Positions 1 to 64,000 of a DNA stretch of 64,000 nt are shown here, in pieces (positions within the stretch are counted from its first letter, which is position 1; each line of letters begins with the position of its first letter). The notes below the pieces were generated by a model. The model did no database searches. It was not told where the DNA came from and saw only the letters and a program-made list of their open reading frames with translations. Source of the stretch: Bradyrhizobium sediminis (GTDB lineage Bacteria; Pseudomonadota; Alphaproteobacteria; Rhizobiales; Xanthobacteraceae); the NCBI RefSeq assembly GCF_018736085.1, contig NZ_CP076134.1, positions 1,808,501 through 1,872,500 on the forward strand, in the 5' to 3' direction. A program made the translations under genes and the position numbers.

Positions 1-646
1 CGATCAGGCCGGAGCCGGGGATCGACGGCCCGCCGGTGTGAATGGTGCTCTGGATGCCGTATTTGCGCGCCCATCCCACCATCTTGCGCGCGGTCGGGCC
101 GTCCTTGACGCCGCCGAGCCCGACTTCGCCGAGTAGCTTGACGCCGGCCGCGGCCAGTTCCTTGAAGTCGTCCTCGACCATTTCGCATTCGATCACCGGC
201 GCGCCGGCATGCACCTTCACGCCGCCCGGCCGCAGCGTCCAGAACGCGCGCTGTGCGAAGATAGCCATCGCCTTCAAGCCCACGACGTCGCGCGGCCGGC
301 CCGGCATATGCACTTCGCCCGCCGAGATCATGGTGGTGACCCCGCCATGGAGATAGCTGTCGATCCAGTTGGTCTGGTTCTGCCGCGGCGTCCAGTCGCC
401 GGCGACGGGGTGGACGTGGCTGTCGATCAGCCCGGGCGCGACCGTGGTGCCCATGGCGTCGACGATCGTGGTGGCGCCTTCGGTGTTGACGTCCTTGGCG
501 TGGCCGATCGCGGTGATCTTGCCGTTCTCGGCCACGATGGTGTCGGCGTCGAGGATCGGCTTCTCCAGCGCGCCCGACAGCAGCAGTCCGATATTGCGGA
601 TCACCAGTTTGGTCGGGCCGGCGGCCTGGGGGGCATCATGGGCCAT
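1..646 (-). CDS. amidohydrolase, enamidase-like (3' end beyond window)
   Basis: The minus-strand frame begins MAHDAPQAAGPTKLVIRN and runs off the left edge, so only about 215 N-terminal residues are visible. An amidohydrolase composite-domain start (VIRNIGLLLSGALEKPILDA) is followed by the metal-binding motif DSHVHP, then GGVTTMISAGEVHMPGRP. This matches the enamidase/imidazolonepropionase-like branch, which hydrolyses cyclic amides; enamidase itself acts in nicotinate fermentation. The ATG at 646 was chosen because the domain starts directly after it. A divergent operator-like palindrome lies 85 bp upstream. The substrate is unknown. A NicX-like gene at 14981 hints at a pyridine compound, which is inference. 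Confidence 0.75.
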   Translation of the reverse strand, partial: MAHDAPQAAGPTKLVIRNIGLLLSGALEKPILDADTIVAENGKITAIGHAKDVNTEGATTIVDAMGTTVAPGLIDSHVHPVAGDWTPRQNQTNWIDSYLHGGVTTMISAGEVHMPGRPRDVVGLKAMAIFAQRAFWTLRPGGVKVHAGAPVIECEMVEDDFKELAAAGVKLLGEVGLGGVKDGPTARKMVGWARKYGIQSTIHTGGPSIPGSGLI

Positions 647-730
647 CAGGTTTATCCTTTTCGTTCAATGCCTTCGCAGGCGCTCCCCGGCATCTTGCGC
701 GCGGCTTGACGCCGGGATCAAGCCGGATTA

Positions 731-758
731 TTCATTCGTATACGAATGAATGTATACA
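731..758. promoter_or_regulatory. operator-like palindrome in divergent promoter region
   Basis: Positions 731-750 form a perfect 20-bp palindrome, TTCATTCGTATACGAATGAA. It is followed at once by TGTATACA (751-758), so two GTATAC-centred sites sit 13 bp apart. The site lies between the divergent amidohydrolase (start 646) and ferredoxin reductase (start 807). GTATAC-centred palindromes are typical of GntR/FCD-type operators. The regulator is not encoded next to the site in this window. Confidence 0.6.
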
Positions 759-806
759 AATGAATTGAACGGCACAATCGGCCGCCAGACAAGCCGGATC
801 GGCGAG

Positions 807-1580
807 ATGAGCAACTTCAACCGGGAAAGCGTCCTCAGCGTCCATCACTGGACCGACACGCTGTTCAGCTTCACCACCACCCGCGACCCTTCGTTCCGTT
901 TCCGCAACGGCGAATTCACCATGATCGGCTTGAAGGTTGGCGAGAAGCCGCTGCTGCGCGCCTACAGCGTCGCCAGCGCCAATTACGAAGACCGGCTCGA
1001 ATTCTTCTCGATCAAGGTGCCAGACGGCCCGCTGACCTCGCGGCTCCAGCATCTGAAGGAAGGCGACCAGGTCATCGTCAGCCGCAAGGCCACCGGCACG
1101 CTGGTGATCGACAACCTCGAAGACGGCCGCAATCTCTATCTGATCGGCACCGGCACGGGCCTGGCGCCGTTCCTCAGCGTGATCAAGGACCCCGAGACCT
1201 ATGAGCGCTTCGAGAAGGTGGTGCTGCTGCACGGCTGCCGCCGCGTCGCCGAACTCGCCTATGGCGAGATGATCACGGAAAAGCTGCCGAACGACGAGCT
1301 GATCGGCGAACTCGTCCGCAACCAGCTGATCTATTATCCGACCGTGACGCGCGACCCGTTCCGCAACCGCGGCCGGATCACCGACCTGATCAATTCAGGC
1401 AAGCTGTTCAGCGACATCGGGCTGGCCTCGCTCGAGCCCGGCCGCGACCGCGTCATGATCTGCGGCAGCCCGGCGCTGGTTCACGACACCCGCGCGCTGC
1501 TGTCGGGCAAGGGCTTTGCCGAAGGCAATCACGGCGAGCCCGGCCAGTTCGTGGTCGAGAAGGCTTTTGCGGAACGGTAG
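807..1580 (+). CDS. fpr: ferredoxin--NADP reductase
   Basis: This flavoprotein of 257 residues moves electrons between NADPH and ferredoxin or flavodoxin in the cytoplasm. The FAD-binding motif RAYSVAS is near residue 50 and the NADP-binding GTGTGLAPF near residue 115; a CGSPAL motif and a C-terminal VEKAF tail are also present, as in the bacterial Fpr subclass. The open frame extends 19 codons upstream to 750, but the ATG at 807 is preferred: it is preceded by GGCGAG and gives the family's usual length. The extra codons overlap the operator. It is monocistronic and followed by a palindromic repeat. Confidence 0.9.
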   Translation: MSNFNRESVLSVHHWTDTLFSFTTTRDPSFRFRNGEFTMIGLKVGEKPLLRAYSVASANYEDRLEFFSIKVPDGPLTSRLQHLKEGDQVIVSRKATGTLVIDNLEDGRNLYLIGTGTGLAPFLSVIKDPETYERFEKVVLLHGCRRVAELAYGEMITEKLPNDELIGELVRNQLIYYPTVTRDPFRNRGRITDLINSGKLFSDIGLASLEPGRDRVMICGSPALVHDTRALLSGKGFAEGNHGEPGQFVVEKAFAER

Positions 1581-1586
1581 GATAGT

Positions 1587-1674
1587 CGTCATTGCGAGGA
1601 GCGTAGCGACGAAGCAATCCAGCTTTTCGCCCGTTGCGGGAAAGCTGGATTGCTTCGCTGCGCTCGCAATGACG
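1587..1674. repeat. palindromic intergenic repeat, copy A
   Basis: The arms CGTCATTGCGAG and CTCGCAATGACG bracket inner arms GAAGCAATCCAGC and GCTGGATTGCTTC, giving a long imperfect hairpin. The same arms recur at 22952-23042. It follows the fpr stop codon and could act as a transcription-ending or mRNA-stabilising structure; that role is inference. Confidence 0.8.
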
Positions 1675-1687
1675 GACTCTGGGTCCG

Positions 1688-2145
1688 CTATTTCCTCTTT
1701 TCCGACAGCTTGTAAATCTCCAGCGCGTCGGCATCCGCGCCGCGCGCGGCTTTTGCCAGCCTGAACAATTGCGCGGCCAGTGCCGCCATCGGCACCGGCG
1801 TCGAGGTGTCGTGCGCCACGTCGACCACGGTGTCGAGATCCTTCAGCATGGTGGCGATGTGGCCGAGCGGCGGCGAGTGGATGCCCTGCGCCATGCGCGG
1901 CACGAACAACTGTAACGGTATCGAATCGGCAAAGCCGCCGGCGAGCGCTTCCGGCAGCCTGACGGCGTCGATCCCGGCATTGCTGGCGAGTCGCGTCGCC
2001 TCCGCCAGCACCGCCATCGCGCAGCCGACGATCACCTGATTGCAGAGTTTGGTGGTCTGGCCCGCGCCGGTCGGGCCCATATGCGTGAACCGGCGCGCCA
2101 TCGCCAGCACATAGGGCCGCGCCCCAATGCGGACGGTTCCGGCGG
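1688..2145 (-). pseudogene. 3-hydroxyisobutyrate dehydrogenase-family remnant (C-terminal half)
   Basis: The frame ends with YKLSEKRK and contains the family's C-terminal catalytic segment GPTGAGQTTKLCNQ, with the conserved Lys, followed by the all-helical domain. The family normally has about 290-300 residues with an N-terminal Rossmann domain carrying GxGxMG. Only about 150 residues remain. Upstream the frame meets the IS target-site copy at 2146, and the DNA on the far side of the element (3718 onward) does not encode the missing half. The gene was therefore already truncated, or was cut by a deletion that the insertion alone does not explain. Confidence 0.8.
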
Positions 2146-2162
2146 CTGTCGGTTCCGGTGGC
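2146..2162 (+). repeat. target-site duplication, left copy
   Basis: CTGTCGGTTCCGGTGGC flanks the left end of the element and is repeated exactly at 3701-3717. Confidence 0.85.
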
Positions 2163-3700
2163 TGTCCGTAGCGGGTGAAGTTGTCGTATTTTTGTAGCTC
2201 GTGATCTGTCGCCTTCGTTATTGAGTTTCGGAGGAGCCGGAAGGCGTGGACGGTTCCGCCGGTTTGGTCATGCCATGGATATTGGTGGCAGGTTAGCCCC
2301 TCGGGTTGGTTTCTTTGTTTGACTTGAAGCCCGTTTCTCCGCCCCGACCCGCGCTATCTCGACGGCGGCGCGCGCAGGAGCGGTCAAGGACGCGCACTTG
2401 CGCGCCCGTAAGGGCTTGTCCTTGACGGCTCCGAGCACGCTGCCAGGCTGAGGCGCGTCGGGGCTGATCTGCTGTCCATCGGCGGCAAACCTCGCCAATC
2501 GGTGCGGGCCAAGGAACACGCCCACGGTGCCATCGGGATACCCGTGAACCCGCACCACGGCCTTGACGAAGTGGGGCCTGAGCCGGCTCTCCGGCAACTG
2601 CAGCCGCCGGCCGCTCCATGCGATCGTGTTGTCGTTGGCGACGGTTCGCTCTTCGATCACGCACAGCGCTTCGCGCCAGGCCTCGTGCCGGTCGGCTACG
2701 AACGCCGTGCCTTGCTGTTCGGCCACGATCGCAAACGCCGCATTATGCTCGGCGATGTAATGCGCCTTCAACCACGCATTGGCGGCCTCGACCGTCCTGA
2801 TCCCGGCGAGCCGCAGATCCTTCGGCAGCCGGCCCTGCAGCGTGCCGAACACCCGCTCTGAACGCCCGCGCGCCTGCGGCGAATAGGCCGCGATATGCTC
2901 GATCCCAAGATGCGATAAAGCCCGTCCCACCTGGGTTTGTTGCGTCTTCGAGACCTTCGCGCCGGCCTTCGGGGTGTAGAAGTAATGGCTGCCGCGATCG
3001 GTGTAGAGCGCGCAGAACAGACCACGCTCGCCAATCACCTCGCCCAAGGCCCGGAACGTCGACGCCGTCCCTTCTTCCTCGACCAGCAGCATCGAGTAGA
3101 TCTCGCTCGTCGCATCGTCCATCGTGACGATCAGGTCCATCGCCGGCAGACCTTCGATCCAGACGTGGCGCGACCCGTCCTGGTGAAGCAGCATGCCCCG
3201 AAGCGGCCGGCGCGGACGCTTCTTGCGGTGCGCCGAACGCTTCGGCGCCTTCTGCACCAAGCCCGCAGCATGCAAGGCCAGCTTCGTCACCGTGTAGCCC
3301 AGCACATAGCCATGTCGCTTTTGCAGCTGCTCGTGGAAGTGCTTCACCGTGAAATCGGCGTACTTGTCCCGGAACAGCCCCAGCATCCGCTCCAGCTCTT
3401 CCTCCGGCGCACGCCTCGGTGATCGCCGGCCCATGCGCCGGTCGACCAGCCCGTCATCGCCCTCCGCCTCAAAGCGTTCCGCCCAACGTTGGAACGTCCG
3501 CACGTTGATCCCCAGAAGCTCAGACGCCGCCTCCTGCGTCAGCTCCTTCGCCTCAGTCCGATCCAGCAAACTCGAAAACCGCATCCGTCGTACACCCTCG
3601 TGAATGGATGCCGTGCCCATCGTGCCCCCTTTGTTCCGGGGCACCAAAAACACGACACTTCACGAGCTACAAACAGGCGACAGATCACGAGCTACTGACA
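2163..3700 (-). mobile_element. ISNCY/IS1202-group-like insertion sequence
   Basis: This 1538-bp element is bounded by exact 17-bp direct repeats. Its ends are related inverted repeats: TGTCCGTAGCGGGTGA on the left and, read inward, TGTCAGTAGCTCGTGA on the right. Both ends also carry the subterminal words TTTGTAGCTCGTGA and ATCTGTCGCC, probably transposase binding sites. It contains one transposase gene. Long duplications such as 17 bp fit the IS1202-like members of ISNCY better than IS3 or IS481. Confidence 0.82.
2268..3620 (-). CDS. ISNCY-family transposase
   Basis: The protein has about 450 residues. An N-terminal helix-turn-helix contains LTQEAASELLGINVRTFQRW and is followed by a basic linker (HRKKRPRR) and an rve-type DDE core. 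Likely catalytic residues are D in IVTMDDATSE, D in YTDRGSHYF and E in GRSERVFGTLQGRL. The frame opens at 3653, but the ATG at 3620 (MGTASIHEG) follows AAAGGGGGCACG, a good ribosome-binding site. No frameshift or stop is seen, so the element may still be active. It ends 105 bp inside the left IS end. Confidence 0.88.
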   Translation of the reverse strand: MGTASIHEGVRRMRFSSLLDRTEAKELTQEAASELLGINVRTFQRWAERFEAEGDDGLVDRRMGRRSPRRAPEEELERMLGLFRDKYADFTVKHFHEQLQKRHGYVLGYTVTKLALHAAGLVQKAPKRSAHRKKRPRRPLRGMLLHQDGSRHVWIEGLPAMDLIVTMDDATSEIYSMLLVEEEGTASTFRALGEVIGERGLFCALYTDRGSHYFYTPKAGAKVSKTQQTQVGRALSHLGIEHIAAYSPQARGRSERVFGTLQGRLPKDLRLAGIRTVEAANAWLKAHYIAEHNAAFAIVAEQQGTAFVADRHEAWREALCVIEERTVANDNTIAWSGRRLQLPESRLRPHFVKAVVRVHGYPDGTVGVFLGPHRLARFAADGQQISPDAPQPGSVLGAVKDKPLRARKCASLTAPARAAVEIARVGAEKRASSQTKKPTRGANLPPISMA

Positions 3701-3717
3701 CTGTCGGTTCCGGTGGC
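3701..3717 (+). repeat. target-site duplication, right copy
   Basis: This exact copy of the 17-bp sequence at 2146-2162 abuts the right end of the insertion sequence. Confidence 0.85.
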
Positions 3718-3803
3718 TTGCCTGATTGTTTGAACCATGAAAGGCTTGGCCCTTCCAATTTGCGATGATGCCTGACGGCATCGGAAAAACGGAGTGGGGC
3801 GTG

Positions 3804-4787
3804 ATGCGGATATCTTCGAAGTGGATTTTGGCGGCCGGCGCGGCGGCTAGCTTGTTGGCCGGCGTCAGCGCATCTAGCGCGCAACAGACGATCCGTGTCG
3901 GCTGGACCATTCCGGCCGAGGAATCGAAATACTGGATGATGCGCCGGCCAGCGGAATTTCCCGATCTCGGCAAGACCTACAAGATCGAATGGACGCAGTT
4001 CCAGGGCACCGCGCCGATGACGCAGGCGCTGGCCGCGGGCGCGCTCGATTGCGCGACCCAGGCGGTGCTGTCGCTGTCGAACGGCGTGGTCGGCGGCGGT
4101 CTGAAGGCCTACATCGTCGCCCAGCATGTGTTCGAAAAGCCCGGCGGCTTCTCGGTCTATTGGGCGGTCAAGGACGATTCACCGATCAAGACCATTGCCG
4201 ATCTCAAGGGCAAGACCGTCGGCATCTCCGTGATCGGCGGCGGCACCCAGGGGCCGTTCAACATGCTGTTGAAGAAGAACGGGATCGACCCGGCCAAGGA
4301 CATCAAGCTGGTCGAAGTCGGCTTCGCGGTTTCCGAGGACGCGCTGCGTCAGGGCCGCGTCGATGCCGTCAACATGAACCAGCCGTTCGCGGCGCGCGCC
4401 GAGGCCAAGGGCGGCACCCGCAAGCTGTTTGCGCTTTCCGAGGTGATGCCGAACATCGTCCACATTCTGGAGGCGTGCCGGGCCGACTTCGTCGACAAGA
4501 ATCCGGAACTCGTCAAAGCCTATGTCCGCGATCTCACCCTGGGCATGAAGAAGGCGCTGGCCAATCGCGAGGAAACGCTGAAGGTCGTCTCCGAGCAGTT
4601 GAAGGCGCCGATCCCGGTGCTGGAAACCTATCTGCTCAAGGACAACGACTTCGGCCGCGACCCCGGCGCCGCGCCGAATTTCCCGGCGATGCAGAAGATG
4701 CTCGACATCTATGCCGAGACCGGAATGCTGCCCAAGCTCGACGTCGCGCAGTTCAAGCACCCGACCATCGTCGCGCCGCTGCAGTAA
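3804..4787 (+). CDS. ABC transporter substrate-binding protein (NitT/TauT type)
   Basis: This 327-residue periplasmic binding protein has a Sec signal peptide (ISSKWILAAGAAASLLAG, cleavage near SSA-QQ). The body is of the NMT1/SsuA type: QTIRVGWTIP at the start of lobe 1, ALAAGALDCATQAVLS, then LKGKTVGISVIGGGTQG and ALRQGRVDAVNMNQP. An upstream ATG at 3765 exists, but the ATG at 3804 starts the signal peptide correctly. No permease or ATPase is adjacent. The nearest matching set, which lacks a binding protein, is at 11089-13480. Ligands in this family include sulfonates, nitrate, thiamine precursors and aromatic acids. Confidence 0.88.
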   Translation: MRISSKWILAAGAAASLLAGVSASSAQQTIRVGWTIPAEESKYWMMRRPAEFPDLGKTYKIEWTQFQGTAPMTQALAAGALDCATQAVLSLSNGVVGGGLKAYIVAQHVFEKPGGFSVYWAVKDDSPIKTIADLKGKTVGISVIGGGTQGPFNMLLKKNGIDPAKDIKLVEVGFAVSEDALRQGRVDAVNMNQPFAARAEAKGGTRKLFALSEVMPNIVHILEACRADFVDKNPELVKAYVRDLTLGMKKALANREETLKVVSEQLKAPIPVLETYLLKDNDFGRDPGAAPNFPAMQKMLDIYAETGMLPKLDVAQFKHPTIVAPLQ

Positions 4788-4832
4788 CGGGAATTATCCA
4801 CGTTGTCGTCCCGCGAACGCGGGGACTTCTTT

Positions 4833-4967
4833 TCCCTCTCCCCTTGTGGGAGAGGGTGGACGCGATGCGTAGCATCGCGGACGGGTGAGGGGTTCTCTCC
4901 GCGGATAGAGACCCCTCATCCGGCGCGGACTGCGTCCGCGCCACCTTCTCCCACAAGGGGAGAAGGA
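4833..4967. repeat. long palindromic intergenic repeat
   Basis: The outer arms, TCCCTCTCCCCTTGTGGGAG and CTTCTCCCACAAGGGGAG, are near-perfect reverse complements. Inner arms ACGGGTGAGGGG and CCCCTCATCCG add to the fold. This is a typical rhizobial intergenic element, lying between the binding-protein gene and ilvD. Confidence 0.75.
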
Positions 4968-5012
4968 AGCCGGACCGTTCGCGAGGAAGACACCGTTTAA
5001 AGAGACCAGCGC

Positions 5013-6707
5013 ATGAAAAAGTGGCGATCCCGCGTGACGACCGACGGCCTCGATCGTGCGCCGCACCGCGCTTTCATGCGGGCGATGGGGCTCGACGACG
5101 CGGCGATCGCAAAGCCGATGATCGGGGTCGTCAGCATGAAGGGCGAGCAGACGCCCTGCAACATGACCCACGATTTCCAGGTCGATGCCGCCAAGGCCGG
5201 GATCGCGGAGGCCGGCGGCACGCCGCGCGAATTCGCCACCATTTCGGTATCCGACGGCATCAGCATGAACCATGAGGGCATGAAGTTCTCGCTGCTGTCG
5301 CGCGAGCTGATTGCCGACTCGATCGAATCCGTCGTCCATGGCCTCGCCTACGACGCCCTGATCGGCTTCGGCGGCTGCGACAAGACGCTGCCCGGCGTGA
5401 TGATGGGGATGATCCGCTGCAACGTGCCGTCGATCTTCATCTATGGCGGCAGCGCGCTGCCCGGGCGGTTCGAGGGCAAGACCCTCACGGTGCTGGATTC
5501 CTACGAGGCCGTCGGCGGCTTCATGACCGGCGAGATCGACGCTGCGACGCTGGAGGGCATCGAGCGGACCTGTTTGCCGACGATCGGCGCCTGCGCCGGC
5601 CAGTTCACCGCCAACACCATGGCGATGGTGTCGGAGGCGATGGGGCTGACCATGCCCAACGTGTCGATGATCCCCGGCGTCTATGCCGAGCGCGCGCAGG
5701 TGGCGCGTCAGGCCGGGCGGCTGGTGATGCAGATGCTGGAGCGCGGCGGACCGCTGCCGCGCGAGATCGTCACCCGAAAGGCGCTGGAAAACGGCGCCGC
5801 CATCGTCGCCGCTACCGGCGGCTCGACCAATGCCGCGCTGCATCTGCCGGCGTTGGCCAACGAAGCCGGCATCGCCTTCACGCTGGACGACGTCGGCGAG
5901 GTGTTTGCCCGCACGCCGCTGATCGGCAATCTGCGCCCGGGCGGCAAGTATACCGCCAAGGACGTCTACGACATCGGCGGCGCCGCCGTCGTGATCCGCG
6001 CGCTGGTCGAAAGCGGCCACATCGACGGCTCCTGCCTGACGATCACCGGCCGAACGATCGCGCAAGAATATGGCGGGGCCAATGCGCCCGACGGCGAGAT
6101 CATTTTCAGTGTCGGCAACTCGATCATGCCCGACGGCGGCGTCGCGGTCCTGAAGGGCAATCTCTGCCCCGACGGCGCCGTCATCAAGGTGGCCGGTCTG
6201 AAGAATCTCGTGTTCGAGGGAATCGCGCGGGTATTCGAGGACGAGGAGCAATGCGTCGCCGCCGTCCGCAACCGGAAGTACGCCGCGGGCGAGGTTCTGG
6301 TCATCCGCAATGAAGGCCCGGTCGGCGGGCCCGGCATGCGCGAGATGCTGGGCGTCACCGCGCTGATCTACGGGCAGGGGATGGGCGAGAAGGTCGCGCT
6401 GATCACCGACGGCCGCTTCTCCGGGGCGACGCGCGGGATGTGCATCGGCTATGTCTCGCCGGAAGCCTTCGTCGGCGGCCCGCTGGCGCTGGTCCATGAC
6501 GGCGACCGCATCCGGATCGACGCCGCCGCGCGACGCATGGATCTCCTGATCGACGACAACGAATTTGCCAGGCGGCGGCAGGCCTGGCAGCCACGGCCGC
6601 CGCGGCATCGCGCCGGCGCGCTCGCCAAATATGCGCGTCTGGTCGGCCAGGCGCCCGGCGGCGCCGTCACCCATGAGGGCGCGGCGGAATGGCCGTGGTT
6701 CGACTAG
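5013..6707 (+). CDS. ilvD: dihydroxy-acid dehydratase (IlvD/Edd family)
   Basis: The 564-residue cytoplasmic iron-sulfur dehydratase has the family's three cluster-ligand cysteines: C49 in TPCN, C122 in GGCDKTLPG and C194 in GACAGQF. It also has [21 protein letters not shown] and the C-terminal [10 protein letters not shown]. IlvD converts 2,3-dihydroxy acids to 2-keto acids in valine and isoleucine synthesis. Some paralogues act on sugar acids, and the isolated setting leaves that open. The C-terminal sequence [20 protein letters not shown] is normal for IlvD. The ribosome-binding site before the ATG at 5013 is weak (GAGACC). Confidence 0.9.
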
Positions 6708-6769
6708 GCCATGATGCTGGTATCGGGCGTCGCGATGCCCTATACGACCGGCATCGGGGAACATCATCC

Positions 6770-6904
6770 ATGGCGCGGTTTGCGAGAATATTCACGACGA
6801 AGACGCTGCTGCGGATCGTCTTCGTGCTGGCGGCCACCGTCATGATGAAGGCGCTGAGCGCCCATTTCGGTTTCAGCTGGGCCGTCGCGCTCGCGCAGGG
6901 ATGA
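6770..6904 (+). CDS. small hypothetical membrane protein
   Basis: This 44-residue open frame, MARFARIFTTKTLLRIVF and onward, has a hydrophobic stretch from about residue 12 to 27 and a basic N-terminus, which fits a single membrane segment. It sits 62 bp after ilvD. The ribosome-binding site is poor and no family was recognised, so it may not be real. Confidence 0.35.
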   Translation: MARFARIFTTKTLLRIVFVLAATVMMKALSAHFGFSWAVALAQG

Positions 6905-7131
6905 GGATGCGGACTCATTGGCGCGCAGCCAATTTCGGCGGAGATTGAATCACCTTCCAAAGCGACGCTAGCAGAGCAAAACCGGACAGCCGACATTTCC
7001 GATAGTGCCCCCTAACCGGATATGGTGAAGAAATTTCCGTTCTATCGTCGATGTTTTTGTTGAATTCAGCTGTGTCGACCATCATATCTCGATTATTGGC
7101 TGTCTATCCCGTCGCAACGAGGGAACCGGAA

Positions 7132-8088
7132 ATGGTGATTTTGCGATCGATCGTAAATGCCTGCCTTGCCGGGGCGATGCTCGCAGGTACGCCGGCGCTC
7201 GCGGCGGAGGCTACGCGCCCGAACAAGGTCTCGTTCTATTTCGCCGCGCACGAGGACGACTGGCAGCTGTTCATGAATCCATCCGCCTTCCAGGACGTGA
7301 TCGCTGGCGCCGCCAAGACCATCTTCATCCATGTCACCGCCGGCGACGCCGGGCTCGGCATCGGCTCGGGCGGCCGCAAACATCCATACTATCTCGCGCG
7401 GGAAAACGGCGCCGAGCAGGCCGTACGCTTCATGGCCGACGCCCATCATGTGCCGGTCAGCCGCGCGGCGTCGAGCATGTCATTCAATGGGCATCCGATC
7501 TTCCGCGTCAGCTACCGCAACACCGAGAGCTATTTCCTTCGCGTCCCAGACGGCAACCCGGCCGGCTCGGGTTATCCTCACACTGGCTTCCAGTCGCTCA
7601 AGCGCCTCGCTGACGGCGACAACGACACGCTGGCGGCGGTCGATGGCACTACCGCCTATCACGGCTGGAGCGATCTGGTAAAAACGCTGCGCGCGATCAT
7701 CGATTATGAGCGCGAGCAGGCAGGGCTGGTGCAGCTCAATATTCCCGAGCTCGATCCGCGCATCAATCCGGAAGACCATTCCGATCATCTGATGACCGCG
7801 AAAGCGGCCATCGAAGCCGCGCGCCATTTGTCCTGCGTCCGCCAGGTGTCCTTTGTCGACTATGCCAGTTCGCGACTGCCGGAGAATCTCGACCTGCAGC
7901 AGCGCGACATGGAAAGCTCGGTGTTCGCGGTGACGCTCGCCGGTGTACAGGCGTTGGGCCACGGCACCTCCTGGCATCATTACGACAAATCCTACGTTGG
8001 CCGGAACTATTTCCGCGTGCAGGAGCCGACGGGCAGCTGTGCCGGACCAGCGACCGAGTTCGCGACGCGCGGTGCGGCACAGAATTAG
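7132..8088 (+). CDS. PIG-L family deacetylase, secreted
   Basis: The 318-residue protein starts with a Sec signal peptide (MVILRSIVNACLAGAMLAG, cleavage near ALAA). The zinc motif AHEDD replaces the usual AHPDD directly after the first strand, and a second metal motif, DHSDH, lies near residue 220. PIG-L/LmbE enzymes remove N-acetyl groups from sugars or related amides. An upstream ATG at 7051 would bury the signal peptide, so the ATG at 7132, preceded by GAGGGAACCGGA, is chosen. The next gene is a membrane acyltransferase of the HGSNAT type, so the pair may act on acetylated amino sugars (inference). Confidence 0.8.
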   Translation: MVILRSIVNACLAGAMLAGTPALAAEATRPNKVSFYFAAHEDDWQLFMNPSAFQDVIAGAAKTIFIHVTAGDAGLGIGSGGRKHPYYLARENGAEQAVRFMADAHHVPVSRAASSMSFNGHPIFRVSYRNTESYFLRVPDGNPAGSGYPHTGFQSLKRLADGDNDTLAAVDGTTAYHGWSDLVKTLRAIIDYEREQAGLVQLNIPELDPRINPEDHSDHLMTAKAAIEAARHLSCVRQVSFVDYASSRLPENLDLQQRDMESSVFAVTLAGVQALGHGTSWHHYDKSYVGRNYFRVQEPTGSCAGPATEFATRGAAQN

Positions 8089-8298
8089 CCGGTGGTCCGG
8101 GCTGATACATGCCGTACGGCACGCAGCCGATCGACCCATAGACTTCCGCGTTTGATTCTACCCCGGTTCGGCGCGTAGCGCTGCGCACCGCATGGCGCAT
8201 TTCGCCGGCAGGTTAGTCGCAATCACTTGATGCAAGTCAAGAACCATGCGCATTTGTCGGGAAACTTCAGACCGGCTGACGGGCTTGCGGGAACATTG

Positions 8299-9489
8299 AT
8301 GCGCCACCTCGAAGCGCCGACGACTGCGCCCCAAACCCACCGTATCGCCTCGGTGGACGCCCTGCGCGGCTTCAATATCTTCTGGATACTCGGCGCCGAT
8401 GGCATTTTCTGGTCGCTCGACGAGATGTCGCGGGGCAAGGGACCGGTTCTGAGTGTGATCGGAAGCTTTCTCGGTACACAGATGACCCACGTCGCATGGG
8501 AAGGCTTCCGCTTCTACGATTTCATTTTTCCCCTGTTCATATTCGTCAGCGGCATGGCGATCGCGCTATCATTGTCGCGGCTGGTCGAAAGAGAGGGCAA
8601 GGTGCAGGCGCACGTCCGGGTGCTCCGCCGCGCGCTGCTTTTGTACGGTTTGGGACTGATCTATTACGGTGGCATCAGTGAGCATTGGAGCGACATCCGC
8701 TTTGTCGGCGTACTGCAACGTATCGCGCTTTGCTATCTATTCGCATCGCTTCTATTTCTGAATTTGCATATGCGAGGGATCGTCGTGGCGCTGGTCGTGC
8801 TGCTGGTCGGCTATTGGGCGTTGATGATGTTCGTGCCGGTGCCTGGGATCGGCACCGGCTCTTTCGCGCCGAACGCCAATTTGGCCAACTGGATTGACGC
8901 GCATTATCTGCCCGGGCGGCTGTGGGAGGTCAACCGCGATCCAGAGGGGCTGTTGAGCACTCTACCGGCAATCGGCACGTGCTTGCTCGGCACGCTTGCC
9001 GGCTTGCTGTTGATCGACGAGCGGCTGCGAGCGCAACAGAAATCGCTGATGCTGATCGTCGCCGGTATTGCGCTGGTTGCCGGCGGATATCTTTGGGGAT
9101 TGCAATTCCCGATCATCAAGACGATCTGGACTTCGTCGTTTGTGCTGGTCGCCGGCGGATACAGCCTGATGCTGCTGGGCGCCTCACATCAGGTCATCGA
9201 TGTGTGGGGTTACAGGCGCTGGGCGACACTATTTGTTTGGCTCGGCGCGAATGCCATCACGCTCTACTTCATCAACAACGTGTTGGGCTTCAACAATGTG
9301 TTGGGCTTCAACGATATGCCGGGCTTCGAGCGGTTCGCGATGCGTTTCGTCGGTGGAGATTTTGCTACCTTACTCGATGGCGTGGCGACGCCGGGCGCTG
9401 GGCATTTCATCGTGCGTGCGCTGGGTCTGGCATTGGCCATCGCGCTCGCTGGCTTCTTGTATCGCCGCAAGATTTTTCTGCGCGTCTGA
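8299..9489 (+). CDS. HGSNAT-like / DUF5009 membrane acyltransferase
   Basis: About 396 residues with roughly ten hydrophobic segments. The hallmark is RIASVDALRGFNIFWILGADG near the N-terminus, followed by FIFPLFIFVSGMAI, the conserved start of the heparan-alpha-glucosaminide acetyltransferase-like (YeiB/DUF1624) proteins. Those proteins move acetyl groups across the membrane onto sugars. The start is uncertain: ATG at 8230 and ATG at 8299 are both possible, and neither has a strong ribosome-binding site. An 18-bp tandem duplication near 9290-9325 yields the repeat NNVLGFNNVLGFND in a loop. Confidence 0.75.
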   Translation: MRHLEAPTTAPQTHRIASVDALRGFNIFWILGADGIFWSLDEMSRGKGPVLSVIGSFLGTQMTHVAWEGFRFYDFIFPLFIFVSGMAIALSLSRLVEREGKVQAHVRVLRRALLLYGLGLIYYGGISEHWSDIRFVGVLQRIALCYLFASLLFLNLHMRGIVVALVVLLVGYWALMMFVPVPGIGTGSFAPNANLANWIDAHYLPGRLWEVNRDPEGLLSTLPAIGTCLLGTLAGLLLIDERLRAQQKSLMLIVAGIALVAGGYLWGLQFPIIKTIWTSSFVLVAGGYSLMLLGASHQVIDVWGYRRWATLFVWLGANAITLYFINNVLGFNNVLGFNDMPGFERFAMRFVGGDFATLLDGVATPGAGHFIVRALGLALAIALAGFLYRRKIFLRV

Positions 9490-9533
9490 GTCGTTGCGGC
9501 GAGGGAATGTCGTTGTGAGCTTTCTCGCTACGA

Positions 9534-10721
9534 TCATCCAATCCAAATTCTCCGGGCAAACAGCGCCGCGTTCATGAACAGGGACGCGCTGAAGAGTCCG
9601 ATCACCCCGACCAAGAGCCACCTCGCCCGCATTCCAAAATCAGCCAACACGACAAACAGAGGAAACGAAACAAGATTGAATCTGCCCATCGACGTGAAAC
9701 CTGCCGGTCCGCCGCTGAGCGTCAGATAAGGCAACAACAACACGCCCATGGCGAACAGTGTCCAGGAGAAGGGCAGTCGAGACCAGCCGACGAAAATCAG
9801 CACGATGAACAGCAGGGTGAGCCAGCTGGCCTGCCCCCACGGGTTCCAATCATTGAGGATCAGCTGGGTGAAGGGTTCAAATTTGAGTGCCGCAACCAGT
9901 CTTGTGACCTGCGTCACTCCCAGATGGAAAGCCGTTTGCCCTTTCGAGAATACAAGCGGGTCCCCGAAAGAGTACCAGAGGTAGATCATGAACAGCCAGA
10001 TGCCCGATGTCGCGAGAAGCACGCAGGGTATGAGGGCAGGAAAAAGCGGCTTATGATCTCGATTGAGCCACATCTCCCGGACAAGCACAGGCAACAAGAC
10101 GATGCCCGCTGATCGGTCCGCAACTGCCAGACCTGCAAGCAGAGCTGCCGACAAATAGCGTTTTCGCTTCAAAGCAAGAAAGAACGAAACCATCAGGAGC
10201 AGTTCCAATGGTTCGGTATACCCGGCTGACAGGAAGACCGAGGCCGGAAAAAAGCTGAGCAATGCAGTGGTGACGAGAGCGAGTTGATCACCAAATTCCT
10301 CGCGAACCAGCTTGAAAAGAACGACGATAGCCAGCAGTCCCGCGACGTTTGATACCAACAGCAATGCGTCCGCAGGCGTGAGGCCGCTAATCGCCGCGAG
10401 GCCCCGTGCGAGCATCGGATACAACGGGTAAAACACGACATTCTGTTGAATGGTCGGATCGCCGTTATAGCGATATCCCTCTGTTGCTATCCTGAAATAC
10501 CATTCTGAATCCCATTGCAGCAATTGGTGGTACCAGAACGGTCCTGCAGACCAGACATCGGTCGCGATGGGCAGATATTTTTGCGAGAATACCAGTCCGA
10601 GCGCGACTACCGCGCGCGAACACAAAAATATCGAGATGGCCCAAAAGCAGGGAAGCCAGGCATGATATTTCCAGTTCGGACACCGCATCTCCATGCCCAT
10701 ACTGTCGCGTGCCATAGGCAC
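9534..10721 (-). CDS. PIG-V-like mannosyltransferase family membrane protein
   Basis: The 395-residue polytopic protein has about nine membrane spans. The first periplasmic loop has QWDSEWYFRIATEGY, which matches the WDxxxY acceptor/catalytic loop of PIG-V and other GT-C glycosyltransferases using lipid-linked sugars. FYPLYPMLAR follows. The start may be 10721 or the internal ATG at 10688. By eye its codons are more AT-rich than those of its neighbours, which may mean later acquisition. It converges on the acyltransferase gene with a 44-bp gap. Confidence 0.75.
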   Translation of the reverse strand: MPMARDSMGMEMRCPNWKYHAWLPCFWAISIFLCSRAVVALGLVFSQKYLPIATDVWSAGPFWYHQLLQWDSEWYFRIATEGYRYNGDPTIQQNVVFYPLYPMLARGLAAISGLTPADALLLVSNVAGLLAIVVLFKLVREEFGDQLALVTTALLSFFPASVFLSAGYTEPLELLLMVSFFLALKRKRYLSAALLAGLAVADRSAGIVLLPVLVREMWLNRDHKPLFPALIPCVLLATSGIWLFMIYLWYSFGDPLVFSKGQTAFHLGVTQVTRLVAALKFEPFTQLILNDWNPWGQASWLTLLFIVLIFVGWSRLPFSWTLFAMGVLLLPYLTLSGGPAGFTSMGRFNLVSFPLFVVLADFGMRARWLLVGVIGLFSASLFMNAALFARRIWIG

Positions 10722-11088
10722 AAGATCAATCGTCCTGCCTGTGCCTCAAATGCGATTCGGCAAAGACGCAGAGGACGGACGTGAGATACGGGCCCACAGC
10801 TCAAGCGCTTGATTTGGCTCCGGCATTTCGACACCAAGCGGGCAATGTCGGCTATGGGGCATTTTTCGGACCTCGCGCGATGTCAGACGTCAGTCCGTGC
10901 TGCGCACCGAAGCGGACGTCCGCCAATCCCCAACGCCTGTAAATTGATGAGTTCTATGCGCTCACGCCCCAGGCTCGCTGTTTTCGGCCTGCCCCGCCCG
11001 AGCCGCAAAACAGCATCGCCAAGCCCCGCCGGTTTCCGCTATGGTCGGTCCGGTAACTCATGGAATGAAGCCGGGAAGCAAAGCGGGA
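10722..11088. other. intergenic region, no supported gene
   Basis: This 367-bp stretch lies between the divergent mannosyltransferase and ABC ATPase genes. A short plus-strand frame from 10809 (MIWLRHFDTKRAMSAMGHF) lacks protein-like composition, so it is not called. No clear terminator or palindrome was seen. Confidence 0.5.
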
Positions 11089-11934
11089 ATGAAGGTAGTG
11101 TCATCGCGGCCGGATATTCGGACTGAGCTGGCGCCGGCGCGCGGGCAGGCTTCCGCCATGATCGAGATCGATCGGGTCTCGCAGGTTTTTCGTACGTCCG
11201 GCCGCCAGGACCATCTGGCGTTGTCGGATATTTCGCTGACAATCGAGGATGGCGCCTTTGTCTCGATTCTCGGTCCCTCCGGCTGCGGCAAGTCGACATT
11301 GCTCTATATCGTCGGCGGTTTCGTCAATCCGACCGCAGGCGTGGCGAAAGTCCGGGGCAAGGCCATCACCGGGCCCGGTCCCGATCGCGGGCCGGTGTTC
11401 CAGGAGTTCGCGCTGTTTCCCTGGAAGAGCGTGCTCGGCAATGTGATGTACGGCCCGCGCCAGCAGAGCGTGAAACCGGCGGAGGCCGAGGCGCAAAGCC
11501 GGGCGCTGATCGAAATGGTCGGGCTCAAGGGCTATGAGCATTTCTACCCGAAGGAATTGTCCGGCGGCATGAAGCAGCGCGTGGCGCTGGCGCGCACGCT
11601 GGCCTACCACCCCGCGGTGCTCTTGATGGACGAGCCGTTCGGCGCGCTCGATGCCCATACCCGCACGCGGTTGCAGAACGACCTGCTCAACATCTGGGAG
11701 CGCGACCGCAAGACGGTGCTGTTCGTCACGCATTCGGTCGACGAGGCGGTGTTCCTTTCCGACAAGGTCGTGGTGATGACGCGCTCGCCCGGGCGCATCA
11801 AGGAGGTCGTCGATATCGACCTGCCGCGTCCGCGCCGCCGCTCGGAGCTGCTGCTCGACCCCCGTTACCAGAAATACGTGGTCGATATCGAGCGCATGAT
11901 CGACGACACCGGTGCAGACGAGTTGCGGCCATGA
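11089..11934 (+). CDS. ABC transporter ATP-binding protein (NitT/TauT type)
   Basis: About 281 residues. The Walker A motif is GPSGCGKST, the Q-loop FQEFALFPW, the signature LSGGMKQRVALAR, Walker B VLLMDEPFGALD and the switch His in VTHSVDEA. It energises uptake of small anions such as sulfonates or nitrate through the two permeases that follow; its stop overlaps the first by 4 bp. Several in-frame starts exist (11041, 11065, 11089, 11158). ATG 11089 has a nearby purine-rich tract, but 11158 (MIEIDRVSQVF) would also give a full domain. No binding-protein gene is in this operon. Confidence 0.88.
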   Translation: MKVVSSRPDIRTELAPARGQASAMIEIDRVSQVFRTSGRQDHLALSDISLTIEDGAFVSILGPSGCGKSTLLYIVGGFVNPTAGVAKVRGKAITGPGPDRGPVFQEFALFPWKSVLGNVMYGPRQQSVKPAEAEAQSRALIEMVGLKGYEHFYPKELSGGMKQRVALARTLAYHPAVLLMDEPFGALDAHTRTRLQNDLLNIWERDRKTVLFVTHSVDEAVFLSDKVVVMTRSPGRIKEVVDIDLPRPRRRSELLLDPRYQKYVVDIERMIDDTGADELRP

Positions 11935-12716
11935 TCGCGGTGCGCGGCATCGTCTCGCGGCTGGCGCCGCTGCTCGCCTGTCTCGGCCTGCTCGGGATCT
12001 GGCAGGTCGGGGCGCTGATCCTGAGTACCGAAAGCTTTCCGACCGCGGTCGAGGCGATCCGCGCGGTGCCCTCCATCCTCGGCGACAAGGAATCGCTGAT
12101 CAACATCCTCGACTCGGTGCGCCGCATGGCGATCGCCTTCGCCGTCGCGCTGGTCGTCTCCGTTCCGCTCGGATTGATGATGGGCCGCTCGCGCGCCGTG
12201 GCCTCGTTCTTCAATCCGCTGTTGATGATCACCTATCCGGTTCCGAAGGCGGCGCTGATGCCGATCATCATGCTGTGGCTCGGCGTCGGCGATCTCGCCA
12301 AGATGCTGGTGATCTTTCTCGGCGTCAGCCTGCCCGTGATCTATCACAGTTTCCAGGGCGCCAAGGCGGTCGAGGAAAAGATGCTGTGGTCGGGCGCCGC
12401 GATGGGCCTGTCGGCGGCGCAGCGCATGGTCCGGATCGTGCTGCCGGCGGCGCTGCCGGAAATTCTCACGGGATGCCGCACCGGACTGGTGCTGGCGCTG
12501 ATCACCATGGTGACCTCCGAGATGATCGCGCGGCAGTCGGGTGCCGGCAACATCCTGTTCAATTCGCTCGACATGGGACAGTACGACACCGTCTACGCCA
12601 TGATCATCATCATCGGCGCGATGGGGATCGGTCTCGACGCCGCGTTCGAAAGCCTGCGCAGCCGGCTGGTCAAATGGTCCGAGCCGGGCTTCGACATACC
12701 CTTGAGCTTTGCATGA
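11931..12716 (+). CDS. ABC transporter permease 1 (NitT/TauT type)
   Basis: The 261-residue inner-membrane permease has about six spans and the EAA loop SGAAMGLSAAQRMVRIVLPAALP, which contacts the ATPase. It starts at an ATGA overlap with the ATPase gene and ends in an ATGA overlap with the second permease, so the three are translationally coupled. It is a paralogue of the next gene, with a shared order of spans and the matching PEILTGCRTGLVL segment, suggesting a heterodimer. Confidence 0.88.
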   Translation: MIAVRGIVSRLAPLLACLGLLGIWQVGALILSTESFPTAVEAIRAVPSILGDKESLINILDSVRRMAIAFAVALVVSVPLGLMMGRSRAVASFFNPLLMITYPVPKAALMPIIMLWLGVGDLAKMLVIFLGVSLPVIYHSFQGAKAVEEKMLWSGAAMGLSAAQRMVRIVLPAALPEILTGCRTGLVLALITMVTSEMIARQSGAGNILFNSLDMGQYDTVYAMIIIIGAMGIGLDAAFESLRSRLVKWSEPGFDIPLSFA

Positions 12717-13480
12717 ACGCGCGCGCGCTCACCACGGATGTTCTGTTAGGGATCGCGCCGATCGCGCTCCTGGTCGCATTGTGGCAGGCGATTTCATCGT
12801 TCGGCTATGCGCCGGTGACGCTGCTGCCGCCGCCCGGTCAGGTGTTCATGCGGTTGGCGCAGCAGCTCGCCACCGGCGCCTTCCAGCATGAGATCGCCGC
12901 CACGCTGTTCCGGCTGTTCGCGGGATTTTCTGTCGCGGTGATCCTGGGCGTCGGCATCGGGCTTGCCGCAGCCGCAAGCCCGGCCGTCAACGCCGTGGTG
13001 CGGCCGATCGTGCGGGTCCTGGCGCCGCTGCCCAAGGTGGCGCTGTATCCGGCGCTATTGTTGCTGCTCGGTTTCGGCCATGAATCCAAGATCACGCTGG
13101 TCGCCGCGGACGCGCTGTTTCCGATTCTGCTCTCGACCTATTACGGCGCCTCGATGGTCGAGCAGAAGCTGATCTGGTCGGCGATGGCGGCGGGTACGCC
13201 GCGCCGCCAGATCCTGCTCAAGGTGGTGTTGCCGGCGGCGATGCCGTCGATCCTCACCGGTTGCCGCATCGGGCTTGTGATTTCCTGCATTGTGGTGTTT
13301 CTCGCCGAAATGATCACCTCGACCGAGGGCCTCGGCCATCTGCTGGTGACGGCGGCGCGGACCTTCCAGGCGGTCGACATGTTCGTGCCGCTGATCACGA
13401 TTTCGCTCTTGGGACTGATCCTCAACGGCCTGCTGCAGGGCTTGCGGTCCTGGCTGCTGCGCGGCTTTCCGGAAGTGTGA
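12713..13480 (+). CDS. ABC transporter permease 2 (NitT/TauT type)
   Basis: The 255-residue permease has the EAA loop SAMAAGTPRRQILLKVVLPAA followed by PSILTGCRIGLV. ATG 12713 overlaps the preceding stop by 4 bp. Together with 11089-12716 it forms a transporter core of one ATPase and two different permeases. The operon may once have continued, because 29 bp beyond its stop lies a palindromic repeat now split by an IS4-family element. Confidence 0.88.
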   Translation: MNARALTTDVLLGIAPIALLVALWQAISSFGYAPVTLLPPPGQVFMRLAQQLATGAFQHEIAATLFRLFAGFSVAVILGVGIGLAAAASPAVNAVVRPIVRVLAPLPKVALYPALLLLLGFGHESKITLVAADALFPILLSTYYGASMVEQKLIWSAMAAGTPRRQILLKVVLPAAMPSILTGCRIGLVISCIVVFLAEMITSTEGLGHLLVTAARTFQAVDMFVPLITISLLGLILNGLLQGLRSWLLRGFPEV

Positions 13481-13508
13481 TGTTCAATTTGCGTGAATCC
13501 CGCTCTTC

Positions 13509-13530
13509 TCGTCATGGCCGGGCTTGTCCC
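13509..13530. repeat. left arm of palindromic repeat split by the IS, with target duplication
   Basis: TCGTCATGGCC plus GGGCTTGTCCC is the left end of a palindromic repeat whose remainder lies at 14875-14955. Bases 13520-13530 (GGGCTTGTCCC) are the left copy of an 11-bp target duplication. Confidence 0.8.
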
Positions 13531-14874
13531 ACGGCTGTCCGGCACGTTTTCTGCTTGATGAAGTGCACGGCATTGATTCTGCTTGGGTTCAGTTGGTTGC
13601 GAATCATCTGAACAGCAAGAGGATCAACGCCGTGCCGCACCAGAATATCGTTTTTCACTGCCTTCTGAAGCAGATTCCGTGGGCGACGTTTGATCGTCTT
13701 GTGGACCGGCACAATGCCGATTGGGACGATCGGGTGACGAAGAGCCGTCCGCATCTGATCGCAATGCTGTACGCACAGTTTTGCGGGGCGCGCGGCCTTC
13801 GGGAGATCGAAGCCGGCCTGAGAAGCCACGCCGGTAAGCTTTATCACCTTGGCGGCTGCACGATCTCGAAGTCGGCCTTGTCGACCGCGAACGCTTCGCG
13901 CCCTGTGGAAGTGTTTGCCGACCTGCTCTCGGCGCTGATCGCTCAGTTGCAGAACGGCTATCGCAGGAAGATCGGCGATTGCGTTCGCCTGATCGATTCG
14001 ACCAGCGTGCGGCTGAGCAGCCTGAGCGGCCATTGGGCGACATTTTCGGCCGGCGTTTGCGGCGCCAAGGCCCACATCATCTACGATCCCGATGCCGACC
14101 AGCCGCTCTACCTGATGGTGACGCCTTGCAACGTCAATGACATCACGGCGGCCAAAGCGATGCCGATCGAGGCGGGGGCGACCTATGTTTTCGATCTCGG
14201 CTATTACGATTACGGGTGGTGGGCGACGCTCGATCAGGCCGGCTGCCGTATCGTAACGCGGCTGAAGCGCAACACGCCCTTTGAGGTCGTCGAGGATCGG
14301 CCGGTTGCGGTGGGATCGCCGGTCCTGAGCGATCGGACCGGATATCTTCCGAAGCGGCTCGCCGCCTCCCGCTGCAATCCAATGTCGGGCCTGGTCCGCG
14401 AAGTCCAGGTCACGATAGAGACCGGCAAGGTGCTGCGCATCTTCACCAACGATCTGACCGCCAGCGCAGAGGAAATCGCCGATTTGTACAAGCGTCGCTG
14501 GGCGATCGAGCTGTTCTTTCGATGGGTCAAACAGACCTTGAAGATCACTCACTTCCTCGGCACATCCGAAAATGCGGTTCGCATTCAGATCACGGTCGCC
14601 CTGATTGCCTTCCTGTTGCTGCGCCTGGCTCACGACGCCAACAAGATCGTCAAAAGCCCGCTCGCCTTCACCAGGCTGATCCGTGCCAATCTTATGCATC
14701 GGCGGCCGATTGCAGGACTTCTTCAAAAAGCCTCCCCGCCAGGCCCAACACCACACCAGGCCAAATTCGATTTCGAGCCCTCCGCTACCCGGACGGCGCG
14801 ACGTCGTCGCACCGCCCGCGGTTGCGTCACATTGGAGAAGGCGGCATGAAGCATAACCCGTGCCGGACAGCCGT
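13531..14874 (+). mobile_element. IS4-family insertion sequence
   Basis: This complete 1344-bp element has 16-bp perfect terminal inverted repeats, ACGGCTGTCCGGCACG, and 11-bp direct repeats GGGCTTGTCCC at 13520-13530 and 14875-14885. Duplications of 10-13 bp are typical of IS4. Removing the element and one repeat copy restores a continuous palindrome, GGCCGGGCTTGTCCCGGCC, at the insertion point. Confidence 0.92.
13632..14849 (+). CDS. IS4-family transposase
   Basis: 405 residues. The N-terminal DUF4372-like segment (PHQNIVFHCLLKQIPW) precedes a DDE domain with D in RLIDSTSVRL, D in YVFDLGYYDYG and the IS4 signature Y-x2-R-x3-E-x6-K, seen as YKRRWAIELFFRWVK. The frame opens upstream of the element at a TTG (13524), which cannot be the native start because it lies in host DNA. 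GTG 13632 lies inside the element, is preceded by AAGAGGA at good spacing and matches the family N-terminus. The gene is intact, so the element may be mobile. Confidence 0.92.
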   Translation: MPHQNIVFHCLLKQIPWATFDRLVDRHNADWDDRVTKSRPHLIAMLYAQFCGARGLREIEAGLRSHAGKLYHLGGCTISKSALSTANASRPVEVFADLLSALIAQLQNGYRRKIGDCVRLIDSTSVRLSSLSGHWATFSAGVCGAKAHIIYDPDADQPLYLMVTPCNVNDITAAKAMPIEAGATYVFDLGYYDYGWWATLDQAGCRIVTRLKRNTPFEVVEDRPVAVGSPVLSDRTGYLPKRLAASRCNPMSGLVREVQVTIETGKVLRIFTNDLTASAEEIADLYKRRWAIELFFRWVKQTLKITHFLGTSENAVRIQITVALIAFLLLRLAHDANKIVKSPLAFTRLIRANLMHRRPIAGLLQKASPPGPTPHQAKFDFEPSATRTARRRRTARGCVTLEKAA

Positions 14875-14955
14875 GGGCTTGTCCCGGCCATCCACGTCTT
14901 GTTTGCTGCGACAGTGTCAAGACGTGGATGCCCGGCACGAGGCCGGGCATGACGA
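14875..14955. repeat. right part of the IS-split palindromic repeat
   Basis: It starts with the right copy of the 11-bp target duplication (14875-14885). It then holds GGCCATCCACGTCTT, AAGACGTGGATGCCCGG and the closing arm GGCCGGGCATGACGA, complementary to 13509-13523. Confidence 0.8.
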
Positions 14956-14980
14956 GCTCACTTTAACTGGAGATAAGCAC

Positions 14981-16027
14981 ATGTTCGCAGATCGCATAGA
15001 AGCAAAGTGGATCGACGCGTTCTGCGAGATTTTCGAGCGCTGCGCGGTCAAGCCGGGCGACACCGCAGCGATCCTGTCGGAGACGCAGTCGCGCGCGCTC
15101 AACATTCACCTCGCCGAGCTGGCGCTGCTGCGGATGGGCGCCAAGCCGTTCCACATCGTGGTGCCGACGCCGCGCAACCGCGAAGCCGTCCCGATCCGCT
15201 CGACCGGCGCCAGCATCGCCATCCAGAAGCTCGGGCCGGTGGTCTCGGCGCTGCAGCAGGCGGGCTTCGTGGTCGACTGCACCATCGAGGGCCTGATGCA
15301 CGCGGCGGAGACGCCGGAAATCCTGAAAGCGGGCGCGCGCATTCTCAACATATCCAATGAACACCCGGAGGCGCTTGAACGCATGGTGCCGGATACCGCG
15401 CTGGAAAAGCGCGTTCGTGCGGCCGTGAAAATGCTGCGCGGTACCAAGCGCATGCGCGTGACCTCGAAGGCCGGCACCGAGCTCGACGTCGACATGGTCG
15501 GCGCCTCCACCGCCGGCGTCTGGGGCTGGACCGACCGGCCGGGCACGCTGGCGCACTGGCCGGGCGGCATCGTCGTCAGTTTTCCCAAGAGCAAGACCGT
15601 CAACGGAACGATCGTGATGGCCCCCGGCGACATCAATCTCACCTTCAAGCGCTACCTGACGTCGCCGATCAAGATGACGCTGAAGGACGATTACGTCACC
15701 GACCTCGAAGGCGAGGGCAGCGATGCGGCGATGATGCGGTCCTACCTCGCGGCATGGGGCGACCGCGAGGCCTATGCGGTGTCGCATGTCGGATGGGGCA
15801 TGAATCCCGGCGCGCGCTACGAAGCGCTGACCATGTACGACCAGCGCGACACCAACGGCACCGAGCTGCGCGCGGTTTCCGGCAACTTCCTGTTCTCAAC
15901 CGGCGCCAATGAATTTGCCGGCCGCTACACCTCGGGGCATTTCGACTTGCCGATGATGGGCACCACCATCGAACTCGACGGCGTCGCCGTCGTCAGGGAA
16001 GGGGTGCTGCAGGAGGTATTTGGGTAG
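14981..16027 (+). CDS. NicX-like protein (2,5-dihydroxypyridine dioxygenase / M29 aminopeptidase fold)
   Basis: The 348-residue cytoplasmic protein starts MFADRIEAKWIDAFCEIFER after CTGGAGATAAGCAC. Likely metal-site segments are SAxTAGVWGW, HVGWGMNPGARYE and SGHFDLPMMG. The pattern resembles NicX, which opens the ring of 2,5-dihydroxypyridine in nicotinate degradation, and the related M29 peptidases. The enamidase-like gene at 1-646 would suit a pyridine route, but no nicotinate hydroxylase is present, so the substrate is uncertain. The IS4 element separates it from the ABC transporter operon. Confidence 0.65.
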   Translation: MFADRIEAKWIDAFCEIFERCAVKPGDTAAILSETQSRALNIHLAELALLRMGAKPFHIVVPTPRNREAVPIRSTGASIAIQKLGPVVSALQQAGFVVDCTIEGLMHAAETPEILKAGARILNISNEHPEALERMVPDTALEKRVRAAVKMLRGTKRMRVTSKAGTELDVDMVGASTAGVWGWTDRPGTLAHWPGGIVVSFPKSKTVNGTIVMAPGDINLTFKRYLTSPIKMTLKDDYVTDLEGEGSDAAMMRSYLAAWGDREAYAVSHVGWGMNPGARYEALTMYDQRDTNGTELRAVSGNFLFSTGANEFAGRYTSGHFDLPMMGTTIELDGVAVVREGVLQEVFG

Positions 16028-16251
16028 GGTCAACCAGAACCGTCGGGCGCATCGGTAGGACCCCTTGTTTCTTTGCATGGGGTTGTTTTCGATATTTCAC
16101 ACCAACGCCGTCACATGGACGCTTCGCCGGGCTCCAGTGCCAGTCCGCCGAAGCCCTTTGCGACGGCTGGCAAGCGCGGACATGACGCGTCAGAGATAGA
16201 GGCCGCTGGTGTAAGGCGGACACGGTCGCTGCGCTCGCAATGTCGGGCTCT

Positions 16252-17244
16252 CTACTCCCGATCCAGCACCGGCGGCCGGGCCAGTCCGAAATGCCTGAGC
16301 AGGTCGACCATCTCGGCGAGGCGGTTCTCGCGGTAGGCATCGACGTCGAGGCCGGAATAATCGAGAAAGCCGGCGCCGGTGCGCATGCCGATGCGGCCCT
16401 CATGCATGTTGTTCGAGATCACCTCGGGCGCGCGGTAGCGGTCGCTGTGCAGCGCGCCTTCGAGATAGCGGCTGGCGTAATAGAGGATGTCGCCGCCGCC
16501 CCAGTCGATGAATTCCAGCAGGCCCAGCACCGCGTAGCGGAAACCGAAGCCGTAGCGGATCGCCTTGTCGATATCCTCTGCGCTGGCGACGCCTTCCTCG
16601 ACCATCCGCGCCGCCTCGTTCATGGCGAGCGCCTGGATCCGCGGCACGATGAATCCGGGCGTGGCCGCGCACACCACCGGCACCTTGCCGATGCCTTCGA
16701 GCAGCGCCTTGACCCGTGCGGTGACATCCGGATCGGTCACTGCGCCCGGCGATATTTCGACCAGCGGAATCAGATAGGCCGGATTGAGCCAGTGCACGTT
16801 GAGAAAGCGGTTGGGATTCTCGACCGCGCCGGAGAGATCGTCGACCAGGATGGTCGAGGTGGTCGAGGCGACGATCACGTCAGGCCCGACGCATCTCGAT
16901 GCCGCCGCCAGCACCTCGCGCTTCAGGTCGACCACTTCAGGCACGCCCTCGAATACGATACCGGCGCCGGCGAGCGCGGCAGGCATGCCTTGCGCGGGCG
17001 TCACCGAAACGCGGGCGATGACGGTGTCGGCGTCCTCCTCGGCCAGCAATCCGAACCGCGCCAGGCTCGCCAGCGTCTTTTTGACTTCACCGAGCGCCTC
17101 GGCTTCGAGTGCCGCGAAGCCGTCCGGGGAACGTTCCTTGACGTCGATCATGGTGACGGCATGGCCGGCATAGGCGAACGCCACCGCGATGCCGCGGCCC
17201 ATGCGGCCGGCGCCGAGACAGGCGATGGAGGGGCGCGCGGTCAT
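16252..17244 (-). CDS. 3-hydroxyacyl-CoA dehydrogenase family protein
   Basis: 330 residues. The Rossmann motif CLGAGRMGRGIA is at the N-terminus, with the NAD-selecting acidic residue in MIDVKE. FEGVPEVVDLKREVL, ASTTST and NVHWLNPAYLIPLVEI follow, then the helical domain with GFIVPRIQALAMNEA. It oxidises 3-hydroxyacyl-CoA or a similar hydroxy acid, and L-carnitine-type dehydrogenases belong to the same fold. Its ATG overlaps the stop of the octopine-dehydrogenase-like gene by 4 bp, making it the last gene of a five-gene minus-strand operon. Confidence 0.85.
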   Translation of the reverse strand: MTARPSIACLGAGRMGRGIAVAFAYAGHAVTMIDVKERSPDGFAALEAEALGEVKKTLASLARFGLLAEEDADTVIARVSVTPAQGMPAALAGAGIVFEGVPEVVDLKREVLAAASRCVGPDVIVASTTSTILVDDLSGAVENPNRFLNVHWLNPAYLIPLVEISPGAVTDPDVTARVKALLEGIGKVPVVCAATPGFIVPRIQALAMNEAARMVEEGVASAEDIDKAIRYGFGFRYAVLGLLEFIDWGGGDILYYASRYLEGALHSDRYRAPEVISNNMHEGRIGMRTGAGFLDYSGLDVDAYRENRLAEMVDLLRHFGLARPPVLDRE

Positions 17245-18335
17245 CCGCCGAAGCCCTCGCGCAACAGGGCCTGCAGCGCGGCGCGATCGAGCTGACCGAG
17301 CCCGAGACTGGCGAGCGTGCGCCCGGTTCTCGAAAAATCCTCCCCGCAGATCGCGCCGCCGATGGCCAGAAAGGCCTTTGCCAGCGGTGTCGCCACCCCG
17401 GCCAGTCCGGCCGCCGACACCAGAAACGACAGACCGAGATGCAGATCCTCGCGCATATAGCGATGCTCCCGGAGCACGATCCGCTCGCGCCAGTCGCCGG
17501 AATCGGTCAGGCGATCGTGTGAACCGCGGCCGTACATCCACTGCTCGCCTTCGCTGGCGTAATGATGCGCCAGCGGAAAATGCGGGGCGCCATAGCCAAA
17601 ACCCTCGCGCACCGCGATACGCTCGGCGTCGAGCGCGTCGGTGACGCGGCGGATCGAGGCTTGGGTGCCTTCCTTGTGGATGTCCCAGCGCTCGAAATGC
17701 TCGATCGGACCGGCGTTCATGACGATCAATGGCGGGTGGATGATCGGCCCGGCATTCATCAGCGCACCCGACAGCGCGTCGCCGCAGGGCTCGATCACGC
17801 CCGGAAAAGCCCGCCCGATGACGTCGAGCGCATGAGGAGCGGCATCGAGCGGGAATACGCCGACCGGCAGCCGCTTGGCGCGGATGGTGATGGCGACTTC
17901 GAACGGCCCGTGCTTGCGCGTCAGCCAGGGCAGCGTGCCGGTCTCGGCAAAGCTGACGCGCGCACGATTGCCGGCGTCGTGAGCCGCCTTGGCGAAGATC
18001 ATGGAGCCGAAGGTGGCCGGCGGCAGGAACACCACCTGGCCGTCGGCCAGGTGTGGCGCGATCAGCCGCGCGATATCGGGCTGGGCGAAGGCCGGGGCCG
18101 GGCACAGGATCAGTTCGGCGCCGCTGATGGCCTCGGCGATGTCGGTGGTTACCAGCGCCAGTTGCACGTCGTGCCGGCCGCCGGCGTCCTTGACGAGAAT
18201 GCGCGAGCCCGCCGCGCGATGCTGCACGACCTCAGCCGCATCGCGCCGCCACAGCCGGACATTATGGCCCTGCAAGGCAAAATCGCCCGCGGCTGCAAAC
18301 GAGCCATTGCCGCCGCCGAGCACCGCGATCTTCAA
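17241..18335 (-). CDS. NAD/NADP octopine/nopaline dehydrogenase family protein
   Basis: 364 residues. It begins LKIAVLGGGNGSFAAAGDFA, a GxGxxxxxxA Rossmann site, and continues into the helical octopine-dehydrogenase domain with DIHKEGTQASIRRVTDALDAER and GYGAPHFPLAHHY. Relatives reduce imines formed from a keto acid and an amino acid or a small amine. The start is TTG 18335, with AAGGAG nearby, inside a TTGA overlap with the upstream acyl-CoA ligase. Pairing this fold with an acyl-CoA ligase and dehydrogenase is unusual, and its substrate is unknown. Confidence 0.75.
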   Translation of the reverse strand: MKIAVLGGGNGSFAAAGDFALQGHNVRLWRRDAAEVVQHRAAGSRILVKDAGGRHDVQLALVTTDIAEAISGAELILCPAPAFAQPDIARLIAPHLADGQVVFLPPATFGSMIFAKAAHDAGNRARVSFAETGTLPWLTRKHGPFEVAITIRAKRLPVGVFPLDAAPHALDVIGRAFPGVIEPCGDALSGALMNAGPIIHPPLIVMNAGPIEHFERWDIHKEGTQASIRRVTDALDAERIAVREGFGYGAPHFPLAHHYASEGEQWMYGRGSHDRLTDSGDWRERIVLREHRYMREDLHLGLSFLVSAAGLAGVATPLAKAFLAIGGAICGEDFSRTGRTLASLGLGQLDRAALQALLREGFGG

Positions 18336-19867
18336 ATGGCTTCTCCTTGCGAGGACTCCGGCGCGTCGAGCCGGCGCAGCATGAAGTGCTGAACCTTGCC
18401 CAGAGCCGTGCGCGGCAGGTCGTCGACGAAAACGATGTCGCGCGGCACCTTGAAGCGGGCGAGCTCGGTCAGCACATGCGCCTTCAGATCCGCCGCCTCG
18501 ACCGAACATCCCTTGCGCCGGATCACGTAGGCGACCGGCACCTCGTCCCATCTGGGATCGGGCCGGCCGATCACACCGCATTCGACCACGTCGGGATGTT
18601 CCAGCAGCACGCGCTCGACTTCCGCCGGATAGACGTTCTCGCCGCCGGAAATGATCATGTTCTTCTTGCGGTCGTGGACATAGAAATAGCCGTCGGCGTC
18701 GCGCAGCCCGATATCGCCGGTGCGGTACCAGCCGTCATGCAGCGCCTCGCGCGTGGCTTCCTGGTTGCCCCAATATTCGTAGAACACGTTGGGGCCGCGC
18801 ACCGCGATTTCCCCCGGCGTGCCCGGCGGCAGCTCGGCGCCATCGTCGTCGATGATGGTGGCTTCGCAGCACAAGCCGGGAAGGCCGGTCGAGCCGACGC
18901 GCGAGAGATCGCCGCCGAGCCGGGTATAGACCGCGACCGGGCAGGTCTCGGTCGAGCCATAGACCTGCAGCACCGGCACCCCGCGCGTGACGAAGCGCTC
19001 GATCAGATGCGGCGGCACGATGGTCGATCCGGTCGAGACCGCCCTCAGAGAGGACAGGTCTGCAGTGGCCCAGCCGGGATGCTCGGTCACGGCCTGAATG
19101 GTCGCGGGCACCAGCACCGTCAGGGTCGGCCGATCGCGCGCGAATGCTGCGAGCGTCGCATCCGGCGTGAAGCGCGGATGGATGGTCACGGTGGCGCCAT
19201 GGTGCAGCGCCGGCGTGGTCTGGATATTGAGGCCGCCGACATGGAAGAAGGGCAGCACGGTGAGCACATGATCCTCGGAGGTGAGGCCATGCATGTGCTG
19301 GCTCATCACTCCGTTCCACAGCAGCGCCTCCTGCCGCAGCACCGCGCCCTTCGGCCTTCCGGTCGTGCCGGAGGTATAGACGATCAGCAGCGGGCAGGTG
19401 AGGTCGGTGTGCGGATTGCGGCCATCGCCGCGGGCGCGGGTCAGCAACTCGTCGAATGCGCTGCCCCGCGGCGGCACGAAATCGAGCCCGACGATGCTGG
19501 CCTCGGGCAGGCTGGTTTCCAGCGCGGGGAGGACTTCCGCGAAGGCTTGTTCCAGCGCCAGCACCTTTACCGAAGCATCCGACAGGATGAACAATTGCTC
19601 GGCCACCGCGAGCCGCCAGTTCAGCGGCACCAGCATGGCGCCGAGTCGAGCGCAGGCATAGAGCAGCACCAGGTAGTCGGGCCGGTTCTGGCTGAGGATC
19701 GCGACGCGGTCGCCGCGGCTGACGCCGTATTCGGCCTTCAGCGCCTGCGCGGTCTGCGCGATGCGGATACTGAACGCCGCGTAGCTCAGAACCTCGCCTT
19801 CGAAAATGGTCGCAGGCTTGTCCGGCGTGAACGCCGCATTCCGTTCGATGAGATCGGAAAGGTCCAT
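18332..19867 (-). CDS. AMP-dependent acyl-CoA synthetase/ligase
   Basis: 511 residues. The adenylate-forming P-loop is YTSGTTGRPKGAV. Further motifs are VYGSTETCP, YRTGDIGLRDADGYFYVHDRKKNMIISGGENVYPAEVE and the C-terminal PRTALGKVQ lysine motif. It activates a carboxylate with ATP to acyl-AMP and then acyl-CoA. The start MDLSDLIERNAAF follows the acyl-CoA dehydrogenase stop by 6 bp. The chain-length or aromatic preference cannot be read, but the operon suggests a substrate that enters beta-oxidation-like steps. Confidence 0.9.
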   Translation of the reverse strand: MDLSDLIERNAAFTPDKPATIFEGEVLSYAAFSIRIAQTAQALKAEYGVSRGDRVAILSQNRPDYLVLLYACARLGAMLVPLNWRLAVAEQLFILSDASVKVLALEQAFAEVLPALETSLPEASIVGLDFVPPRGSAFDELLTRARGDGRNPHTDLTCPLLIVYTSGTTGRPKGAVLRQEALLWNGVMSQHMHGLTSEDHVLTVLPFFHVGGLNIQTTPALHHGATVTIHPRFTPDATLAAFARDRPTLTVLVPATIQAVTEHPGWATADLSSLRAVSTGSTIVPPHLIERFVTRGVPVLQVYGSTETCPVAVYTRLGGDLSRVGSTGLPGLCCEATIIDDDGAELPPGTPGEIAVRGPNVFYEYWGNQEATREALHDGWYRTGDIGLRDADGYFYVHDRKKNMIISGGENVYPAEVERVLLEHPDVVECGVIGRPDPRWDEVPVAYVIRRKGCSVEAADLKAHVLTELARFKVPRDIVFVDDLPRTALGKVQHFMLRRLDAPESSQGEAI

Positions 19868-19873
19868 TTCGAA

Positions 19874-21166
19874 CTAGTCGTCCGTCTCGCCGGTCTCATA
19901 CAGCGCCTCGCGGCCGATGCGATCGAGACAGAGCTCGGCGGTCCACGGCAGCATCAGCGCGCCGCAACGGCTGTCGCGATAGATCCGCTCCAGCGGCAGC
20001 GACTTCAGCATCGACTGGCCGCCGCAGGTGCGGATCGCCAGGGTCGCGATCTCGTTGGCGCCTTCCATGGCGGAATATTGCGCGGCATAGGCGCGCAGCA
20101 CCTGTTCCTTGCTCGGGTTGGGCCCGGCCTCGGTGACCGCCTGGAACCAGATCGACTTGATCTGCTCGAGCTTGATCTGCATCTGCGCGACCGCGATCTG
20201 CTTGGTCGGATACATCCGCCGCTTGACCGGCGGCGTGCCCGGCACCTCGCCGCGCAGGTAGCGCACGGTGAAATCGTAGGCGGCTTGCGCGAGGCCCATA
20301 TAGGTCGGCGACAGCGTCAGGAACATGTGCGGCCAGCGCATCGCCGCCTGGAAATAGACGCCACGCGGCATCAGCGCCGCATCCTCCGGCACGAACACAT
20401 CCTTGAACAGCAGCGTGCGCGACACCGTGCCGCGCATGCCGAGCGGATCCCAGTCGCCGACCACCGATACGCCGTCGGTCTTGGCCGGGATCGCGAGATA
20501 GAGCGTGTTGCGCCGGGAGGCCGTCTCGCCTTCGGCGACTTCGGTGCAGAGCACGCCGTAGTAGTCGGCGTGACCCGCGAGCGAGGCGAAGATCTTCTTG
20601 CCGTTGACGATCCAGCCGCCCTTGACCGGCTTGGCCTCGGTGCCGAACGCGACGCCGCCGGCCGCGGCCGCGCCGCCTTCCGAGAACGGCTGCGAATAAA
20701 CCGCGCCGTCGTCGACGATGCGCTTGTAGTGCACCGCTCGCCTGCGTTCATGCTCATCGCGGGTGGCGGCGTCCATGTCGAGGTCGTCGGCCAGCGGCCC
20801 GGACCACAGCGTCGAGCAGACGTGCATGTTCCAGGTCAGCGCGGTCGCGCCGCAATAGCGGCCGATCTCGGCGGCGGCCAGCGCATAGGTCTGGTAGTCC
20901 GCGCCGAGGCCGCGGTGCTTCCTGGGGATGGCGATGCCGAGTAGGCCGGTGCGGTGCAGGTCCCGGTAATTCTCGGTCGGGAATTTCGCCTCGCGATCAT
21001 AGGCTGCGGCGCGGCCGGCGAACACGCTCTGGCCGAGCTGGCGCGCCCGCGCGATGATTTCGGCCTGTTCGTCGTTGAGGCGAAACGCGTTGGGATCGAA
21101 GATCGGCGCATCCAGTACGATCCCGTTCATGGTCGCCACGCTCTTGCTTGCCTGTACCGTCATCAT
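19874..21166 (-). CDS. acyl-CoA dehydrogenase family protein
   Basis: 430 residues, a little longer than the usual 380-400. It contains NGKKIFASLAGHADYY (beta-domain, FAD/substrate contact), DWDPLGMRGTVSRTLLFKDV and the C-terminal helices with CGGQSMLKSLPLERIYRDSRCG. It would remove two hydrogens from an acyl-CoA, passing electrons to ETF. The usual catalytic Glu region is not clear, so a nitroalkane-oxidase-like or hydroxylase-like branch of the superfamily is possible. Its ATG lies in an ATGATGA overlap with the hydrolase gene upstream. Confidence 0.85.
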   Translation of the reverse strand: MMTVQASKSVATMNGIVLDAPIFDPNAFRLNDEQAEIIARARQLGQSVFAGRAAAYDREAKFPTENYRDLHRTGLLGIAIPRKHRGLGADYQTYALAAAEIGRYCGATALTWNMHVCSTLWSGPLADDLDMDAATRDEHERRRAVHYKRIVDDGAVYSQPFSEGGAAAAGGVAFGTEAKPVKGGWIVNGKKIFASLAGHADYYGVLCTEVAEGETASRRNTLYLAIPAKTDGVSVVGDWDPLGMRGTVSRTLLFKDVFVPEDAALMPRGVYFQAAMRWPHMFLTLSPTYMGLAQAAYDFTVRYLRGEVPGTPPVKRRMYPTKQIAVAQMQIKLEQIKSIWFQAVTEAGPNPSKEQVLRAYAAQYSAMEGANEIATLAIRTCGGQSMLKSLPLERIYRDSRCGALMLPWTAELCLDRIGREALYETGETDD

Positions 21167-21990
21167 GCCGTCACTTGGGTTGCTGCCACATGGGCCTTCA
21201 GGAATTGATCCAGCGCGGCATTGAAGGTGCCGGGGCGCTCCAGATTGACGAGGTGCCCGACGCCTTCGAGCTCGATGTATCTTGCCGACGGAATATAGGT
21301 CGCCATCTTCGCCATCATCGGCGCCGGCGCATTCCTGTCCCTGGAGCCCGACAGCACCAGCGTCGGCACCGCAATATTCTTGAGCGCGTTGCGCTGGTCG
21401 AACCCCATCAGCGCCAGCATGGTGGCGCGGTAGGTGACCTCGGGAACGGAGGCCATGCAGTCGCGGGCGAGCTTCATGCCAGTCTCGTCGGGATCGTCGC
21501 CGACCAATTCCTTCACCAGGGTCGGCGCCAGCGAAACCATGGTTTCACCGCGGTCGAGCGGGCCGAGCCGCGCCTCCAGGAACGATTTCTGCCAGTCGCC
21601 ATCGGGTTTTCCGAACGCCGGACTGGTCTGCGCAAGGACCACGGCGGCGGCGAGGCGAGGCTCTTTCACCAGCAGTTGCTGAACGATCATGCCGCCGATC
21701 GAATGCCCGACCAGGATCGGCTTTGTCGCGCCGACCTGCCGCAGGAAATCGGCCAGGGCATCCGCGAGAGCGGCGATGCTGACGGCTGTCAGCGGTGCCG
21801 AGCCGCCATAGCCGGGCATGTCCCAAGCCATGGCGCGATAGCGATCGCCGAAAAAATTTAGCTGGCCCCGCCACGCCCGCGCCGCGCCGCCGATTCCATG
21901 CAGGAACACCAGCGGCGGCTTGCCGGGATCGCCCGCGGCCTCATAGCCGAAGCGGCCGTCGCTGGTTTTCATCGGTGCAGAATCGGGCAC
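21163..21990 (-). CDS. alpha/beta hydrolase
   Basis: 275 residues. The oxyanion-hole motif is FLHGIGG, the nucleophile elbow GHSIGG (Ser near residue 97), an acid residue probably lies in SGSRDRNAPA and the catalytic His in GVGHLVNLERP. This architecture suits a meta-cleavage product hydrolase, enol-lactonase or esterase. It is the first gene of the minus-strand operon and is divergent from the SDR at 22165, sharing the region that contains the 22107 operator-like site. Confidence 0.85.
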   Translation of the reverse strand: MPDSAPMKTSDGRFGYEAAGDPGKPPLVFLHGIGGAARAWRGQLNFFGDRYRAMAWDMPGYGGSAPLTAVSIAALADALADFLRQVGATKPILVGHSIGGMIVQQLLVKEPRLAAAVVLAQTSPAFGKPDGDWQKSFLEARLGPLDRGETMVSLAPTLVKELVGDDPDETGMKLARDCMASVPEVTYRATMLALMGFDQRNALKNIAVPTLVLSGSRDRNAPAPMMAKMATYIPSARYIELEGVGHLVNLERPGTFNAALDQFLKAHVAATQVTA

Positions 21991-22106
21991 GCCGGGCCTC
22001 CGCCAAGTCGGACCTGCCGATGCCAGCAGACCTCTCCAAGTCCAGCTGACGCTACCTGCAGGGTCCGCTCTGTCAAGCTTATCGCACGCCGGTTTCTTGC
22101 AAAAGC

Positions 22107-22118
22107 TTTAAGTTTAAA
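22107..22118 (+). promoter_or_regulatory. shared MarR-type operator candidate, site 1
   Basis: GCTTTAAGTTTAAAAT contains the inverted repeat TTTAA-GT-TTAAA. It lies between the divergent hydrolase (start 21990) and SDR (start 22165). Closely related sites occur at 23945 and 26926, all upstream of genes of the aminobenzoyl-CoA cluster. Confidence 0.65.
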
Positions 22119-22164
22119 ATATACGAAAGTCTCGATGCCGATGAACCGTTCAGGGAGGCCGCGC

Positions 22165-22926
22165 ATGTCCGGACTGCCGCAATCCTCGCATGCGCTTGTC
22201 ACCGGTGGCGGGCGAGGTATCGGCCGCGAGATCGCCTCCGCGCTCGTGCGCGCCGGGGCAACCGTCACGGTGCTCGGCCGCAATCGCGCTGTTCTGGATG
22301 AGGCCATTGCCGCCGGCGCTGCACATTTTGCAGGCGTCGCCGATGTCGCGGATCAGGCGGCCCTCAGCGCCGCGATTGCGCAAGCTGCCAGTCGCCAGCC
22401 GATCGATATCCTGATTGCCAACGCCGGCAGCGCCGAATCCGCGCCGTTCGGAAAGTCCGATGCGGCGCTGTTTCGGCGGATGATGGACGTCAATTTCATG
22501 GGCGTGGTTCACACCGTTCAGGCCGCGTTGCCTTCGATGAAGGGCCGCAGCTATGGCCGCATCGTCGCCGTTGCCTCGACCGCCGGTCTGAAGGGATACG
22601 CCTATGTCAGCGCCTACAGCGCGGCAAAACACGCGGTGGTCGGGCTGGTGCGCTCGCTGGCGCTGGAACTGGCCAACACCGGCGTGACCGTCAATGCGGT
22701 GTGCCCCGGCTTCACCGACACCGATCTCGTCGCCGGCAGCATCGACAACATCATGAAGAAGACCGGCCGCAGCCGCGAGCAGGCAATCGCCGAACTGGCC
22801 AGGCACAATCCGCAGGGCCGCCTCGTCACCCCGGCGGAAGTCGCCGACGCCGTGGTTTGGCTGTGCGGCGAGGGGGCAAGCGCCGTTACCGGACAGGCGA
22901 TCGCGGTGGCCGGCGGAGAGATTTGA
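22165..22926 (+). CDS. short-chain dehydrogenase/reductase
   Basis: 253 residues of classical SDR: TGGGRGIGREIASAL for cofactor binding, NAGSAES, the catalytic Ser in VAVASTAGLKG and Y-x3-K in YSAAKHA, then NAVCPGFTDTDLV. It interconverts a hydroxyl and a keto group, plausibly the 3-hydroxyacyl-CoA step after ring opening. An upstream ATG at 22135 exists, but ATG 22165 is preceded by CAGGGAGGCC. It is followed by a palindromic repeat, then enoyl-CoA hydratase, in the same direction. Confidence 0.9.
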   Translation: MSGLPQSSHALVTGGGRGIGREIASALVRAGATVTVLGRNRAVLDEAIAAGAAHFAGVADVADQAALSAAIAQAASRQPIDILIANAGSAESAPFGKSDAALFRRMMDVNFMGVVHTVQAALPSMKGRSYGRIVAVASTAGLKGYAYVSAYSAAKHAVVGLVRSLALELANTGVTVNAVCPGFTDTDLVAGSIDNIMKKTGRSREQAIAELARHNPQGRLVTPAEVADAVVWLCGEGASAVTGQAIAVAGGEI

Positions 22927-22951
22927 GACGCAAAGGCGCCTTCGGCGATGC

Positions 22952-23042
22952 CGTCATTGCGAGCGAAGCGAAGCAATCCAGCTTTCTTTCTGAACCATAA
23001 GTAAGCTGGATTGCTTCGTCGCAAGAGCTCCTCGCAATGACG
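22952..23042. repeat. palindromic intergenic repeat, copy B
   Basis: The outer arms CGTCATTGCGAG and CTCGCAATGACG and inner arms GAAGCAATCCAGC and GCTGGATTGCTTC are the same as at 1587-1674, with a different loop. It lies between the SDR and enoyl-CoA hydratase genes and may reduce read-through. Confidence 0.8.
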
Positions 23043-23077
23043 ACGATGAGCAACGAGAGAACATCAAGGGAGATCCC

Positions 23078-23914
23078 ATGAGCACCCCGGCCAATCCCGT
23101 CACGCTGCCGCTGGCGCAGTATTCGCCCAAGCATTTCCTGCTGGCGGTGACCGACGGCGTCGCGACGGTGACCCTGAACCGGCCCGAGCGCAAGAATCCG
23201 CTGACGTTCGAGAGCTATCGCGAGCTGACGGATTTCTTCCGCGCCTGTGCGATGGACGATGAAGTGAAGACCATCGTCGTGACCGGCGCCGGCGGCAATT
23301 TCTCCTCCGGCGGCGACGTGTTCGAGATCATCGGTCCGCTGGTCAAGATGGACACCAAGGGCTTGACCGCCTTCACGCGCATGACCGGCGATCTCGTCAA
23401 GGCGATGCGGGCCTGCCCGCAGCCGGTCGTCGCCGCGGTCGAGGGCATCTGCGCCGGCGCCGGCGCGATCATCGCGATGGCGTCCGACATGCGCCTGGCA
23501 GCCACCGGCGCCAAGGTCGCGTTCCTGTTCAACAAGGTTGGGCTCGCCGGCTGCGACATGGGCGCCTGCGCGATCCTGCCGCGCATCATCGGACAGTCGC
23601 GGGCCTCGGAGCTGCTCTATACCGGCCGCTTCATGACCGCGGAGGAGGGCGAGCGCTGGGGCTTCTTCAGCCGTATCGTCACGCCGGAGCAGGTGCTGTC
23701 GCAGGCGCAATTGCTGGCAAAGCAGATCGCGGAGGGCCCGACCTTCGGCAACACCATGACCAAGCGCATGCTGGCGATGGAATGGGCGATGTCGGTAGAG
23801 GAGGCGATCGAGGCGGAGGCGGTGGCGCAGGCGCTGTGTATGACGACGGCGGATTTCGCCCGGGCCTTCGAGGCCTTCGCGAACAAGGCGAGGCCGGTTT
23901 TTCAGGGCAATTGA
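23078..23914 (+). CDS. enoyl-CoA hydratase/isomerase family protein
   Basis: 278 residues of crotonase fold. The oxyanion-hole segments are [11 protein letters not shown] and [19 protein letters not shown]. The active-site strand reads [21 protein letters not shown], where Asp and Cys stand in the region of the second catalytic Glu of classical hydratases. Ring-hydrolysing or isomerising crotonases vary here, so hydrolytic ring opening is possible. The start follows AAGGGAGATCCC, an excellent ribosome-binding site. Confidence 0.87.
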
Positions 23915-23944
23915 GGTGCCGCTACGGGCTTGCGGGAAAAATGC

Positions 23945-23956
23945 TTTAGGTTTAAA
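23945..23956 (+). promoter_or_regulatory. shared MarR-type operator candidate, site 2
   Basis: TGCTTTAGGTTTAAAG contains TTTAG-GT-TTAAA, one base from site 1. It lies 34 bp before the start of the monooxygenase/reductase gene, in core-promoter position. Confidence 0.6.
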
Positions 23957-23989
23957 GTAATTTCATGTCCCGCTACGCCGGAGGCTTTT

Positions 23990-26332
23990 ATGAAAATAGC
24001 GATCATCGGCGGAGGGCCGGCCGGTCTCTATTCCGCGATCCTGCTTAAGAAGCAGCGGCCGGAGGCGGAGATCACGGTCTATGAGCGCAACCGCGCCGAC
24101 GACACCTTCGGTTTCGGCGTGGTGTTTTCCGACGCGACTCTCGACACTTTCGAGAAATGCGACACCCCGAGCTATCGCCGCATCACCGAGCAATTCGCCT
24201 ATTGGGACGATATCGCCGTGCACTTCCGCGGCACGGTGCACCGGGTCGGCGGCAATGGGTTCTGCGGCTGCTCGCGCCGCACGCTGCTGCTGATCCTGCA
24301 GGAGCGGGCGCGCGAACTCGGTGTCTCAGTGCTGTTCGAAACCGACATCGAGGACGAAGCGCGCTTTGCCGATGCCGATCTGGTGGTGCTGGCCGACGGC
24401 ATCAACAGCCGCTTCCGCGAAAAATATATCGAGCATTTCCAGCCCGAGGTGGATCTGCGCTCCAACAAGTTCGCCTGGATGGGGTCGACCCGGCCGCTCG
24501 ACGCCTTCACCTTCATCTTCCAGGAGACCGAATGGGGCCCGTTTATCGCTCACGCCTATCAATATGAAGTGGGGCATTCGACCTGGATATTCGAGACCGA
24601 TCCCGCCACTTTCAAGCGCGCCGGCCTCGAGGGGCTGGACGAACGACAATCCGCCGACCGGATGGCGGAGATTTTCGGCTGGTTCCTCGAAGGTCATCCG
24701 CTCCTGATCAACCGCTCGATGTGGCGCAATTTTCCGATGATCCGCAGCAAGCGCTGGGTCAAGGACAACATGGTGCTGCTCGGCGACGCCAAGGCGACCG
24801 CGCATTTCTCGATCGGCTCCGGCACCAAGCTGGCGATGGAAGACGCCATCGCCTTGGCGGAGGCCATGAATCGCGCGCCGACGGTCGAGGCCGCGCTGCA
24901 GCAGTACGAAGAGGGGCGGCGCGAGGAAGTCGAGAAGATCCAGCACGCCGCCGACGTGTCGCTAGTCTGGTTCGAGCATGTCGATCGGTTTTGGGATTTC
25001 GATCCTGTCCAGTTCGCGTTCGGCGTCATGACCCGCGCCAAGGCGATCACCTATGACAATCTCACGCTGCGGGCGCCGGATTTTGTCAGCGAGGTCGACA
25101 AGGCGTTCGCAAGGCAGGTCCGCGCCATGGGCTTCGACGTCAATGTCGAGACGCCGGTGGTGCCGATGTTCCAGCCATTGCGGCTGCGCGAGATGGAACT
25201 CGCCAACCGCGCGGTGGTGTCGCCGATGTGCATGTATTCGGCCAGGGAAGGCGTGCCCGGCGATTTCCACCTGGTGCATTACGGCTCGCGCGCGGTCGGC
25301 GGCGCCGGCCTGATCTTCACCGAGATGACCTGCGTTTCCCGCGACGCCCGCATCACGCCGGGCTGCGCCGGGCTTTGGAACGACGAGCAGGAGACCGCGT
25401 GGCGGCGCATCGTCGATTTCGTCCATGCCAATTCGGCGGCGAAGATCGCGCTCCAGCTCGGCCATGCCGGCCGCAAGGGCGCCACCAAACTGATGTGGGA
25501 CGGCATGGACCGGCCGCTGGAACAGGGCGGCTGGGACGTCGTGTCGGCTTCGCCGCTGCCCTACTTTCCCGACAGCCGGGTGCCGCGCGAACTGGATCGC
25601 GCCGCGATGGATGCGGTCAAGGCGGCGTTCGTTCAGGCTGCCGAGCGCGGGGAGGCTTGCGGCTTCGACATGCTCGAGCTGCATTGCGCCCACGGCTATC
25701 TGCTGGCGAGCTTCATTTCGCCGCTGACCAACCGGCGTACCGACGCCTATGGCGGCTCGCTCGAAGGTCGCCTGCGTTTTCCGCTGGAAGTGTTCGAGGC
25801 GCTGCGGTCGGTATGGCCGGCGCACAAGCCGATGTCGGTACGCATCTCCGCCACCGACTGGGCCGAGGGCGGCATCACCGGCGACGATGCGGTCGATATC
25901 GCGCGCGCCTTCGCCGAGGCCGGCGTCGATCTGGTGGATGTGTCCACCGGCCAGACCGTGCGCGACGCCCAGCCGGTCTATGGCCGGATGTTCCAGACGC
26001 CGTTCTCCGAACAGGTCCGCAACGAGGCGCGCGTCGCTACCATGTGCGTCGGCAATATCACGACGTCAGACCAGGTGAATACCATCCTTGCCGCCGGGCG
26101 GGCCGATCTGGTGGCGCTCGGCCGCCCGCATTTGATCGACCCCTCGTTCACGCTGAAGGCCGCGGCCTGGTATGGTGCAGAGGTTGCCTGTCCGCCGCAA
26201 TATCTGCCCGGCAAGGAACAGATCTTCCGCAACAGCGTGCGCGACCGGCAGGATTTCGACGACCTCAAAATCAAGGCCAGGCCGAAAACCCGGGCCGAGC
26301 TGAAGGCGGAAAAGCCGCTGGCGGCCGAATGA
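23990..26332 (+). CDS. bifunctional salicylyl-/aminobenzoyl-CoA 5-hydroxylase - oxidoreductase fusion
   Basis: 780 residues in two parts. Residues 1 to about 380 form an FAD monooxygenase: [16 protein letters not shown], later [19 protein letters not shown]. Residues of about 400-780 form an old-yellow-enzyme reductase: [50 protein letters not shown] and [11 protein letters not shown]. This is the domain order of 2-aminobenzoyl-CoA monooxygenase/reductase, which hydroxylates at C5 and then reduces the ring. The start ATG 23990 has GGAGG 8 bp upstream. The ligase and RidA nearby favour 2-aminobenzoate, but salicylyl-CoA remains possible. Confidence 0.9.
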
Positions 26333-26372
26333 TGCCCGTTGCACTGTTGAAAGCCGGTCAGGCAGGTAAGAT

Positions 26373-26873
26373 ATGACGATGATTCTCGATTCCGAAACCA
26401 AGGCCGTCGAACTGCCGGAGGATCACGGCGACGAGCTGCGGCTGTGGCTGAGGCTTTTGACCTGCACCAATTTGATCGAAGGCGAGGTGCGCAGCCGGCT
26501 GCGCGACCGCTTCGACGTCACGCTGCCGCGCTTCGACCTGATGGCGCAGCTCGACAAGGCCCCCGACGGCATGACGCTGTCGGACGTTTCCAAGCGGATG
26601 ATGGTGTCGAACGGCAATGTCACCGGTCTGGTGGAGCGGCTGGTGGAATCCGGTCACATCGACCGCCGCACCTCGGACCAGGACCGCCGCGTGCAGGTGA
26701 TCCGGCTGACCAAGGCCGGGCGCGCCGAGTTTCGCAAGATGGCGGCGGAACACGAGATCTGGATCGCGGAGATATTTGCGGACCTGTCCGAAAAGGACGT
26801 CCGCGACCTGATGCGGCTGTTGGCGAAGACGAAGCTCTCGGCGCGCAAGGCGACGGAACGAAAGCCGGCCTGA
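26373..26873 (+). CDS. MarR family transcriptional regulator
   Basis: 166 residues. The winged helix is typical: MTLSDVSKRMMVSNGNVTGL for the recognition helix, then VESGHIDRRTSDQDRRVQVIRLTKAGR for the wing, where DxRxxxxxLT is the family signature. MarR proteins controlling aromatic degradation are often released by aryl-CoA or aromatic ligands. It follows the monooxygenase/reductase by 40 bp and precedes the ligase, so it is the obvious regulator of the TTTAA-GT-TTAAA sites. Confidence 0.9.
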   Translation: MTMILDSETKAVELPEDHGDELRLWLRLLTCTNLIEGEVRSRLRDRFDVTLPRFDLMAQLDKAPDGMTLSDVSKRMMVSNGNVTGLVERLVESGHIDRRTSDQDRRVQVIRLTKAGRAEFRKMAAEHEIWIAEIFADLSEKDVRDLMRLLAKTKLSARKATERKPA

Positions 26874-26925
26874 GCTGTCCAAAAAGTGTCGGATGGCCCG
26901 GATTCGGGCTATTGCGCCAAATTGC

Positions 26926-26937
26926 TTTAAGTATAAA
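26926..26937 (+). promoter_or_regulatory. shared MarR-type operator candidate, site 3
   Basis: TTGCTTTAAGTATAAAATG contains TTTAA-GT-ATAAA, one mismatch from site 1. It lies 69 bp upstream of the aminobenzoate-CoA ligase start and 53 bp downstream of the MarR gene. Confidence 0.62.
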
Positions 26938-27005
26938 ATGTTTGGAATAGGGCGCTGCCGGACGGCCTGGATATTGGTCTCATCCCGAAAACGAGGGGCG
27001 ATGAA

Positions 27006-28700
27006 ATGTCAGGTGCAATTCCCAGCCATGAAATTCAAAGCCTTGGCCCATCGGGTCACATCGACGACTTCGCGCGGCGAAATCTTCCGCCATTCGAGCA
27101 ATGGCCGGAACTGCTTCTCGACCGGCCGGAGTTTCAGTATCCCGAATATCTCAACGTCGCGGTCGAGCTGACCGATCGGATCGTCGAGAAGGGCTACGGC
27201 GATCGCATTGCGCTGATCGGCAACGGCCGCCAGCGCACCTACAAGGAACTCGCCGACTGGTCGAACCGCCTTGCGCATGCGCTGGTGGAAAATTACGGCG
27301 TCAAGCCCGGCAACCGGGTTCTCATACGCTCGGGCAACAATCCGGCCCTGGTCGCCGCCTGGCTTGCGGCAACGAAGGCCGGCGCCGTCGTCGTCAATAC
27401 CATGCCGATGCTGCGTGCCGGTGAATTGACCAAGATCGTCGACAAGGCGGAGATCGCCCTCGCGCTGACTGACAGTCGTATCGCCGACGAACTGGTCGCG
27501 TGCGCAAAGACCAGCCGGTTTCTCAAGCAGGTCGTGAATTTTGACGGAACCTCGAACCATGACGCCGAACTCGACCGGGTGGCGTTGAACAAGCCGGTTC
27601 GGTTCGATGCGGTGAAGACCGGACGGGATGATGTCGCGTTGCTGGGATTTACCTCCGGCACGACGGGTGAACCCAAGGCGACGATGCATTTCCATCGCGA
27701 TCTCCTGATCATCGCCGACGGTTATGCCAGGGAAGTGCTCAACGTCACGCCGGATGATGTCTTCGTCGGGTCACCGCCGCTTGCCTTTACGTTTGGACTG
27801 GGCGGTCTTGCGATCTTTCCATTGCGGTTCGGCGCTACCGCGACGTTGCTGGAAAATGCGGCGCCCGGCGAGATGGTCAAGATCATTCAAACCTACAAGG
27901 CGACGATTTGCTTTACTTCGCCGACCGCGTATCGGGCGATGATGACCGCGATGGACAAGGGCGCCGATCTGTCGTCGCTGCGTCTTGCGGTTTCGGCCGG
28001 CGAAACCCTGCCGGCGCCGGTATTCGAAAGCTGGACCCGCAAGACCGGCAAACCGATTCTTGACGGCATCGGCAGCACGGAACTGCTGCACATCTTCATC
28101 ACCAACCGGATCGGCGACGCCGTCGCCGGAACGACGGGACATCCGGTTTCCGGCTATGAGGCAAAGATTGTCGACGATGACATGAACGAATTGCCGCCGG
28201 GTACCGTAGGCAAACTCGCGGTTCGCGGCCCGACCGGATGCCGCTATCTCGCGGATTCCAGGCAGGCGAGCTATGTGCGCGATGGCTGGAACCTGACGGG
28301 CGATGCGTTCATCCGCGACCAGAAGGGCCGCCTTTCTTTCGTGGCCCGGTCCGACGACATGATCGTTTCCTCCGGCTACAACATCGCAGGTCCCGAGGTG
28401 GAAGCCGCATTGCTGAGCCATCCGGCGGTGGCCGAATGTGGCGTCGTCGGCGCACCGGACGAGGCGCGCGGCATGATCGTCAAGGCTTATGTGGTTCTCG
28501 CTGCCGGCATAGAGGGCGAGGCCGCGCTGGCGGCCGACCTGCAGGACCATGTCAAGCGCGAGATCGCGCCTTACAAATATCCGCGCGCGATCGAATTCGT
28601 CGCGCAACTGCCGAAGACGGAAACCGGCAAGCTAAGGCGATTTGCCCTGCGGCAGATAGCGCAGGCCGGGGCGGCCTCGGCGGGCATGGCCGCGGAATAA
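27006..28700 (+). CDS. 2-aminobenzoate-CoA ligase (benzoate-CoA ligase family)
   Basis: 564 residues. The N-terminus has DDFARRNLPPFEQWPELL, typical of aminobenzoate-CoA ligases. The P-loop is FTSGTTGEPKATMHFHRD, followed by DGIGSTELLHIFITN, SDDMIVSSGYNIAGPEVE and the C-terminal lysine motif PKTETGKLRR. It activates anthranilate or a close analogue to its CoA thioester, the entry step. GAGGGGCGATGAA precedes ATG 27006. The RidA gene follows after 22 bp. Benzoate or a hydroxybenzoate is the main alternative substrate. Confidence 0.87.
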   Translation: MSGAIPSHEIQSLGPSGHIDDFARRNLPPFEQWPELLLDRPEFQYPEYLNVAVELTDRIVEKGYGDRIALIGNGRQRTYKELADWSNRLAHALVENYGVKPGNRVLIRSGNNPALVAAWLAATKAGAVVVNTMPMLRAGELTKIVDKAEIALALTDSRIADELVACAKTSRFLKQVVNFDGTSNHDAELDRVALNKPVRFDAVKTGRDDVALLGFTSGTTGEPKATMHFHRDLLIIADGYAREVLNVTPDDVFVGSPPLAFTFGLGGLAIFPLRFGATATLLENAAPGEMVKIIQTYKATICFTSPTAYRAMMTAMDKGADLSSLRLAVSAGETLPAPVFESWTRKTGKPILDGIGSTELLHIFITNRIGDAVAGTTGHPVSGYEAKIVDDDMNELPPGTVGKLAVRGPTGCRYLADSRQASYVRDGWNLTGDAFIRDQKGRLSFVARSDDMIVSSGYNIAGPEVEAALLSHPAVAECGVVGAPDEARGMIVKAYVVLAAGIEGEAALAADLQDHVKREIAPYKYPRAIEFVAQLPKTETGKLRRFALRQIAQAGAASAGMAAE

Positions 28701-28722
28701 TGCATTCGATGGAGAATTGTTT

Positions 28723-29181
28723 GTGAGCACGCCAAAGGCGCCGACACTCGCCGTGTTGCCGTTGACGAAGGGCGAGACGCCGGCCACCGGTCCGCAGATC
28801 CTGCAGCCGAGTGGTTGGCCGGCGCCGAAGGGATATGCCAACGGCATGGCGGCCGACGGCCGCCTCGTGGTGACCGGCGGCGTGATCGGCTGGGACCATC
28901 AAGGTCATCTGGCAACCGGCTTTGTCGCGCAGGTCCGCCAGACCCTGAGCAACATTTCCGCCATTCTCGCGGAGGGCGGCGCGCGGCCGGAACATCTCGT
29001 CCGTCTCACCTGGTATGTCGTCGATATGGAAGAATATCTGGCGAACCTGAAGACGCTCGGCCGGATCTATCGCGAACTGTTCGGCGCGCATTACCCCGCG
29101 ATGGCGCTGGTCCAGGTCGTGCGTCTGGTCGAAAAGGCGGCGCGGGTCGAGATCGAGGCGACGGCGGTAGTGCCCCGTTGA
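28723..29181 (+). CDS. RidA/YjgF family protein
   Basis: 152 residues of the RidA (Rid/YER057c) fold. YANGMAADGRLVVTGGVIGW, VRQTLSNISAILAEGGARPEHLVRLTWYV and the C-terminal VEIEATAVVPR are seen. RidA proteins hydrolyse enamines and imines to ketones and ammonia. In this operon it could deaminate the enamine created when aminobenzoyl-CoA is hydroxylated and reduced, which is inference. The start is GTG 28723 with GGAG 8 bp upstream. Confidence 0.88.
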   Translation: MSTPKAPTLAVLPLTKGETPATGPQILQPSGWPAPKGYANGMAADGRLVVTGGVIGWDHQGHLATGFVAQVRQTLSNISAILAEGGARPEHLVRLTWYVVDMEEYLANLKTLGRIYRELFGAHYPAMALVQVVRLVEKAARVEIEATAVVPR

Positions 29182-29358
29182 ACTATTCTCCCGCGCAATT
29201 GCCGCAGTTTTGCTATTTTGAAGCCTCAGGACCGCTGATTCGGCGCGTCAGGTAAGCGGGCAGGGGTATCAACAAAACTGTGCAGATCGCGAAATGCGCG
29301 GTTTTTGCGCAAGTTTCGCAATACTGTCTGCGATGCGAATCAACCTACAGGAGCCCAA

Positions 29359-29658
29359 ATGGCCGTACAGATGACAAAGTCGCAGCTGATCGAAAAAATC
29401 GCTGCCGAGAACGAAGTGGCAAAGAAGGACGTCAAGGGCGTGCTCGAGACCCTGGCGACGATCGGTTACAAGGAGCTCAAGAAGAGCGGCGTGTTCCTGG
29501 TTCCCGGATTTGCCAAATTCGTGGTGATCAAGAAGCCCGCCACCAAGGCGCGCAAGGGCACGAACCCCTTCACCGGCGAGCCCATGATGTTCAAGGCCAA
29601 GCCGGCCCGGAAGATCGTCAGAGCGCGCCCGGTCAAGGCGGCAAAAGACGCGGTGTGA
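29359..29658 (+). CDS. HU-family DNA-binding protein
   Basis: 99 residues. It starts MAVQMTKSQLIEKIAAENEV after ACAGGAGCCCAA, continues through LKKSGVFLVPGFAKFVV and ends in a basic arm with NPFTGEPMMFKAKPARKIV plus a short Lys/Ala tail. The arm and helices fit a histone-like protein that bends DNA. It is divergent in sequence from the main HU and may be a nucleoid paralogue. It is followed by a strong terminator. Confidence 0.85.
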   Translation: MAVQMTKSQLIEKIAAENEVAKKDVKGVLETLATIGYKELKKSGVFLVPGFAKFVVIKKPATKARKGTNPFTGEPMMFKAKPARKIVRARPVKAAKDAV

Positions 29659-29663
29659 GTTTC

Positions 29664-29690
29664 AAAAGGTCCCTTGCGGGACCTTTTGCA
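29664..29690 (+). terminator. rho-independent terminator after HU-like gene
   Basis: AAAAGGTCCC, loop TTGC, GGGACCTTTT: a perfect 10-bp stem whose 3' arm ends in four T, starting 6 bp after the stop codon. Its symmetry could also stop convergent transcription from the GlxA-like gene. Confidence 0.85.
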
Positions 29691-29775
29691 TTTCGCGGGT
29701 AGCCGAGTTCGAAGAGGCGCGCGCGGCCGGGCATCGATGGTGGCTGCACGGCGGACGAGGGATTGTCCGCCGCGC

Positions 29776-30708
29776 TCAGGCCACGGGACGGAAGTGTCCG
29801 GGCGGGTGTCTGGTATCGCGCCGGATCAATCGGCGAAGGGTCGAGGGCTCCGCATACCCGACCTTTCGCGCGATTTGATCGACGGGCAGGCGCGTGGTCT
29901 CGAGCAGCAAGCGCGCCGTCTCGACCCTGATCCGCTGCACGAACTGAATAGGGGTGAGGCCGCAGGTCGCCGCAAGCCGGCGCGCGAAGGTGCGGGGCGC
30001 CAAAGCGACGGCCCCGGCGAGTTCGTCGATACAGAAGTCCCGGGCAATATTGTCGCGAACCCAGCTTTCGGCCTTCGCCATCCTGGGGTCCTGACCCGCC
30101 AGATAGGTGACCGCCATGAACGGCGCCTGCGAACGCCGCTCATCGAGAAGAAGATAGTTTGCGCAGGCCTTGGCCAGGCTTGTTCCGGCGAACCGGCTCA
30201 CCACCGCAAGCATCAGATCCATCTGCGCCATCGCGGCGCCGCCGGTGGCGATGGGCCAATCGGCCACGACGATCTGGTCGGTCACCAGTTCGACCTCGGG
30301 ATAGCGGCGCTGGAACGCTGGCGCGAGCCACCATGTCGTGGTCGCCCGCCTACCGTCCAGCAATCCGGCTTCAGCGAGCAGGAATGTGCTCGCACAGGAA
30401 GCCGCGAGCGCGGCGCCGGCTTGAAACGCTTCAGCCAGCATGGCGGCCGCGTGCCGGCAGGCGGGGCTCTTCAGTTTCCCGTCCAGTTCATCCGCTGACG
30501 CAATGCCGAGCCCGGGGACGATAATCAGTTCGGCATCGCGCAGCGTTTCGCTGTTTCGGCGCGACCCATAGCGGACCGTATCGACGTCGAACGGCAGAGC
30601 GCGTTTCGTCGTCCCGCTGATGCGGTTGGCTGTCGCCATCACGTCGTGCGTGATGGCGGCGCTTGAGGCCATGCAGCCCTGGATTTCGACAACCGCAACT
30701 CTGGTCAT
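29776..30708 (-). CDS. GlxA-type AraC-family transcriptional regulator
   Basis: 310 residues. A DJ-1/PfpI-like N-terminal domain is followed by a C-terminal AraC double helix-turn-helix: DELAGAVALAPRTFARRLAATCGL and VDQIARKVGYAEPSTLRRLIRR. The Cys in AASCASTFLLAEAGLLDG occupies the nucleophile elbow of the amidase-like domain. It is divergent from a tautomerase-like gene and probably controls that gene together with its own promoter through the inverted repeat at 30708-30742. Confidence 0.9.
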   Translation of the reverse strand: MTRVAVVEIQGCMASSAAITHDVMATANRISGTTKRALPFDVDTVRYGSRRNSETLRDAELIIVPGLGIASADELDGKLKSPACRHAAAMLAEAFQAGAALAASCASTFLLAEAGLLDGRRATTTWWLAPAFQRRYPEVELVTDQIVVADWPIATGGAAMAQMDLMLAVVSRFAGTSLAKACANYLLLDERRSQAPFMAVTYLAGQDPRMAKAESWVRDNIARDFCIDELAGAVALAPRTFARRLAATCGLTPIQFVQRIRVETARLLLETTRLPVDQIARKVGYAEPSTLRRLIRRDTRHPPGHFRPVA

Positions 30709-30742
30709 GTCAAAAATTGCTCTATTAATGTCATTTTTGACA
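30708..30742. promoter_or_regulatory. inverted-repeat operator between GlxA-like regulator and tautomerase-like gene
   Basis: TGTCAAAAAT (30708-30717) and ATTTTTGACA (30733-30742) are exact reverse complements separated by 15 bp. The right half is also part of TGTCA-TTTT-TGACA (30729-30742). The left half touches the GlxA-like start codon, which suits autoregulation. Confidence 0.55.
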
Positions 30743-30853
30743 CTAGCTGGTCAGGCGCGGAATCGCAATGATTGCCGCATGAAAACAGCGATGCGCTGCC
30801 TGCGGACCCGATGTCGCTGGTCCGAGGGCTCGCCGCGAGCAGAGAGAGTCCTG

Positions 30854-31315
30854 ATGCCGAATATCATTGTGAAGGTGCCGGAGGGCGCGTTTGACGCTGC
30901 CGGATGCGACCGGTTGGGTAAGGGCATTACCGCTGTCGCCAAGCAGGTGGAGCAGATCGGCGATGATCCGCGCCAGGAGTTCACCACTTGGGTTGTGATC
31001 GAGGAGGTCAAGGCCGGCCATTTCTTTGCAGGCGGCAACGATCCGGTCTCGCGGGTGCTGCCGGTGATCGTACTGTTCCACGCCCCGGCGGGCGTGATTG
31101 ACGAAGTCGGCCGCGTTGAGGCCGTGCGCCTCATCCAGGAGGCCGTTGCTGCGGCGAAATCGCCAGCCGACCCGCGACCGGTACTGACGTCGGTGATCAT
31201 CTCCGAGGTGGCCGACGGGACGTGGGGGGCCAGCGGCGCGTTGTGGCGGCTCGCCGACTTCGTGAAGGCCGCCGGCTACAAGCACCTCCAGTCACTGGCC
31301 GCGCCGTCTGCCTGA
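30854..31315 (+). CDS. tautomerase-like protein (possible 4-oxalocrotonate tautomerase superfamily)
   Basis: 153 residues, starting MPNIIVKVPEGAFDAAGCDRL. Pro directly after the initiator Met fits the superfamily, where Pro1 is the catalytic base. The repeat-like halves (PNIIVKVPEG and LPVIVLFHAPAG) suggest a fused pair of beta-alpha-beta units. Upstream in-frame Mets would hide Pro, so ATG 30854 is chosen. It probably forms an operon with the dienelactone hydrolase 28 bp downstream. Confidence 0.6.
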   Translation: MPNIIVKVPEGAFDAAGCDRLGKGITAVAKQVEQIGDDPRQEFTTWVVIEEVKAGHFFAGGNDPVSRVLPVIVLFHAPAGVIDEVGRVEAVRLIQEAVAAAKSPADPRPVLTSVIISEVADGTWGASGALWRLADFVKAAGYKHLQSLAAPSA

Positions 31316-31343
31316 GCGTCGCCCGATATTGCAGGAGCCCCCG

Positions 31344-32171
31344 ATGCCGAAACGGTCGATGAAGCAGGACGATCCGCTTGATGATTTCATGCGCCGCGAG
31401 ATTGCGCTCGACGGCGTCACCAAGGCGGTGCATGTGGCCGGTGTCGGGCCTGCGGTCATTGTCATGACGGAAATGCCGGGCATCAGCCCGCACGTCGCGC
31501 GCTTCGCCCGCTGGGTTCGGGACGCCGGGTTCAGCGTTTACATGCCGTCGCTGTTCGGCCGCGACGGCGCCGTGCCCGGTGCGGAGGAGGGCGCGGCCGT
31601 CTTTCAGCGCGCCTGTGTCAGCGCCGAGTTCCGTGCCTTCGCCGCCAACGAGTCCAGCCCGGTGACGAAGTGGCTGCGGTCGCTGGCGAGATTTGCGCAT
31701 GAAGAATGCGGCGGTCCCGGCGTCGGCGCCATCGGAATGTGCTTTACCGGAAATTTCGCGCTGACGATGATGCTCGAGCCGTCGATGCTGGCGCCGGTCC
31801 TCTCCCAGCCATCGCTGCCGCTGAACAATCCCGCCGGCATCGAGATCGCGCCGGACGAGGTCAAGGCGGTTCGCCGGCGGCTGGAGCGGGACGATCTGAC
31901 CGTGCTGGCCTATCGCTTCGAGGGCGACAAGTTCTGCATGGCCCAGCGCTTCGCGGCCTATGCCGAGGCGCTCGGCGACCGCTTCATCGGGCGCGTGCTT
32001 CCCGATAGCGCGGCGAACCGCGATCTTCCGCCATTTTTCGAACGCCATGTCACGACCCCTCATAGCGTCGTGACCGCTCATTTGATCGACGAGGCGGGCC
32101 AGCCGACGATCGCGGCGCGCGACGAGATTTTGGCGTTCTTCACGAAACGGCTGGCTCCCGAAGGCCGGTGA
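31344..32171 (+). CDS. dienelactone hydrolase family protein
   Basis: 275 residues of alpha/beta-hydrolase fold. The nucleophile is Cys in GAIGMCFTGNFAL, as in dienelactone hydrolases, and the likely acid and His lie in the C-terminal half. These enzymes open dienelactones in chloroaromatic and catechol pathways and also act on other esters. ATG 31344 has AGGAG 9 bp upstream; the earlier ATG at 31329 lacks one. It converges on an acyl-CoA ligase gene with an 18-bp gap. Confidence 0.82.
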   Translation: MPKRSMKQDDPLDDFMRREIALDGVTKAVHVAGVGPAVIVMTEMPGISPHVARFARWVRDAGFSVYMPSLFGRDGAVPGAEEGAAVFQRACVSAEFRAFAANESSPVTKWLRSLARFAHEECGGPGVGAIGMCFTGNFALTMMLEPSMLAPVLSQPSLPLNNPAGIEIAPDEVKAVRRRLERDDLTVLAYRFEGDKFCMAQRFAAYAEALGDRFIGRVLPDSAANRDLPPFFERHVTTPHSVVTAHLIDEAGQPTIAARDEILAFFTKRLAPEGR

Positions 32172-32189
32172 GCGCGGCCTTCAATTGAC

Positions 32190-33746
32190 CTAGCGGGTCC
32201 GGCCGCTCCAGAACGGTGCGCGCAAGGCTGCCTTGTCGATCTTGTTGACGCTTGACTGCGGCAACGGCTCGCTGCGCAGATCGACGCTGCGCGGACATTT
32301 GTAGCCGGCGATAGAGGCCCGGCAATGCCGCTGGATCTCCTCGGCGGTGAGGTCGGCGCCGGCCCGCGCAACCACGATCGCATGCACGGCTTCGCCCCAG
32401 CGCTGATCGGGAATGCCGATGACCGCGCATTCGGCGACGTCCGGATGCGAGGCGATCGCGTTCTCGACTTCGATCGAATAGACGTTCTCACCGCCGCTGA
32501 TGATCATGTCCTTGATGCGATCGGCGATGAACAGGAATCCGTCATCATCGAAATAGCCGGAATCGCCGGTGTGCATCCATCCGTTGCGCAGGGTCTCCGC
32601 CGTGAGTTCAGGCTTGCGCCAATAGCCCATCATCACGATCGGTCCCCGCACGATGATTTCGCCGACTTTGCCGCGCGGCAATTCGCGATCCTCCGTATCG
32701 GCGACGCGGACCTCGGCGGAGTAGACCGGCCGTCCGGCGGAGCGCAATCGGCTGGGCAGTGTGCCCGGCAAGTGATGTTCGGCCCCGAGCATGGTCGCAA
32801 CCGGCGACAGTTCGGTCATTCCGTAGGACTGGGCGAAACGGACCTGGGGCAGGCGCCGCAGGCATTCCTGCAACACCGGTTCGGGCATCGGCGAGGCGCC
32901 GTAGGTGATCAGCCGCAGGCTGGACAGGTCATAGCTCTCGAGATCCGGCAGTTCCAGCAGCATCGCCAGCATGGTTGGAACGAAGGTGGCGACCGTGACC
33001 TTCTCCCGGGCGATGGTGGCGAGCGCCTGTTGCGGGGTGAAGCGGGAGACCACCACGTGCTTGCCGCCGGCCACTGCCGTGGTGTAGACGCGCGCGCCGG
33101 CGCCGAGGTGGAATAACGGACCGGAGTGAAGATGCACCAGGTTTTCGTCGAGGCCGAGATGCGCGATCATCGCCATCGCGTTGGCCCACAGATTGCCGTG
33201 GCTCAGCATCACACCCTTCGAGCGGCCGGTGGTGCCGCCGGTGTAGAACAGGCATGCAAGGTCGTTCTCCTTGCGCATCGCATCCGCGACTGGCTTCTCG
33301 CCGCTGAGAGCGTCCTCATAGCCAATGGACTTGACTGCCCGGTTGACGGCGGTGGCGTTGCCGGCGATCACCAGCGCTGCAATCGACGTTACATTTTTCG
33401 CCAGTTCCTCGCCCATTGCGACAAAGGCGTCGTCGACGATGAGCACCACGGGCTCGGCGTCGCGTGCCTGCTCGATCATTTCGGCGAGCGCAAAGCGCGA
33501 GTTGATCGGGACGATCACTCCGCCGCTCCACAGAACGCCGAAATAGAATTCGACATAGCGGTGGCCGTTGGCCGCCAGCATGGCCACCCGGTCGCCGTCC
33601 CGCATGCCAAGGTGCTGCAGTGCCGCGGCAAGCCGGGCCACGCGATCGACGAATTCGTGGCGGCTCAGCCGCGTTTCCTCGCTGACAAGCGCCTCCGCTC
33701 TGCCATCGAGTGCAAGCGACCGTCGCAATCCCATCGTCAAAGTCAT
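32190..33746 (-). CDS. AMP-dependent acyl-CoA ligase
   Basis: 518 residues from ATG 33746 (MTLTMGLRRSLALDGRAEAL), with AAAGGATTGG upstream. The P-loop reads YTGGTTGRSKGVMLSHGN, with G in place of the usual Ser. SYGMTELSPVATML, YFDDDGFLFIADRIKDMIISGGENVYSIEVE and a C-terminal SSVNKIDKAALR follow, which keep the catalytic Lys. It activates a carboxylic acid to its CoA ester. It is divergent from the enoyl-CoA hydratase at 33884, suggesting a joint pathway. Confidence 0.88.
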   Translation of the reverse strand: MTLTMGLRRSLALDGRAEALVSEETRLSRHEFVDRVARLAAALQHLGMRDGDRVAMLAANGHRYVEFYFGVLWSGGVIVPINSRFALAEMIEQARDAEPVVLIVDDAFVAMGEELAKNVTSIAALVIAGNATAVNRAVKSIGYEDALSGEKPVADAMRKENDLACLFYTGGTTGRSKGVMLSHGNLWANAMAMIAHLGLDENLVHLHSGPLFHLGAGARVYTTAVAGGKHVVVSRFTPQQALATIAREKVTVATFVPTMLAMLLELPDLESYDLSSLRLITYGASPMPEPVLQECLRRLPQVRFAQSYGMTELSPVATMLGAEHHLPGTLPSRLRSAGRPVYSAEVRVADTEDRELPRGKVGEIIVRGPIVMMGYWRKPELTAETLRNGWMHTGDSGYFDDDGFLFIADRIKDMIISGGENVYSIEVENAIASHPDVAECAVIGIPDQRWGEAVHAIVVARAGADLTAEEIQRHCRASIAGYKCPRSVDLRSEPLPQSSVNKIDKAALRAPFWSGRTR

Positions 33747-33883
33747 CGAGACCAATCCTTTTTGAGTGCACATCTACGTCGAAGCAGGTCGTCTCGCCAG
33801 CGAGAAATTCGATTTCAATTCGCGGGGCACGACGATATCCTCGCGGCAAGCCGCGGGATGTACAGACAAGTCGGGAGCTCAAT

Positions 33884-34663
33884 GTGGACGCCGTTATCGT
33901 CGAGATCAGGGATGACATTGCCGTGCTGCGGCTCAATCAGCCGCAAACGATGAATGCTCTCAGCGCGGTGATAAAACGCGGCCTTGAGACCGAGGTCCCG
34001 CGATTGCTGGCGGACCGCGCCGTCCGATGCATCGTCATCACCGGGACGGACAAGGCTTTCTGTGCCGGCGGCGACATCACCAACATGGCCGATCGCAGCG
34101 CACCATCGGTGCGCGAGCGTCTGCATCAAAGCCACGCCTGGGTCAAATTGCTGCTTGCCGGTGAAAAGCCGGTGGTTGCGGCCGTCAACGGCGCCGCTGC
34201 GGGGGCGGGCTTTTCCCTCGCCATGATGTGCGATTTCGTGGTGGCCGCCGACAACGCCTATTTCCAGGCCGGTTTCCCCGGACTTGGCGCCGCTCCCGAT
34301 TTGGGTCTGGCGCTGACGCTGCCCCGCGCCGTTGGAATGCTCCGTGCCAAGGACCTTCTGATGACCAACCGGCGGGTCACCGCCGAGGAGGCGCTGACGT
34401 GGGGAATGGCGACGCGCGTCGTTCCCGCGGCGTCCCTGATTCCGGAAGCGCTCGCGCTGGCGCAATCGCTGGCCGCCGGACCCGCGACTTCGCTCGGCTT
34501 GACGAAATCCCTGCTCAACCAGGCCTACAATTCGATCCCGGACTTTCTCAACGAGGAGGCGATGACCCAGGCCATCGCCTTCGGCAGCGAGGAGTTCGAT
34601 GAAGGCGTGGCGGCCTTTCTCGGCAAGCGGAAGCCGCAATTTCGACGCCGCGGTCCGGTCTAG
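33884..34663 (+). CDS. enoyl-CoA hydratase/isomerase family protein
   Basis: 259 residues of crotonase fold with the oxyanion-hole motif DKAFCAGGDITNM, VNGAAAGAGFSLAMMCD and the active-site strand FPGLGAAPDLGLALTLPR. The frame is open further upstream, but GTG 33884 has GGGAG 9 bp ahead and starts the domain correctly. Its TAG stop overlaps the monooxygenase stop on the other strand through a shared CTAG at 34660-34663. Confidence 0.85.
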   Translation: MDAVIVEIRDDIAVLRLNQPQTMNALSAVIKRGLETEVPRLLADRAVRCIVITGTDKAFCAGGDITNMADRSAPSVRERLHQSHAWVKLLLAGEKPVVAAVNGAAAGAGFSLAMMCDFVVAADNAYFQAGFPGLGAAPDLGLALTLPRAVGMLRAKDLLMTNRRVTAEEALTWGMATRVVPAASLIPEALALAQSLAAGPATSLGLTKSLLNQAYNSIPDFLNEEAMTQAIAFGSEEFDEGVAAFLGKRKPQFRRRGPV

Positions 34664-36300
34664 GCAAGTACCAGTTCGTCATACCCTTTCGCCGCCACCT
34701 CGTCGCATCTGGCGCGGTAGGCGGGAGCACTGCCGCTATAGCGCGCGACGATGCGCGTCTGCTTGCCTTCCACATTGCTGTTGATTCCGGTCATCCAGGA
34801 GTTGACCTCGTTGGAGAGCAGCCCCACCCCGAGCGCCTTGACGTGATCGGTCCAGGTCGCGACGCCCGCTGGCGTGGCCTCGACCCGCGTCAGGCCGGAC
34901 TGCCGGGCATAACCGATCAGGCCGGTCACCCAGTCGACATTGTATTCGATGCTGCGCGGAATGTTGCCGAGCGCGGTGTGCGGTCCCATCAGCATCATCA
35001 TGTTGGGGAAGCCGTCGACCATGACGCCGAGAAAGGTCTGCGGGCCGCTCTTCCATTTGTCCTTCAGCCGCACGCCGTCCACGCCGCGCAAGTCGATCCT
35101 GTCGAAACTGCCGGTGATGGCGTCGAAGCCGGTCGCATAGATGATGATGTCGAAGTCGTATTCCTTGTCGCTGGTCTTGATACCCTTGGGCGTGATGCGC
35201 TCGATCGGCGTCTCCGTGATGTCGACCAATTCGACATTGTCCCGGTTGTAGGCCTCGTAATAGAAGGTCTCCAGCGGCAGCCGCCTGGTGCCGAAGCCGT
35301 GATTCCTGGGGATCAGCTTTTCCGCGGCCTTCGGGTCCTTCACCCGCTGGCGGATCTTGCGTGCCACGAAATCGCTGATCGTCGCGTTCGCCTTGCGGTC
35401 GATCAGGATGTCGCGGAAATTGCCCTGCCAGATGCCGAAGCCGCGCTCGCTATAGAGTTTCTCGTAGAAGGCTTCGCGCTCTTCGTCGGAAACCTCGAAA
35501 GCCGCGCGCGGGTCCGGATTATGCAGGAAGCAGGCAAAGGTCTCCTGGCAGCGCCTGAATATTTCGGGGTAGCCGGCCTTGATCTTCTTCTGCGTCTCGG
35601 CATCGATCTTGCCGTTGTGCAGTGGCGCGCACCAGTTCGGTGTGCGCTGGAACACGGTGAGGTGGCCGACACTTCCGGCGATGGTCTGGATGGTCTGCAC
35701 GCCGGTGGCGCCGGTCCCGATCACCGCCACCCGTTTGCCGGCGAAGTCGACCGCCTCATGCGGCCATCGTGCAGTGTGGAAGGATTGGCCCTGAAAAACG
35801 TCCACCCCTTCGATCCGCGGCAAAGTGGGGGAGGAGAGCGGGCCGATCGCGGTGATCAGGAAGCGGGCGCGAAAGCGGCTGCCGTCCTGCAGCATGACGC
35901 TCCAGCTGCGCATGTCCTCCGACCAGGTTGCGGCCGCGACCCGGCTGCGGAACTGGATATCGCGGCGCAGGTCGAACTTGTCGGCGACATGATTGAGGTA
36001 ACGCAGCGTTTCCGGCTGGCCGGCGAAATGCTCGGACCAGTCCCACTCCTCCAGCAGTTCCTGCGAAAAGGAATAGCCGTAGGAGTAGCTTTCGGAATCG
36101 AAGCGTGCGCCTGGATAGCGGTTCCAGTACCAGGTGCCGCCGACGCCGGTGCCGGCCTCGAACACGCGCACCCGCATCCCCAGTTCACGCAATCGGTGAA
36201 GCTGGTACATGCCCGACATGCCGGCCCCGATGACGATGGCATCGAAGTCGAGAGCCGGCGTCACCTCGGTTGAGGCGCTGGCTTCACGCGAACCGGCCAT
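34660..36300 (-). CDS. flavin-containing Baeyer-Villiger monooxygenase
   Basis: 546 residues. The FAD site VIGAGMSGMYQLHRLRE comes first, followed by GGTWYWNRYPGARFDSESYSY. The type I fingerprint FxGxxxHxxxWP is seen as FQGQSFHTARWP, and the NADPH site is VAVIGTGATGVQTIQ. It inserts oxygen next to a ketone using NADPH, giving an ester or lactone. It is the last gene of a minus-strand operon with an SDR and an AhpD-like protein, so alcohol-to-ketone-to-ester oxidation of an alicyclic or terpenoid compound is plausible. Confidence 0.93.
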   Translation of the reverse strand: MAGSREASASTEVTPALDFDAIVIGAGMSGMYQLHRLRELGMRVRVFEAGTGVGGTWYWNRYPGARFDSESYSYGYSFSQELLEEWDWSEHFAGQPETLRYLNHVADKFDLRRDIQFRSRVAAATWSEDMRSWSVMLQDGSRFRARFLITAIGPLSSPTLPRIEGVDVFQGQSFHTARWPHEAVDFAGKRVAVIGTGATGVQTIQTIAGSVGHLTVFQRTPNWCAPLHNGKIDAETQKKIKAGYPEIFRRCQETFACFLHNPDPRAAFEVSDEEREAFYEKLYSERGFGIWQGNFRDILIDRKANATISDFVARKIRQRVKDPKAAEKLIPRNHGFGTRRLPLETFYYEAYNRDNVELVDITETPIERITPKGIKTSDKEYDFDIIIYATGFDAITGSFDRIDLRGVDGVRLKDKWKSGPQTFLGVMVDGFPNMMMLMGPHTALGNIPRSIEYNVDWVTGLIGYARQSGLTRVEATPAGVATWTDHVKALGVGLLSNEVNSWMTGINSNVEGKQTRIVARYSGSAPAYRARCDEVAAKGYDELVLA

Positions 36301-36436
36301 GTGTCGTTTGCTCCCTGCAGGCGGCGAGATCCGGCTTTCTTGAAGCGAAGCCTATGCCCGGCTGACGTCGGGAGAAGGTAACCAGCGCTTCGGGCGTCGT
36401 GCAACGGCCATTGCGCCAACGGGGCTATGCACAAAG

Positions 36437-37237
36437 CTAACCCCGCCGCACGCTCGCGCCGCCGTCCACCGGCAACGTCACGCCGGTGATGAAGCCGGCC
36501 TCATCCGAGGCCAGGAACAGGGCCGCGTTGGCGACGTCCCAGCCGGTGCCCATCTTCCTGCGCAACGGCACTTTTGCATCGCGCTCGGCTTCGACCTCGG
36601 CGCGGCTTTTCTTGAACTCGCGGGCGCGGGTATCGACCGCCATCGGCGTGTTCATCAGGCCGGGCAGGATGACGTTGGCGCGGATGCCATACTGGGCATT
36701 CTGGTAGGCGAGCTGTTCGGTGAAGGAGATCATCGCCGATTTGGTCGCCTTGTAGGCGACATAGGGATAGGTGGTGATGGCGGCCATCGAGGAAATGTTG
36801 ATGATCGCGCCGCTCATCTGCTGGCGCATGATCGGGATGACGTGCTTGGCCGCGAAGATGCAGCTTTTGAGGTTGATGGCCACGCAGCGGTCGAGCGCCT
36901 CCTCGGTGATATCCAGCAGCTCGGCATCGCCGCCGGCGATGCTGACTCCCACATTGTTGTGCAGGATATCGACACGGCCCCAGCGGGCGACCGCGTCCGA
37001 TACCATGGACTTGAGCTCGGCATTCCTGGTGACGTCGGCCTTGAAAGCTGCCGCCGTGCCTCCGTCGGCGCCGATCATGTCGACCGTCTCCTGCGCCGAT
37101 TTGAGATTGTGATCCACGCACAGCACGCGAGCGCCTTCGCGCGCGAAGGTGAGGGCGGTGGCGCGGCCGTTGCCGATGCCTTCGCCGGGGCTCTGGCCGG
37201 CACCGACGACGATGGCGACGCGATCTTTCAGGCGCAT
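36437..37237 (-). CDS. short-chain dehydrogenase/reductase
   Basis: 266 residues. GAGQSPGEGIGNGRATAL is an extended cofactor loop. NNVG, Ser in INISSMAA and Y-x3-K in YVAYKATKSA follow, ending with GGASVRRG. It would oxidise a secondary alcohol to the ketone used by the monooxygenase in the same operon. It starts 6 bp after the AhpD-like gene's stop, consistent with coupling. Confidence 0.9.
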   Translation of the reverse strand: MRLKDRVAIVVGAGQSPGEGIGNGRATALTFAREGARVLCVDHNLKSAQETVDMIGADGGTAAAFKADVTRNAELKSMVSDAVARWGRVDILHNNVGVSIAGGDAELLDITEEALDRCVAINLKSCIFAAKHVIPIMRQQMSGAIINISSMAAITTYPYVAYKATKSAMISFTEQLAYQNAQYGIRANVILPGLMNTPMAVDTRAREFKKSRAEVEAERDAKVPLRRKMGTGWDVANAALFLASDEAGFITGVTLPVDGGASVRRG

Positions 37238-37243
37238 GTCAGT

Positions 37244-37792
37244 TCACTCCGGAATCGGGTACTGTTGCAGTACCTCTTTGTAAGTTGGTTCATTATCTAT
37301 CTTCATGGTAGCGAGCACGCGGACCACGGCGCAGTAGAAGGCGATGGTGAGCACAAGGTCGGTCATTTGCTCATCGCTGAGCTCGTTCTTGATTTCGGCG
37401 AAGGTGGCTTCGGACATCGCGAGTTCGCGCACCATCTCGCGGGCGCCTTTCAGGATCGCGCTGGCGAGCGGCTCGAGGGTTGAGGATTTGCCCTCGGTCT
37501 CGGCCATCAGGCCGGCGATATCCTGATCGGAAACGCCGAACTCCTTGCCGATCTTTACGTGATGGGTGAATTCATATTCCGATTTCTCCATCCAGCCGAC
37601 TTGAAGGATCGCGAGTTCGCGCAACCGCGGGTCGAGCTTGCTGTTGAAGCGGATGTAGCCGCCGACTCCGTTGAAGGCGCGCGCCATATCGGGCGAATTG
37701 ACCAGCAGCTTGTGCAGATTGGTGTTGCGCTTGAGCATGTCGCGATACTCGGGCGCGATCTGGTCGGCCTCGAGATAGGGCAGGCGAGCCAT
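37244..37792 (-). CDS. carboxymuconolactone decarboxylase / AhpD-like protein
   Basis: 182 residues with the fold segment LDPRLRELAILQVGWMEKSEYEFTHHVKIGKEFG. The His at the end of this helix is conserved, but the CxxC typical of AhpD is absent, so peroxidase activity is unlikely; lactone decarboxylase or a non-redox role is more plausible. ATG 37792 follows GGGAATAAC. It is the first gene of the minus-strand operon. The longer upstream frame to 37966 has poor composition and is not used. Confidence 0.85.
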   Translation of the reverse strand: MARLPYLEADQIAPEYRDMLKRNTNLHKLLVNSPDMARAFNGVGGYIRFNSKLDPRLRELAILQVGWMEKSEYEFTHHVKIGKEFGVSDQDIAGLMAETEGKSSTLEPLASAILKGAREMVRELAMSEATFAEIKNELSDEQMTDLVLTIAFYCAVVRVLATMKIDNEPTYKEVLQQYPIPE

Positions 37793-38101
37793 CTTGTTAT
37801 TCCCAGTTTTATGGCGTGGCCGACATCGGCCCGGGGGGTGAGAAGAGGAATTTGCTCCGCTTCCTGTCGTTGCACAATCGGGATTCGAGAACGAGTTGGA
37901 CGGCGCCTGCTCTTGCACGTTGTGGAATGCCGGTTCGCAGGTTTCCAGCGCGCGCCCGCACAGCAACGGGGCGTGTCAGCCAATTCCGTAACACGGAACA
38001 AAATTCCGCTTGCATCGGAAACCAACCAAGGTTTCATGTTCGGCAACAAGCAGCCGAACTGGACGCCATGCGCGCTGGTCAATCGGCAATGAGGAAGCGT
38101 G
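37793..38101. promoter_or_regulatory. divergent promoter region with TTCCGT-N3-ACGGAA site
   Basis: This 309-bp gap lies between the AhpD-like gene and the CoA-transferase. It contains a perfect inverted repeat, TTCCGT-AAC-ACGGAA, at 37984-37998, with a further TTCCG at 38004. It is therefore a good operator candidate for the long downstream operon. No gene is supported in it. Confidence 0.55.
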
Positions 38102-40546
38102 ATGGGGGCGTTGTCGCATCTGCGAATTGTCGAGATTGGAAGTGCGGCGGCGGCGAGCTACTGTGCACGCCTGTTTGCGGACTTCGGCGCGACCGTTCAC
38201 AAGATCGAACCGCCGCAGGGTGACCCGCTTCGCCGCACCGCGCCATTGACGCCGAAAGGGCAGAGCGCGTGGTTCGCGTTCCTGAACTTCAACAAGTCGA
38301 GCGTCGCGCTCGATCCGGCCGATGCGGGCGCCGTGGCGCGGCTGACTGTGCTGATCGAAAACTGCGACATCCTGATCGATGGCCGCGACGTGGACGCGGC
38401 GGACTGCCCGGTATTCGATCTTGCCGCGCTCAAGACGCGCAATCCCGGCCTCATTCATGTCGACGTCAGCTGGTTCGGCCCCGACGGTCCCTATGTGAAG
38501 TTCGAGGCAACCGACTCGACCATTCGCGCGCTGACGGGCCTGGTCAAGCTGGTCGGTCCGGTCGAGGGGCCGCCGGCGCACGCGCCCGATTTCCAGACCG
38601 GTATTTTCGCCGGCCTCTGGGGCTTTATCGCCGCGGCATCGTCCGTGCTCGGCCGCATGCGGGACGGACGCGGCCGCACCAGCGCGCTCAGCATCTTCGA
38701 GTCGAGCATCGCCGTCACCGAATACATCATGTTCGAGTCGTTTACGCGCGGCGACATCATGCGCCGCATCGGCGTCAACCGCTTCTGGCCGACTTTTCCC
38801 GTCGGCATCTATGAAACCAAACAGGGCTGGCTGGGCGTCACCACGGTGACCCCGGCACAGTGGCGCGCCTTCTGCGAGATGCTCGAACTATATGACCTGC
38901 GCGATGACGCAACGCTGTTCATGGGCGTTGACCGATTGCTGCGCATGGAAGAAATCGAAAGCAAGTTCATACCCAAGCTGAAGAGCCGCACCGCGCAGGA
39001 ATGGTTCGCGGAAGGATTGAAGCGAAAGATTCCGATCGTGCCGGTGCCGGATATCGGCGACCTGATCGGCGACGACGAGAAGAAATCTAGCGGGGCCATC
39101 GTCCCGATCGCCATCGGCGACGAGACCGGGTTTACCGCGGGCTCCATGCAGCGGCTGACGGGCACGCCGCCGCGGCGCGGCGGCGCCGTTCCGGCGATCG
39201 GCGAGGGGCAGCGAGCCGCATCTCCGTCAAGTGACGGGGCCGTACGCGCTCCGGCGACCAAACCGGGCGATCCAAAGCGCTTGTCGCTCGAGGGCGTGCG
39301 CGTGATCGACTTCTCGATGGGCTGGGCGGGACCGATCTGCACGCGGACGCTGGCCGATCTCGGCGCCGACGTGATCAAGATCGAGGCAACTCAGTATCCC
39401 GACTGGTGGCGCGGCGTCGACCGGCGGCCAGCCTACGTGCTCGAACAGATGTACGAGAAGTCGGTGCGCTACTGCATCATGAACCGCAACAAGCGCGGCA
39501 TCACGCTCGATCTGACCCAGCCGCAGGGCCTGCAGCTTGCCAAACGTCTGCTCGCCGACGCCGATCTCGTCGTCGACAATTACTCGGTCGAAGTGCTGCC
39601 GAAACTCGGGCTGGGCTACGAAGTGCTCAGCCAGCTCAATCCAAAGATCGTCATGATGTCGATGTCGGCGTTCGGCGCGGGCAGCATCTACCGCGACTGC
39701 CGCGCCTATGGCTCGACGCTGGAGCAGGGCTCGGGGCTGCCGAGCGTCGTCGGCGACGCCAATGGACCGCCGGTCATGAGCCACACCGCGTTCGGCGATG
39801 CCGTCGGCGGATTGAACGGGTGCGCGGCCGTACTCACGGCTCTGATCCACGCAAGGCTGACCGGCAAAGGCCAATTCATCGATCTCGCGCAGATCGAATG
39901 CATGATGCCGTTTGCCGCGCCCTGGATCGTCGCCCATTCGATCGACGGCAGGACACCCGTGAAACACGGCAATCGTCATCCGGACTTTGTGCCGCATGGT
40001 TGCTTCCCCTGCGCCGGCAGCGACAACTGGATCGTGGTCGCCGTTTCCAGCGGCGAGATGTGGCCACGGCTGTGCAGGGTGCTGGGCCGCGCCGACTGGG
40101 CCGCGGACGAAACGCTGGGCAGCGCTGCCAACCGACGAAGAATCGAGAGCGAGATCGAGGCCGCCATAGCGAACTGGACCTCCACGCGCCTGCCCGACGA
40201 TGCGATGGGCGCATTGCAGGCCGCCGGCGTCGCAGCGGGCGTGGCGCGGCTGCCGATCGAACTGCTGAAGGACCCGCATCTACATGCGCGCGGATTCATT
40301 CAGGAGATTGATCGGGCCTTCATCGGCCGGCATCCGCAACCTTCGATGCCGTTCCGCGAGAACGGTGCGCCGTTCGAGATTCGCTCGGCGCCGCCGACGC
40401 TCGGCGAGCACAATCGTGAAATACTCGCCGGCATGCTCGGACTGTCCGACGCCGAGATCGATCAGCTGGCACGCGAGGGCATTATCGGTACCGAAATGCT
40501 GATGGAAGAGCAGCTCGTGAAAGAGAAGAAGCGGGCGGCAGGCTGA
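38102..40546 (+). CDS. fused tandem type III CoA-transferase (CaiB/BaiF)
   Basis: 814 residues forming two complete CaiB domains. Domain 1 (about 1-360) has the catalytic-Asp motif PDFQTGIFAG near residue 163. Domain 2 (about 390-790) has GVRVIDFSMGWAGPICTRTLADLGADVIKIE and its Asp motif GDAVGGLNG. A low-complexity linker of Arg, Ala and Gly joins them. Type III enzymes move CoA between carboxylates via an aspartyl-CoA anhydride. The start is ATG 38102, 3 bp after a possible GTG, behind GAGGAAG. It heads an operon with an ABC importer and an acyl-CoA carboxylase. Confidence 0.9.
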   Translation: MGALSHLRIVEIGSAAAASYCARLFADFGATVHKIEPPQGDPLRRTAPLTPKGQSAWFAFLNFNKSSVALDPADAGAVARLTVLIENCDILIDGRDVDAADCPVFDLAALKTRNPGLIHVDVSWFGPDGPYVKFEATDSTIRALTGLVKLVGPVEGPPAHAPDFQTGIFAGLWGFIAAASSVLGRMRDGRGRTSALSIFESSIAVTEYIMFESFTRGDIMRRIGVNRFWPTFPVGIYETKQGWLGVTTVTPAQWRAFCEMLELYDLRDDATLFMGVDRLLRMEEIESKFIPKLKSRTAQEWFAEGLKRKIPIVPVPDIGDLIGDDEKKSSGAIVPIAIGDETGFTAGSMQRLTGTPPRRGGAVPAIGEGQRAASPSSDGAVRAPATKPGDPKRLSLEGVRVIDFSMGWAGPICTRTLADLGADVIKIEATQYPDWWRGVDRRPAYVLEQMYEKSVRYCIMNRNKRGITLDLTQPQGLQLAKRLLADADLVVDNYSVEVLPKLGLGYEVLSQLNPKIVMMSMSAFGAGSIYRDCRAYGSTLEQGSGLPSVVGDANGPPVMSHTAFGDAVGGLNGCAAVLTALIHARLTGKGQFIDLAQIECMMPFAAPWIVAHSIDGRTPVKHGNRHPDFVPHGCFPCAGSDNWIVVAVSSGEMWPRLCRVLGRADWAADETLGSAANRRRIESEIEAAIANWTSTRLPDDAMGALQAAGVAAGVARLPIELLKDPHLHARGFIQEIDRAFIGRHPQPSMPFRENGAPFEIRSAPPTLGEHNREILAGMLGLSDAEIDQLAREGIIGTEMLMEEQLVKEKKRAAG

Positions 40547-41622
40547 TGGAAACGGGCCGCCCGGCAGAACGTATATCGGCAGCGGCTGCCACGGGCAGCC
40601 CGCTGATGTCGGTGCGCGGGCTCGGCATTCGCTTCAAGACCGCGCAGGGCGTGTGGCAGGCGACGCGCAAGATCGACTTCGACATCGCGCCGGGCGAGCG
40701 CGTCGGAATCGTCGGCGAAAGCGGTTGCGGCAAGACCATCACCGGCCTTTCGATCCTGCGCCTGCTGCCGAACAATCTCTCCGGCCTGGACGGCTCGATC
40801 CTGTTCGATGACGTCGATCTGGCCTCATGCAGCGCAAGGACGATGCGCTCGATTCGAGGGCGCCGGATCGGGATGATCTTTCAGGAGCCGATGAGCGCGC
40901 TCGACCCGGTGTTTACCGTCGGGCACCAGATCGCTGAGACCCTGCGTGTTCACACCGATATCGGCAAGGAGGAGGCGCGGGCGCGGACCATCGATATGCT
41001 TCGCCGGGTCGGCATCGCGTCGCCGGAACGCCGCATTGACGATTATCCGCATCAGCTTTCCGGTGGAATGCGCCAGCGCGTCATGATCGCGGCCGCGCTG
41101 ATCTGCTGTCCTCAATTGCTGATCGCCGACGAGCCGACCACCGCCCTCGACGTCACCGTGCAGGCGCAGATCCTGGAACTGCTGCGAAGTCTGAGCGAAA
41201 CCTCGAATACCGCGCTGATGCTCATCACCCATGATCTCGGCGTGGTCGCCGAAACCTGTACCCGCATGATCACCATGTATGCGGGCGAGGTGATCGAGGA
41301 TGCCGGGGTCGACGCTGCGCTGGTTCGGCCGCTGCATCCCTATACCTCCGGCCTGTTGCGCTCGCTGCCGCACCTCAGTCCGCGCCTCGGAAAGTTGCCG
41401 TCGATTCCGGGCCGTGTTCCCTCGATTGCCGACATGCCTCGGGGGTGCCGATTCAAGGCCCGCTGCCCGCATGCCGCCGCGGGCTGCGAGGCCGAGCAGG
41501 AACTGCTCGACGCCGGCGAAGGCCGCAAGGTGCGTTGCTGGCGCTTCCGGGAGCTCGAATTGCCCGGCGCGTTGCAACACGCGGCCTCCGCGCCGATTGC
41601 GGCAAGGGTGGCGCGGCAATGA
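40546..41622 (+). CDS. dipeptide-type ABC transporter ATP-binding protein (DppD-like)
   Basis: 358 residues. Walker [10 protein letters not shown]-loop [10 protein letters not shown], signature [12 protein letters not shown], Walker [13 protein letters not shown] and [10 protein letters not shown] are present. The C-terminal oligopeptide-transport extension has [11 protein letters not shown]. Its ATG shares a base with the CoA-transferase stop (TGATG), so translation is coupled. It supplies energy to the permeases at 44218 and 45171 together with the next gene. Confidence 0.93.
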
Positions 41623-42623
41623 TGTCCCCGGGCGCCGAAACCAAAGCGGATCCGATCGTCTCGGTGCGAGACCTCGAGGTGGGCTTTCAGACGATGGATC
41701 GCCGCGCGACGGTGAAGGCGGTCGACGGCGTCAGCTTCGACGTCCGCCGTGGCGAGACGTTCGGAATCATCGGCGAGTCAGGATCGGGCAAGACAACGAT
41801 CGGCCGTGCGCTGGTGTTTCTCCTGAAGCCGACGGCGGGCGCCATTCTGCACAATGGGCGCGACCCGCAAGCGTTGCCGCGGAAGGCGTTCCAGAGCCAT
41901 CGCCGCGACTACCAGATCATCTTTCAGGATCCGAATGCCGCGCTGAATCCGCGCATGACCATCATCTCGTCGGTGCTGGAGCCGCTCGAGCTGGCGCGTG
42001 CAGGCACCAGGACCGAGCGCGTCGCGCGGGCACGGGAGGCGATGGATCGGGTCGGCTTGCCCCAGGAGATTGGCGAGCGGTATCCGCACCAGCTTTCCGG
42101 CGGACAAAAACAGCGCGTCATCATTGCACGCGCGCTCACGCTGCGGCCGAAGCTGATCGTCTGCGACGAGGTGGTGGCGGCGCTCGACATGTCGATCCGC
42201 GGCGACGTGCTCAATTTGTTTGCCGAGCTGCAGCGCGACCTCGGCTTGACCTATGTGTTCATCACCCATGACCTGTCGGTGGTTTCGCACATCAGCAACC
42301 GGATCGCGGTGATGTATCTCGGCCGCTTTGTCGAGCTTGGCCCGGCCGAGAGCGTTTCGGGGCGGCCACTGCATCCCTATACGCAGGCACTGTTGTCGGC
42401 GGAGCCGTTGCCGCTGCCGTCGAACCTGCGCAGCGACCGTCGCATTATCCTGCAGGGCGAGATCCCGAGCCCGATCGATCCGCCTTCGGGGTGCCGTTTC
42501 CGCACCCGCTGCCAGTATGCGCAAGCGGTTTGCGCCGGGCAGACACCGGCCTGGCGCGAACTGGAGCCGGATCACTGGGTCGCCTGCCATTTCACCGATC
42601 GCCCGAATTTTTCGCCGAGCTAA
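41619..42623 (+). CDS. dipeptide-type ABC transporter ATP-binding protein (DppF-like)
   Basis: 334 residues. Walker A GESGSGKTT, Q-loop FQDPNAALNP, signature LSGGQKQRVIIARAL, Walker B LIVCDEVVAALD and ITHDLSVVSHISNR are seen, with the C-terminal GCRFRTRCQYA segment. It overlaps the previous gene by 4 bp (ATGA). Heterodimers of DppD- and DppF-type subunits power oligopeptide, nickel and some glycoside importers. Confidence 0.93.
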   Translation: MMSPGAETKADPIVSVRDLEVGFQTMDRRATVKAVDGVSFDVRRGETFGIIGESGSGKTTIGRALVFLLKPTAGAILHNGRDPQALPRKAFQSHRRDYQIIFQDPNAALNPRMTIISSVLEPLELARAGTRTERVARAREAMDRVGLPQEIGERYPHQLSGGQKQRVIIARALTLRPKLIVCDEVVAALDMSIRGDVLNLFAELQRDLGLTYVFITHDLSVVSHISNRIAVMYLGRFVELGPAESVSGRPLHPYTQALLSAEPLPLPSNLRSDRRIILQGEIPSPIDPPSGCRFRTRCQYAQAVCAGQTPAWRELEPDHWVACHFTDRPNFSPS

Positions 42624-42653
42624 CGATCATCACCTTCGATGGAGGACAATGCC

Positions 42654-44213
42654 ATGACCAGAGTAAAGATGTGGACGACACGACGCGAGGCGATGGCGTT
42701 GCTATCGGGCGCCGTGGCCGGCATCGCGCTCGGCGGCAACGCCCATGCACAGGGCACGCCGAAGCGCGGTGGCGTCCTGCGCATTTCGGCGCCGACCAAC
42801 CCCTCGAGCCTCGATCCGGCCACCGGCGGCGCGGGCTCGGATCACGCGTTTCTGTTCACCATGTACGATACCTTGACCGAGTGGGACTTCGAGACCCTGA
42901 AGCCGAAGCCGGGTCTCGCCGAGAGCTGGAGCTTCACCGATCCAACCACCTTCGTCATCAACATCCGGCAGGGCGTGACCTTTCATGACGGCACGCCGCT
43001 CGATGCGGAGGCCGTCAAGTTCAACCTCGAGCGCAACAAGAGCGATCCCAAATCCAACATCAAGGCGGATCTTGCGACCATGGCGTCGGCGGCCGTCACC
43101 GGTCCGATGCAGGTGACCCTGAAACTGAATGCACCCGACGCCGCATTGCCCGGCATCCTCAGCGATCGCGCGGGCATGATGGTGTCGCCGACGGCGCTCA
43201 AGGCCAGCGCTGCCGGCAACGTCGCGCGCACGCCGGTCGGCGCCGGCGCCTACACCTTTGTCAGCTGGGCGGACGGCGAGCGCATCGTCGTCAAGCGCAA
43301 TGAAAAATACTGGAAGGCGAACCGGCCTTATCCCGATGGCATCGAATTCGCGATCATTCCCGAGCTGACCACGGGCGTGCGCTCGGTCACCGCCGGACAG
43401 AACGATCTGATCTATCAACTGCCGCCGCGGCAGAAGGTGGTCGTGGAACGCTCGAACAACCTCAAGATATTCAACGGCCCGACGCTCTACGTCTTCCAGA
43501 TCTTCCTGAACTGGGCAAAGCCGCCGTTCGACGACATCAGGGTGCGCAAGGCGTTCAATCTGGCCATCGATCGCGAATCCTTCGTCAAGGCGGCGCTCGC
43601 GGGCCTTGCTGAGCCGGCCTACATGAACCTGCCGAAATCGCATTGGGCCTACGACAAATCGGTCGCCGCGCTCACGCCTTACGATCCCGATCGGGCGCGC
43701 AAGCTGCTCGCCGAAGCGGGCTTCAAGGAAGGGACGATGATCGAATTCGTCGGCTATCCGGACCAGGACTCGGTTCAGCGCCAGGAAATCCTGATCGAGC
43801 AGTTGCGCAAAGTGGGCATCGGCGTGCGCTTCCTCAATGCACCGATCGCGGAAGCTTCGGCGGCGTTTTTTGGCGCCGAGAAACGGGGCTCCGGGCTGCT
43901 CGCGGCCTGGACCGGACGGCCGGATCCGAGCCTGACCTACTCGTTGATGTTCACCAAGGACGCCTATTACAACGGCGGCAGGGGGGCGGTGCCAGCGGAA
44001 CTGGAAGCCGCAATCAAGGAGTCGCGCGCCTCCGAAGACATCCAGATCCGCAGCAAGGCATTCGCGACCGTGCAGCGGCTCGTGATGGAGAACGCCTTCG
44101 TCGTGCCGCTCGCCTTCCAGTTCGAACTGGTCGCGATGAACAAGAAGGTGCAAGGCTACAGGCCGAACCTGCTCGGCAAGCCGAAATACGACGACGTCTG
44201 GCTGGAGAGCTAG
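42654..44213 (+). CDS. ABC transporter substrate-binding protein (peptide/nickel type, SBP_bac_5)
   Basis: 519 residues. The leader contains twin arginines (TTRREAMALLSGAVAGIALG, cleavage near AHA-QG), so Tat export is likely. The mature part begins GTPKRGGVLRIS, with YDTLTEWDFETLKPKPGLAESW, the usual start of lobe 1. ATG 42654 has GGAGG 8 bp upstream; the ATG at 42639 lies before that site. The ligand is unknown, and the operon partners point to a carboxylate or acyl compound instead of a peptide. Confidence 0.92.
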   Translation: MTRVKMWTTRREAMALLSGAVAGIALGGNAHAQGTPKRGGVLRISAPTNPSSLDPATGGAGSDHAFLFTMYDTLTEWDFETLKPKPGLAESWSFTDPTTFVINIRQGVTFHDGTPLDAEAVKFNLERNKSDPKSNIKADLATMASAAVTGPMQVTLKLNAPDAALPGILSDRAGMMVSPTALKASAAGNVARTPVGAGAYTFVSWADGERIVVKRNEKYWKANRPYPDGIEFAIIPELTTGVRSVTAGQNDLIYQLPPRQKVVVERSNNLKIFNGPTLYVFQIFLNWAKPPFDDIRVRKAFNLAIDRESFVKAALAGLAEPAYMNLPKSHWAYDKSVAALTPYDPDRARKLLAEAGFKEGTMIEFVGYPDQDSVQRQEILIEQLRKVGIGVRFLNAPIAEASAAFFGAEKRGSGLLAAWTGRPDPSLTYSLMFTKDAYYNGGRGAVPAELEAAIKESRASEDIQIRSKAFATVQRLVMENAFVVPLAFQFELVAMNKKVQGYRPNLLGKPKYDDVWLES

Positions 44214-44217
44214 GAGG

Positions 44218-45174
44218 ATGGCGCGACGAAGTCCGGCAAAGGTGATCGGCAGCCGCCTGTTGCAGGCGCTGCCGGTGATCCTGCTCGCGACTTTCATGGT
44301 GTTTTCGCTGCTCAAGCTGGTGCCCGGCGACATCGCGGTGACGCTGGCGGGCGACAACGCTTCCGACGTCCGCATCGCCGAGATCAGAAAGATATACGGT
44401 CTCGACCGGCCGTTCATGGTGCAGTACGGCTCGTGGCTCGGAAACGCCGTCCAGGGCGACCTCTCGCAATCGCTGCTGACGGGGGAGAAGGTTGCGGTTT
44501 CGATCTCCCGGGCCTTTCCCAACACGCTGCTGATCGTAGCTATCGCGCTATTGCTGGCGCTCCTGACCGGAATCCCGATGGGCATCGTGGCGGCGATCAA
44601 GCCCAACGGCTGGGTCGACAAGCTGGTCAGCATGGTCGCTTCGCTCGGTGTGGCGATCCCCGGCTTCTGGCTCGCCATGATCCTGGTTGCCGAAATCTCA
44701 CTGAGACTGAACTGGCTGCCGGCCACGGGAGCGAAATCCTTCGCGGTATCGCCGTGGGAGGCGATCCGGCATGCACTGCTGCCCGGCATAGCCATCGCAG
44801 CTTACGGCATGGCGGAGGTGGCGCGGCAGTTGCGCGGCTCGCTGCTGGAGGTGTTGTCGTCGCAATATGTGCGGACGTTGCACGCCAAGGGACTCTCGAT
44901 GGCCAGAATTCTCTGGCAGCACGGTCTCAAGAACGTCAGCGTCAATCTGTTCACCATCATCAGCCTGCTGGTCAATCGCATGCTGGCGGCGACCGTGGTC
45001 ATCGAAGCCGTGTTCGCCATTCCCGGCCTGGGAAGTTTGATCGTCCGCGGCGCCATTCAGCGCGATTTCCCGATCGTGCAGGGCGTGGTGTTCACCATGG
45101 TGATCGTCGTCATTCTGGTCAACCTGATCGCCGATCTCCTGTGCGCGGCGGTCGACCCAAGGATCGAGCAATGA
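44218..45174 (+). CDS. dipeptide-type ABC transporter permease (DppB-like)
   Basis: 318 residues, about six spans. The first periplasmic loop holds KLVPGDIAVTLAGDNAS and IRKIYGLDRPFMVQYG, as in DppB. The EAA loop reads YVRTLHAKGLSMARILWQHG. It starts 4 bp after the binding-protein stop, behind GGAGG in AGCTAGGAGG, and overlaps the next gene by 4 bp. Confidence 0.92.
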   Translation: MARRSPAKVIGSRLLQALPVILLATFMVFSLLKLVPGDIAVTLAGDNASDVRIAEIRKIYGLDRPFMVQYGSWLGNAVQGDLSQSLLTGEKVAVSISRAFPNTLLIVAIALLLALLTGIPMGIVAAIKPNGWVDKLVSMVASLGVAIPGFWLAMILVAEISLRLNWLPATGAKSFAVSPWEAIRHALLPGIAIAAYGMAEVARQLRGSLLEVLSSQYVRTLHAKGLSMARILWQHGLKNVSVNLFTIISLLVNRMLAATVVIEAVFAIPGLGSLIVRGAIQRDFPIVQGVVFTMVIVVILVNLIADLLCAAVDPRIEQ

Positions 45175-46055
45175 GCGACCTTGTGCTCCGAGGCCAGCCC
45201 CGCCCGGCGACAGTGACGCCCCTGCGCCGCTTCTTCAGCTGGCTGGCCTCGGATCTGCGGGCGGCGCTGGCGATCGTCGTCCTGCTCGGACTCGTCATCG
45301 TCGCGGTCGGCGCGCCGTGGATCGCGCCCTATTCGCCGACCGCGCAGGACATCAACAACATGCTGGCGGCACCCGGTCCAGGCCATCTGCTCGGCACCGA
45401 CGATCTCGGCCGCGACATCTTCAGCCGGCTGATCTACGGCGCGCCGGCCACCGTGTATGCGAGCCTGCTCGCCGTCAGCGTCGCCGTCGCCATCGGGTTG
45501 CCGGTTGGATTGGCCGCTGGTTTCTTCGGCGGCTGGACCGATGATATCATCAGCCGCGTGATCGATACCTTTCTTTCGTTTCCCGCCATCGTGCTGGCGA
45601 TCGCGGTGACCGGCGCGCTGGGCATCGGGCTCACCAATGGAATGATCGCTGTCGGCATCGTGATGTTTCCGGCGCTGGCGCGGATCGTACGGGCGCGCAC
45701 GCTGATCGTGCGCCAGGAACTCTATGTCGATGCGTCGCGCTGCTTCGGCGCGCCGGCCTGGCACATCCTGTGGAAGCACGTGTTGCCGAATTCGCTGCAG
45801 CCGGTCATCGTCCAGGTGACCCTGCTGTTGGCCGCCGCACTGCTTGCGGAAGCAAGCCTCAGCTTCCTCGGTCTCGGCATCCAGCCGCCGAACCCGAGCT
45901 GGGGCGCCATGCTGGCCCGCGCCTATCAATACATGGAGATCGCCCCGGAGCAGATGTATGCGCCCGGATTGGCCATCCTCGTCATTTCGCTGGCGTTCAA
46001 CGCGCTGGGCGAGTCCTTGCGCATCGTACTCGATCCCACCATGAAGGATCGCTGA
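45171..46055 (+). CDS. dipeptide-type ABC transporter permease (DppC-like)
   Basis: 294 residues, about six spans. APYSPTAQDINNMLAAPG and HLLGTDDLGRDIFSRLIYGA are the DppC N-terminal hallmark, and the EAA loop contains YVDASRCFGAPAWHILWKHV. ATGA overlap with DppB. It completes a five-protein importer. The carboxylase gene follows after 19 bp. Confidence 0.92.
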   Translation: MSDLVLRGQPRPATVTPLRRFFSWLASDLRAALAIVVLLGLVIVAVGAPWIAPYSPTAQDINNMLAAPGPGHLLGTDDLGRDIFSRLIYGAPATVYASLLAVSVAVAIGLPVGLAAGFFGGWTDDIISRVIDTFLSFPAIVLAIAVTGALGIGLTNGMIAVGIVMFPALARIVRARTLIVRQELYVDASRCFGAPAWHILWKHVLPNSLQPVIVQVTLLLAAALLAEASLSFLGLGIQPPNPSWGAMLARAYQYMEIAPEQMYAPGLAILVISLAFNALGESLRIVLDPTMKDR

Positions 46056-46074
46056 GCTTCAACCGGAAACATTC

Positions 46075-49000
46075 ATGCCCTTCCATAGACTTCTGATCGC
46101 CAATCGCGGCGAAATCGCCATTCGTATCGCCCGTGCCGCCGGTGAAACCGGCCTTGCCACCGTCGCCATCTACCCATCGGATGACGCGCTGTCGCTGCAC
46201 GTCCGGGCCGCCGACGAAGCCCACGAAATTCCGGGGCGGGGCGCGCGCGCCTATCTCGATGTCGAAGCGGTGATCGCGGCTGCGAAGGCTGCGAATTGCG
46301 ACGCGTTGCACCCCGGCTATGGTTTTCTCAGCGAGAATTCGTTGCTGGCGCGCCGTTGCGCAGAGCAGGGGATCGTTTTCGTCGGGCCTTCCCCCGAAGC
46401 GCTCGATTTGTTCGGCGACAAGATCGAGGCCAAGCGGCTCGCCAGGCGCTGCGGCCTGCCCGTGATCGAAGGCACCACCGGCCCGACCACGCTGGAGGAG
46501 GCCAAGGCTTTCTTCGCCTCGCTCGGGGCCGGTGCGGCGATCATGATCAAGGCGGTGGCCGGCGGCGGCGGCCGCGGCATGCGGTTCGTCGAGGACGCCG
46601 CAAAGCTGGAGGAGGCCTATGCGCGTTGCCAATCCGAGGCGAAGGCCGCCTTCGGAAATTCCAACGTCTATGTCGAGCGCCTGATCCGCAAGGCGCGCCA
46701 CATCGAGGTGCAGATCATCGGCGATCACTACGGGGCGATAAGCCATTTGTGGGAACGTGAGTGCACGGTCCAGCGGCGGAACCAGAAGCTGATCGAGGTC
46801 GCACCGAGCCCCTCGCTGAGCGATGGCTTGCGTACCCGCATCATCGATGCGGCAAAGGCGCTTGCAGCCGCAGCGCATTACGACAATCTCGGCACCTTCG
46901 AATTCCTGGTTGATGGCGAGACAACCGTCGGCGATCCGGCGTTCGCCTTCATCGAGGCCAATCCGCGGCTCCAGGTCGAGCATACCGTGACCGAAGAGGT
47001 GCTGGGTGTCGATCTCGTGAAGTCGCAGCTCGCGGTCGCCGCCGGCGCTACCCTGGCCTCGCTCGGCCTGGCGCAATCGGCCGTTCCGGCGCCACGCGGC
47101 TTTGCCATGCAGCTCCGCATCAACATGGAAGTTATGGACGAGAAGGGTGCGACGAAGCCGACCGGCGGTACGCTGGCGGTGTTCGATCCGCCTTCCGGCC
47201 CGGGCGTGCGCGTCGATACTTTTGGGTATGCCGGGTACAAGACCAGTGCAGCCTTCGACTCTTTGCTGGCCAAGGTGATCGTTCATTCGCCGGCCGCAAG
47301 CTGGCCCGATGTGGTGCAGAAGGCAGCGCGCGCCTTGCGCGAATTCCGCATAGGAGGTGTCGCCACCAACATCCCGTTCATCCAGGCGGTGCTGGCGCAT
47401 CCGGATTTCGCCGCCAACCGCATTGCCACCGACTTCATCGATACCCATGTCGCCGCGCTGGTCTCCGCCACAACGGAAATCGCACGGCCGCTGTTCTTCG
47501 CTGCCGGGGAAGCGGCTCCATCTCGCAAGGTCGAAGAGCCCGCCGCCGGTCCGGCCGGATCGGTGCCGGTGGCGGCGCCCCTGCAAGGCACCATCGTCGC
47601 CATCGAGGTCTCGGAAGGGGATCTGGTGCGCCCGGGGCAGCAGATCGCCATCCTCGAATCGATGAAGATGGAGCACCTGGTCGCGGCTCCGCACGGCGGC
47701 AAGGTCACGAAGATTGGCGCCGCAAGCGGCGCGACGCTGATGCACGGCGAGACCATCCTGTTTCTCGAGCCGGCCGAGATCGAGGGCGGCGAGGTTGAAG
47801 AAGAAGCCGCCATCGATCTCGATCATATCCGCCCCGATCTTGCCGATCTCATCGCCCGCCACGCGATCACGCTCGACGAGAACCGTCCAGCCGCAGTCGA
47901 GCGCCGGCGCAAGACCAATCAGCGCACCGCGCGGGAAAATATCTCGCAACTGGTCGATGAGGGCTCGTTCGTCGAATACGGATCGCTGGCGATCGCCGCC
48001 CAGCGCCGCCGGCGCAAGCTCGATGACCTCATCAGGAACACGCCGGCCGATGGCCTGATCGCGGGCGTTGCCACCGTGAACGCGGACAAGTTCGGCGTTC
48101 AAGGTGCCCGCTGCATGGTGATCTCCTACGACTATACCGTGCTGGCCGGTACCCAGGGCCACATGAACCACAAGAAGATCGACCGCATGCTCGGCCTGGT
48201 CGAGCAATGGCGGATGCCGCTGGTATTCTATGGCGAAGGCGGCGGCGGCCGCCCGGGCGACACCGACCGGCTTGGCATGACCGGCCTCGACGGGCCGTCA
48301 TTCGTTCAGTTTGCGAAGCTCTCCGGCCTGGTGCCGGTCGTGGGCGTGGTGTCCGGCTATTGTTTCGCCGGCAACGCCGCGATGCTGGGCTGCTGCGACG
48401 TCATCATTGCGACGAAAAATGCGTCGATCGGCATGGGCGGCCCGGCGATGATCGAAGGTGGCGGTCTCGGCGTCTACCATCCTGCGGAAGTCGGGCCGGT
48501 GTCGTTTCAGGCGCCGAACGGCGTCATCGACATTCTCGTCGAGGACGAGGAGGAAGCCACCAGCGCCGCGCAGAAATACCTGTCTTACTTTCAGGGCTCA
48601 GTTGCCTCATGGAAGGCGCCGGATCAGCGCCTGCTGCGGCGCGCCATCCCCGAAAATCGCCTGCGGGTCTATGACATCCGTACGGTCATCGATCTCCTCG
48701 CGGATGAAGGATCGGTGCTCGAGATTCGCCGGGATTTCGGCGTCGGCATGATCACCGCCTTCATTCGTATCGAAGGCAAGCCGTTCGGACTGATCGCCAA
48801 CAACCCGAAGCACCTCGGCGGCGCGATCGATGCGCCGGCAGGGGACAAGGCTGCGCGCTTCATGCAGCTCTGCGATGCCTTCGACATTCCGATCGTGTCG
48901 CTGTGCGATACGCCGGGCTTCATGGTGGGACCCGAGGCCGAGAAGACGGCGATCGTGCGCCACGTCGCCCGCATGTTCGTGACCGGGGCCAGTCTGACCG

Positions 49001-49383
49001 TGCCGCTGTTTGCCGTCGTGCTGCGCAAGGGCTATGGCCTGGGCGCGCAATCCATGATCGGCGGCGGTTTCCACGCCTCCTTCTTCACGGTGGCGTGGCC
49101 GACCGGCGAGTTCGGCGGCATGGGCCTGGAGGGCTATGTCCGGCTTGGCTTCCGCAAGGAAATGGAAGCGATCCCTGATCCCGTCGAGCGGGAGAAATAC
49201 TACCAGGCCAAGGTTGCCGAGCTCTACGCCAACGGCAAGGCGACCTCGATCGCGTCCGTCCTCGAGATCGACGAAGTCATCGATCCCGCCGAGACCCGCC
49301 GCTGGATCATGGCCGGCCTCAATTCCGTGCCGAAGCCCGAACCGCGCGGCCACCGCAAGCGGCCCTGCATCGACGCCTGGTAG
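46075..49383 (+). CDS. single-chain biotin-dependent acyl-CoA carboxylase (LCC type)
   Basis: 1102 residues. Residues of about 1-450 are biotin carboxylase: LIANRGEIAIRIARAAGETG, GGGGRGMRFVED, EVQIIGDHYG and FIEANPRLQVEHTVTE. About 500-580 is the biotin carrier with biotinylation Lys 531 in ESMKMEH. About 600-1090 is the carboxyltransferase: RKTNQRTARENISQLVDEGS, GGGRPGDTDR and LCDTPGFMVGPEAEK. The same order is known from single-chain long-chain acyl-CoA carboxylases, which form homo-hexamers. Substrates range from acetyl-CoA to long acyl-CoA and cannot be decided here. It ends the operon. Confidence 0.93.
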   Translation: MPFHRLLIANRGEIAIRIARAAGETGLATVAIYPSDDALSLHVRAADEAHEIPGRGARAYLDVEAVIAAAKAANCDALHPGYGFLSENSLLARRCAEQGIVFVGPSPEALDLFGDKIEAKRLARRCGLPVIEGTTGPTTLEEAKAFFASLGAGAAIMIKAVAGGGGRGMRFVEDAAKLEEAYARCQSEAKAAFGNSNVYVERLIRKARHIEVQIIGDHYGAISHLWERECTVQRRNQKLIEVAPSPSLSDGLRTRIIDAAKALAAAAHYDNLGTFEFLVDGETTVGDPAFAFIEANPRLQVEHTVTEEVLGVDLVKSQLAVAAGATLASLGLAQSAVPAPRGFAMQLRINMEVMDEKGATKPTGGTLAVFDPPSGPGVRVDTFGYAGYKTSAAFDSLLAKVIVHSPAASWPDVVQKAARALREFRIGGVATNIPFIQAVLAHPDFAANRIATDFIDTHVAALVSATTEIARPLFFAAGEAAPSRKVEEPAAGPAGSVPVAAPLQGTIVAIEVSEGDLVRPGQQIAILESMKMEHLVAAPHGGKVTKIGAASGATLMHGETILFLEPAEIEGGEVEEEAAIDLDHIRPDLADLIARHAITLDENRPAAVERRRKTNQRTARENISQLVDEGSFVEYGSLAIAAQRRRRKLDDLIRNTPADGLIAGVATVNADKFGVQGARCMVISYDYTVLAGTQGHMNHKKIDRMLGLVEQWRMPLVFYGEGGGGRPGDTDRLGMTGLDGPSFVQFAKLSGLVPVVGVVSGYCFAGNAAMLGCCDVIIATKNASIGMGGPAMIEGGGLGVYHPAEVGPVSFQAPNGVIDILVEDEEEATSAAQKYLSYFQGSVASWKAPDQRLLRRAIPENRLRVYDIRTVIDLLADEGSVLEIRRDFGVGMITAFIRIEGKPFGLIANNPKHLGGAIDAPAGDKAARFMQLCDAFDIPIVSLCDTPGFMVGPEAEKTAIVRHVARMFVTGASLTVPLFAVVLRKGYGLGAQSMIGGGFHASFFTVAWPTGEFGGMGLEGYVRLGFRKEMEAIPDPVEREKYYQAKVAELYANGKATSIASVLEIDEVIDPAETRRWIMAGLNSVPKPEPRGHRKRPCIDAW

Positions 49384-49482
49384 CATAGCGAGCCTCTTCA
49401 GGCTTGCTGTGCCGATGAAGTCTGTCGTGAGGGCAGATTTCCGTCAGGACTGCCAGCATCGCTGCAGACGCGTCCGTTCGCG

Positions 49483-49641
49483 TGCGATCTCGAAAATTGC
49501 GTCGTCGATCTGACATCGGCGGATGGTCATTTCGCGCAGTCAGGGGCGGATGTCGTCATTTCAGATGGAACCAGTATCATCGCGACGTTGCAGAACGTCT
49601 CGCTTGCCGCCCTTCATGCCAACGACTTCATGTTTTCGTGA
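49483..49641 (+). pseudogene. 3' remnant of an RTX/haemolysin-type calcium-binding protein gene
   Basis: The plus frame ending at the TGA 49641 reads DVVISDGTSIIATLQNVSLA, then ALHANDFMFS. This is the recognisable closing segment of rhizobial RTX-type secreted proteins (VxxxDGTxxxxLxNVxxxxLxxxDFxF). No GGxGxD nonapeptide repeats precede it. Upstream the frame is open to the carboxylase TAG stop but does not look protein-like. It is followed by a strong terminator, as the end of a lost gene would be. The identification rests on about 30 residues. Confidence 0.5.
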
Positions 49642-49662
49642 TCCGTGGCCCGAAAAGGCTTC

Positions 49663-49692
49663 GCTGCCGCCTCAAGGGGCGGCAGCTTTTTT
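49663..49692 (+). terminator. rho-independent terminator
   Basis: GCTGCCGCC (49663-49671), loop TCAAGG, GGCGGCAGC (49678-49686), then TTTTTT. A perfect 9-bp GC-rich stem with a six-T tail. It ends transcription of the RTX remnant or of the whole 38-49 kb operon. Confidence 0.88.
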
Positions 49693-49716
49693 CTGGGTGC
49701 TGAGATTGTTTTGGCT

Positions 49717-49863
49717 TCACCAGTAGGCCGCCCTGCGGGATTGCGAGGCCATCACCTGATTTGCGTCAGTTGAGCGGACGCCAGTATCAATTTTATACAA
49801 TACGACGCCATGTGCCAGGGCAATGCCGGCGATGGCGCATATCAGTAAGATTCGATTCAACAC
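49717..49863 (-). CDS. small hypothetical membrane protein
   Basis: 48 residues from GTG 49863: VLNRILLICAIAGIALAHGV, then YKIDTGVRST and a polar tail ending AAYW. One membrane span near residues 4-22 with a short cytoplasmic start. AGAGGAGCGAATC just before the GTG is a strong ribosome-binding site, which favours a real gene. The downstream neighbour is the terminator above. No family was recognised. Confidence 0.5.
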   Translation of the reverse strand: MLNRILLICAIAGIALAHGVVLYKIDTGVRSTDANQVMASQSRRAAYW

Positions 49864-50023
49864 GATTCGCTCCTCTGGAATAGCGGAGCCACAGATAGGT
49901 TTCGATCGGCTCGTCGTCCTCCCCCATTCGAACGAAATCCGATTACAATATTTTGATCCGCGGGCGAGGTTGACACGGCGGCCGCCTGCCGCCGTGTCAA
50001 GCAAGTATCCGGAAGGAGAGGGG

Positions 50024-51154
50024 TCAGTTCGCCAGCGGCGTGGAGAAGCCTGCAACGAGCTTGACCAGATCGGCCTGGCGGCCGACGCCGGTCTTTTCGA
50101 ACAACCGGCTGAGGTGGGTCTTGACGGTGGTGGCTGCAACGCCGAAAGACGCGGCCACCTCGGGAACGCCGCCGATGTCGACGATGGCAAGCAGGACGCG
50201 CAGCTCGGTAGGCGTCAGCTTGTACATCTCGCCGATGACCTCGGCAGGCGAGGACTCGAGAGCGGCCTTTCGGACGAACAATGCGGCGACCGCATTGTAG
50301 GCAAGGCTGGCGCCGCGCCGCGCACCGGAGGTCAGCGGCAACACATGGGCGATGTAGCGTTCGCCATTATGCGCGGTCAACGGCAGCGCTGTCCCCTTGA
50401 CGCCGAGAACGGTGTCACCCGCGCTCGCGGCGACGAGGATATCGCGCAAGGCTGCGTTGGTCGCCGCGTCGCCGGCGACAAGCTGTCCGCAGGCGGTTTT
50501 GCGGAGGAAATCGGTGGCCTCAAGAAGGGCGCCGCCGGCGGAGTTGGCATGGACAATGCGGCCGCTGGCGTCGACCAGGACCATGCCGGCACTCAGCCCA
50601 TCGAAGATATCCGTAAAGCATATCGCCTCGGCTTCCTTGTGATGGATGGTCTTGCCGATCAGCAGCGCACGACGCACGTGGGGAATGACGAGCGCCATGC
50701 GATGGCGCATTTGGTCATCGACCAAGCCGCTCGTCTCCTGCCGCGCAACGCTGAGGAACGTGCAGCTCGTCGCCGACTTATCGATCACCGCGCTCGCAAT
50801 GTCGCCCCAGCCATGCGGCCGCGCCCACTCGCGATAGAAGCGGCCGCGGCGAAATTCATCATAGGGCACGAGATCTTCCGCGCTTACGATCTGATCGATG
50901 CCGGCGGACATCGGATCCGCCGTCGAATCGAGCTTCGGATAGCTCTCCGAATAGGCCTGCAGGGTCTCGGGATCATTCCCGATGTAACAGTAGAGATTCT
51001 CGGAATCGTTCAGGGCATGTTTCGATAGGAGGCTGCCCGAATGGCCACCGGTAAAGCCGGCAATTCTGTCGAGAACATCGGTTCGTAGGTCGGGGTCGAA
51101 TACGGCGTCATAGATATCGCCGATCAGTGCGGAAAGCTGCTTTCTATCATCCAT
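50024..51154 (-). CDS. LuxR-family transcriptional regulator
   Basis: 376 residues. The N-terminal two thirds form a sensor-like region, with a PAS-like segment around SAGMVLVDASGRIVHANSAG near residue 195. The C-terminal 65 residues form a LuxR helix-turn-helix: LTPTELRVLLAIVDIGGVPEV, then ATTVKTHLSRLFEKTGVGRQ. The N-terminal part lacks a recognisable autoinducer domain. It is solitary, and its target is not evident. This architecture is common among Bradyrhizobium orphan LuxR regulators, whose signals are unknown. Confidence 0.88.
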   Translation of the reverse strand: MDDRKQLSALIGDIYDAVFDPDLRTDVLDRIAGFTGGHSGSLLSKHALNDSENLYCYIGNDPETLQAYSESYPKLDSTADPMSAGIDQIVSAEDLVPYDEFRRGRFYREWARPHGWGDIASAVIDKSATSCTFLSVARQETSGLVDDQMRHRMALVIPHVRRALLIGKTIHHKEAEAICFTDIFDGLSAGMVLVDASGRIVHANSAGGALLEATDFLRKTACGQLVAGDAATNAALRDILVAASAGDTVLGVKGTALPLTAHNGERYIAHVLPLTSGARRGASLAYNAVAALFVRKAALESSPAEVIGEMYKLTPTELRVLLAIVDIGGVPEVAASFGVAATTVKTHLSRLFEKTGVGRQADLVKLVAGFSTPLAN

Positions 51155-51471
51155 TATTAGTTGTCCCAGGGAAAATGACGTGGAAGGAAATAACGGTCGC
51201 GTCCCGTCGCCGAGACATTACGATTCAGTGGCATTTCCGTGGCAGGTCAAGCCGGGCACGTCATTGCGTGGCGCAAAACGGCTAGGCGACGCTTCAAATT
51301 AACGTGTCGGTGTGGGAGCTGGATTCTCCAGACGCGACGGCATCCTCCAATCGGAGGAGGCGGAGATCCGTTCAAGAAATCGTAATCGCTTGTCGTCTGA
51401 CCGAATGACGACCGGGAGCCGGCTGGACTCTATGTTCGAGGGATACGCAACATAGCAAGCGAGGCAGGCCG
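51155..51471. other. intergenic region, nothing recognised
   Basis: 317 bp between the LuxR-type gene start and the small plus-strand gene at 51472. No protein-like frame, terminator or strong palindrome was seen. It should hold both divergent promoters. Confidence 0.5.
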
Positions 51472-51756
51472 ATGCACGCATACAGCAACGAAGCTACGCG
51501 GTCATCCGAGCCGATGGTGGTCGCAACGCGACGGAGCGGGCGGAAGCGGCGAATCCTTTCCCGGCTGCGCAGTTTCGGACGCTTCGCTGGATCACGCATG
51601 AGCGGGATATGGACAGGTCTGATCAGGGCGCTTCATGACTCGCGACGCCGGTCGGCGGTGGGCATAATGGCGCAGTACCGGCATCTCATCCAGGACGATA
51701 GTTGTGCCGATTGCAAGGGGCCTCAGACCCGGTCGTCCGATTTTGCAGAGCGATAA
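51472..51756 (+). CDS. small basic hypothetical protein
   Basis: 94 residues. A basic, Ser/Arg-rich start leads into SRMSGIWTGLIRALHDSRRR, then SAVGIMAQYRHLI. That helix resembles short conserved rhizobial proteins (a DUF1127-like pattern of aromatic, Arg and HLI). ATG 51472 is preceded by GAGGCAGGCCG. Another small gene starts 4 bp after its stop, and the two probably share a transcript. Function unknown. Confidence 0.6.
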   Translation: MHAYSNEATRSSEPMVVATRRSGRKRRILSRLRSFGRFAGSRMSGIWTGLIRALHDSRRRSAVGIMAQYRHLIQDDSCADCKGPQTRSSDFAER

Positions 51757-51760
51757 CGCG

Positions 51761-51892
51761 ATGCCGTGGCGACCTTGTTTCGTGCTGGCGGCCCTGATGG
51801 TCATCTTCGCATTCGCGCATATACTGACGCTGCAAAGACTAAATGCAATGCAGAATGAGAACCCGACTGCGGTCGGCAGGCTGGCTGACTAA
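51761..51892 (+). CDS. small hypothetical membrane protein
   Basis: 43 residues: MPWRPCFVLAALMVIFAFAH, then a polar tail LQRLNAMQNENPTAVGRLAD. One N-terminal membrane span followed by a short hydrophilic segment. It begins 4 bp after the stop of the preceding small gene, which supports coupling, although the ribosome-binding site is weak. Its topology is similar to the 49717-49863 protein. Confidence 0.45.
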   Translation: MPWRPCFVLAALMVIFAFAHILTLQRLNAMQNENPTAVGRLAD

Positions 51893-51934
51893 ATCCCGCC
51901 GGGTGCACACCGCCCGCTGCGCCCGGAATCCTGC

Positions 51935-53470
51935 CTAGAGGGGCAATCCGACGCTGTGCAGCGCATCGAAAACCCGGTCGCAATAGGATTGCGGCAGCGG
52001 TGGCAGACCTTGTTGCACGTCAGTGATGGTCAGCTCCGGGTAGTCCTCCCGCAGCGCAGTTACGCTGCGGCGGGCTTCGGATTCATCCCCGATCAGTACA
52101 TAAGCGGGACACATGGTGCGGTGGATCCAGGTCGCCGACGGATGCTCGGTTAGCGCGCGTTGCTGCCAATGGGCGGCTTCCGAATAGCGCCCGGACTCGA
52201 AATGGGCGCAGCCGATCCCAACCATGCTGTTGAAGGCGAGACTGTCATGGGGCGCGAGGTCGAGCGCTATCTTGAACCGCTCGATCCCCGAGTCCGCGTC
52301 GCCGTTGTAAACGTCGATCCATCCGCTGCGGCTCCAGGCCCAGGCGGAACCGCCGTCGATCGAGAGCGCCTTGCGGATGATCAGATTCGCGGCATCGAGG
52401 TCGTGCAGGAAGGTGAGGGCGTTGCCCAGCACGGCAAGCACGGTGGCGTCCCCGCCAAGACTTTGCGCCTTCCGTGCCAGTTCAGCGCTTCGCGCGCGGT
52501 CTTCGGTCGGAGTCGTGGCGAAGTGATAGACCACGCGCTGCCCATATGCCCATGCCGCGAGCGCGGTCGCCAGTGCATGACCGGGGTCGCGTTTCATCGC
52601 CCGTTCGAGCAAGTCCAGCGCGTACGCGTTGCCTTCGGCATTGAGCGAAAGAACGAAGGGCATCGCCCGCAGCGCCAGGTCGTGCGGACTCAGATCGGCG
52701 TCCGGCTTGCGGCCGGCGCGATCGATTTCCGCCAGGCGCAGGCATGGTTGCATCGCCGCCACGATTTTGGTGGCGAGATGCTCGTCGAGGGTGGTGTCAT
52801 CTCCTGGCGGGCCATCGGACCGATGCGCGGTCAGGTGACGGCCGGTTTCGGCATCGATTAGCCGGAGGGTCAGGTGTGTTTGTCGATCCGATCCGTTGAT
52901 CGTGCCCACGAGATGGTAGCGCGCCGCGCCGGGTTGACGGGTAACGATGGCGCCGGCCCGGTTCAGCGCAGTGGTGAGCTCATCGGCGATACTGCGCGCG
53001 ATGCCGCCGTGTTCCGGGGCGGCGTCGATCGGGCCGAGCGCGACCATGGGCTGGTCGCGGCTGGAGACGAAAGAGGCAGGCATCGCCGAGAGCGCATCGT
53101 TGAAGACGGCCTGCCGCTTCAAGGTCTGCGACGGCGTTTCGCCGAACTGGCGGCGATAGTCGACGGAAAACCGCCCGAAATGCGGGAAGCCGCAACGCAG
53201 GGCGACATCCATCACCTTGGCGTCGGGCAGGCCCTGCAGCAGTTCGCGGCGCGCGCTCTCGAACCGGACGTCGCGGAGGGCGGCGCGGGGCGTCTTGCCG
53301 AGAAACAGCCGGAATTGCCGCTGCAGCGTACGGCTGGACAAGCCCGCCGCCCCGGCCAGTTCGGTCACGCTCCAGTCGCGCCCGGGATTGCCGCGCATGG
53401 CATCAAGCGCGCGGCGGACGCCGCGCGGCAGCGGCGCCGAGTTCGAAGTTCCGTGGGCGCATGCATTCAT
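51935..53470 (-). CDS. AraC-type helix-turn-helix regulator with TPR-like C-terminus
   Basis: 511 residues. An N-terminal AraC domain (about 20-125) has WSVTELAGAAGLSSRTLQRQFRLFLGKTP and VMDVALRCGFPHFGRFSVDYRRQFGETPS. A middle TolB-like segment follows, with RSIADELTTALNRAGAI and YHLVGTINGSDRQTHLTLRLIDAETG. The last 280 residues contain tetratricopeptide-like repeats, e.g. NALTFLHDLDAANLIIRKALSIDG. The usual TolB-TPR regulators carry an OmpR-type winged helix instead, so the AraC version is unusual. It is divergent from a methyltransferase gene. Confidence 0.85.
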   Translation of the reverse strand: MNACAHGTSNSAPLPRGVRRALDAMRGNPGRDWSVTELAGAAGLSSRTLQRQFRLFLGKTPRAALRDVRFESARRELLQGLPDAKVMDVALRCGFPHFGRFSVDYRRQFGETPSQTLKRQAVFNDALSAMPASFVSSRDQPMVALGPIDAAPEHGGIARSIADELTTALNRAGAIVTRQPGAARYHLVGTINGSDRQTHLTLRLIDAETGRHLTAHRSDGPPGDDTTLDEHLATKIVAAMQPCLRLAEIDRAGRKPDADLSPHDLALRAMPFVLSLNAEGNAYALDLLERAMKRDPGHALATALAAWAYGQRVVYHFATTPTEDRARSAELARKAQSLGGDATVLAVLGNALTFLHDLDAANLIIRKALSIDGGSAWAWSRSGWIDVYNGDADSGIERFKIALDLAPHDSLAFNSMVGIGCAHFESGRYSEAAHWQQRALTEHPSATWIHRTMCPAYVLIGDESEARRSVTALREDYPELTITDVQQGLPPLPQSYCDRVFDALHSVGLPL

Positions 53471-53729
53471 GGAGACACTCCGGCGATATGACTGTGAACA
53501 CCGATGGCGGTGAAAAATTTCATATTCGGGATAGCCCTGTCGCGAACTGGATAGAGACGGGATGCCTCTTGGACTAGGTCTGCGGAACCGGGATTAGGTT
53601 CAGCTCAGGAGCAATTTTAGCGACAAGGGTCTGATCCCGATCTGCGGAACATTGAGCATTGCGGGCAGCGCCGATTGCGGCGAGCCAAAAGCACCAGCAT
53701 CACCATCAAACTTGAACGGAGAAACAGTC

Positions 53730-54572
53730 ATGGTTGCATCCACGGCAGTGCAGGACACCCAGCCCAGCCCAGTCGATCTGGGGGCTCTCAAAACACGCCA
53801 GCAAGGCGCCTGGTCTTCCGGCGATTATGCGGTGGTCGGAACCACGCTTCAGATCGTCGGCGAGGAACTGTGCGAAGCCCTCGATCTTCACGCCGGGCAG
53901 AAGGTTCTCGATGTCGCCGCCGGTAACGGCAACGTCACGCTCGCCGCGGCCCGCCGCTGGTGCGACGTGGTATCGACGGACTATGTGCCGAGCCTGCTCG
54001 AACGCGGCCGGCTCCGCGCCACGGCCGACGGTTTGTCGATCGAGTTCAAGGAAGCCGACGCGGAGGCGCTGCCTTTTGCCGATGGCAGCTTCGATGCGGT
54101 GGTCTCGACCTTCGGCGTCATGTTCACGCCCGACCAGGACAAGGCGGCGGCGGAATTGCTCAGGGTATGCAGGAGCAAGGGCAAGATCGGCCTCGCCAAC
54201 TGGACGCCCGAAGGCTTCATCGGGCAGCTGTTCAAGACGCTTGGCAAGTACTTGCCACCGCCGGCCGGTGCGAAGTCGCCCGCGTTGTGGGGGACCCGGG
54301 CACGGATTGCGGAAATGTTCGGACCTTCAGCCCTCGTCATCGAGGCCGAGCCACGCAACTTCGTGTTCCGCTACCGGTCGCCGGAGCACTTCATGGAGAT
54401 CTTCAAGAGCTATTACGGCCCGATACTCAAGGCCTTCGCCGCACTCGATGCCGCCGGCCAGCAGGGGCTGCGAAACGACCTGCTCGCGCTGATCGGGCGG
54501 ATGAACCGCGCCGAGGACGGCACGATGGTCGTTCCGAGCGAATACCTCGAAATCGTGATCGCCAGGCGCTGA
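53730..54572 (+). CDS. class I SAM-dependent methyltransferase
   Basis: 280 residues. The SAM site is VLDVAAGNGNVTLAAARRW, and DAEALPFADGSFDAVVSTFGVMFTPD gives motifs II-III. It resembles UbiE/COQ5-like enzymes with broad small-molecule substrates. ATG 53730 follows CGGAGAAACAGTC. It is divergent from the AraC-TPR regulator, which may control it, and is followed by an alpha/beta hydrolase in the same direction 117 bp later. Confidence 0.87.
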   Translation: MVASTAVQDTQPSPVDLGALKTRQQGAWSSGDYAVVGTTLQIVGEELCEALDLHAGQKVLDVAAGNGNVTLAAARRWCDVVSTDYVPSLLERGRLRATADGLSIEFKEADAEALPFADGSFDAVVSTFGVMFTPDQDKAAAELLRVCRSKGKIGLANWTPEGFIGQLFKTLGKYLPPPAGAKSPALWGTRARIAEMFGPSALVIEAEPRNFVFRYRSPEHFMEIFKSYYGPILKAFAALDAAGQQGLRNDLLALIGRMNRAEDGTMVVPSEYLEIVIARR

Positions 54573-54689
54573 TCCGGCTTTCTCCTGGCGAGGAAGTTCG
54601 CGCAGGCCGGCCGCCGGGCATCCGGCGGCCTTGCCTCGGCGCAATGCCATCCGCAGAGCTTGTCCGTTCTTGAAGGAATTGCTCGGACC

Positions 54690-55529
54690 ATGATCGAAGA
54701 TTCGCACGGATGCATCGACTACGACGAATCCGGAGAGGGCCGGACCGTCGTGCTGGTGCCGGGATCATGCAACACCGGCGCCGCCTGGCGGCCGGTGATA
54801 GCGCAGTGGGAGAACAGCTATCGCTGCGTCACCACGAGCCTGCTTGGATATGGCGGCACGCTGGAACGGCGCAGCGCTGACGACACCGATATTGCCCATG
54901 AGGCGGTAGTGCTGGAAGCGGTGATCCGGCGCGTGGGGTGCCCGGTGCACCTCGTCGGCCACTCCTTTGGCGGCCTGACGGCACTCGCCGTCGCGCTTCG
55001 GGCGCGTGTGCCACTGTTAAGCCTGACCATCGCCGAGGCGCCGGCGCTGGAGATCCTGCGGCACATGGGGGAATATCGGCACTATCTGGCGTTCCGGAAG
55101 ATGTCCGAATCCTACTCCAAGGCCCATCAGGCCGGCGAGACGACGGCGATCGAACAGATGATCGATTTCTATGGCGGTGCGGGGACTTTCGCAGCGTGGC
55201 CGCAGCGCGTTCGCGATTACGCATCGCAGACCACCGCGGTCAATCTCCTGGACTGGGCCAGCGCCTACGGTTTCGAGCTGACGTCGGGGTTGCTCGCGAC
55301 CGTCAAAATTCCGACGCTTGTGTTGTGGGGCGAGGCCAGTCACCCCGCCGCCAAGCGCGCGAACCAGCTTTTGGGCCAGTGCATACCGGACGCCGCCGTC
55401 GCCACCATCGCAGGCGCGGCGCATTTCATGATTTTGACCCATGCCAGGGAGGTGGCGGGCATGATCGAGCGACACATGGCACGGGCGGAAGGCAGGGTGG
55501 CGGCGGCTGCGGCGGTGCCGGCCAACTGA
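54690..55529 (+). CDS. alpha/beta hydrolase
   Basis: 279 residues. LVPGSCNTGAAW is the oxyanion strand, GHSFGG carries the nucleophile Ser near residue 90, the acid is probably in LWGEASHPAAK, and AGAAHFMILTHARE has the catalytic His. The start is ATG 54690; an earlier TTG at 54660 is possible. Its last 190 bp overlap the 3' part of the extended GFA reading frame on the opposite strand, which is itself abnormal. Confidence 0.86.
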   Translation: MIEDSHGCIDYDESGEGRTVVLVPGSCNTGAAWRPVIAQWENSYRCVTTSLLGYGGTLERRSADDTDIAHEAVVLEAVIRRVGCPVHLVGHSFGGLTALAVALRARVPLLSLTIAEAPALEILRHMGEYRHYLAFRKMSESYSKAHQAGETTAIEQMIDFYGGAGTFAAWPQRVRDYASQTTAVNLLDWASAYGFELTSGLLATVKIPTLVLWGEASHPAAKRANQLLGQCIPDAAVATIAGAAHFMILTHAREVAGMIERHMARAEGRVAAAAAVPAN

Positions 55530-56062
55530 ATTTGAGTTCGTCGTCGGCGACAAAGGGGACCCGAACCGTCGGATCCCCCGGATTGCAGATTGGATATTGG
55601 CGATTTCGCCGATCGACCGCGGTCGGATGAAGCGACCGCTATTCCGCGACGGGCCTCGCCCGAGCCGCCAAATTCCTTCGGAAAATCCTTCAGCTTCGGC
55701 AGGCCGTCCCGCATCGGCAGCACCGTTTCGGCATAATTGACGTGAACGCCGGGAGCGAAAGCAAGCGTCGGGATCGTCGCGGCGAATACGTCGACGAGTC
55801 CCAATGGCGGGTGATTGGTCATCAGATGCCCGCCGCACTTCGCACAGTATTGGCGCTGGCTGAGCGGGGTCTTCTGGAACGTCGCCACATGTCCGGCTCC
55901 CGATGTTATGCGCACGGCTTCCGGCTTCCAGAGGCTGAAGGCATTCACGGGTCCACCGGACCACGAACGGCAGGAACTGCAGTGGCAATAACCCATGGCC
56001 TCCGGCGAGCCGGTGACCTCCAGTTTGACAGCGCCGCAGAAGCAGCTTCCAACATGAGCCAT
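55340..56062 (-). CDS. GFA (glutathione-dependent formaldehyde-activating-like) family protein, probably frameshifted at the 3' end
   Basis: The frame has 240 residues. The first 141 form a normal GFA protein: zinc ligands in SCFCGAV, CHCSSC and YCAKCGG. The conserved closing segment LPKLKDFPKEFGGSGE is followed by an Arg/Ala-rich tail of about 95 residues that overlaps the opposite hydrolase gene. One frame away, a TAG at 55639-55641 would end the protein at the family's usual length, so a 1-nt indel near 55645-55655 probably abolished the native stop. ATG 56062 follows GGAAGAGCC. The native substrate of most GFA proteins is unknown. Confidence 0.78.
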   Translation of the reverse strand: MAHVGSCFCGAVKLEVTGSPEAMGYCHCSSCRSWSGGPVNAFSLWKPEAVRITSGAGHVATFQKTPLSQRQYCAKCGGHLMTNHPPLGLVDVFAATIPTLAFAPGVHVNYAETVLPMRDGLPKLKDFPKEFGGSGEARRGIAVASSDRGRSAKSPISNLQSGGSDGSGPLCRRRRTQIQLAGTAAAAATLPSARAMCRSIMPATSLAWVKIMKCAAPAMVATAASGMHWPKSWFARLAAG

Positions 56063-56326
56063 GGCTCTTCCTTTCGAGTTGGGATGTTGCCTGTCCACCA
56101 CCAAGCGGCCGGGGACAACTGGCTCTGCGTTAGCAGGCCGGCTGCCGCGCCGCGTCCGTCGATTGGATGATGGAGCGACATCAATTCGTGATCTCTCGTG
56201 ATCCATTGCAGTTTGCTTGCGCGTCATCGCAAACATCCTCCGACCGCACGACGCAATGCATCGCGTGCAGCGTTACGGTGTGGCCGAATCTCGCTTCATG
56301 CGAGATCATCGATCGAGGAGGTTTCA

Positions 56327-56773
56327 GTGGGAAATATGGTCGCCATTTCGTCGAGCAAGCTGGCGCTGGCCTGTGCGGATTTCCTGTGGCGGCAGGATGC
56401 AGCCCTGCGAAGCCTCGGCCTGGAGCGGTTATCGATCGACGCGGGCCAGGCCACGGTCGCCATGACCGTGCTGCCGGGCATGGTCAACGGCATTGGCATC
56501 ACGCACGGTGGTACGATTTTCAAACTCGCCGACTCGGCATTTTCACTGGCCAGCAACGCCTACAATGAACGGACGGTCTCCGCGCATTGCAGCATTTCGT
56601 TCCTGCGGCCGACCAAGCTCGGCGACCGTCTCGTGGCGAGAGCGACGGAGGTCGTGCGTTCCGGGCGCTCCGGAATCTATGACGTTCGCGTGACTTTCGA
56701 AGATGAAGTGGTGGCAGAATTCCGCGCACATTCGCGCGTCATCGGCGGCACCCTGCTGTCGACTGCGCTCTGA
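56327..56773 (+). CDS. PaaI-like hotdog thioesterase
   Basis: 148 residues. The hotdog core is MVNGIGITHGGTIFKLADSAF, with the conserved NG-HGG active-site segment, then SAHCSISFLRPTKLGDRLVARA. PaaI-type enzymes hydrolyse ring-hydroxylated phenylacetyl-CoA and related aryl-CoA esters, protecting the CoA pool. The start is GTG 56327 with AGGAGG 5 bp upstream; ATG 56336 is less well placed. It converges on the flavoprotein gene with a 3-bp gap. Confidence 0.85.
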   Translation: MGNMVAISSSKLALACADFLWRQDAALRSLGLERLSIDAGQATVAMTVLPGMVNGIGITHGGTIFKLADSAFSLASNAYNERTVSAHCSISFLRPTKLGDRLVARATEVVRSGRSGIYDVRVTFEDEVVAEFRAHSRVIGGTLLSTAL

Positions 56774-56776
56774 TCT

Positions 56777-58501
56777 TCACGGTTTCGATGCACCCGCAAT
56801 ATGCCGGCCCGCGATATAGCCGAAGGTCAGCGCGGGCCCGAGCGTGATGCCGGCGCCGGGATAGTTGCCGCCCATGATACTCGCCATGTCATTGCCGGCG
56901 GCATAGAGCCCTTCGACGACGCGGCCATTGCCGTCCAGCGCGCGGGCGCTCGCGTCGGTTCTGATCCCGGCATAGGTGCCGAGATCGCCGATCACCATCC
57001 TGATCGCGTAGAAAGGTCCGTTTTCGATCGGGGCGACGCAGGGGTTCGGTCCGTGCAGCGCATCGCCCTGAAAGCGGTTATACGCGCGCGATCCCTTGCC
57101 GAAGGCCGTATCCTGTCCGCTCGCCGCCGATGCATTGAACTGCGTCACCGTCGCCTCGAGCCCTCGGGCGTCGATGCCGGCGTTGGCCGCCAGTTCCGCG
57201 AGCGTAGCGCCGCGCATGAGGTAGCCGGTGCTGAGGTGGCGGCCGATCGGCATCGGAAACGGCGGCACGCATCCCAGGCCATATTTGCGCAGGGTTTTGT
57301 GATCGCAGATGAGGAAGGCGGCGATCTCTTCGCCGGGCTTGGCGGCCTTCATCATGTCCTGGACGAAGTCGTGATAGGAGTTGCCCTCGTTCGCAAAGCG
57401 CACGCCGTCGCGCATCACAGCGATCACGCCGGGTTTGGCGCGATCGATGAAATGCGGCATCACGCCGCTGGTGCCATCCTTCCGTTTGGTGACCGATACC
57501 GGCACCCATGCCGCGGCATTCGGCAGTGTGTCCTCGACGCGTCCACCGACCGCTTCCGCCATGCGCAGGCCGTCGCCGGTGTTGCCGGTTGGGCCGGGTG
57601 AATAATGCTGGGTACCATCGGGCGCATGCGGGAACATCGCCTTGCGCCTGGCAACGTCATGCGGGAAGCCGCCGCAGGCCAGCACCACGCCGCGTCTGGC
57701 ATGGACGCGGACGAGGCGTCCTTCCCGCTCGACCACGGCGCCGCGCACCGCGCCGTTTTCGACGATCAATTCGCGGACGGGGGATGACAGCCACAGGGGT
57801 ATGTTGAGGTCGAAGGCGGATTTCGCCAGCCGTCCGGCAAGCGCGTTACCGTTGGTGAGCGTCATGCCGCGGCCGTAGCGCATCACGTCCATGAGATGGC
57901 GGGACAGCCGTTTGGCGACATAAACCGCCGATGTCAGCGATTTGGTCGCGCGCATGAAGTGGATGATCTCCTTGCCCGACCCCAGCATCATGCCGAACAC
58001 GGTCAATTCCGGCAGCGGCGCACCGAGATCCTTGACATGCGGGCCGAGCTCGCGTCCGTCGAACGGCCGCGTCACCATCGAGCGGCCGCCCTGCGTTCCG
58101 CCGGGTGCTTCGGCATGATAGTCGGGAAACACCAGCGGCATGTCGAAACGAAGTGCGGTTTGCGAGGTGAAGAAATCGACCGCTTCCGGTCCGGCGGTCA
58201 GAAAGGCATCGACCCGCGCCGCGTCGAAGCTGTTGCCGGCTTCATGCCGCAGATAGGTTCGTGCTTCATTCGGGCTCTCCTTGATGCCCCAGGCGTGCGC
58301 CAGCGACGTTCCGGGAATCCAGAGCCAGCCGCCGGAGCGCGCGGTGGTGCCGCCGAAATGCGGCTCCTTCTCGACAATGAGGACATTGAGGCCGTTGTGA
58401 CCCGCCGTGACGGCTGCGGACATGCCGGCGGCGCCGGAGCCGACCACGAGTGCGTCGCATTCATAGGTAGTGTCAGCGCCATCGCGCATGCCGTCCGTCA
58501 C
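56777..58501 (-). CDS. FAD-dependent oxidoreductase, 3-oxosteroid 1-dehydrogenase-like
   Basis: 574 residues. VVGSGAAGMSAAVTAGHNG (FAD), EKEPHFGGTTARSGGWLWIPG and the closing GLYAAGNDMASIMGGNYPGAG, then GPALTFGYIAGRH, are the hallmarks of ketosteroid-delta-dehydrogenase-like flavoproteins. They introduce a double bond next to a ketone in steroids or other cyclic ketones. GTG 58501 is preferred because GGGAGGGG lies 6 bp before it; ATG 58489 is the alternative. Neighbouring redox enzymes (GMC, SDR) fit degradation of a polycyclic or terpenoid compound. Confidence 0.88.
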   Translation of the reverse strand: MTDGMRDGADTTYECDALVVGSGAAGMSAAVTAGHNGLNVLIVEKEPHFGGTTARSGGWLWIPGTSLAHAWGIKESPNEARTYLRHEAGNSFDAARVDAFLTAGPEAVDFFTSQTALRFDMPLVFPDYHAEAPGGTQGGRSMVTRPFDGRELGPHVKDLGAPLPELTVFGMMLGSGKEIIHFMRATKSLTSAVYVAKRLSRHLMDVMRYGRGMTLTNGNALAGRLAKSAFDLNIPLWLSSPVRELIVENGAVRGAVVEREGRLVRVHARRGVVLACGGFPHDVARRKAMFPHAPDGTQHYSPGPTGNTGDGLRMAEAVGGRVEDTLPNAAAWVPVSVTKRKDGTSGVMPHFIDRAKPGVIAVMRDGVRFANEGNSYHDFVQDMMKAAKPGEEIAAFLICDHKTLRKYGLGCVPPFPMPIGRHLSTGYLMRGATLAELAANAGIDARGLEATVTQFNASAASGQDTAFGKGSRAYNRFQGDALHGPNPCVAPIENGPFYAIRMVIGDLGTYAGIRTDASARALDGNGRVVEGLYAAGNDMASIMGGNYPGAGITLGPALTFGYIAGRHIAGASKP

Positions 58502-58630
58502 GCCGCCCCTCCCGGTTTTTCGAAGCAAAGCTGCTTTTGCCTGAAACTGCAATAGCATCACCTATGCTGTGGCGCATGCTGACAGGCTGAAACGAACTGG
58601 CTATCAATGAATGCTGGGAGGAAAAAATCG

Positions 58631-60229
58631 ATGCTTGAAAAAGTCGATGTCCTGATCGTCGGTTCCGGCGCATCGGGCGCCGCGGTGGCGTGGAGCCTTG
58701 CCGACACCAGGATGCGGATCGTCTGCCTCGAGCAGGGTGATTGGGTGAAGCCGGCGGACTATCCCAGCAACGGAAGGGACTGGGAGGCGCGCTTGTTCAG
58801 CGATTTCGCCATCAACCCCAACCGCCGCGCGCGGCCGACCGATTACCCGATCAACGATGCCAATTCGCCGATCAAGGTGGTCAACTTCAACGGCGTCGGC
58901 GGCAGCACCATCGTGTACACGGCGCATTTTCCGCGTATGCACCCATCCGATTTCAAGGTGCGCACGCTCGACGGGGTCGCCGACGACTGGCCGATCGATT
59001 ATGCGACGCTGGAGCCGTACTTCGCCGAGAACGACCGCATGATGGGCGTCTCGGGGCTCGCGGGCGATCCCGCCTATCCGCCAAAGCAGCCGCCGATGCC
59101 GCCGCTGCCGCTCGGCAAATCCGGCGCCCGGTTCGGCAAGGCGATGAACCAGCTCGGCTGGCACTGGTGGCCGTCCGACTCGACCATCGCCACCACCGAC
59201 TACGAGGGCCGCGCGCGCTGCATCAATCTCGGCCACTGTACGCCCGGCTGCGCGCAGGGCGCCAAGGCCTCTACCGATATTACCTATTGGCCGCATGCGA
59301 TCCGCGCCGGCGTCGAATTACGCACCATGTGCCGGGTTCGCGAAGTCACGGTCGATGAGCACGGCATGGCGTCCGGCGTCATCTATTACGACGCCGAGGG
59401 CAAAGAGCAATTCCAGCCCGCCGAAGTCGTCATCCTCGCCTGCAACGGCGTCGGTACGCCGCGGCTGATGCTGAATTCGGTGTCGGCGAAATTCCCCAAC
59501 GGCATTGCCAATTCCTCAGGGCTGGTCGGCAAGAACCTGATGTTTCACCCCTACGCCCTGACCTACGGCTATGTCGACGAACCGCTCGACGGCAACCACG
59601 GCCCGCCGCTCTGCCTGTGGAGCCAGGAATTCTACGAGACCGACCCTGGCCGCGATTTCGTGCGCGGCTATACCTTCCAGTTCGGCCGCGGCGTCGGCGC
59701 CATCATGGAGGCGATCGTGAGTTCCGCCGCCGGGCGATTGCCCTGGGGCGACGACCATCACGCCGCCTACCGGAAACTGGTGAATCGCCGAATCGGGCTT
59801 TCGGCGATCTGCGAGGACCTGCCCGAGGAGCACAATCGGGTGACGCTCGATCCCGTGCTGAAGGATTCCAGCGGCATCCCCGCGCCGAAGCTCGACTACA
59901 CCATCAGCGCCAACAGCATGAAGATGATGAACCACGGCATCGCGCGGGCGAAAGAGATTCTCACCGCCGCCGGCGCCAGCAATATTGCCGTCGAGAGTCC
60001 GATCCTGAACGGCGGCTGGCATCTGCTCGGTACCGCGCGCATGGGCAGCGACCCGGAGCGTTCGGTCGTGAACGAATGGGGCCGCTGCCACGACGTGAGG
60101 AACCTGTTCATCGTCGACGGCAGCATCTGGGTAACATCAGGCGGCGTGAACCCGACCTCGACCATCCAGGCGCTGGCGCTCTATATCGCCGACAGCATCA
60201 AGCAGCGCCTCGCCAATTTGTTCGACTGA
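58631..60229 (+). CDS. GMC-family oxidoreductase
   Basis: 532 residues. VLIVGSGASGAAVAWSLAD is the FAD site. NGVGGSTIVYTAHFPRMHP and CTPGCAQGAKASTDITYWPH (the Cys-rich loop of gluconate-dehydrogenase-type GMC subunits) follow, and the active-site His and Asn are in GGWHLLGTARMG and GVNPTSTIQ. It oxidises an alcohol or sugar. ATG 58631 has GGGAGG 9 bp upstream. It is followed after 2 bp by a subunit-3-like gene, the order known for membrane-bound dehydrogenases. Confidence 0.9.
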   Translation: MLEKVDVLIVGSGASGAAVAWSLADTRMRIVCLEQGDWVKPADYPSNGRDWEARLFSDFAINPNRRARPTDYPINDANSPIKVVNFNGVGGSTIVYTAHFPRMHPSDFKVRTLDGVADDWPIDYATLEPYFAENDRMMGVSGLAGDPAYPPKQPPMPPLPLGKSGARFGKAMNQLGWHWWPSDSTIATTDYEGRARCINLGHCTPGCAQGAKASTDITYWPHAIRAGVELRTMCRVREVTVDEHGMASGVIYYDAEGKEQFQPAEVVILACNGVGTPRLMLNSVSAKFPNGIANSSGLVGKNLMFHPYALTYGYVDEPLDGNHGPPLCLWSQEFYETDPGRDFVRGYTFQFGRGVGAIMEAIVSSAAGRLPWGDDHHAAYRKLVNRRIGLSAICEDLPEEHNRVTLDPVLKDSSGIPAPKLDYTISANSMKMMNHGIARAKEILTAAGASNIAVESPILNGGWHLLGTARMGSDPERSVVNEWGRCHDVRNLFIVDGSIWVTSGGVNPTSTIQALALYIADSIKQRLANLFD

Positions 60230-60231
60230 GA

Positions 60232-60687
60232 ATGAAAGCCATGGCAGCCGATAACCTTAGCGCCGAACAAGTCCGCGACCTTCGCGCGCTGGCCGGCACG
60301 ATTATCCCGCCGAGCGCGGTCTACGACGTGCCGGGAGCCGACGACGAGAAGATCTTCAAGGACATCTTGAGGAGCCTCGAGCGCGACCGCGACGATGTCC
60401 GTCGCGCGCTGGCGCAGCTCGCTACGCTTGCAGGGAGCGCCTTTGTGGAGCTCGGACCGGAGCGCCGTGCCGAAGTGGCTAACGCGTTTCGTGAAACCGG
60501 CGGCGCACCGCTGGCCGCCCTGGTTCGCGTGGTGCTGCTTTGCTATTACCGCGATGACCGCGTGATGCAATCTCTCGGCCTGGAACCGCGCCCGCCCTTT
60601 CCCAAGGGACATGTCGTCGAGCAGGGCGACTGGTCGCTGCTCGACCCGGTCCGCGCGCGACCGCCAATGTACCGCAGGGTGGATTGA
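60232..60687 (+). CDS. gluconate 2-dehydrogenase subunit 3-like protein
   Basis: 151 residues. LSAEQVRDLRALAGTIIPPS starts the family domain, and CYYRDDRVMQSLGLEPRPPF, then GHVVEQGDWSLLDPVRARPP, end it. Subunit 3 assists assembly or export of the GMC subunit. No Tat signal or cytochrome gene is seen here, so an incomplete or soluble complex is possible. ATG 60232 lies 2 bp after the GMC stop. Confidence 0.85.
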   Translation: MKAMAADNLSAEQVRDLRALAGTIIPPSAVYDVPGADDEKIFKDILRSLERDRDDVRRALAQLATLAGSAFVELGPERRAEVANAFRETGGAPLAALVRVVLLCYYRDDRVMQSLGLEPRPPFPKGHVVEQGDWSLLDPVRARPPMYRRVD

Positions 60688-60785
60688 TCGGGGACCGGCG
60701 TCGATACTTGCAGAGGCCGGACAAAGCGCGCCCACCGCGGGATCCGGCCAACTTATCGAGGCTCTAGCGGACGCCCCGCGCGAAC

Positions 60786-61304
60786 TCAGACCGCGCGGCT
60801 GCGGGGCCTGGTCTTCACGCTTTTCGGCAGTTCTGCGGCCGCAGCAACCGGCTGCCGCTTGCCTGGTCCGGGATGGACATGGACGCCCTTGGCCGTGACG
60901 GGCTCGCCGCATTCCGAGCAGACTAGCACCGGATCGAACATCTTGCCGCAGCTCTTGTGCTCATGGAGCAGGGGCCTGCCGCGCTCGTCGACCATGTGGG
61001 TATCGCCCCAATGCACGATCGCCATGATGATCGGGTAAAGGTCGAGGCCCTTCTGGGTCAGGATGTATTCATGCCGTTTCGGCGATTCCTGGTACGGAAT
61101 CCGGCGCAGGACGCCGAGGCGAACCAGTTTCTTCAGGCGCTCTGCGAGCAGGTGCCGGGTAATGCCCAATGCCGACTGGAAGCCCTCGAACCGCCGGGTC
61201 CGCAGAAAGCATTCGCGCAGGATCAGCAGGGTCCAGCGATCGCCGATCACCCCGACCGTCCGGGCCAACGAGCATGGCTCCTCTTCGAGTTCATCCCACT
61301 TCAT
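60786..61304 (-). CDS. HxlR-family transcriptional regulator
   Basis: 172 residues. The winged helix has CSLARTVGVIGDRWTLLILR, FEGFQSALGITRHLLAERLKKLV and YILTQKGLDLYPI. A C-terminal extension adds a zinc-ribbon-like pair, CGKMF and CSEC, and a basic tail (PKSVKTRPRSR). The conserved Cys22-like residue at the start of the first motif is present. It is divergent from the DsbA-fold gene at 61527. ATG 61304 follows GGAGAATGCG; an earlier ATG (61340) is possible. Confidence 0.9.
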   Translation of the reverse strand: MKWDELEEEPCSLARTVGVIGDRWTLLILRECFLRTRRFEGFQSALGITRHLLAERLKKLVRLGVLRRIPYQESPKRHEYILTQKGLDLYPIIMAIVHWGDTHMVDERGRPLLHEHKSCGKMFDPVLVCSECGEPVTAKGVHVHPGPGKRQPVAAAAELPKSVKTRPRSRAV

Positions 61305-61334
61305 CGCATTCTCCGGCCGGTCCCGTCCAAATCG

Positions 61335-61364
61335 GTTCAATTTTAGATCGTTCTAATTAGGAAC
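61335..61364. promoter_or_regulatory. GTTC-N7-GAAC operator sites near HxlR start
   Basis: GTTCTAATTAGGAAC (61350-61364) is a near-perfect palindrome. Directly left of it is the weaker GTTCAATTTTAGATC (61335-61349). A third copy is at 61437-61451. All lie in the HxlR/DsbA-fold intergenic region. Confidence 0.6.
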
Positions 61365-61430
61365 TAAGTTTGGAACAACCATCGAATTATGGCGCATAAC
61401 ATACATCATAGCTGGAAAATTGCATCCGGC

Positions 61431-61460
61431 TTGACAGTTCAATTATAGAACTTTAGTGCT
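61431..61460 (+). promoter_or_regulatory. promoter candidate overlapped by an operator
   Basis: TTGACA (61431-61436) is an exact sigma70-type -35 box. It is followed at once by GTTCAATTATAGAAC (61437-61451). A -10 box at the right distance is poor (TAGTGC), so activity may depend on a regulator or start elsewhere. Confidence 0.5.
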
Positions 61461-61526
61461 TGATCCTCGCCCGGCGGCCGGATCGCCGCCGCGGGGCAGA
61501 GTGAGTGACTCCAGGAGGAGAGTTCG

Positions 61527-62183
61527 TTGGCAGGTCCCCTGAAGGTTGAATTTCAGTTCGATTTCGGTAGCCCGAATGCCTATCTGGCGGAGAAGGCGTT
61601 GCCCGGCATCGAGCGGCGCACCGGGGTGAAGTTCGAATATGTGCCGGTGCTGCTCGGCGGCATCTTCAAGGCCACCAACAACATGTCGCCGTTCGAGTCG
61701 CTCCGCGGCATCAAGAACAAGCCCGAATATAATGCGCTGGAGACCCAGCGCTTCATCCGGCGCCACAACATCACGACATTCAGGCCGAACTCCTTTTTCC
61801 CGGTCAACACGCTGATGCTGATGAGGGGCGCCGTCGCCGCCCAGTCCGATGGCATGTTCGAACCCTATTTCCGTGCTGCCTACCATCACATGTGGGAGGA
61901 GCCGAAGAAAATGGACGACCTCGAGGTTTTCCGGAATGCGTTCATTTCGTCCGGTATCGATATCGACCGGCTGATTGCCCGCGCGCAGCAGGACGAGGTC
62001 AAGAAGAGGCTGATCGAAGCGACGAACGATGCCGTTGCCCGCGGCGCCTTCGGTTCGCCGACCTTCTTCGTCGGAAAGGAAATGTTCTTCGGCAAGGACC
62101 AGCTTCGCGACGTCGAGGAATCGATTGTCGAGCAGACCAGCCGCAACGACGGCCCGACACCGTCGACGCAGACTGGAAAGTGA
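61527..62183 (+). CDS. 2-hydroxychromene-2-carboxylate isomerase-like DsbA-fold protein
   Basis: 218 residues of DsbA/HCCA-isomerase fold. VEFQFDFGSPNAYLAEKALP is the active-site start, with Ser in the position of the redox Cys. NSFFPVNTLMLMRGAV and AFGSPTFFVGKEMFFGKDQL follow. HCCA isomerases use glutathione in naphthalene-type aromatic degradation; others are uncharacterised. The start is TTG 61527 behind AGGAGGAGAG. It is divergent from HxlR and heads an operon with an SDR and nitronate monooxygenase. Confidence 0.85.
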   Translation: MAGPLKVEFQFDFGSPNAYLAEKALPGIERRTGVKFEYVPVLLGGIFKATNNMSPFESLRGIKNKPEYNALETQRFIRRHNITTFRPNSFFPVNTLMLMRGAVAAQSDGMFEPYFRAAYHHMWEEPKKMDDLEVFRNAFISSGIDIDRLIARAQQDEVKKRLIEATNDAVARGAFGSPTFFVGKEMFFGKDQLRDVEESIVEQTSRNDGPTPSTQTGK

Positions 62184-62212
62184 CAGAATTATACCTGACC
62201 GGGAGAATACCC

Positions 62213-62950
62213 TTGCAGAAGAGAAACGCGACCGTGGCCGTGATCGGCGCCGGTGATTTCATCGGCAGCGAAATCGCCAGGAAGTTTGCCTCTGAGGGCT
62301 TCACGGTATTCGCCGGACGCCGCAACGGCGCCAAGCTCGAACCGCTGGTGAAGGAGATCGAGGCGGCGGGCGGCGAGATCCACGCCCGGTCGCTCGATGC
62401 GCGCAACGAAGAGGAAGTCGTCTCCTTCCTGGAGGATGCCGACAAGCACGCGCCGCTCGAGGTCTGCATCTTCAACGTCGGCGCCAACGTCAATTTCCGG
62501 ATTCTCGATACGACCGAGCGCGTGTTCCGCAAGGTCTGGGAAATGGCCTGCTATTCCGGCTTTCTCGCGGGCCGCGAGGCAGCGCGCCTGATGTTGCCCC
62601 GGGGTAAGGGCAATATCTTCTTCACCGGCGCGACCGCGAGCCTGCGCGGTGGATCGGGCTATGCCGCCTTCGCCAGCGCCAAGTTCGGCCTGCGCGCCGT
62701 CGCTCAGTCGATGGCGCGCGAACTCGGACCAAAGAATATCCATGTCGCCCACCTCATCATCGATTCCGGCGTCGATACCGAATGGGTGCGCCAGCGGCGG
62801 CTCGAGGCGCTGGGAACGGGTGCGCTCGATAACCCCGATCTACTGATGCCGCCATCGTCGGTCGCGGAATCCTATTGGCTGCTTTATCGGCAGCCGCGCA
62901 GCGCCTGGACATTCGAGCTGGAAATACGCCCCTTCGGCGAGAAGTGGTGA
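62213..62950 (+). CDS. SDR-family protein with Phe in place of the catalytic Tyr
   Basis: 245 residues. VAVIGAGDFIGSEIARKFAS replaces the usual TGxxxGxG, and NVGANVNFRI and FTGATASLRGGSGYAAFASA follow. The Y-x3-K motif appears as F-A-S-A-K, lacking the catalytic Tyr, although the Lys and a candidate Ser remain. It may be inactive, use another acid, or belong to a known divergent SDR branch. The start is TTG 62213 with GGGAG 9 bp upstream. Its C-terminus ends with EIRPFGEKW. Confidence 0.85.
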   Translation: MQKRNATVAVIGAGDFIGSEIARKFASEGFTVFAGRRNGAKLEPLVKEIEAAGGEIHARSLDARNEEEVVSFLEDADKHAPLEVCIFNVGANVNFRILDTTERVFRKVWEMACYSGFLAGREAARLMLPRGKGNIFFTGATASLRGGSGYAAFASAKFGLRAVAQSMARELGPKNIHVAHLIIDSGVDTEWVRQRRLEALGTGALDNPDLLMPPSSVAESYWLLYRQPRSAWTFELEIRPFGEKW

Positions 62951-63025
62951 AGGAAGCGTCGTTTTCGGGCTTCGAAGCATGATATAGCCTTGCCAGGCTA
63001 CTGCCGTAAAGAACCGGAGGAATTC

Positions 63026-64000
63026 GTGAAGACAGCAATCACTGAAATGTTCGGCATCGAGCATCCCATCATTCAGGGCGGCATGCATTATGTCGGCTTT
63101 GCGGAGCTTGCATCCGCTGTCTCGAACGCCGGCGGCCTCGGCATCATCACCGGTCTGACGCAGCGGACGCCCGAATTGCTGGCCAAGGAGATTGCGCGCT
63201 GTCACGACATGACGGACAAGCCGTTCGGCGTAAACCTGACATTCCTGCCGGCATTCACCGCGCCGCCCTATCCGGAATACATCGCCGCCATCAGGGAAGG
63301 CGGCATCAAGGTTGTCGAAACCGCAGGACGCAGCCCGGAGCAATACATGCCGGCGCTCAAGGCGGCGGGCATCAAGGTCATCCACAAATGCACTTCGGTC
63401 CGCCATTCACTGAAAGCCGAGCAGATCGGCTGCGACGCGGTCAGCGTCGACGGCTTCGAATGCGGCGGGCATCCCGGCGAAGACGACATGCCGAACATGA
63501 TCCTGCTGCCGCGCGCCGCCGAGGAATTGAAGATTCCGTTCGTGGCGTCGGGAGGAATGGCGGATGCGCGCAGCCTGGTGGCGGCGCTGGCGATGGGCGC
63601 GGCCGGCATGAACATGGGCACGCGCTTCATTGCGACCAAGGAAGCGCCGGTGCATGACAACGTCAAGAAGGCACTGGTCGCCGCGTCCGAGCTCGACACC
63701 CGGCTTGTGATGCGCGCGCTCAGGAATACCGAGCGGGTGCTGAAGAACAAGGCCGTCGACCGCCTGATGGAAATCGAACGCGAGAAGGGCGCCGGCCTGA
63801 AGATCGCCGATATCCATGATCAGGTCGCCGGCGCCTATCCCAAGGTCATGATCGACGGCGATTTGGACGCGGGGGCCTGGAGCTGCGGGATGGTGGTCGG
63901 ATTGATCAAGGACGTGCCGACCGTGAAGGAACTGATCGACCGCATCATGGCGGACGCCGAGCGCATCATCCGCGAGCGTCTGATCGGATTCCTCGACGGC
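63026..64000 (+). CDS. nitronate monooxygenase (partial at right edge)
   Basis: 325 codons are visible and the frame is open at the window edge, so only a few C-terminal residues are missing by family length. An FMN-barrel start (IQGGMHYVGFAELASAVSNA, then GGLGIITG) and the flavin/catalytic His segment GFECGGHPGEDD are seen, as is ASGGMADARSLVAALAMGAA. These enzymes oxidise alkyl nitronates, detoxifying nitro compounds such as 3-nitropropionate; some act on other substrates. The start is GTG 63026 behind CCGGAGGAATTC. Confidence 0.9.
   Translation, partial: MKTAITEMFGIEHPIIQGGMHYVGFAELASAVSNAGGLGIITGLTQRTPELLAKEIARCHDMTDKPFGVNLTFLPAFTAPPYPEYIAAIREGGIKVVETAGRSPEQYMPALKAAGIKVIHKCTSVRHSLKAEQIGCDAVSVDGFECGGHPGEDDMPNMILLPRAAEELKIPFVASGGMADARSLVAALAMGAAGMNMGTRFIATKEAPVHDNVKKALVAASELDTRLVMRALRNTERVLKNKAVDRLMEIEREKGAGLKIADIHDQVAGAYPKVMIDGDLDAGAWSCGMVVGLIKDVPTVKELIDRIMADAERIIRERLIGFLDG

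Follow-up and report, generated by a model that had tools for sequence, protein, structure and literature searches.

A conserved seven-gene block in Bradyrhizobium combines a fused CoA-transferase, a Dpp-type importer, and a single-chain acyl-CoA carboxylase

Homo-hexameric assembly and a preference for long-chain acyl-CoA are regarded as marks of carboxylases of the LCC/YCC family. Their solved representatives, which the PDB table labels only as 'long-chain acyl-CoA carboxylase' and 'Carboxylase', are 4rcn, which we take to be the carboxylase of M. avium subsp. paratuberculosis, and 5fif/5h80, presumably the YCC of Deinococcus radiodurans. In the geranyl-CoA and methylcrotonyl-CoA pathways, a catabolic acid is CoA-activated and then carboxylated in a biotin-dependent reaction. 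Family III (CaiB/BaiF) CoA-transferases employ a catalytic Asp; the benzylsuccinate CoA-transferase BbsEF presumably pairs one unit that bears this residue with one that lacks it. Asp436 of the binding protein DppA is the residue that anchors the peptide, and type I Baeyer-Villiger monooxygenases (BVMOs) are recognized by the fingerprint FxGxxxHxxxWP. One report describes the LCC of Mycobacterium and Pseudomonas as acting on C2-C16 acyl-CoAs (PMC6491548), and another describes OTEMO (camG, camphor pathway) as generating a CoA-linked lactone (PMC6027186). Although the component families of the Bradyrhizobium sediminis block are known, gene-set searches of the literature retrieved no paper describing the combination of its seven genes, in agreement with an earlier reading of the DNA (the original prediction), which knew of no named pathway with this exact set.

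The window, a stretch of 64,000 nucleotides from B. sediminis, contains seven co-directional open reading frames on the plus strand (38102-49383) with intergenic spacings of -4 to +19 bp (Table 1), which bears out the predicted run of genes with overlaps or short gaps. The domain content recovered with Pfam is likewise the predicted one, a double CoA-transferase, a dipeptide-type importer, and a single-chain carboxylase. The open reading frame of the binding protein begins at 42639, and the predicted start at 42654 is an in-frame internal ATG. The hairpin downstream of the carboxylase has the longest stem among the 10 terminator-like sites in the region (shuffle mean 7.9). A sigma-70 promoter for the operon was considered and rejected, as the two matches in 37900-50200 (shuffle mean 1.7) include none upstream of the operon.

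Table 1. Features of the locus, in positions of the window, with the evidence for each assignment
Feature	Position	Strand	Evidence and context
Dienelactone-hydrolase (DLH)-family protein	31329..32171	+	PF01738; dN/dS 0.09 vs L115
AMP-forming acyl-CoA ligase near BVMO genes	32190..33773	-	AMP-binding; best NCBIfam PRK06187, above cut-off
Type I BVMO, OTEMO-like	34660..36300	-	Best solved match 3uov (OTEMO), 592 bits; linkage across genus
Short-chain dehydrogenase (SDR)	36437..37237	-	adh_short_C2; 6 bp from CMD gene
Carboxymuconolactone-decarboxylase (CMD)/AhpD-type protein	37244..37966, start uncertain	-	PF02627; divergent from operon
Fused double family III (CaiB/BaiF) CoA-transferase, 814 aa	38102..40546	+	Pfam CoA_transf_3 in two stretches; alignment to solved CoA-transferases
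dppD-like ABC ATPase, 358 aa	40546..41622	+	ABC_tran + oligo_HPY; TGATG overlap (-1) with preceding gene
dppF-like ABC ATPase, 333 aa	41622..42623	+	ABC_tran + oligo_HPY; TGATG overlap (-1) with preceding gene
Family 5 solute-binding protein, 524 aa, N-terminal TTRRE twin-arginine-like segment	42639..44213	+	SBP_bac_5; alignments; gap of +15 to dppF
dppB-like permease, 318 aa	44218..45174	+	BPD_transp_1; gap of +4 to binding protein gene
dppC-like permease, 294 aa	45171..46055	+	BPD_transp_1 + OppC_N; ATGA overlap (-4) with dppB
Single-chain biotin-dependent acyl-CoA carboxylase, LCC/YCC family, 1102 aa	46075..49383	+	Pfam; 4rcn match; SMKM biotin site; gap of +19 to dppC
Intrinsic-terminator-like hairpin, 10 pairs + T6 tail	49663..49686	+	~280 bp 3' of carboxylase; pattern scan

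The carboxylase unites BC, BCCP, and CT in one chain (Biotin_carb N/L_D2/C, Biotin_lipoyl, and Carboxyl_trans; residues 3-1082), with the biotinylation motif at residue 529. It shares this architecture, the biotin motif, and a match over its whole length with LCC (4rcn; 1110 bits, residues 6-1079 to 5-1070) and YCC, and resembles LCC far better than the geranyl-CoA and methylcrotonyl-CoA carboxylases, which consist of two subunits. However, its gene shares an operon with those of the importer and the transferase, whereas YCC of D. radiodurans follows an AMP-forming ligase.

The score of the fused transferase (580.6 bits for CoA_transf_3; cut-off 23.3) identifies it as a member of family III. 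The canonical Asp (residue 566) is located in the C-terminal half and is invariant in 106 of 106 homologues; the N-terminal half lacks it, and the homologue column is occupied by Gly (95), Ala (9), Gln (1), or Asp (1; n = 106). The best solved match is BbsEF (9fn0), with the C-terminal half close to chain B (231 bits), but the enzyme of the window has both halves fused in one chain, and none of the annotated genes around the block belongs to benzylsuccinate metabolism. The NCBIfam cut-offs of the named CoA-transferase equivalogs (SucGlut, mesaconate, formyl, oxalate, and carnitine) were missed (best, 319.7 vs 750 bits).

The importer is complete, with two ATPases, one binding protein, and two permeases, and shares this five-gene makeup and its family 5 binding protein with the peptide and glutathione importers of the Dpp/Gsi type. 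It differs from them in the absence of the Asp that anchors the peptide in DppA (precursor position 436), which is replaced by a motif with an adjoining Arg (WTGRPDPS where E. coli DppA has WTGDNGDPD) that occupies this position in 41 of the 47 binding proteins in the alignment, including that of the window. This replacement argues against an ordinary dipeptide importer. No importer protein reached a cut-off among the best 25 NCBIfam families listed for each, and modelling of the binding protein from 14 sequences yielded a structure of low confidence (pLDDT 42). From the missing Asp and the adjoining Arg we infer that the ligand may be a non-peptide organic acid, in line with the imported acid of the original prediction.

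Among 79 named loci examined, 40 encode a transferase that is at least 76% identical to that of the window, with 9.2 kb or more of downstream sequence available in 33. All seven genes are present in ascending order in 30 of the 33 (including L154, where the carboxylase is split over two frames), which confirms that the block is real and more than chance proximity. The predicted combination of uptake, CoA-transfer, and carboxylation genes is thus a recurring, co-inherited unit. The dN/dS values of the seven genes (0.016-0.17 vs four relatives) indicate purifying selection, and the distance matrix of the carboxylase correlates with those of the other six genes (r = 0.84-0.96; 28-29 sequences), including that of the transferase (r = 0.964). 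A splitting of homologous blocks, which the original prediction had named as evidence to the contrary, is encountered among the transferase paralogues (61-71% identity), which sit elsewhere and lack the block (0 of 39 have it at the cut-offs used), whereas 30 of the 33 orthologous loci with enough flank keep it.

The transferase and the importer are nevertheless an optional module beside the carboxylase. Both are absent from the same site in a close relative (L167), and an orthologous transferase is lacking in 23 of the 49 genomes with the carboxylase lineage of the window, six of which carry a paralogue of 66-71% identity elsewhere. The transferase and the carboxylase occur without the importer in L108 and L113, while in L046 the transferase and importer are followed by unrelated genes, and the remaining 2 kb of the contig contain no carboxylase. 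The predicted succession of import, activation, and carboxylation on one molecule is weakened by these exceptions. Genome counts refer to a survey of 126 genomes that leaves out matches of 55-60% for the BVMO, 53-60% for the carboxylase, and 63-71% for the transferase, treats the two carboxylase pieces of G697 as one genome, places the partly matched G698 and G724 in the other lineage, and overlaps in genomes with the set of named loci (L108 = G714, L113 = G723).

Other carboxylase loci differ in their CoA-activating enzymes. An AMP-forming acyl-CoA ligase is encoded directly upstream of the carboxylase in Deinococcus, Tistrella, and Acuticoccus, and two are found within 7 kb of it in Paracoccus; in two Cupriavidus plasmids, the carboxylase adjoins a double CoA-transferase (43-44% identity to that of the window). 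In L070 and L082, a ligase takes the place of the transferase beside importer and carboxylase, and Haematobacter (L009) has both enzymes there. Because the importer of L070 belongs to the same subfamily (its binding protein is 58% identical and also carries WTGRPDPS) yet is combined with a ligase, the two enzymes seem to replace each other in the same step, and the fact that a ligase replaces or accompanies the transferase in some carboxylase-importer blocks supports CoA activation as the function of the transferase. The predicted activation without ATP holds for the version in the window but does not extend to these ligase-containing loci. No CoA-activating enzyme was seen in 18 of the 40 carboxylase stretches tested (L014 and L078 representing one locus), among them four of the five loci of the other Bradyrhizobium carboxylase lineage. 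In the lineage of the window, 11 of the 12 transferase-lacking loci inspected have no such enzyme within ~19-20 kb; the remaining one (L167) has a ligase ~4 kb away.

The most constant partner of this carboxylase lineage in the genus is the BVMO, whose translation contains FQGQSFHTARWP, matching the type I fingerprint. Both genes are present in 46 of the 126 genomes and lie within ~2 kb of each other in 41 of the 43 genomes that have them on one contig; three genomes have the carboxylase without the BVMO, and three others show the reverse. A BVMO of at least 80% identity is found in none of the 63 genomes with the other carboxylase lineage. The linkage, which may partly reflect the common descent of one clade, is also present at loci without transferase and importer (L069, L167, L168, L170-L178). 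It had been overlooked in the original prediction.

The SDR is retained next to the block in L040, L085, L115, and L155, and also in L167 without transferase and importer; the CMD/AhpD-type gene is present in L040 and L115 and absent from L155 and L167. The DLH-family protein is a possible lactone hydrolase for the product of the BVMO. Two minus-strand reading frames without Pfam matches were rejected as genes, one at 33815-34639 (dN/dS 0.99 vs L040) and one at 31197-32081 (dN/dS 2.8 and two in-frame stops vs L115); in each case it is the plus-strand frame that is constrained (ECH and DLH, respectively).

We tentatively propose, with nearly even confidence, that the seven genes represent one transcription unit for the import of a non-peptide organic acid and its preparation for breakdown. 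Transcribed as a single unit, they would provide a Dpp-type importer that takes up the acid, a transferase whose C-terminal half moves CoA from a donor acyl-CoA onto the acid via Asp566, and a carboxylase that carboxylates the resulting acyl-CoA at the expense of ATP and bicarbonate. The OTEMO-like BVMO, together with the SDR and possibly the DLH-family protein, is probably part of the same pathway and would open a ketone-bearing ring or chain. The order of these steps, the action of all enzymes on one molecule, and the role of the BVMO are presumptive.

It is conceivable, although unlikely, that the proteins serve the same pathway but handle different molecules, with the importer bringing in a precursor such as an amide, ester, or conjugate, while transferase and carboxylase act on products of the BVMO, the SDR, and a hydrolase. 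The constancy of the BVMO beside the carboxylase, even where transferase and importer are missing, would agree with such a division, as would the genes for amidohydrolases, enolase-superfamily proteins, and hydantoinases that often lie nearby in the sister clade. However, in L009, L070, L082, and L057 the stretch read contains importer and carboxylase but no recognised BVMO, and a search for the amidohydrolase gave no match in the genome of the window, whereas four control genomes were matched; the amidohydrolase, NMT1, and SsuBC of the sister clade were accordingly rejected as a core part.

We consider it improbable that the linkage is one of convenience, with transferase and importer forming an insertable cassette upstream of a carboxylase that has an unrelated role in acyl-CoA metabolism. 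This would explain why the cassette is present or absent at the upstream edge of the carboxylase in two backgrounds (L167 vs the window; L170-L172 and L175-L178 vs L086), and occurs without the carboxylase in L046, and it would be in line with the lack of any CoA-activating enzyme in 18 of the 40 carboxylase stretches and with the C2-C16 range described for LCC; but the pairing of carboxylase and importer recurs in other gene orders (L009, L057, L070, L082, L180), and the correlated distances of carboxylase and transferase also speak against it. It is very improbable that the fused enzyme acts as a CoA-transferase/lyase in the manner of DddD and not simply as an activator: plasmid-encoded relatives overlap or adjoin iron-containing alcohol dehydrogenases, a neighbourhood that we take to be that of dddD (DMSP breakdown) at loci presumed to be dddD, and the fused double CaiB architecture is presumably shared, but these relatives are only ~30% identical, where high similarity and ddd neighbours would mark a DddD, Pfam detects no iron alcohol dehydrogenase in the block, and the more similar Cupriavidus homologues adjoin a carboxylase.

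A far more specific version of the import and activation of an organic acid, which we regard as highly speculative, is that the block and the BVMO are devoted to a plant terpenoid or oxylipin acid with a ketone group (similar to abscisic or jasmonic acid) and form a route combining repurposed Dpp import, CoA transfer, a carboxylation that unlocks a branched or blocked acyl-CoA, and ketone cleavage by the BVMO. If true, such a route would give LCC/YCC carboxylases a natural substrate. The conserved operon pairs a carboxylase of this type with its own binding protein, which turns the search for the natural substrate into a ligand-binding question, and the apparent swap of transferase and ligase, together with the optional importer, illustrates the assembly of an entry module for catabolism.

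The window covers bases 1808501–1872500 of one 5.55 Mb contig. The seven co-directional genes of the block encode a fused double family III CoA-transferase, a five-gene Dpp-type importer, and a single-chain carboxylase of the LCC/YCC family, with intergenic spacings of −1, −1, +15, +4, −4, and +19 bp. Pfam domains comprise two CoA_transf_3 stretches in one protein, two oligopeptide-type ATPases, an SBP_bac_5 binding protein, two permeases, and, in the last gene, biotin carboxylase, biotin carrier, and carboxyltransferase domains in one chain. The original prediction had described the block accurately.

Features of the locus (window positions)
Feature	Position	Strand	Remarks
Side locus	23078–29181	+	Enoyl-CoA hydratase, fused FAD-monooxygenase/old-yellow-enzyme protein, MarR, ligase, RidA protein
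Baeyer-Villiger monooxygenase (BVMO)	34660–36300	−	OTEMO-like
Seven-gene block	38102–49383	+	CoA-transferase, dppD, dppF, binding protein, dppB, dppC, carboxylase
Hairpin	49663–49686		10 pairs, followed by a T run (pattern scan)
LuxR-type regulator	50024–51154	−	PAS + GerE; downstream of the operon, convergent
AraC-TPR regulator	51935–53470	−	Downstream of the operon, convergent

Scanning named genomes with the transferase yielded 115 encoding stretches, and the best 79 loci were retained; by record title, 75 of these belong to Bradyrhizobium. The transferases fall into 40 with at least 79% identity and 39 with 61–71% identity. Comparative genomics, which the original prediction had proposed as a check on the block, found it complete and in ascending order in 30 of the 33 high-identity loci with at least 9.2 kb of downstream sequence. 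In two of the others (L108, L113), the carboxylase directly follows the transferase, and the third (L103) has a break within dppD. With the cut-offs used, none of the 39 loci at 61–71% identity, many of which stop before 9 kb, has the block. All seven genes show dN/dS values of 0.016–0.17 against four relatives, and the carboxylase and the remaining six genes have correlated pairwise distances (r = 0.84–0.96; 28–29 sequences; the observed value was reached in 0 of 999 permutations). The carboxylase gene is split in two relatives, into two frames in L154, one of the 30 complete loci, and into pieces in genome G697, which could reflect decay or sequencing error.

The nearest match to the C-terminal half of the transferase is benzylsuccinate CoA-transferase chain B (231 bits), and that to the N-terminal half is YfdE (99 bits). 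Because the canonical Asp (residue 566, C-terminal half) is conserved in all 106 homologs, and the matching N-terminal column holds mostly Gly (95) or Ala (9; Gln and Asp once each), the chemistry is probably carried by one of the two halves; an N-terminal Asp four residues before that column recurs in all alignment rows printed except L057. Among loci L114–L162, the double transferases with 61–71% identity (group B) lie in stretches with few recognized ORFs, perhaps symbiosis islands. Many have an SDR or enoyl-CoA hydratase nearby, and in L130 and L136 the transferase directly follows a BVMO of 44% identity. Along its entire length, the carboxylase aligns with the single-chain long-chain acyl-CoA carboxylase 4rcn (1110 bits); it also matches 5fif and 5h80, which we take to be the YCC of D. 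radiodurans. A P. aeruginosa plasmid record encodes a relative with 59% full-length identity.

Among solved structures, the binding protein is most similar to the ABC binding protein 5u4o, YliB (1uqw), and AapF. In place of the WTGDNGDPD of E. coli DppA, in which precursor position 436 is Asp, it carries WTGRPDPS, a motif shared by 41 of 47 aligned binding proteins (the exceptions are E. coli DppA, two from L057, L082, L103, and L117); that of L180 reads YTGRTDPS. Since Asp436 presumably holds the amino group of the peptide, an ordinary dipeptide is an unlikely ligand, and the motif points to an anionic one as more likely.

Related gene sets occur elsewhere. Plasmid pOT1-2 of Haematobacter massiliensis encodes the carboxylase, a divergent double transferase, a GntR regulator, five importer genes, and an AMP-forming ligase. 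Carboxylase, importer, and ligase are combined in L070 and, with a different binding protein, in L082; L057 unites carboxylase, transferase, and importer genes, and L180 has carboxylase, importer, and a weakly CaiB-like protein (24%). The carboxylase adjoins the transferase in Cupriavidus sp. EM10 and C. necator N-1, directly follows an AMP-forming ligase in Tistrella, Acuticoccus, and D. radiodurans, and lies within 7 kb of two such ligases in Paracoccus; no ligase was found near it in the P. aeruginosa record. A CoA-activating enzyme thus lies near the carboxylase in seven of the eight plasmid contexts examined. When the same test was applied to 40 carboxylase stretches (L014 and L078 being one locus), 22 had a ligase or transferase and 18 had neither. 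Since 16 of the latter are from Bradyrhizobium (11 with the carboxylase lineage of the window but no transferase, four out of five from the other lineage, and L180, where the CaiB-like protein is below the cut-off), the remainder being L076 and the P. aeruginosa record, an activator beside the carboxylase is usual outside the genus but not the rule within it. This count weighs slightly against the pathway proposed below.

The Cupriavidus plasmids L164 and L165 encode a second, separate carboxyltransferase-type protein (29–30% identical to the carboxylase over 490 aligned residues) beside the single-chain carboxylase and double transferase. In four loci of the other lineage (79–81% identity) and in Acuticoccus (L071, L072, L078, L079, L081), an amidohydrolase and then a CobW-type GTPase lie a few kb 5′ of the carboxylase. 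In the side locus of the window, whose gene set presumably resembles a 2-aminobenzoyl-CoA type pathway, the fused protein exceeds the NCBIfam cut-off for salicylyl-CoA 5-hydroxylase/oxidoreductase, and the ligase falls just short of that for the benzoate-CoA ligase family.

Transferase and importer appear to form a cassette. In the close relative L167, BVMO, SDR, and carboxylase occur with neither in between; in sister-clade loci (such as L170–L172 and L175–L178), an amidohydrolase is directly followed by the carboxylase, and in L086 transferase and importer are interposed. L046 has the module without a carboxylase. Judging from this comparison of loci, gain or loss of the module at this one edge has probably happened on more than one occasion. 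Sister-clade neighbors (L086, L092, and relatives) include an enolase-superfamily protein, a cytosine-deaminase-like amidohydrolase, hydantoinase A/B, and an NMT1/SsuBC-type transporter.

Among 126 genomes of the genus, the BVMO (at least 80% identity) and the carboxylase lineage of the window (at least 82%) occur in 49 each and together in 46, with three genomes having only the one and three only the other. In 43 genomes both are on the same contig, in 41 of these within 2,014 bp of each other; in G695 and the genome of the window, they are 9–10 kb apart with the block in between. The genes are convergent in 40 of the 43, whereas in G633, G695, and the genome of the window the BVMO is upstream and directed away. 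The other carboxylase lineage is present in 63 genomes, none of which has the BVMO (at least 80%) or an orthologous transferase. Of the 27 genomes that have the orthologous transferase, 26 also carry the carboxylase lineage of the window; the two genes sit on a single contig in 22, separated by 5.5–5.9 kb, the size of the importer, in 20 and by 73 or 190 bp in two. In the clade of the window, the SDR stays beside the BVMO, in some cases together with CMD and DLH. Shared descent is an alternative reading of this association, but that the BVMO remains near the carboxylase under two different arrangements points to a common pathway. The nearest solved relative of the BVMO is OTEMO, for which production of a CoA-linked lactone within the camphor pathway is described (PMC6027186).

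In the reading that we consider most likely, the importer would take up an acid, the transferase would activate it by CoA transfer, and the carboxylase would then carboxylate the CoA ester, in an order that we infer, with the BVMO belonging to the same route; to this reading as a whole we give slightly less than even weight. As a bold candidate, and as a lead only, the substrates may be ketone-bearing plant terpenoid or oxylipin acids, by analogy to Rhodococcus, which is reported to shorten the side chain of abscisic acid, with a BVMO suggested for the next step (PMC9599779). Literature searches retrieved no description of this gene combination. The block is a real, conserved, and, judging from these searches, undescribed combination of known families, of interest because it offers a way to find out what LCC/YCC carboxylases naturally act on.
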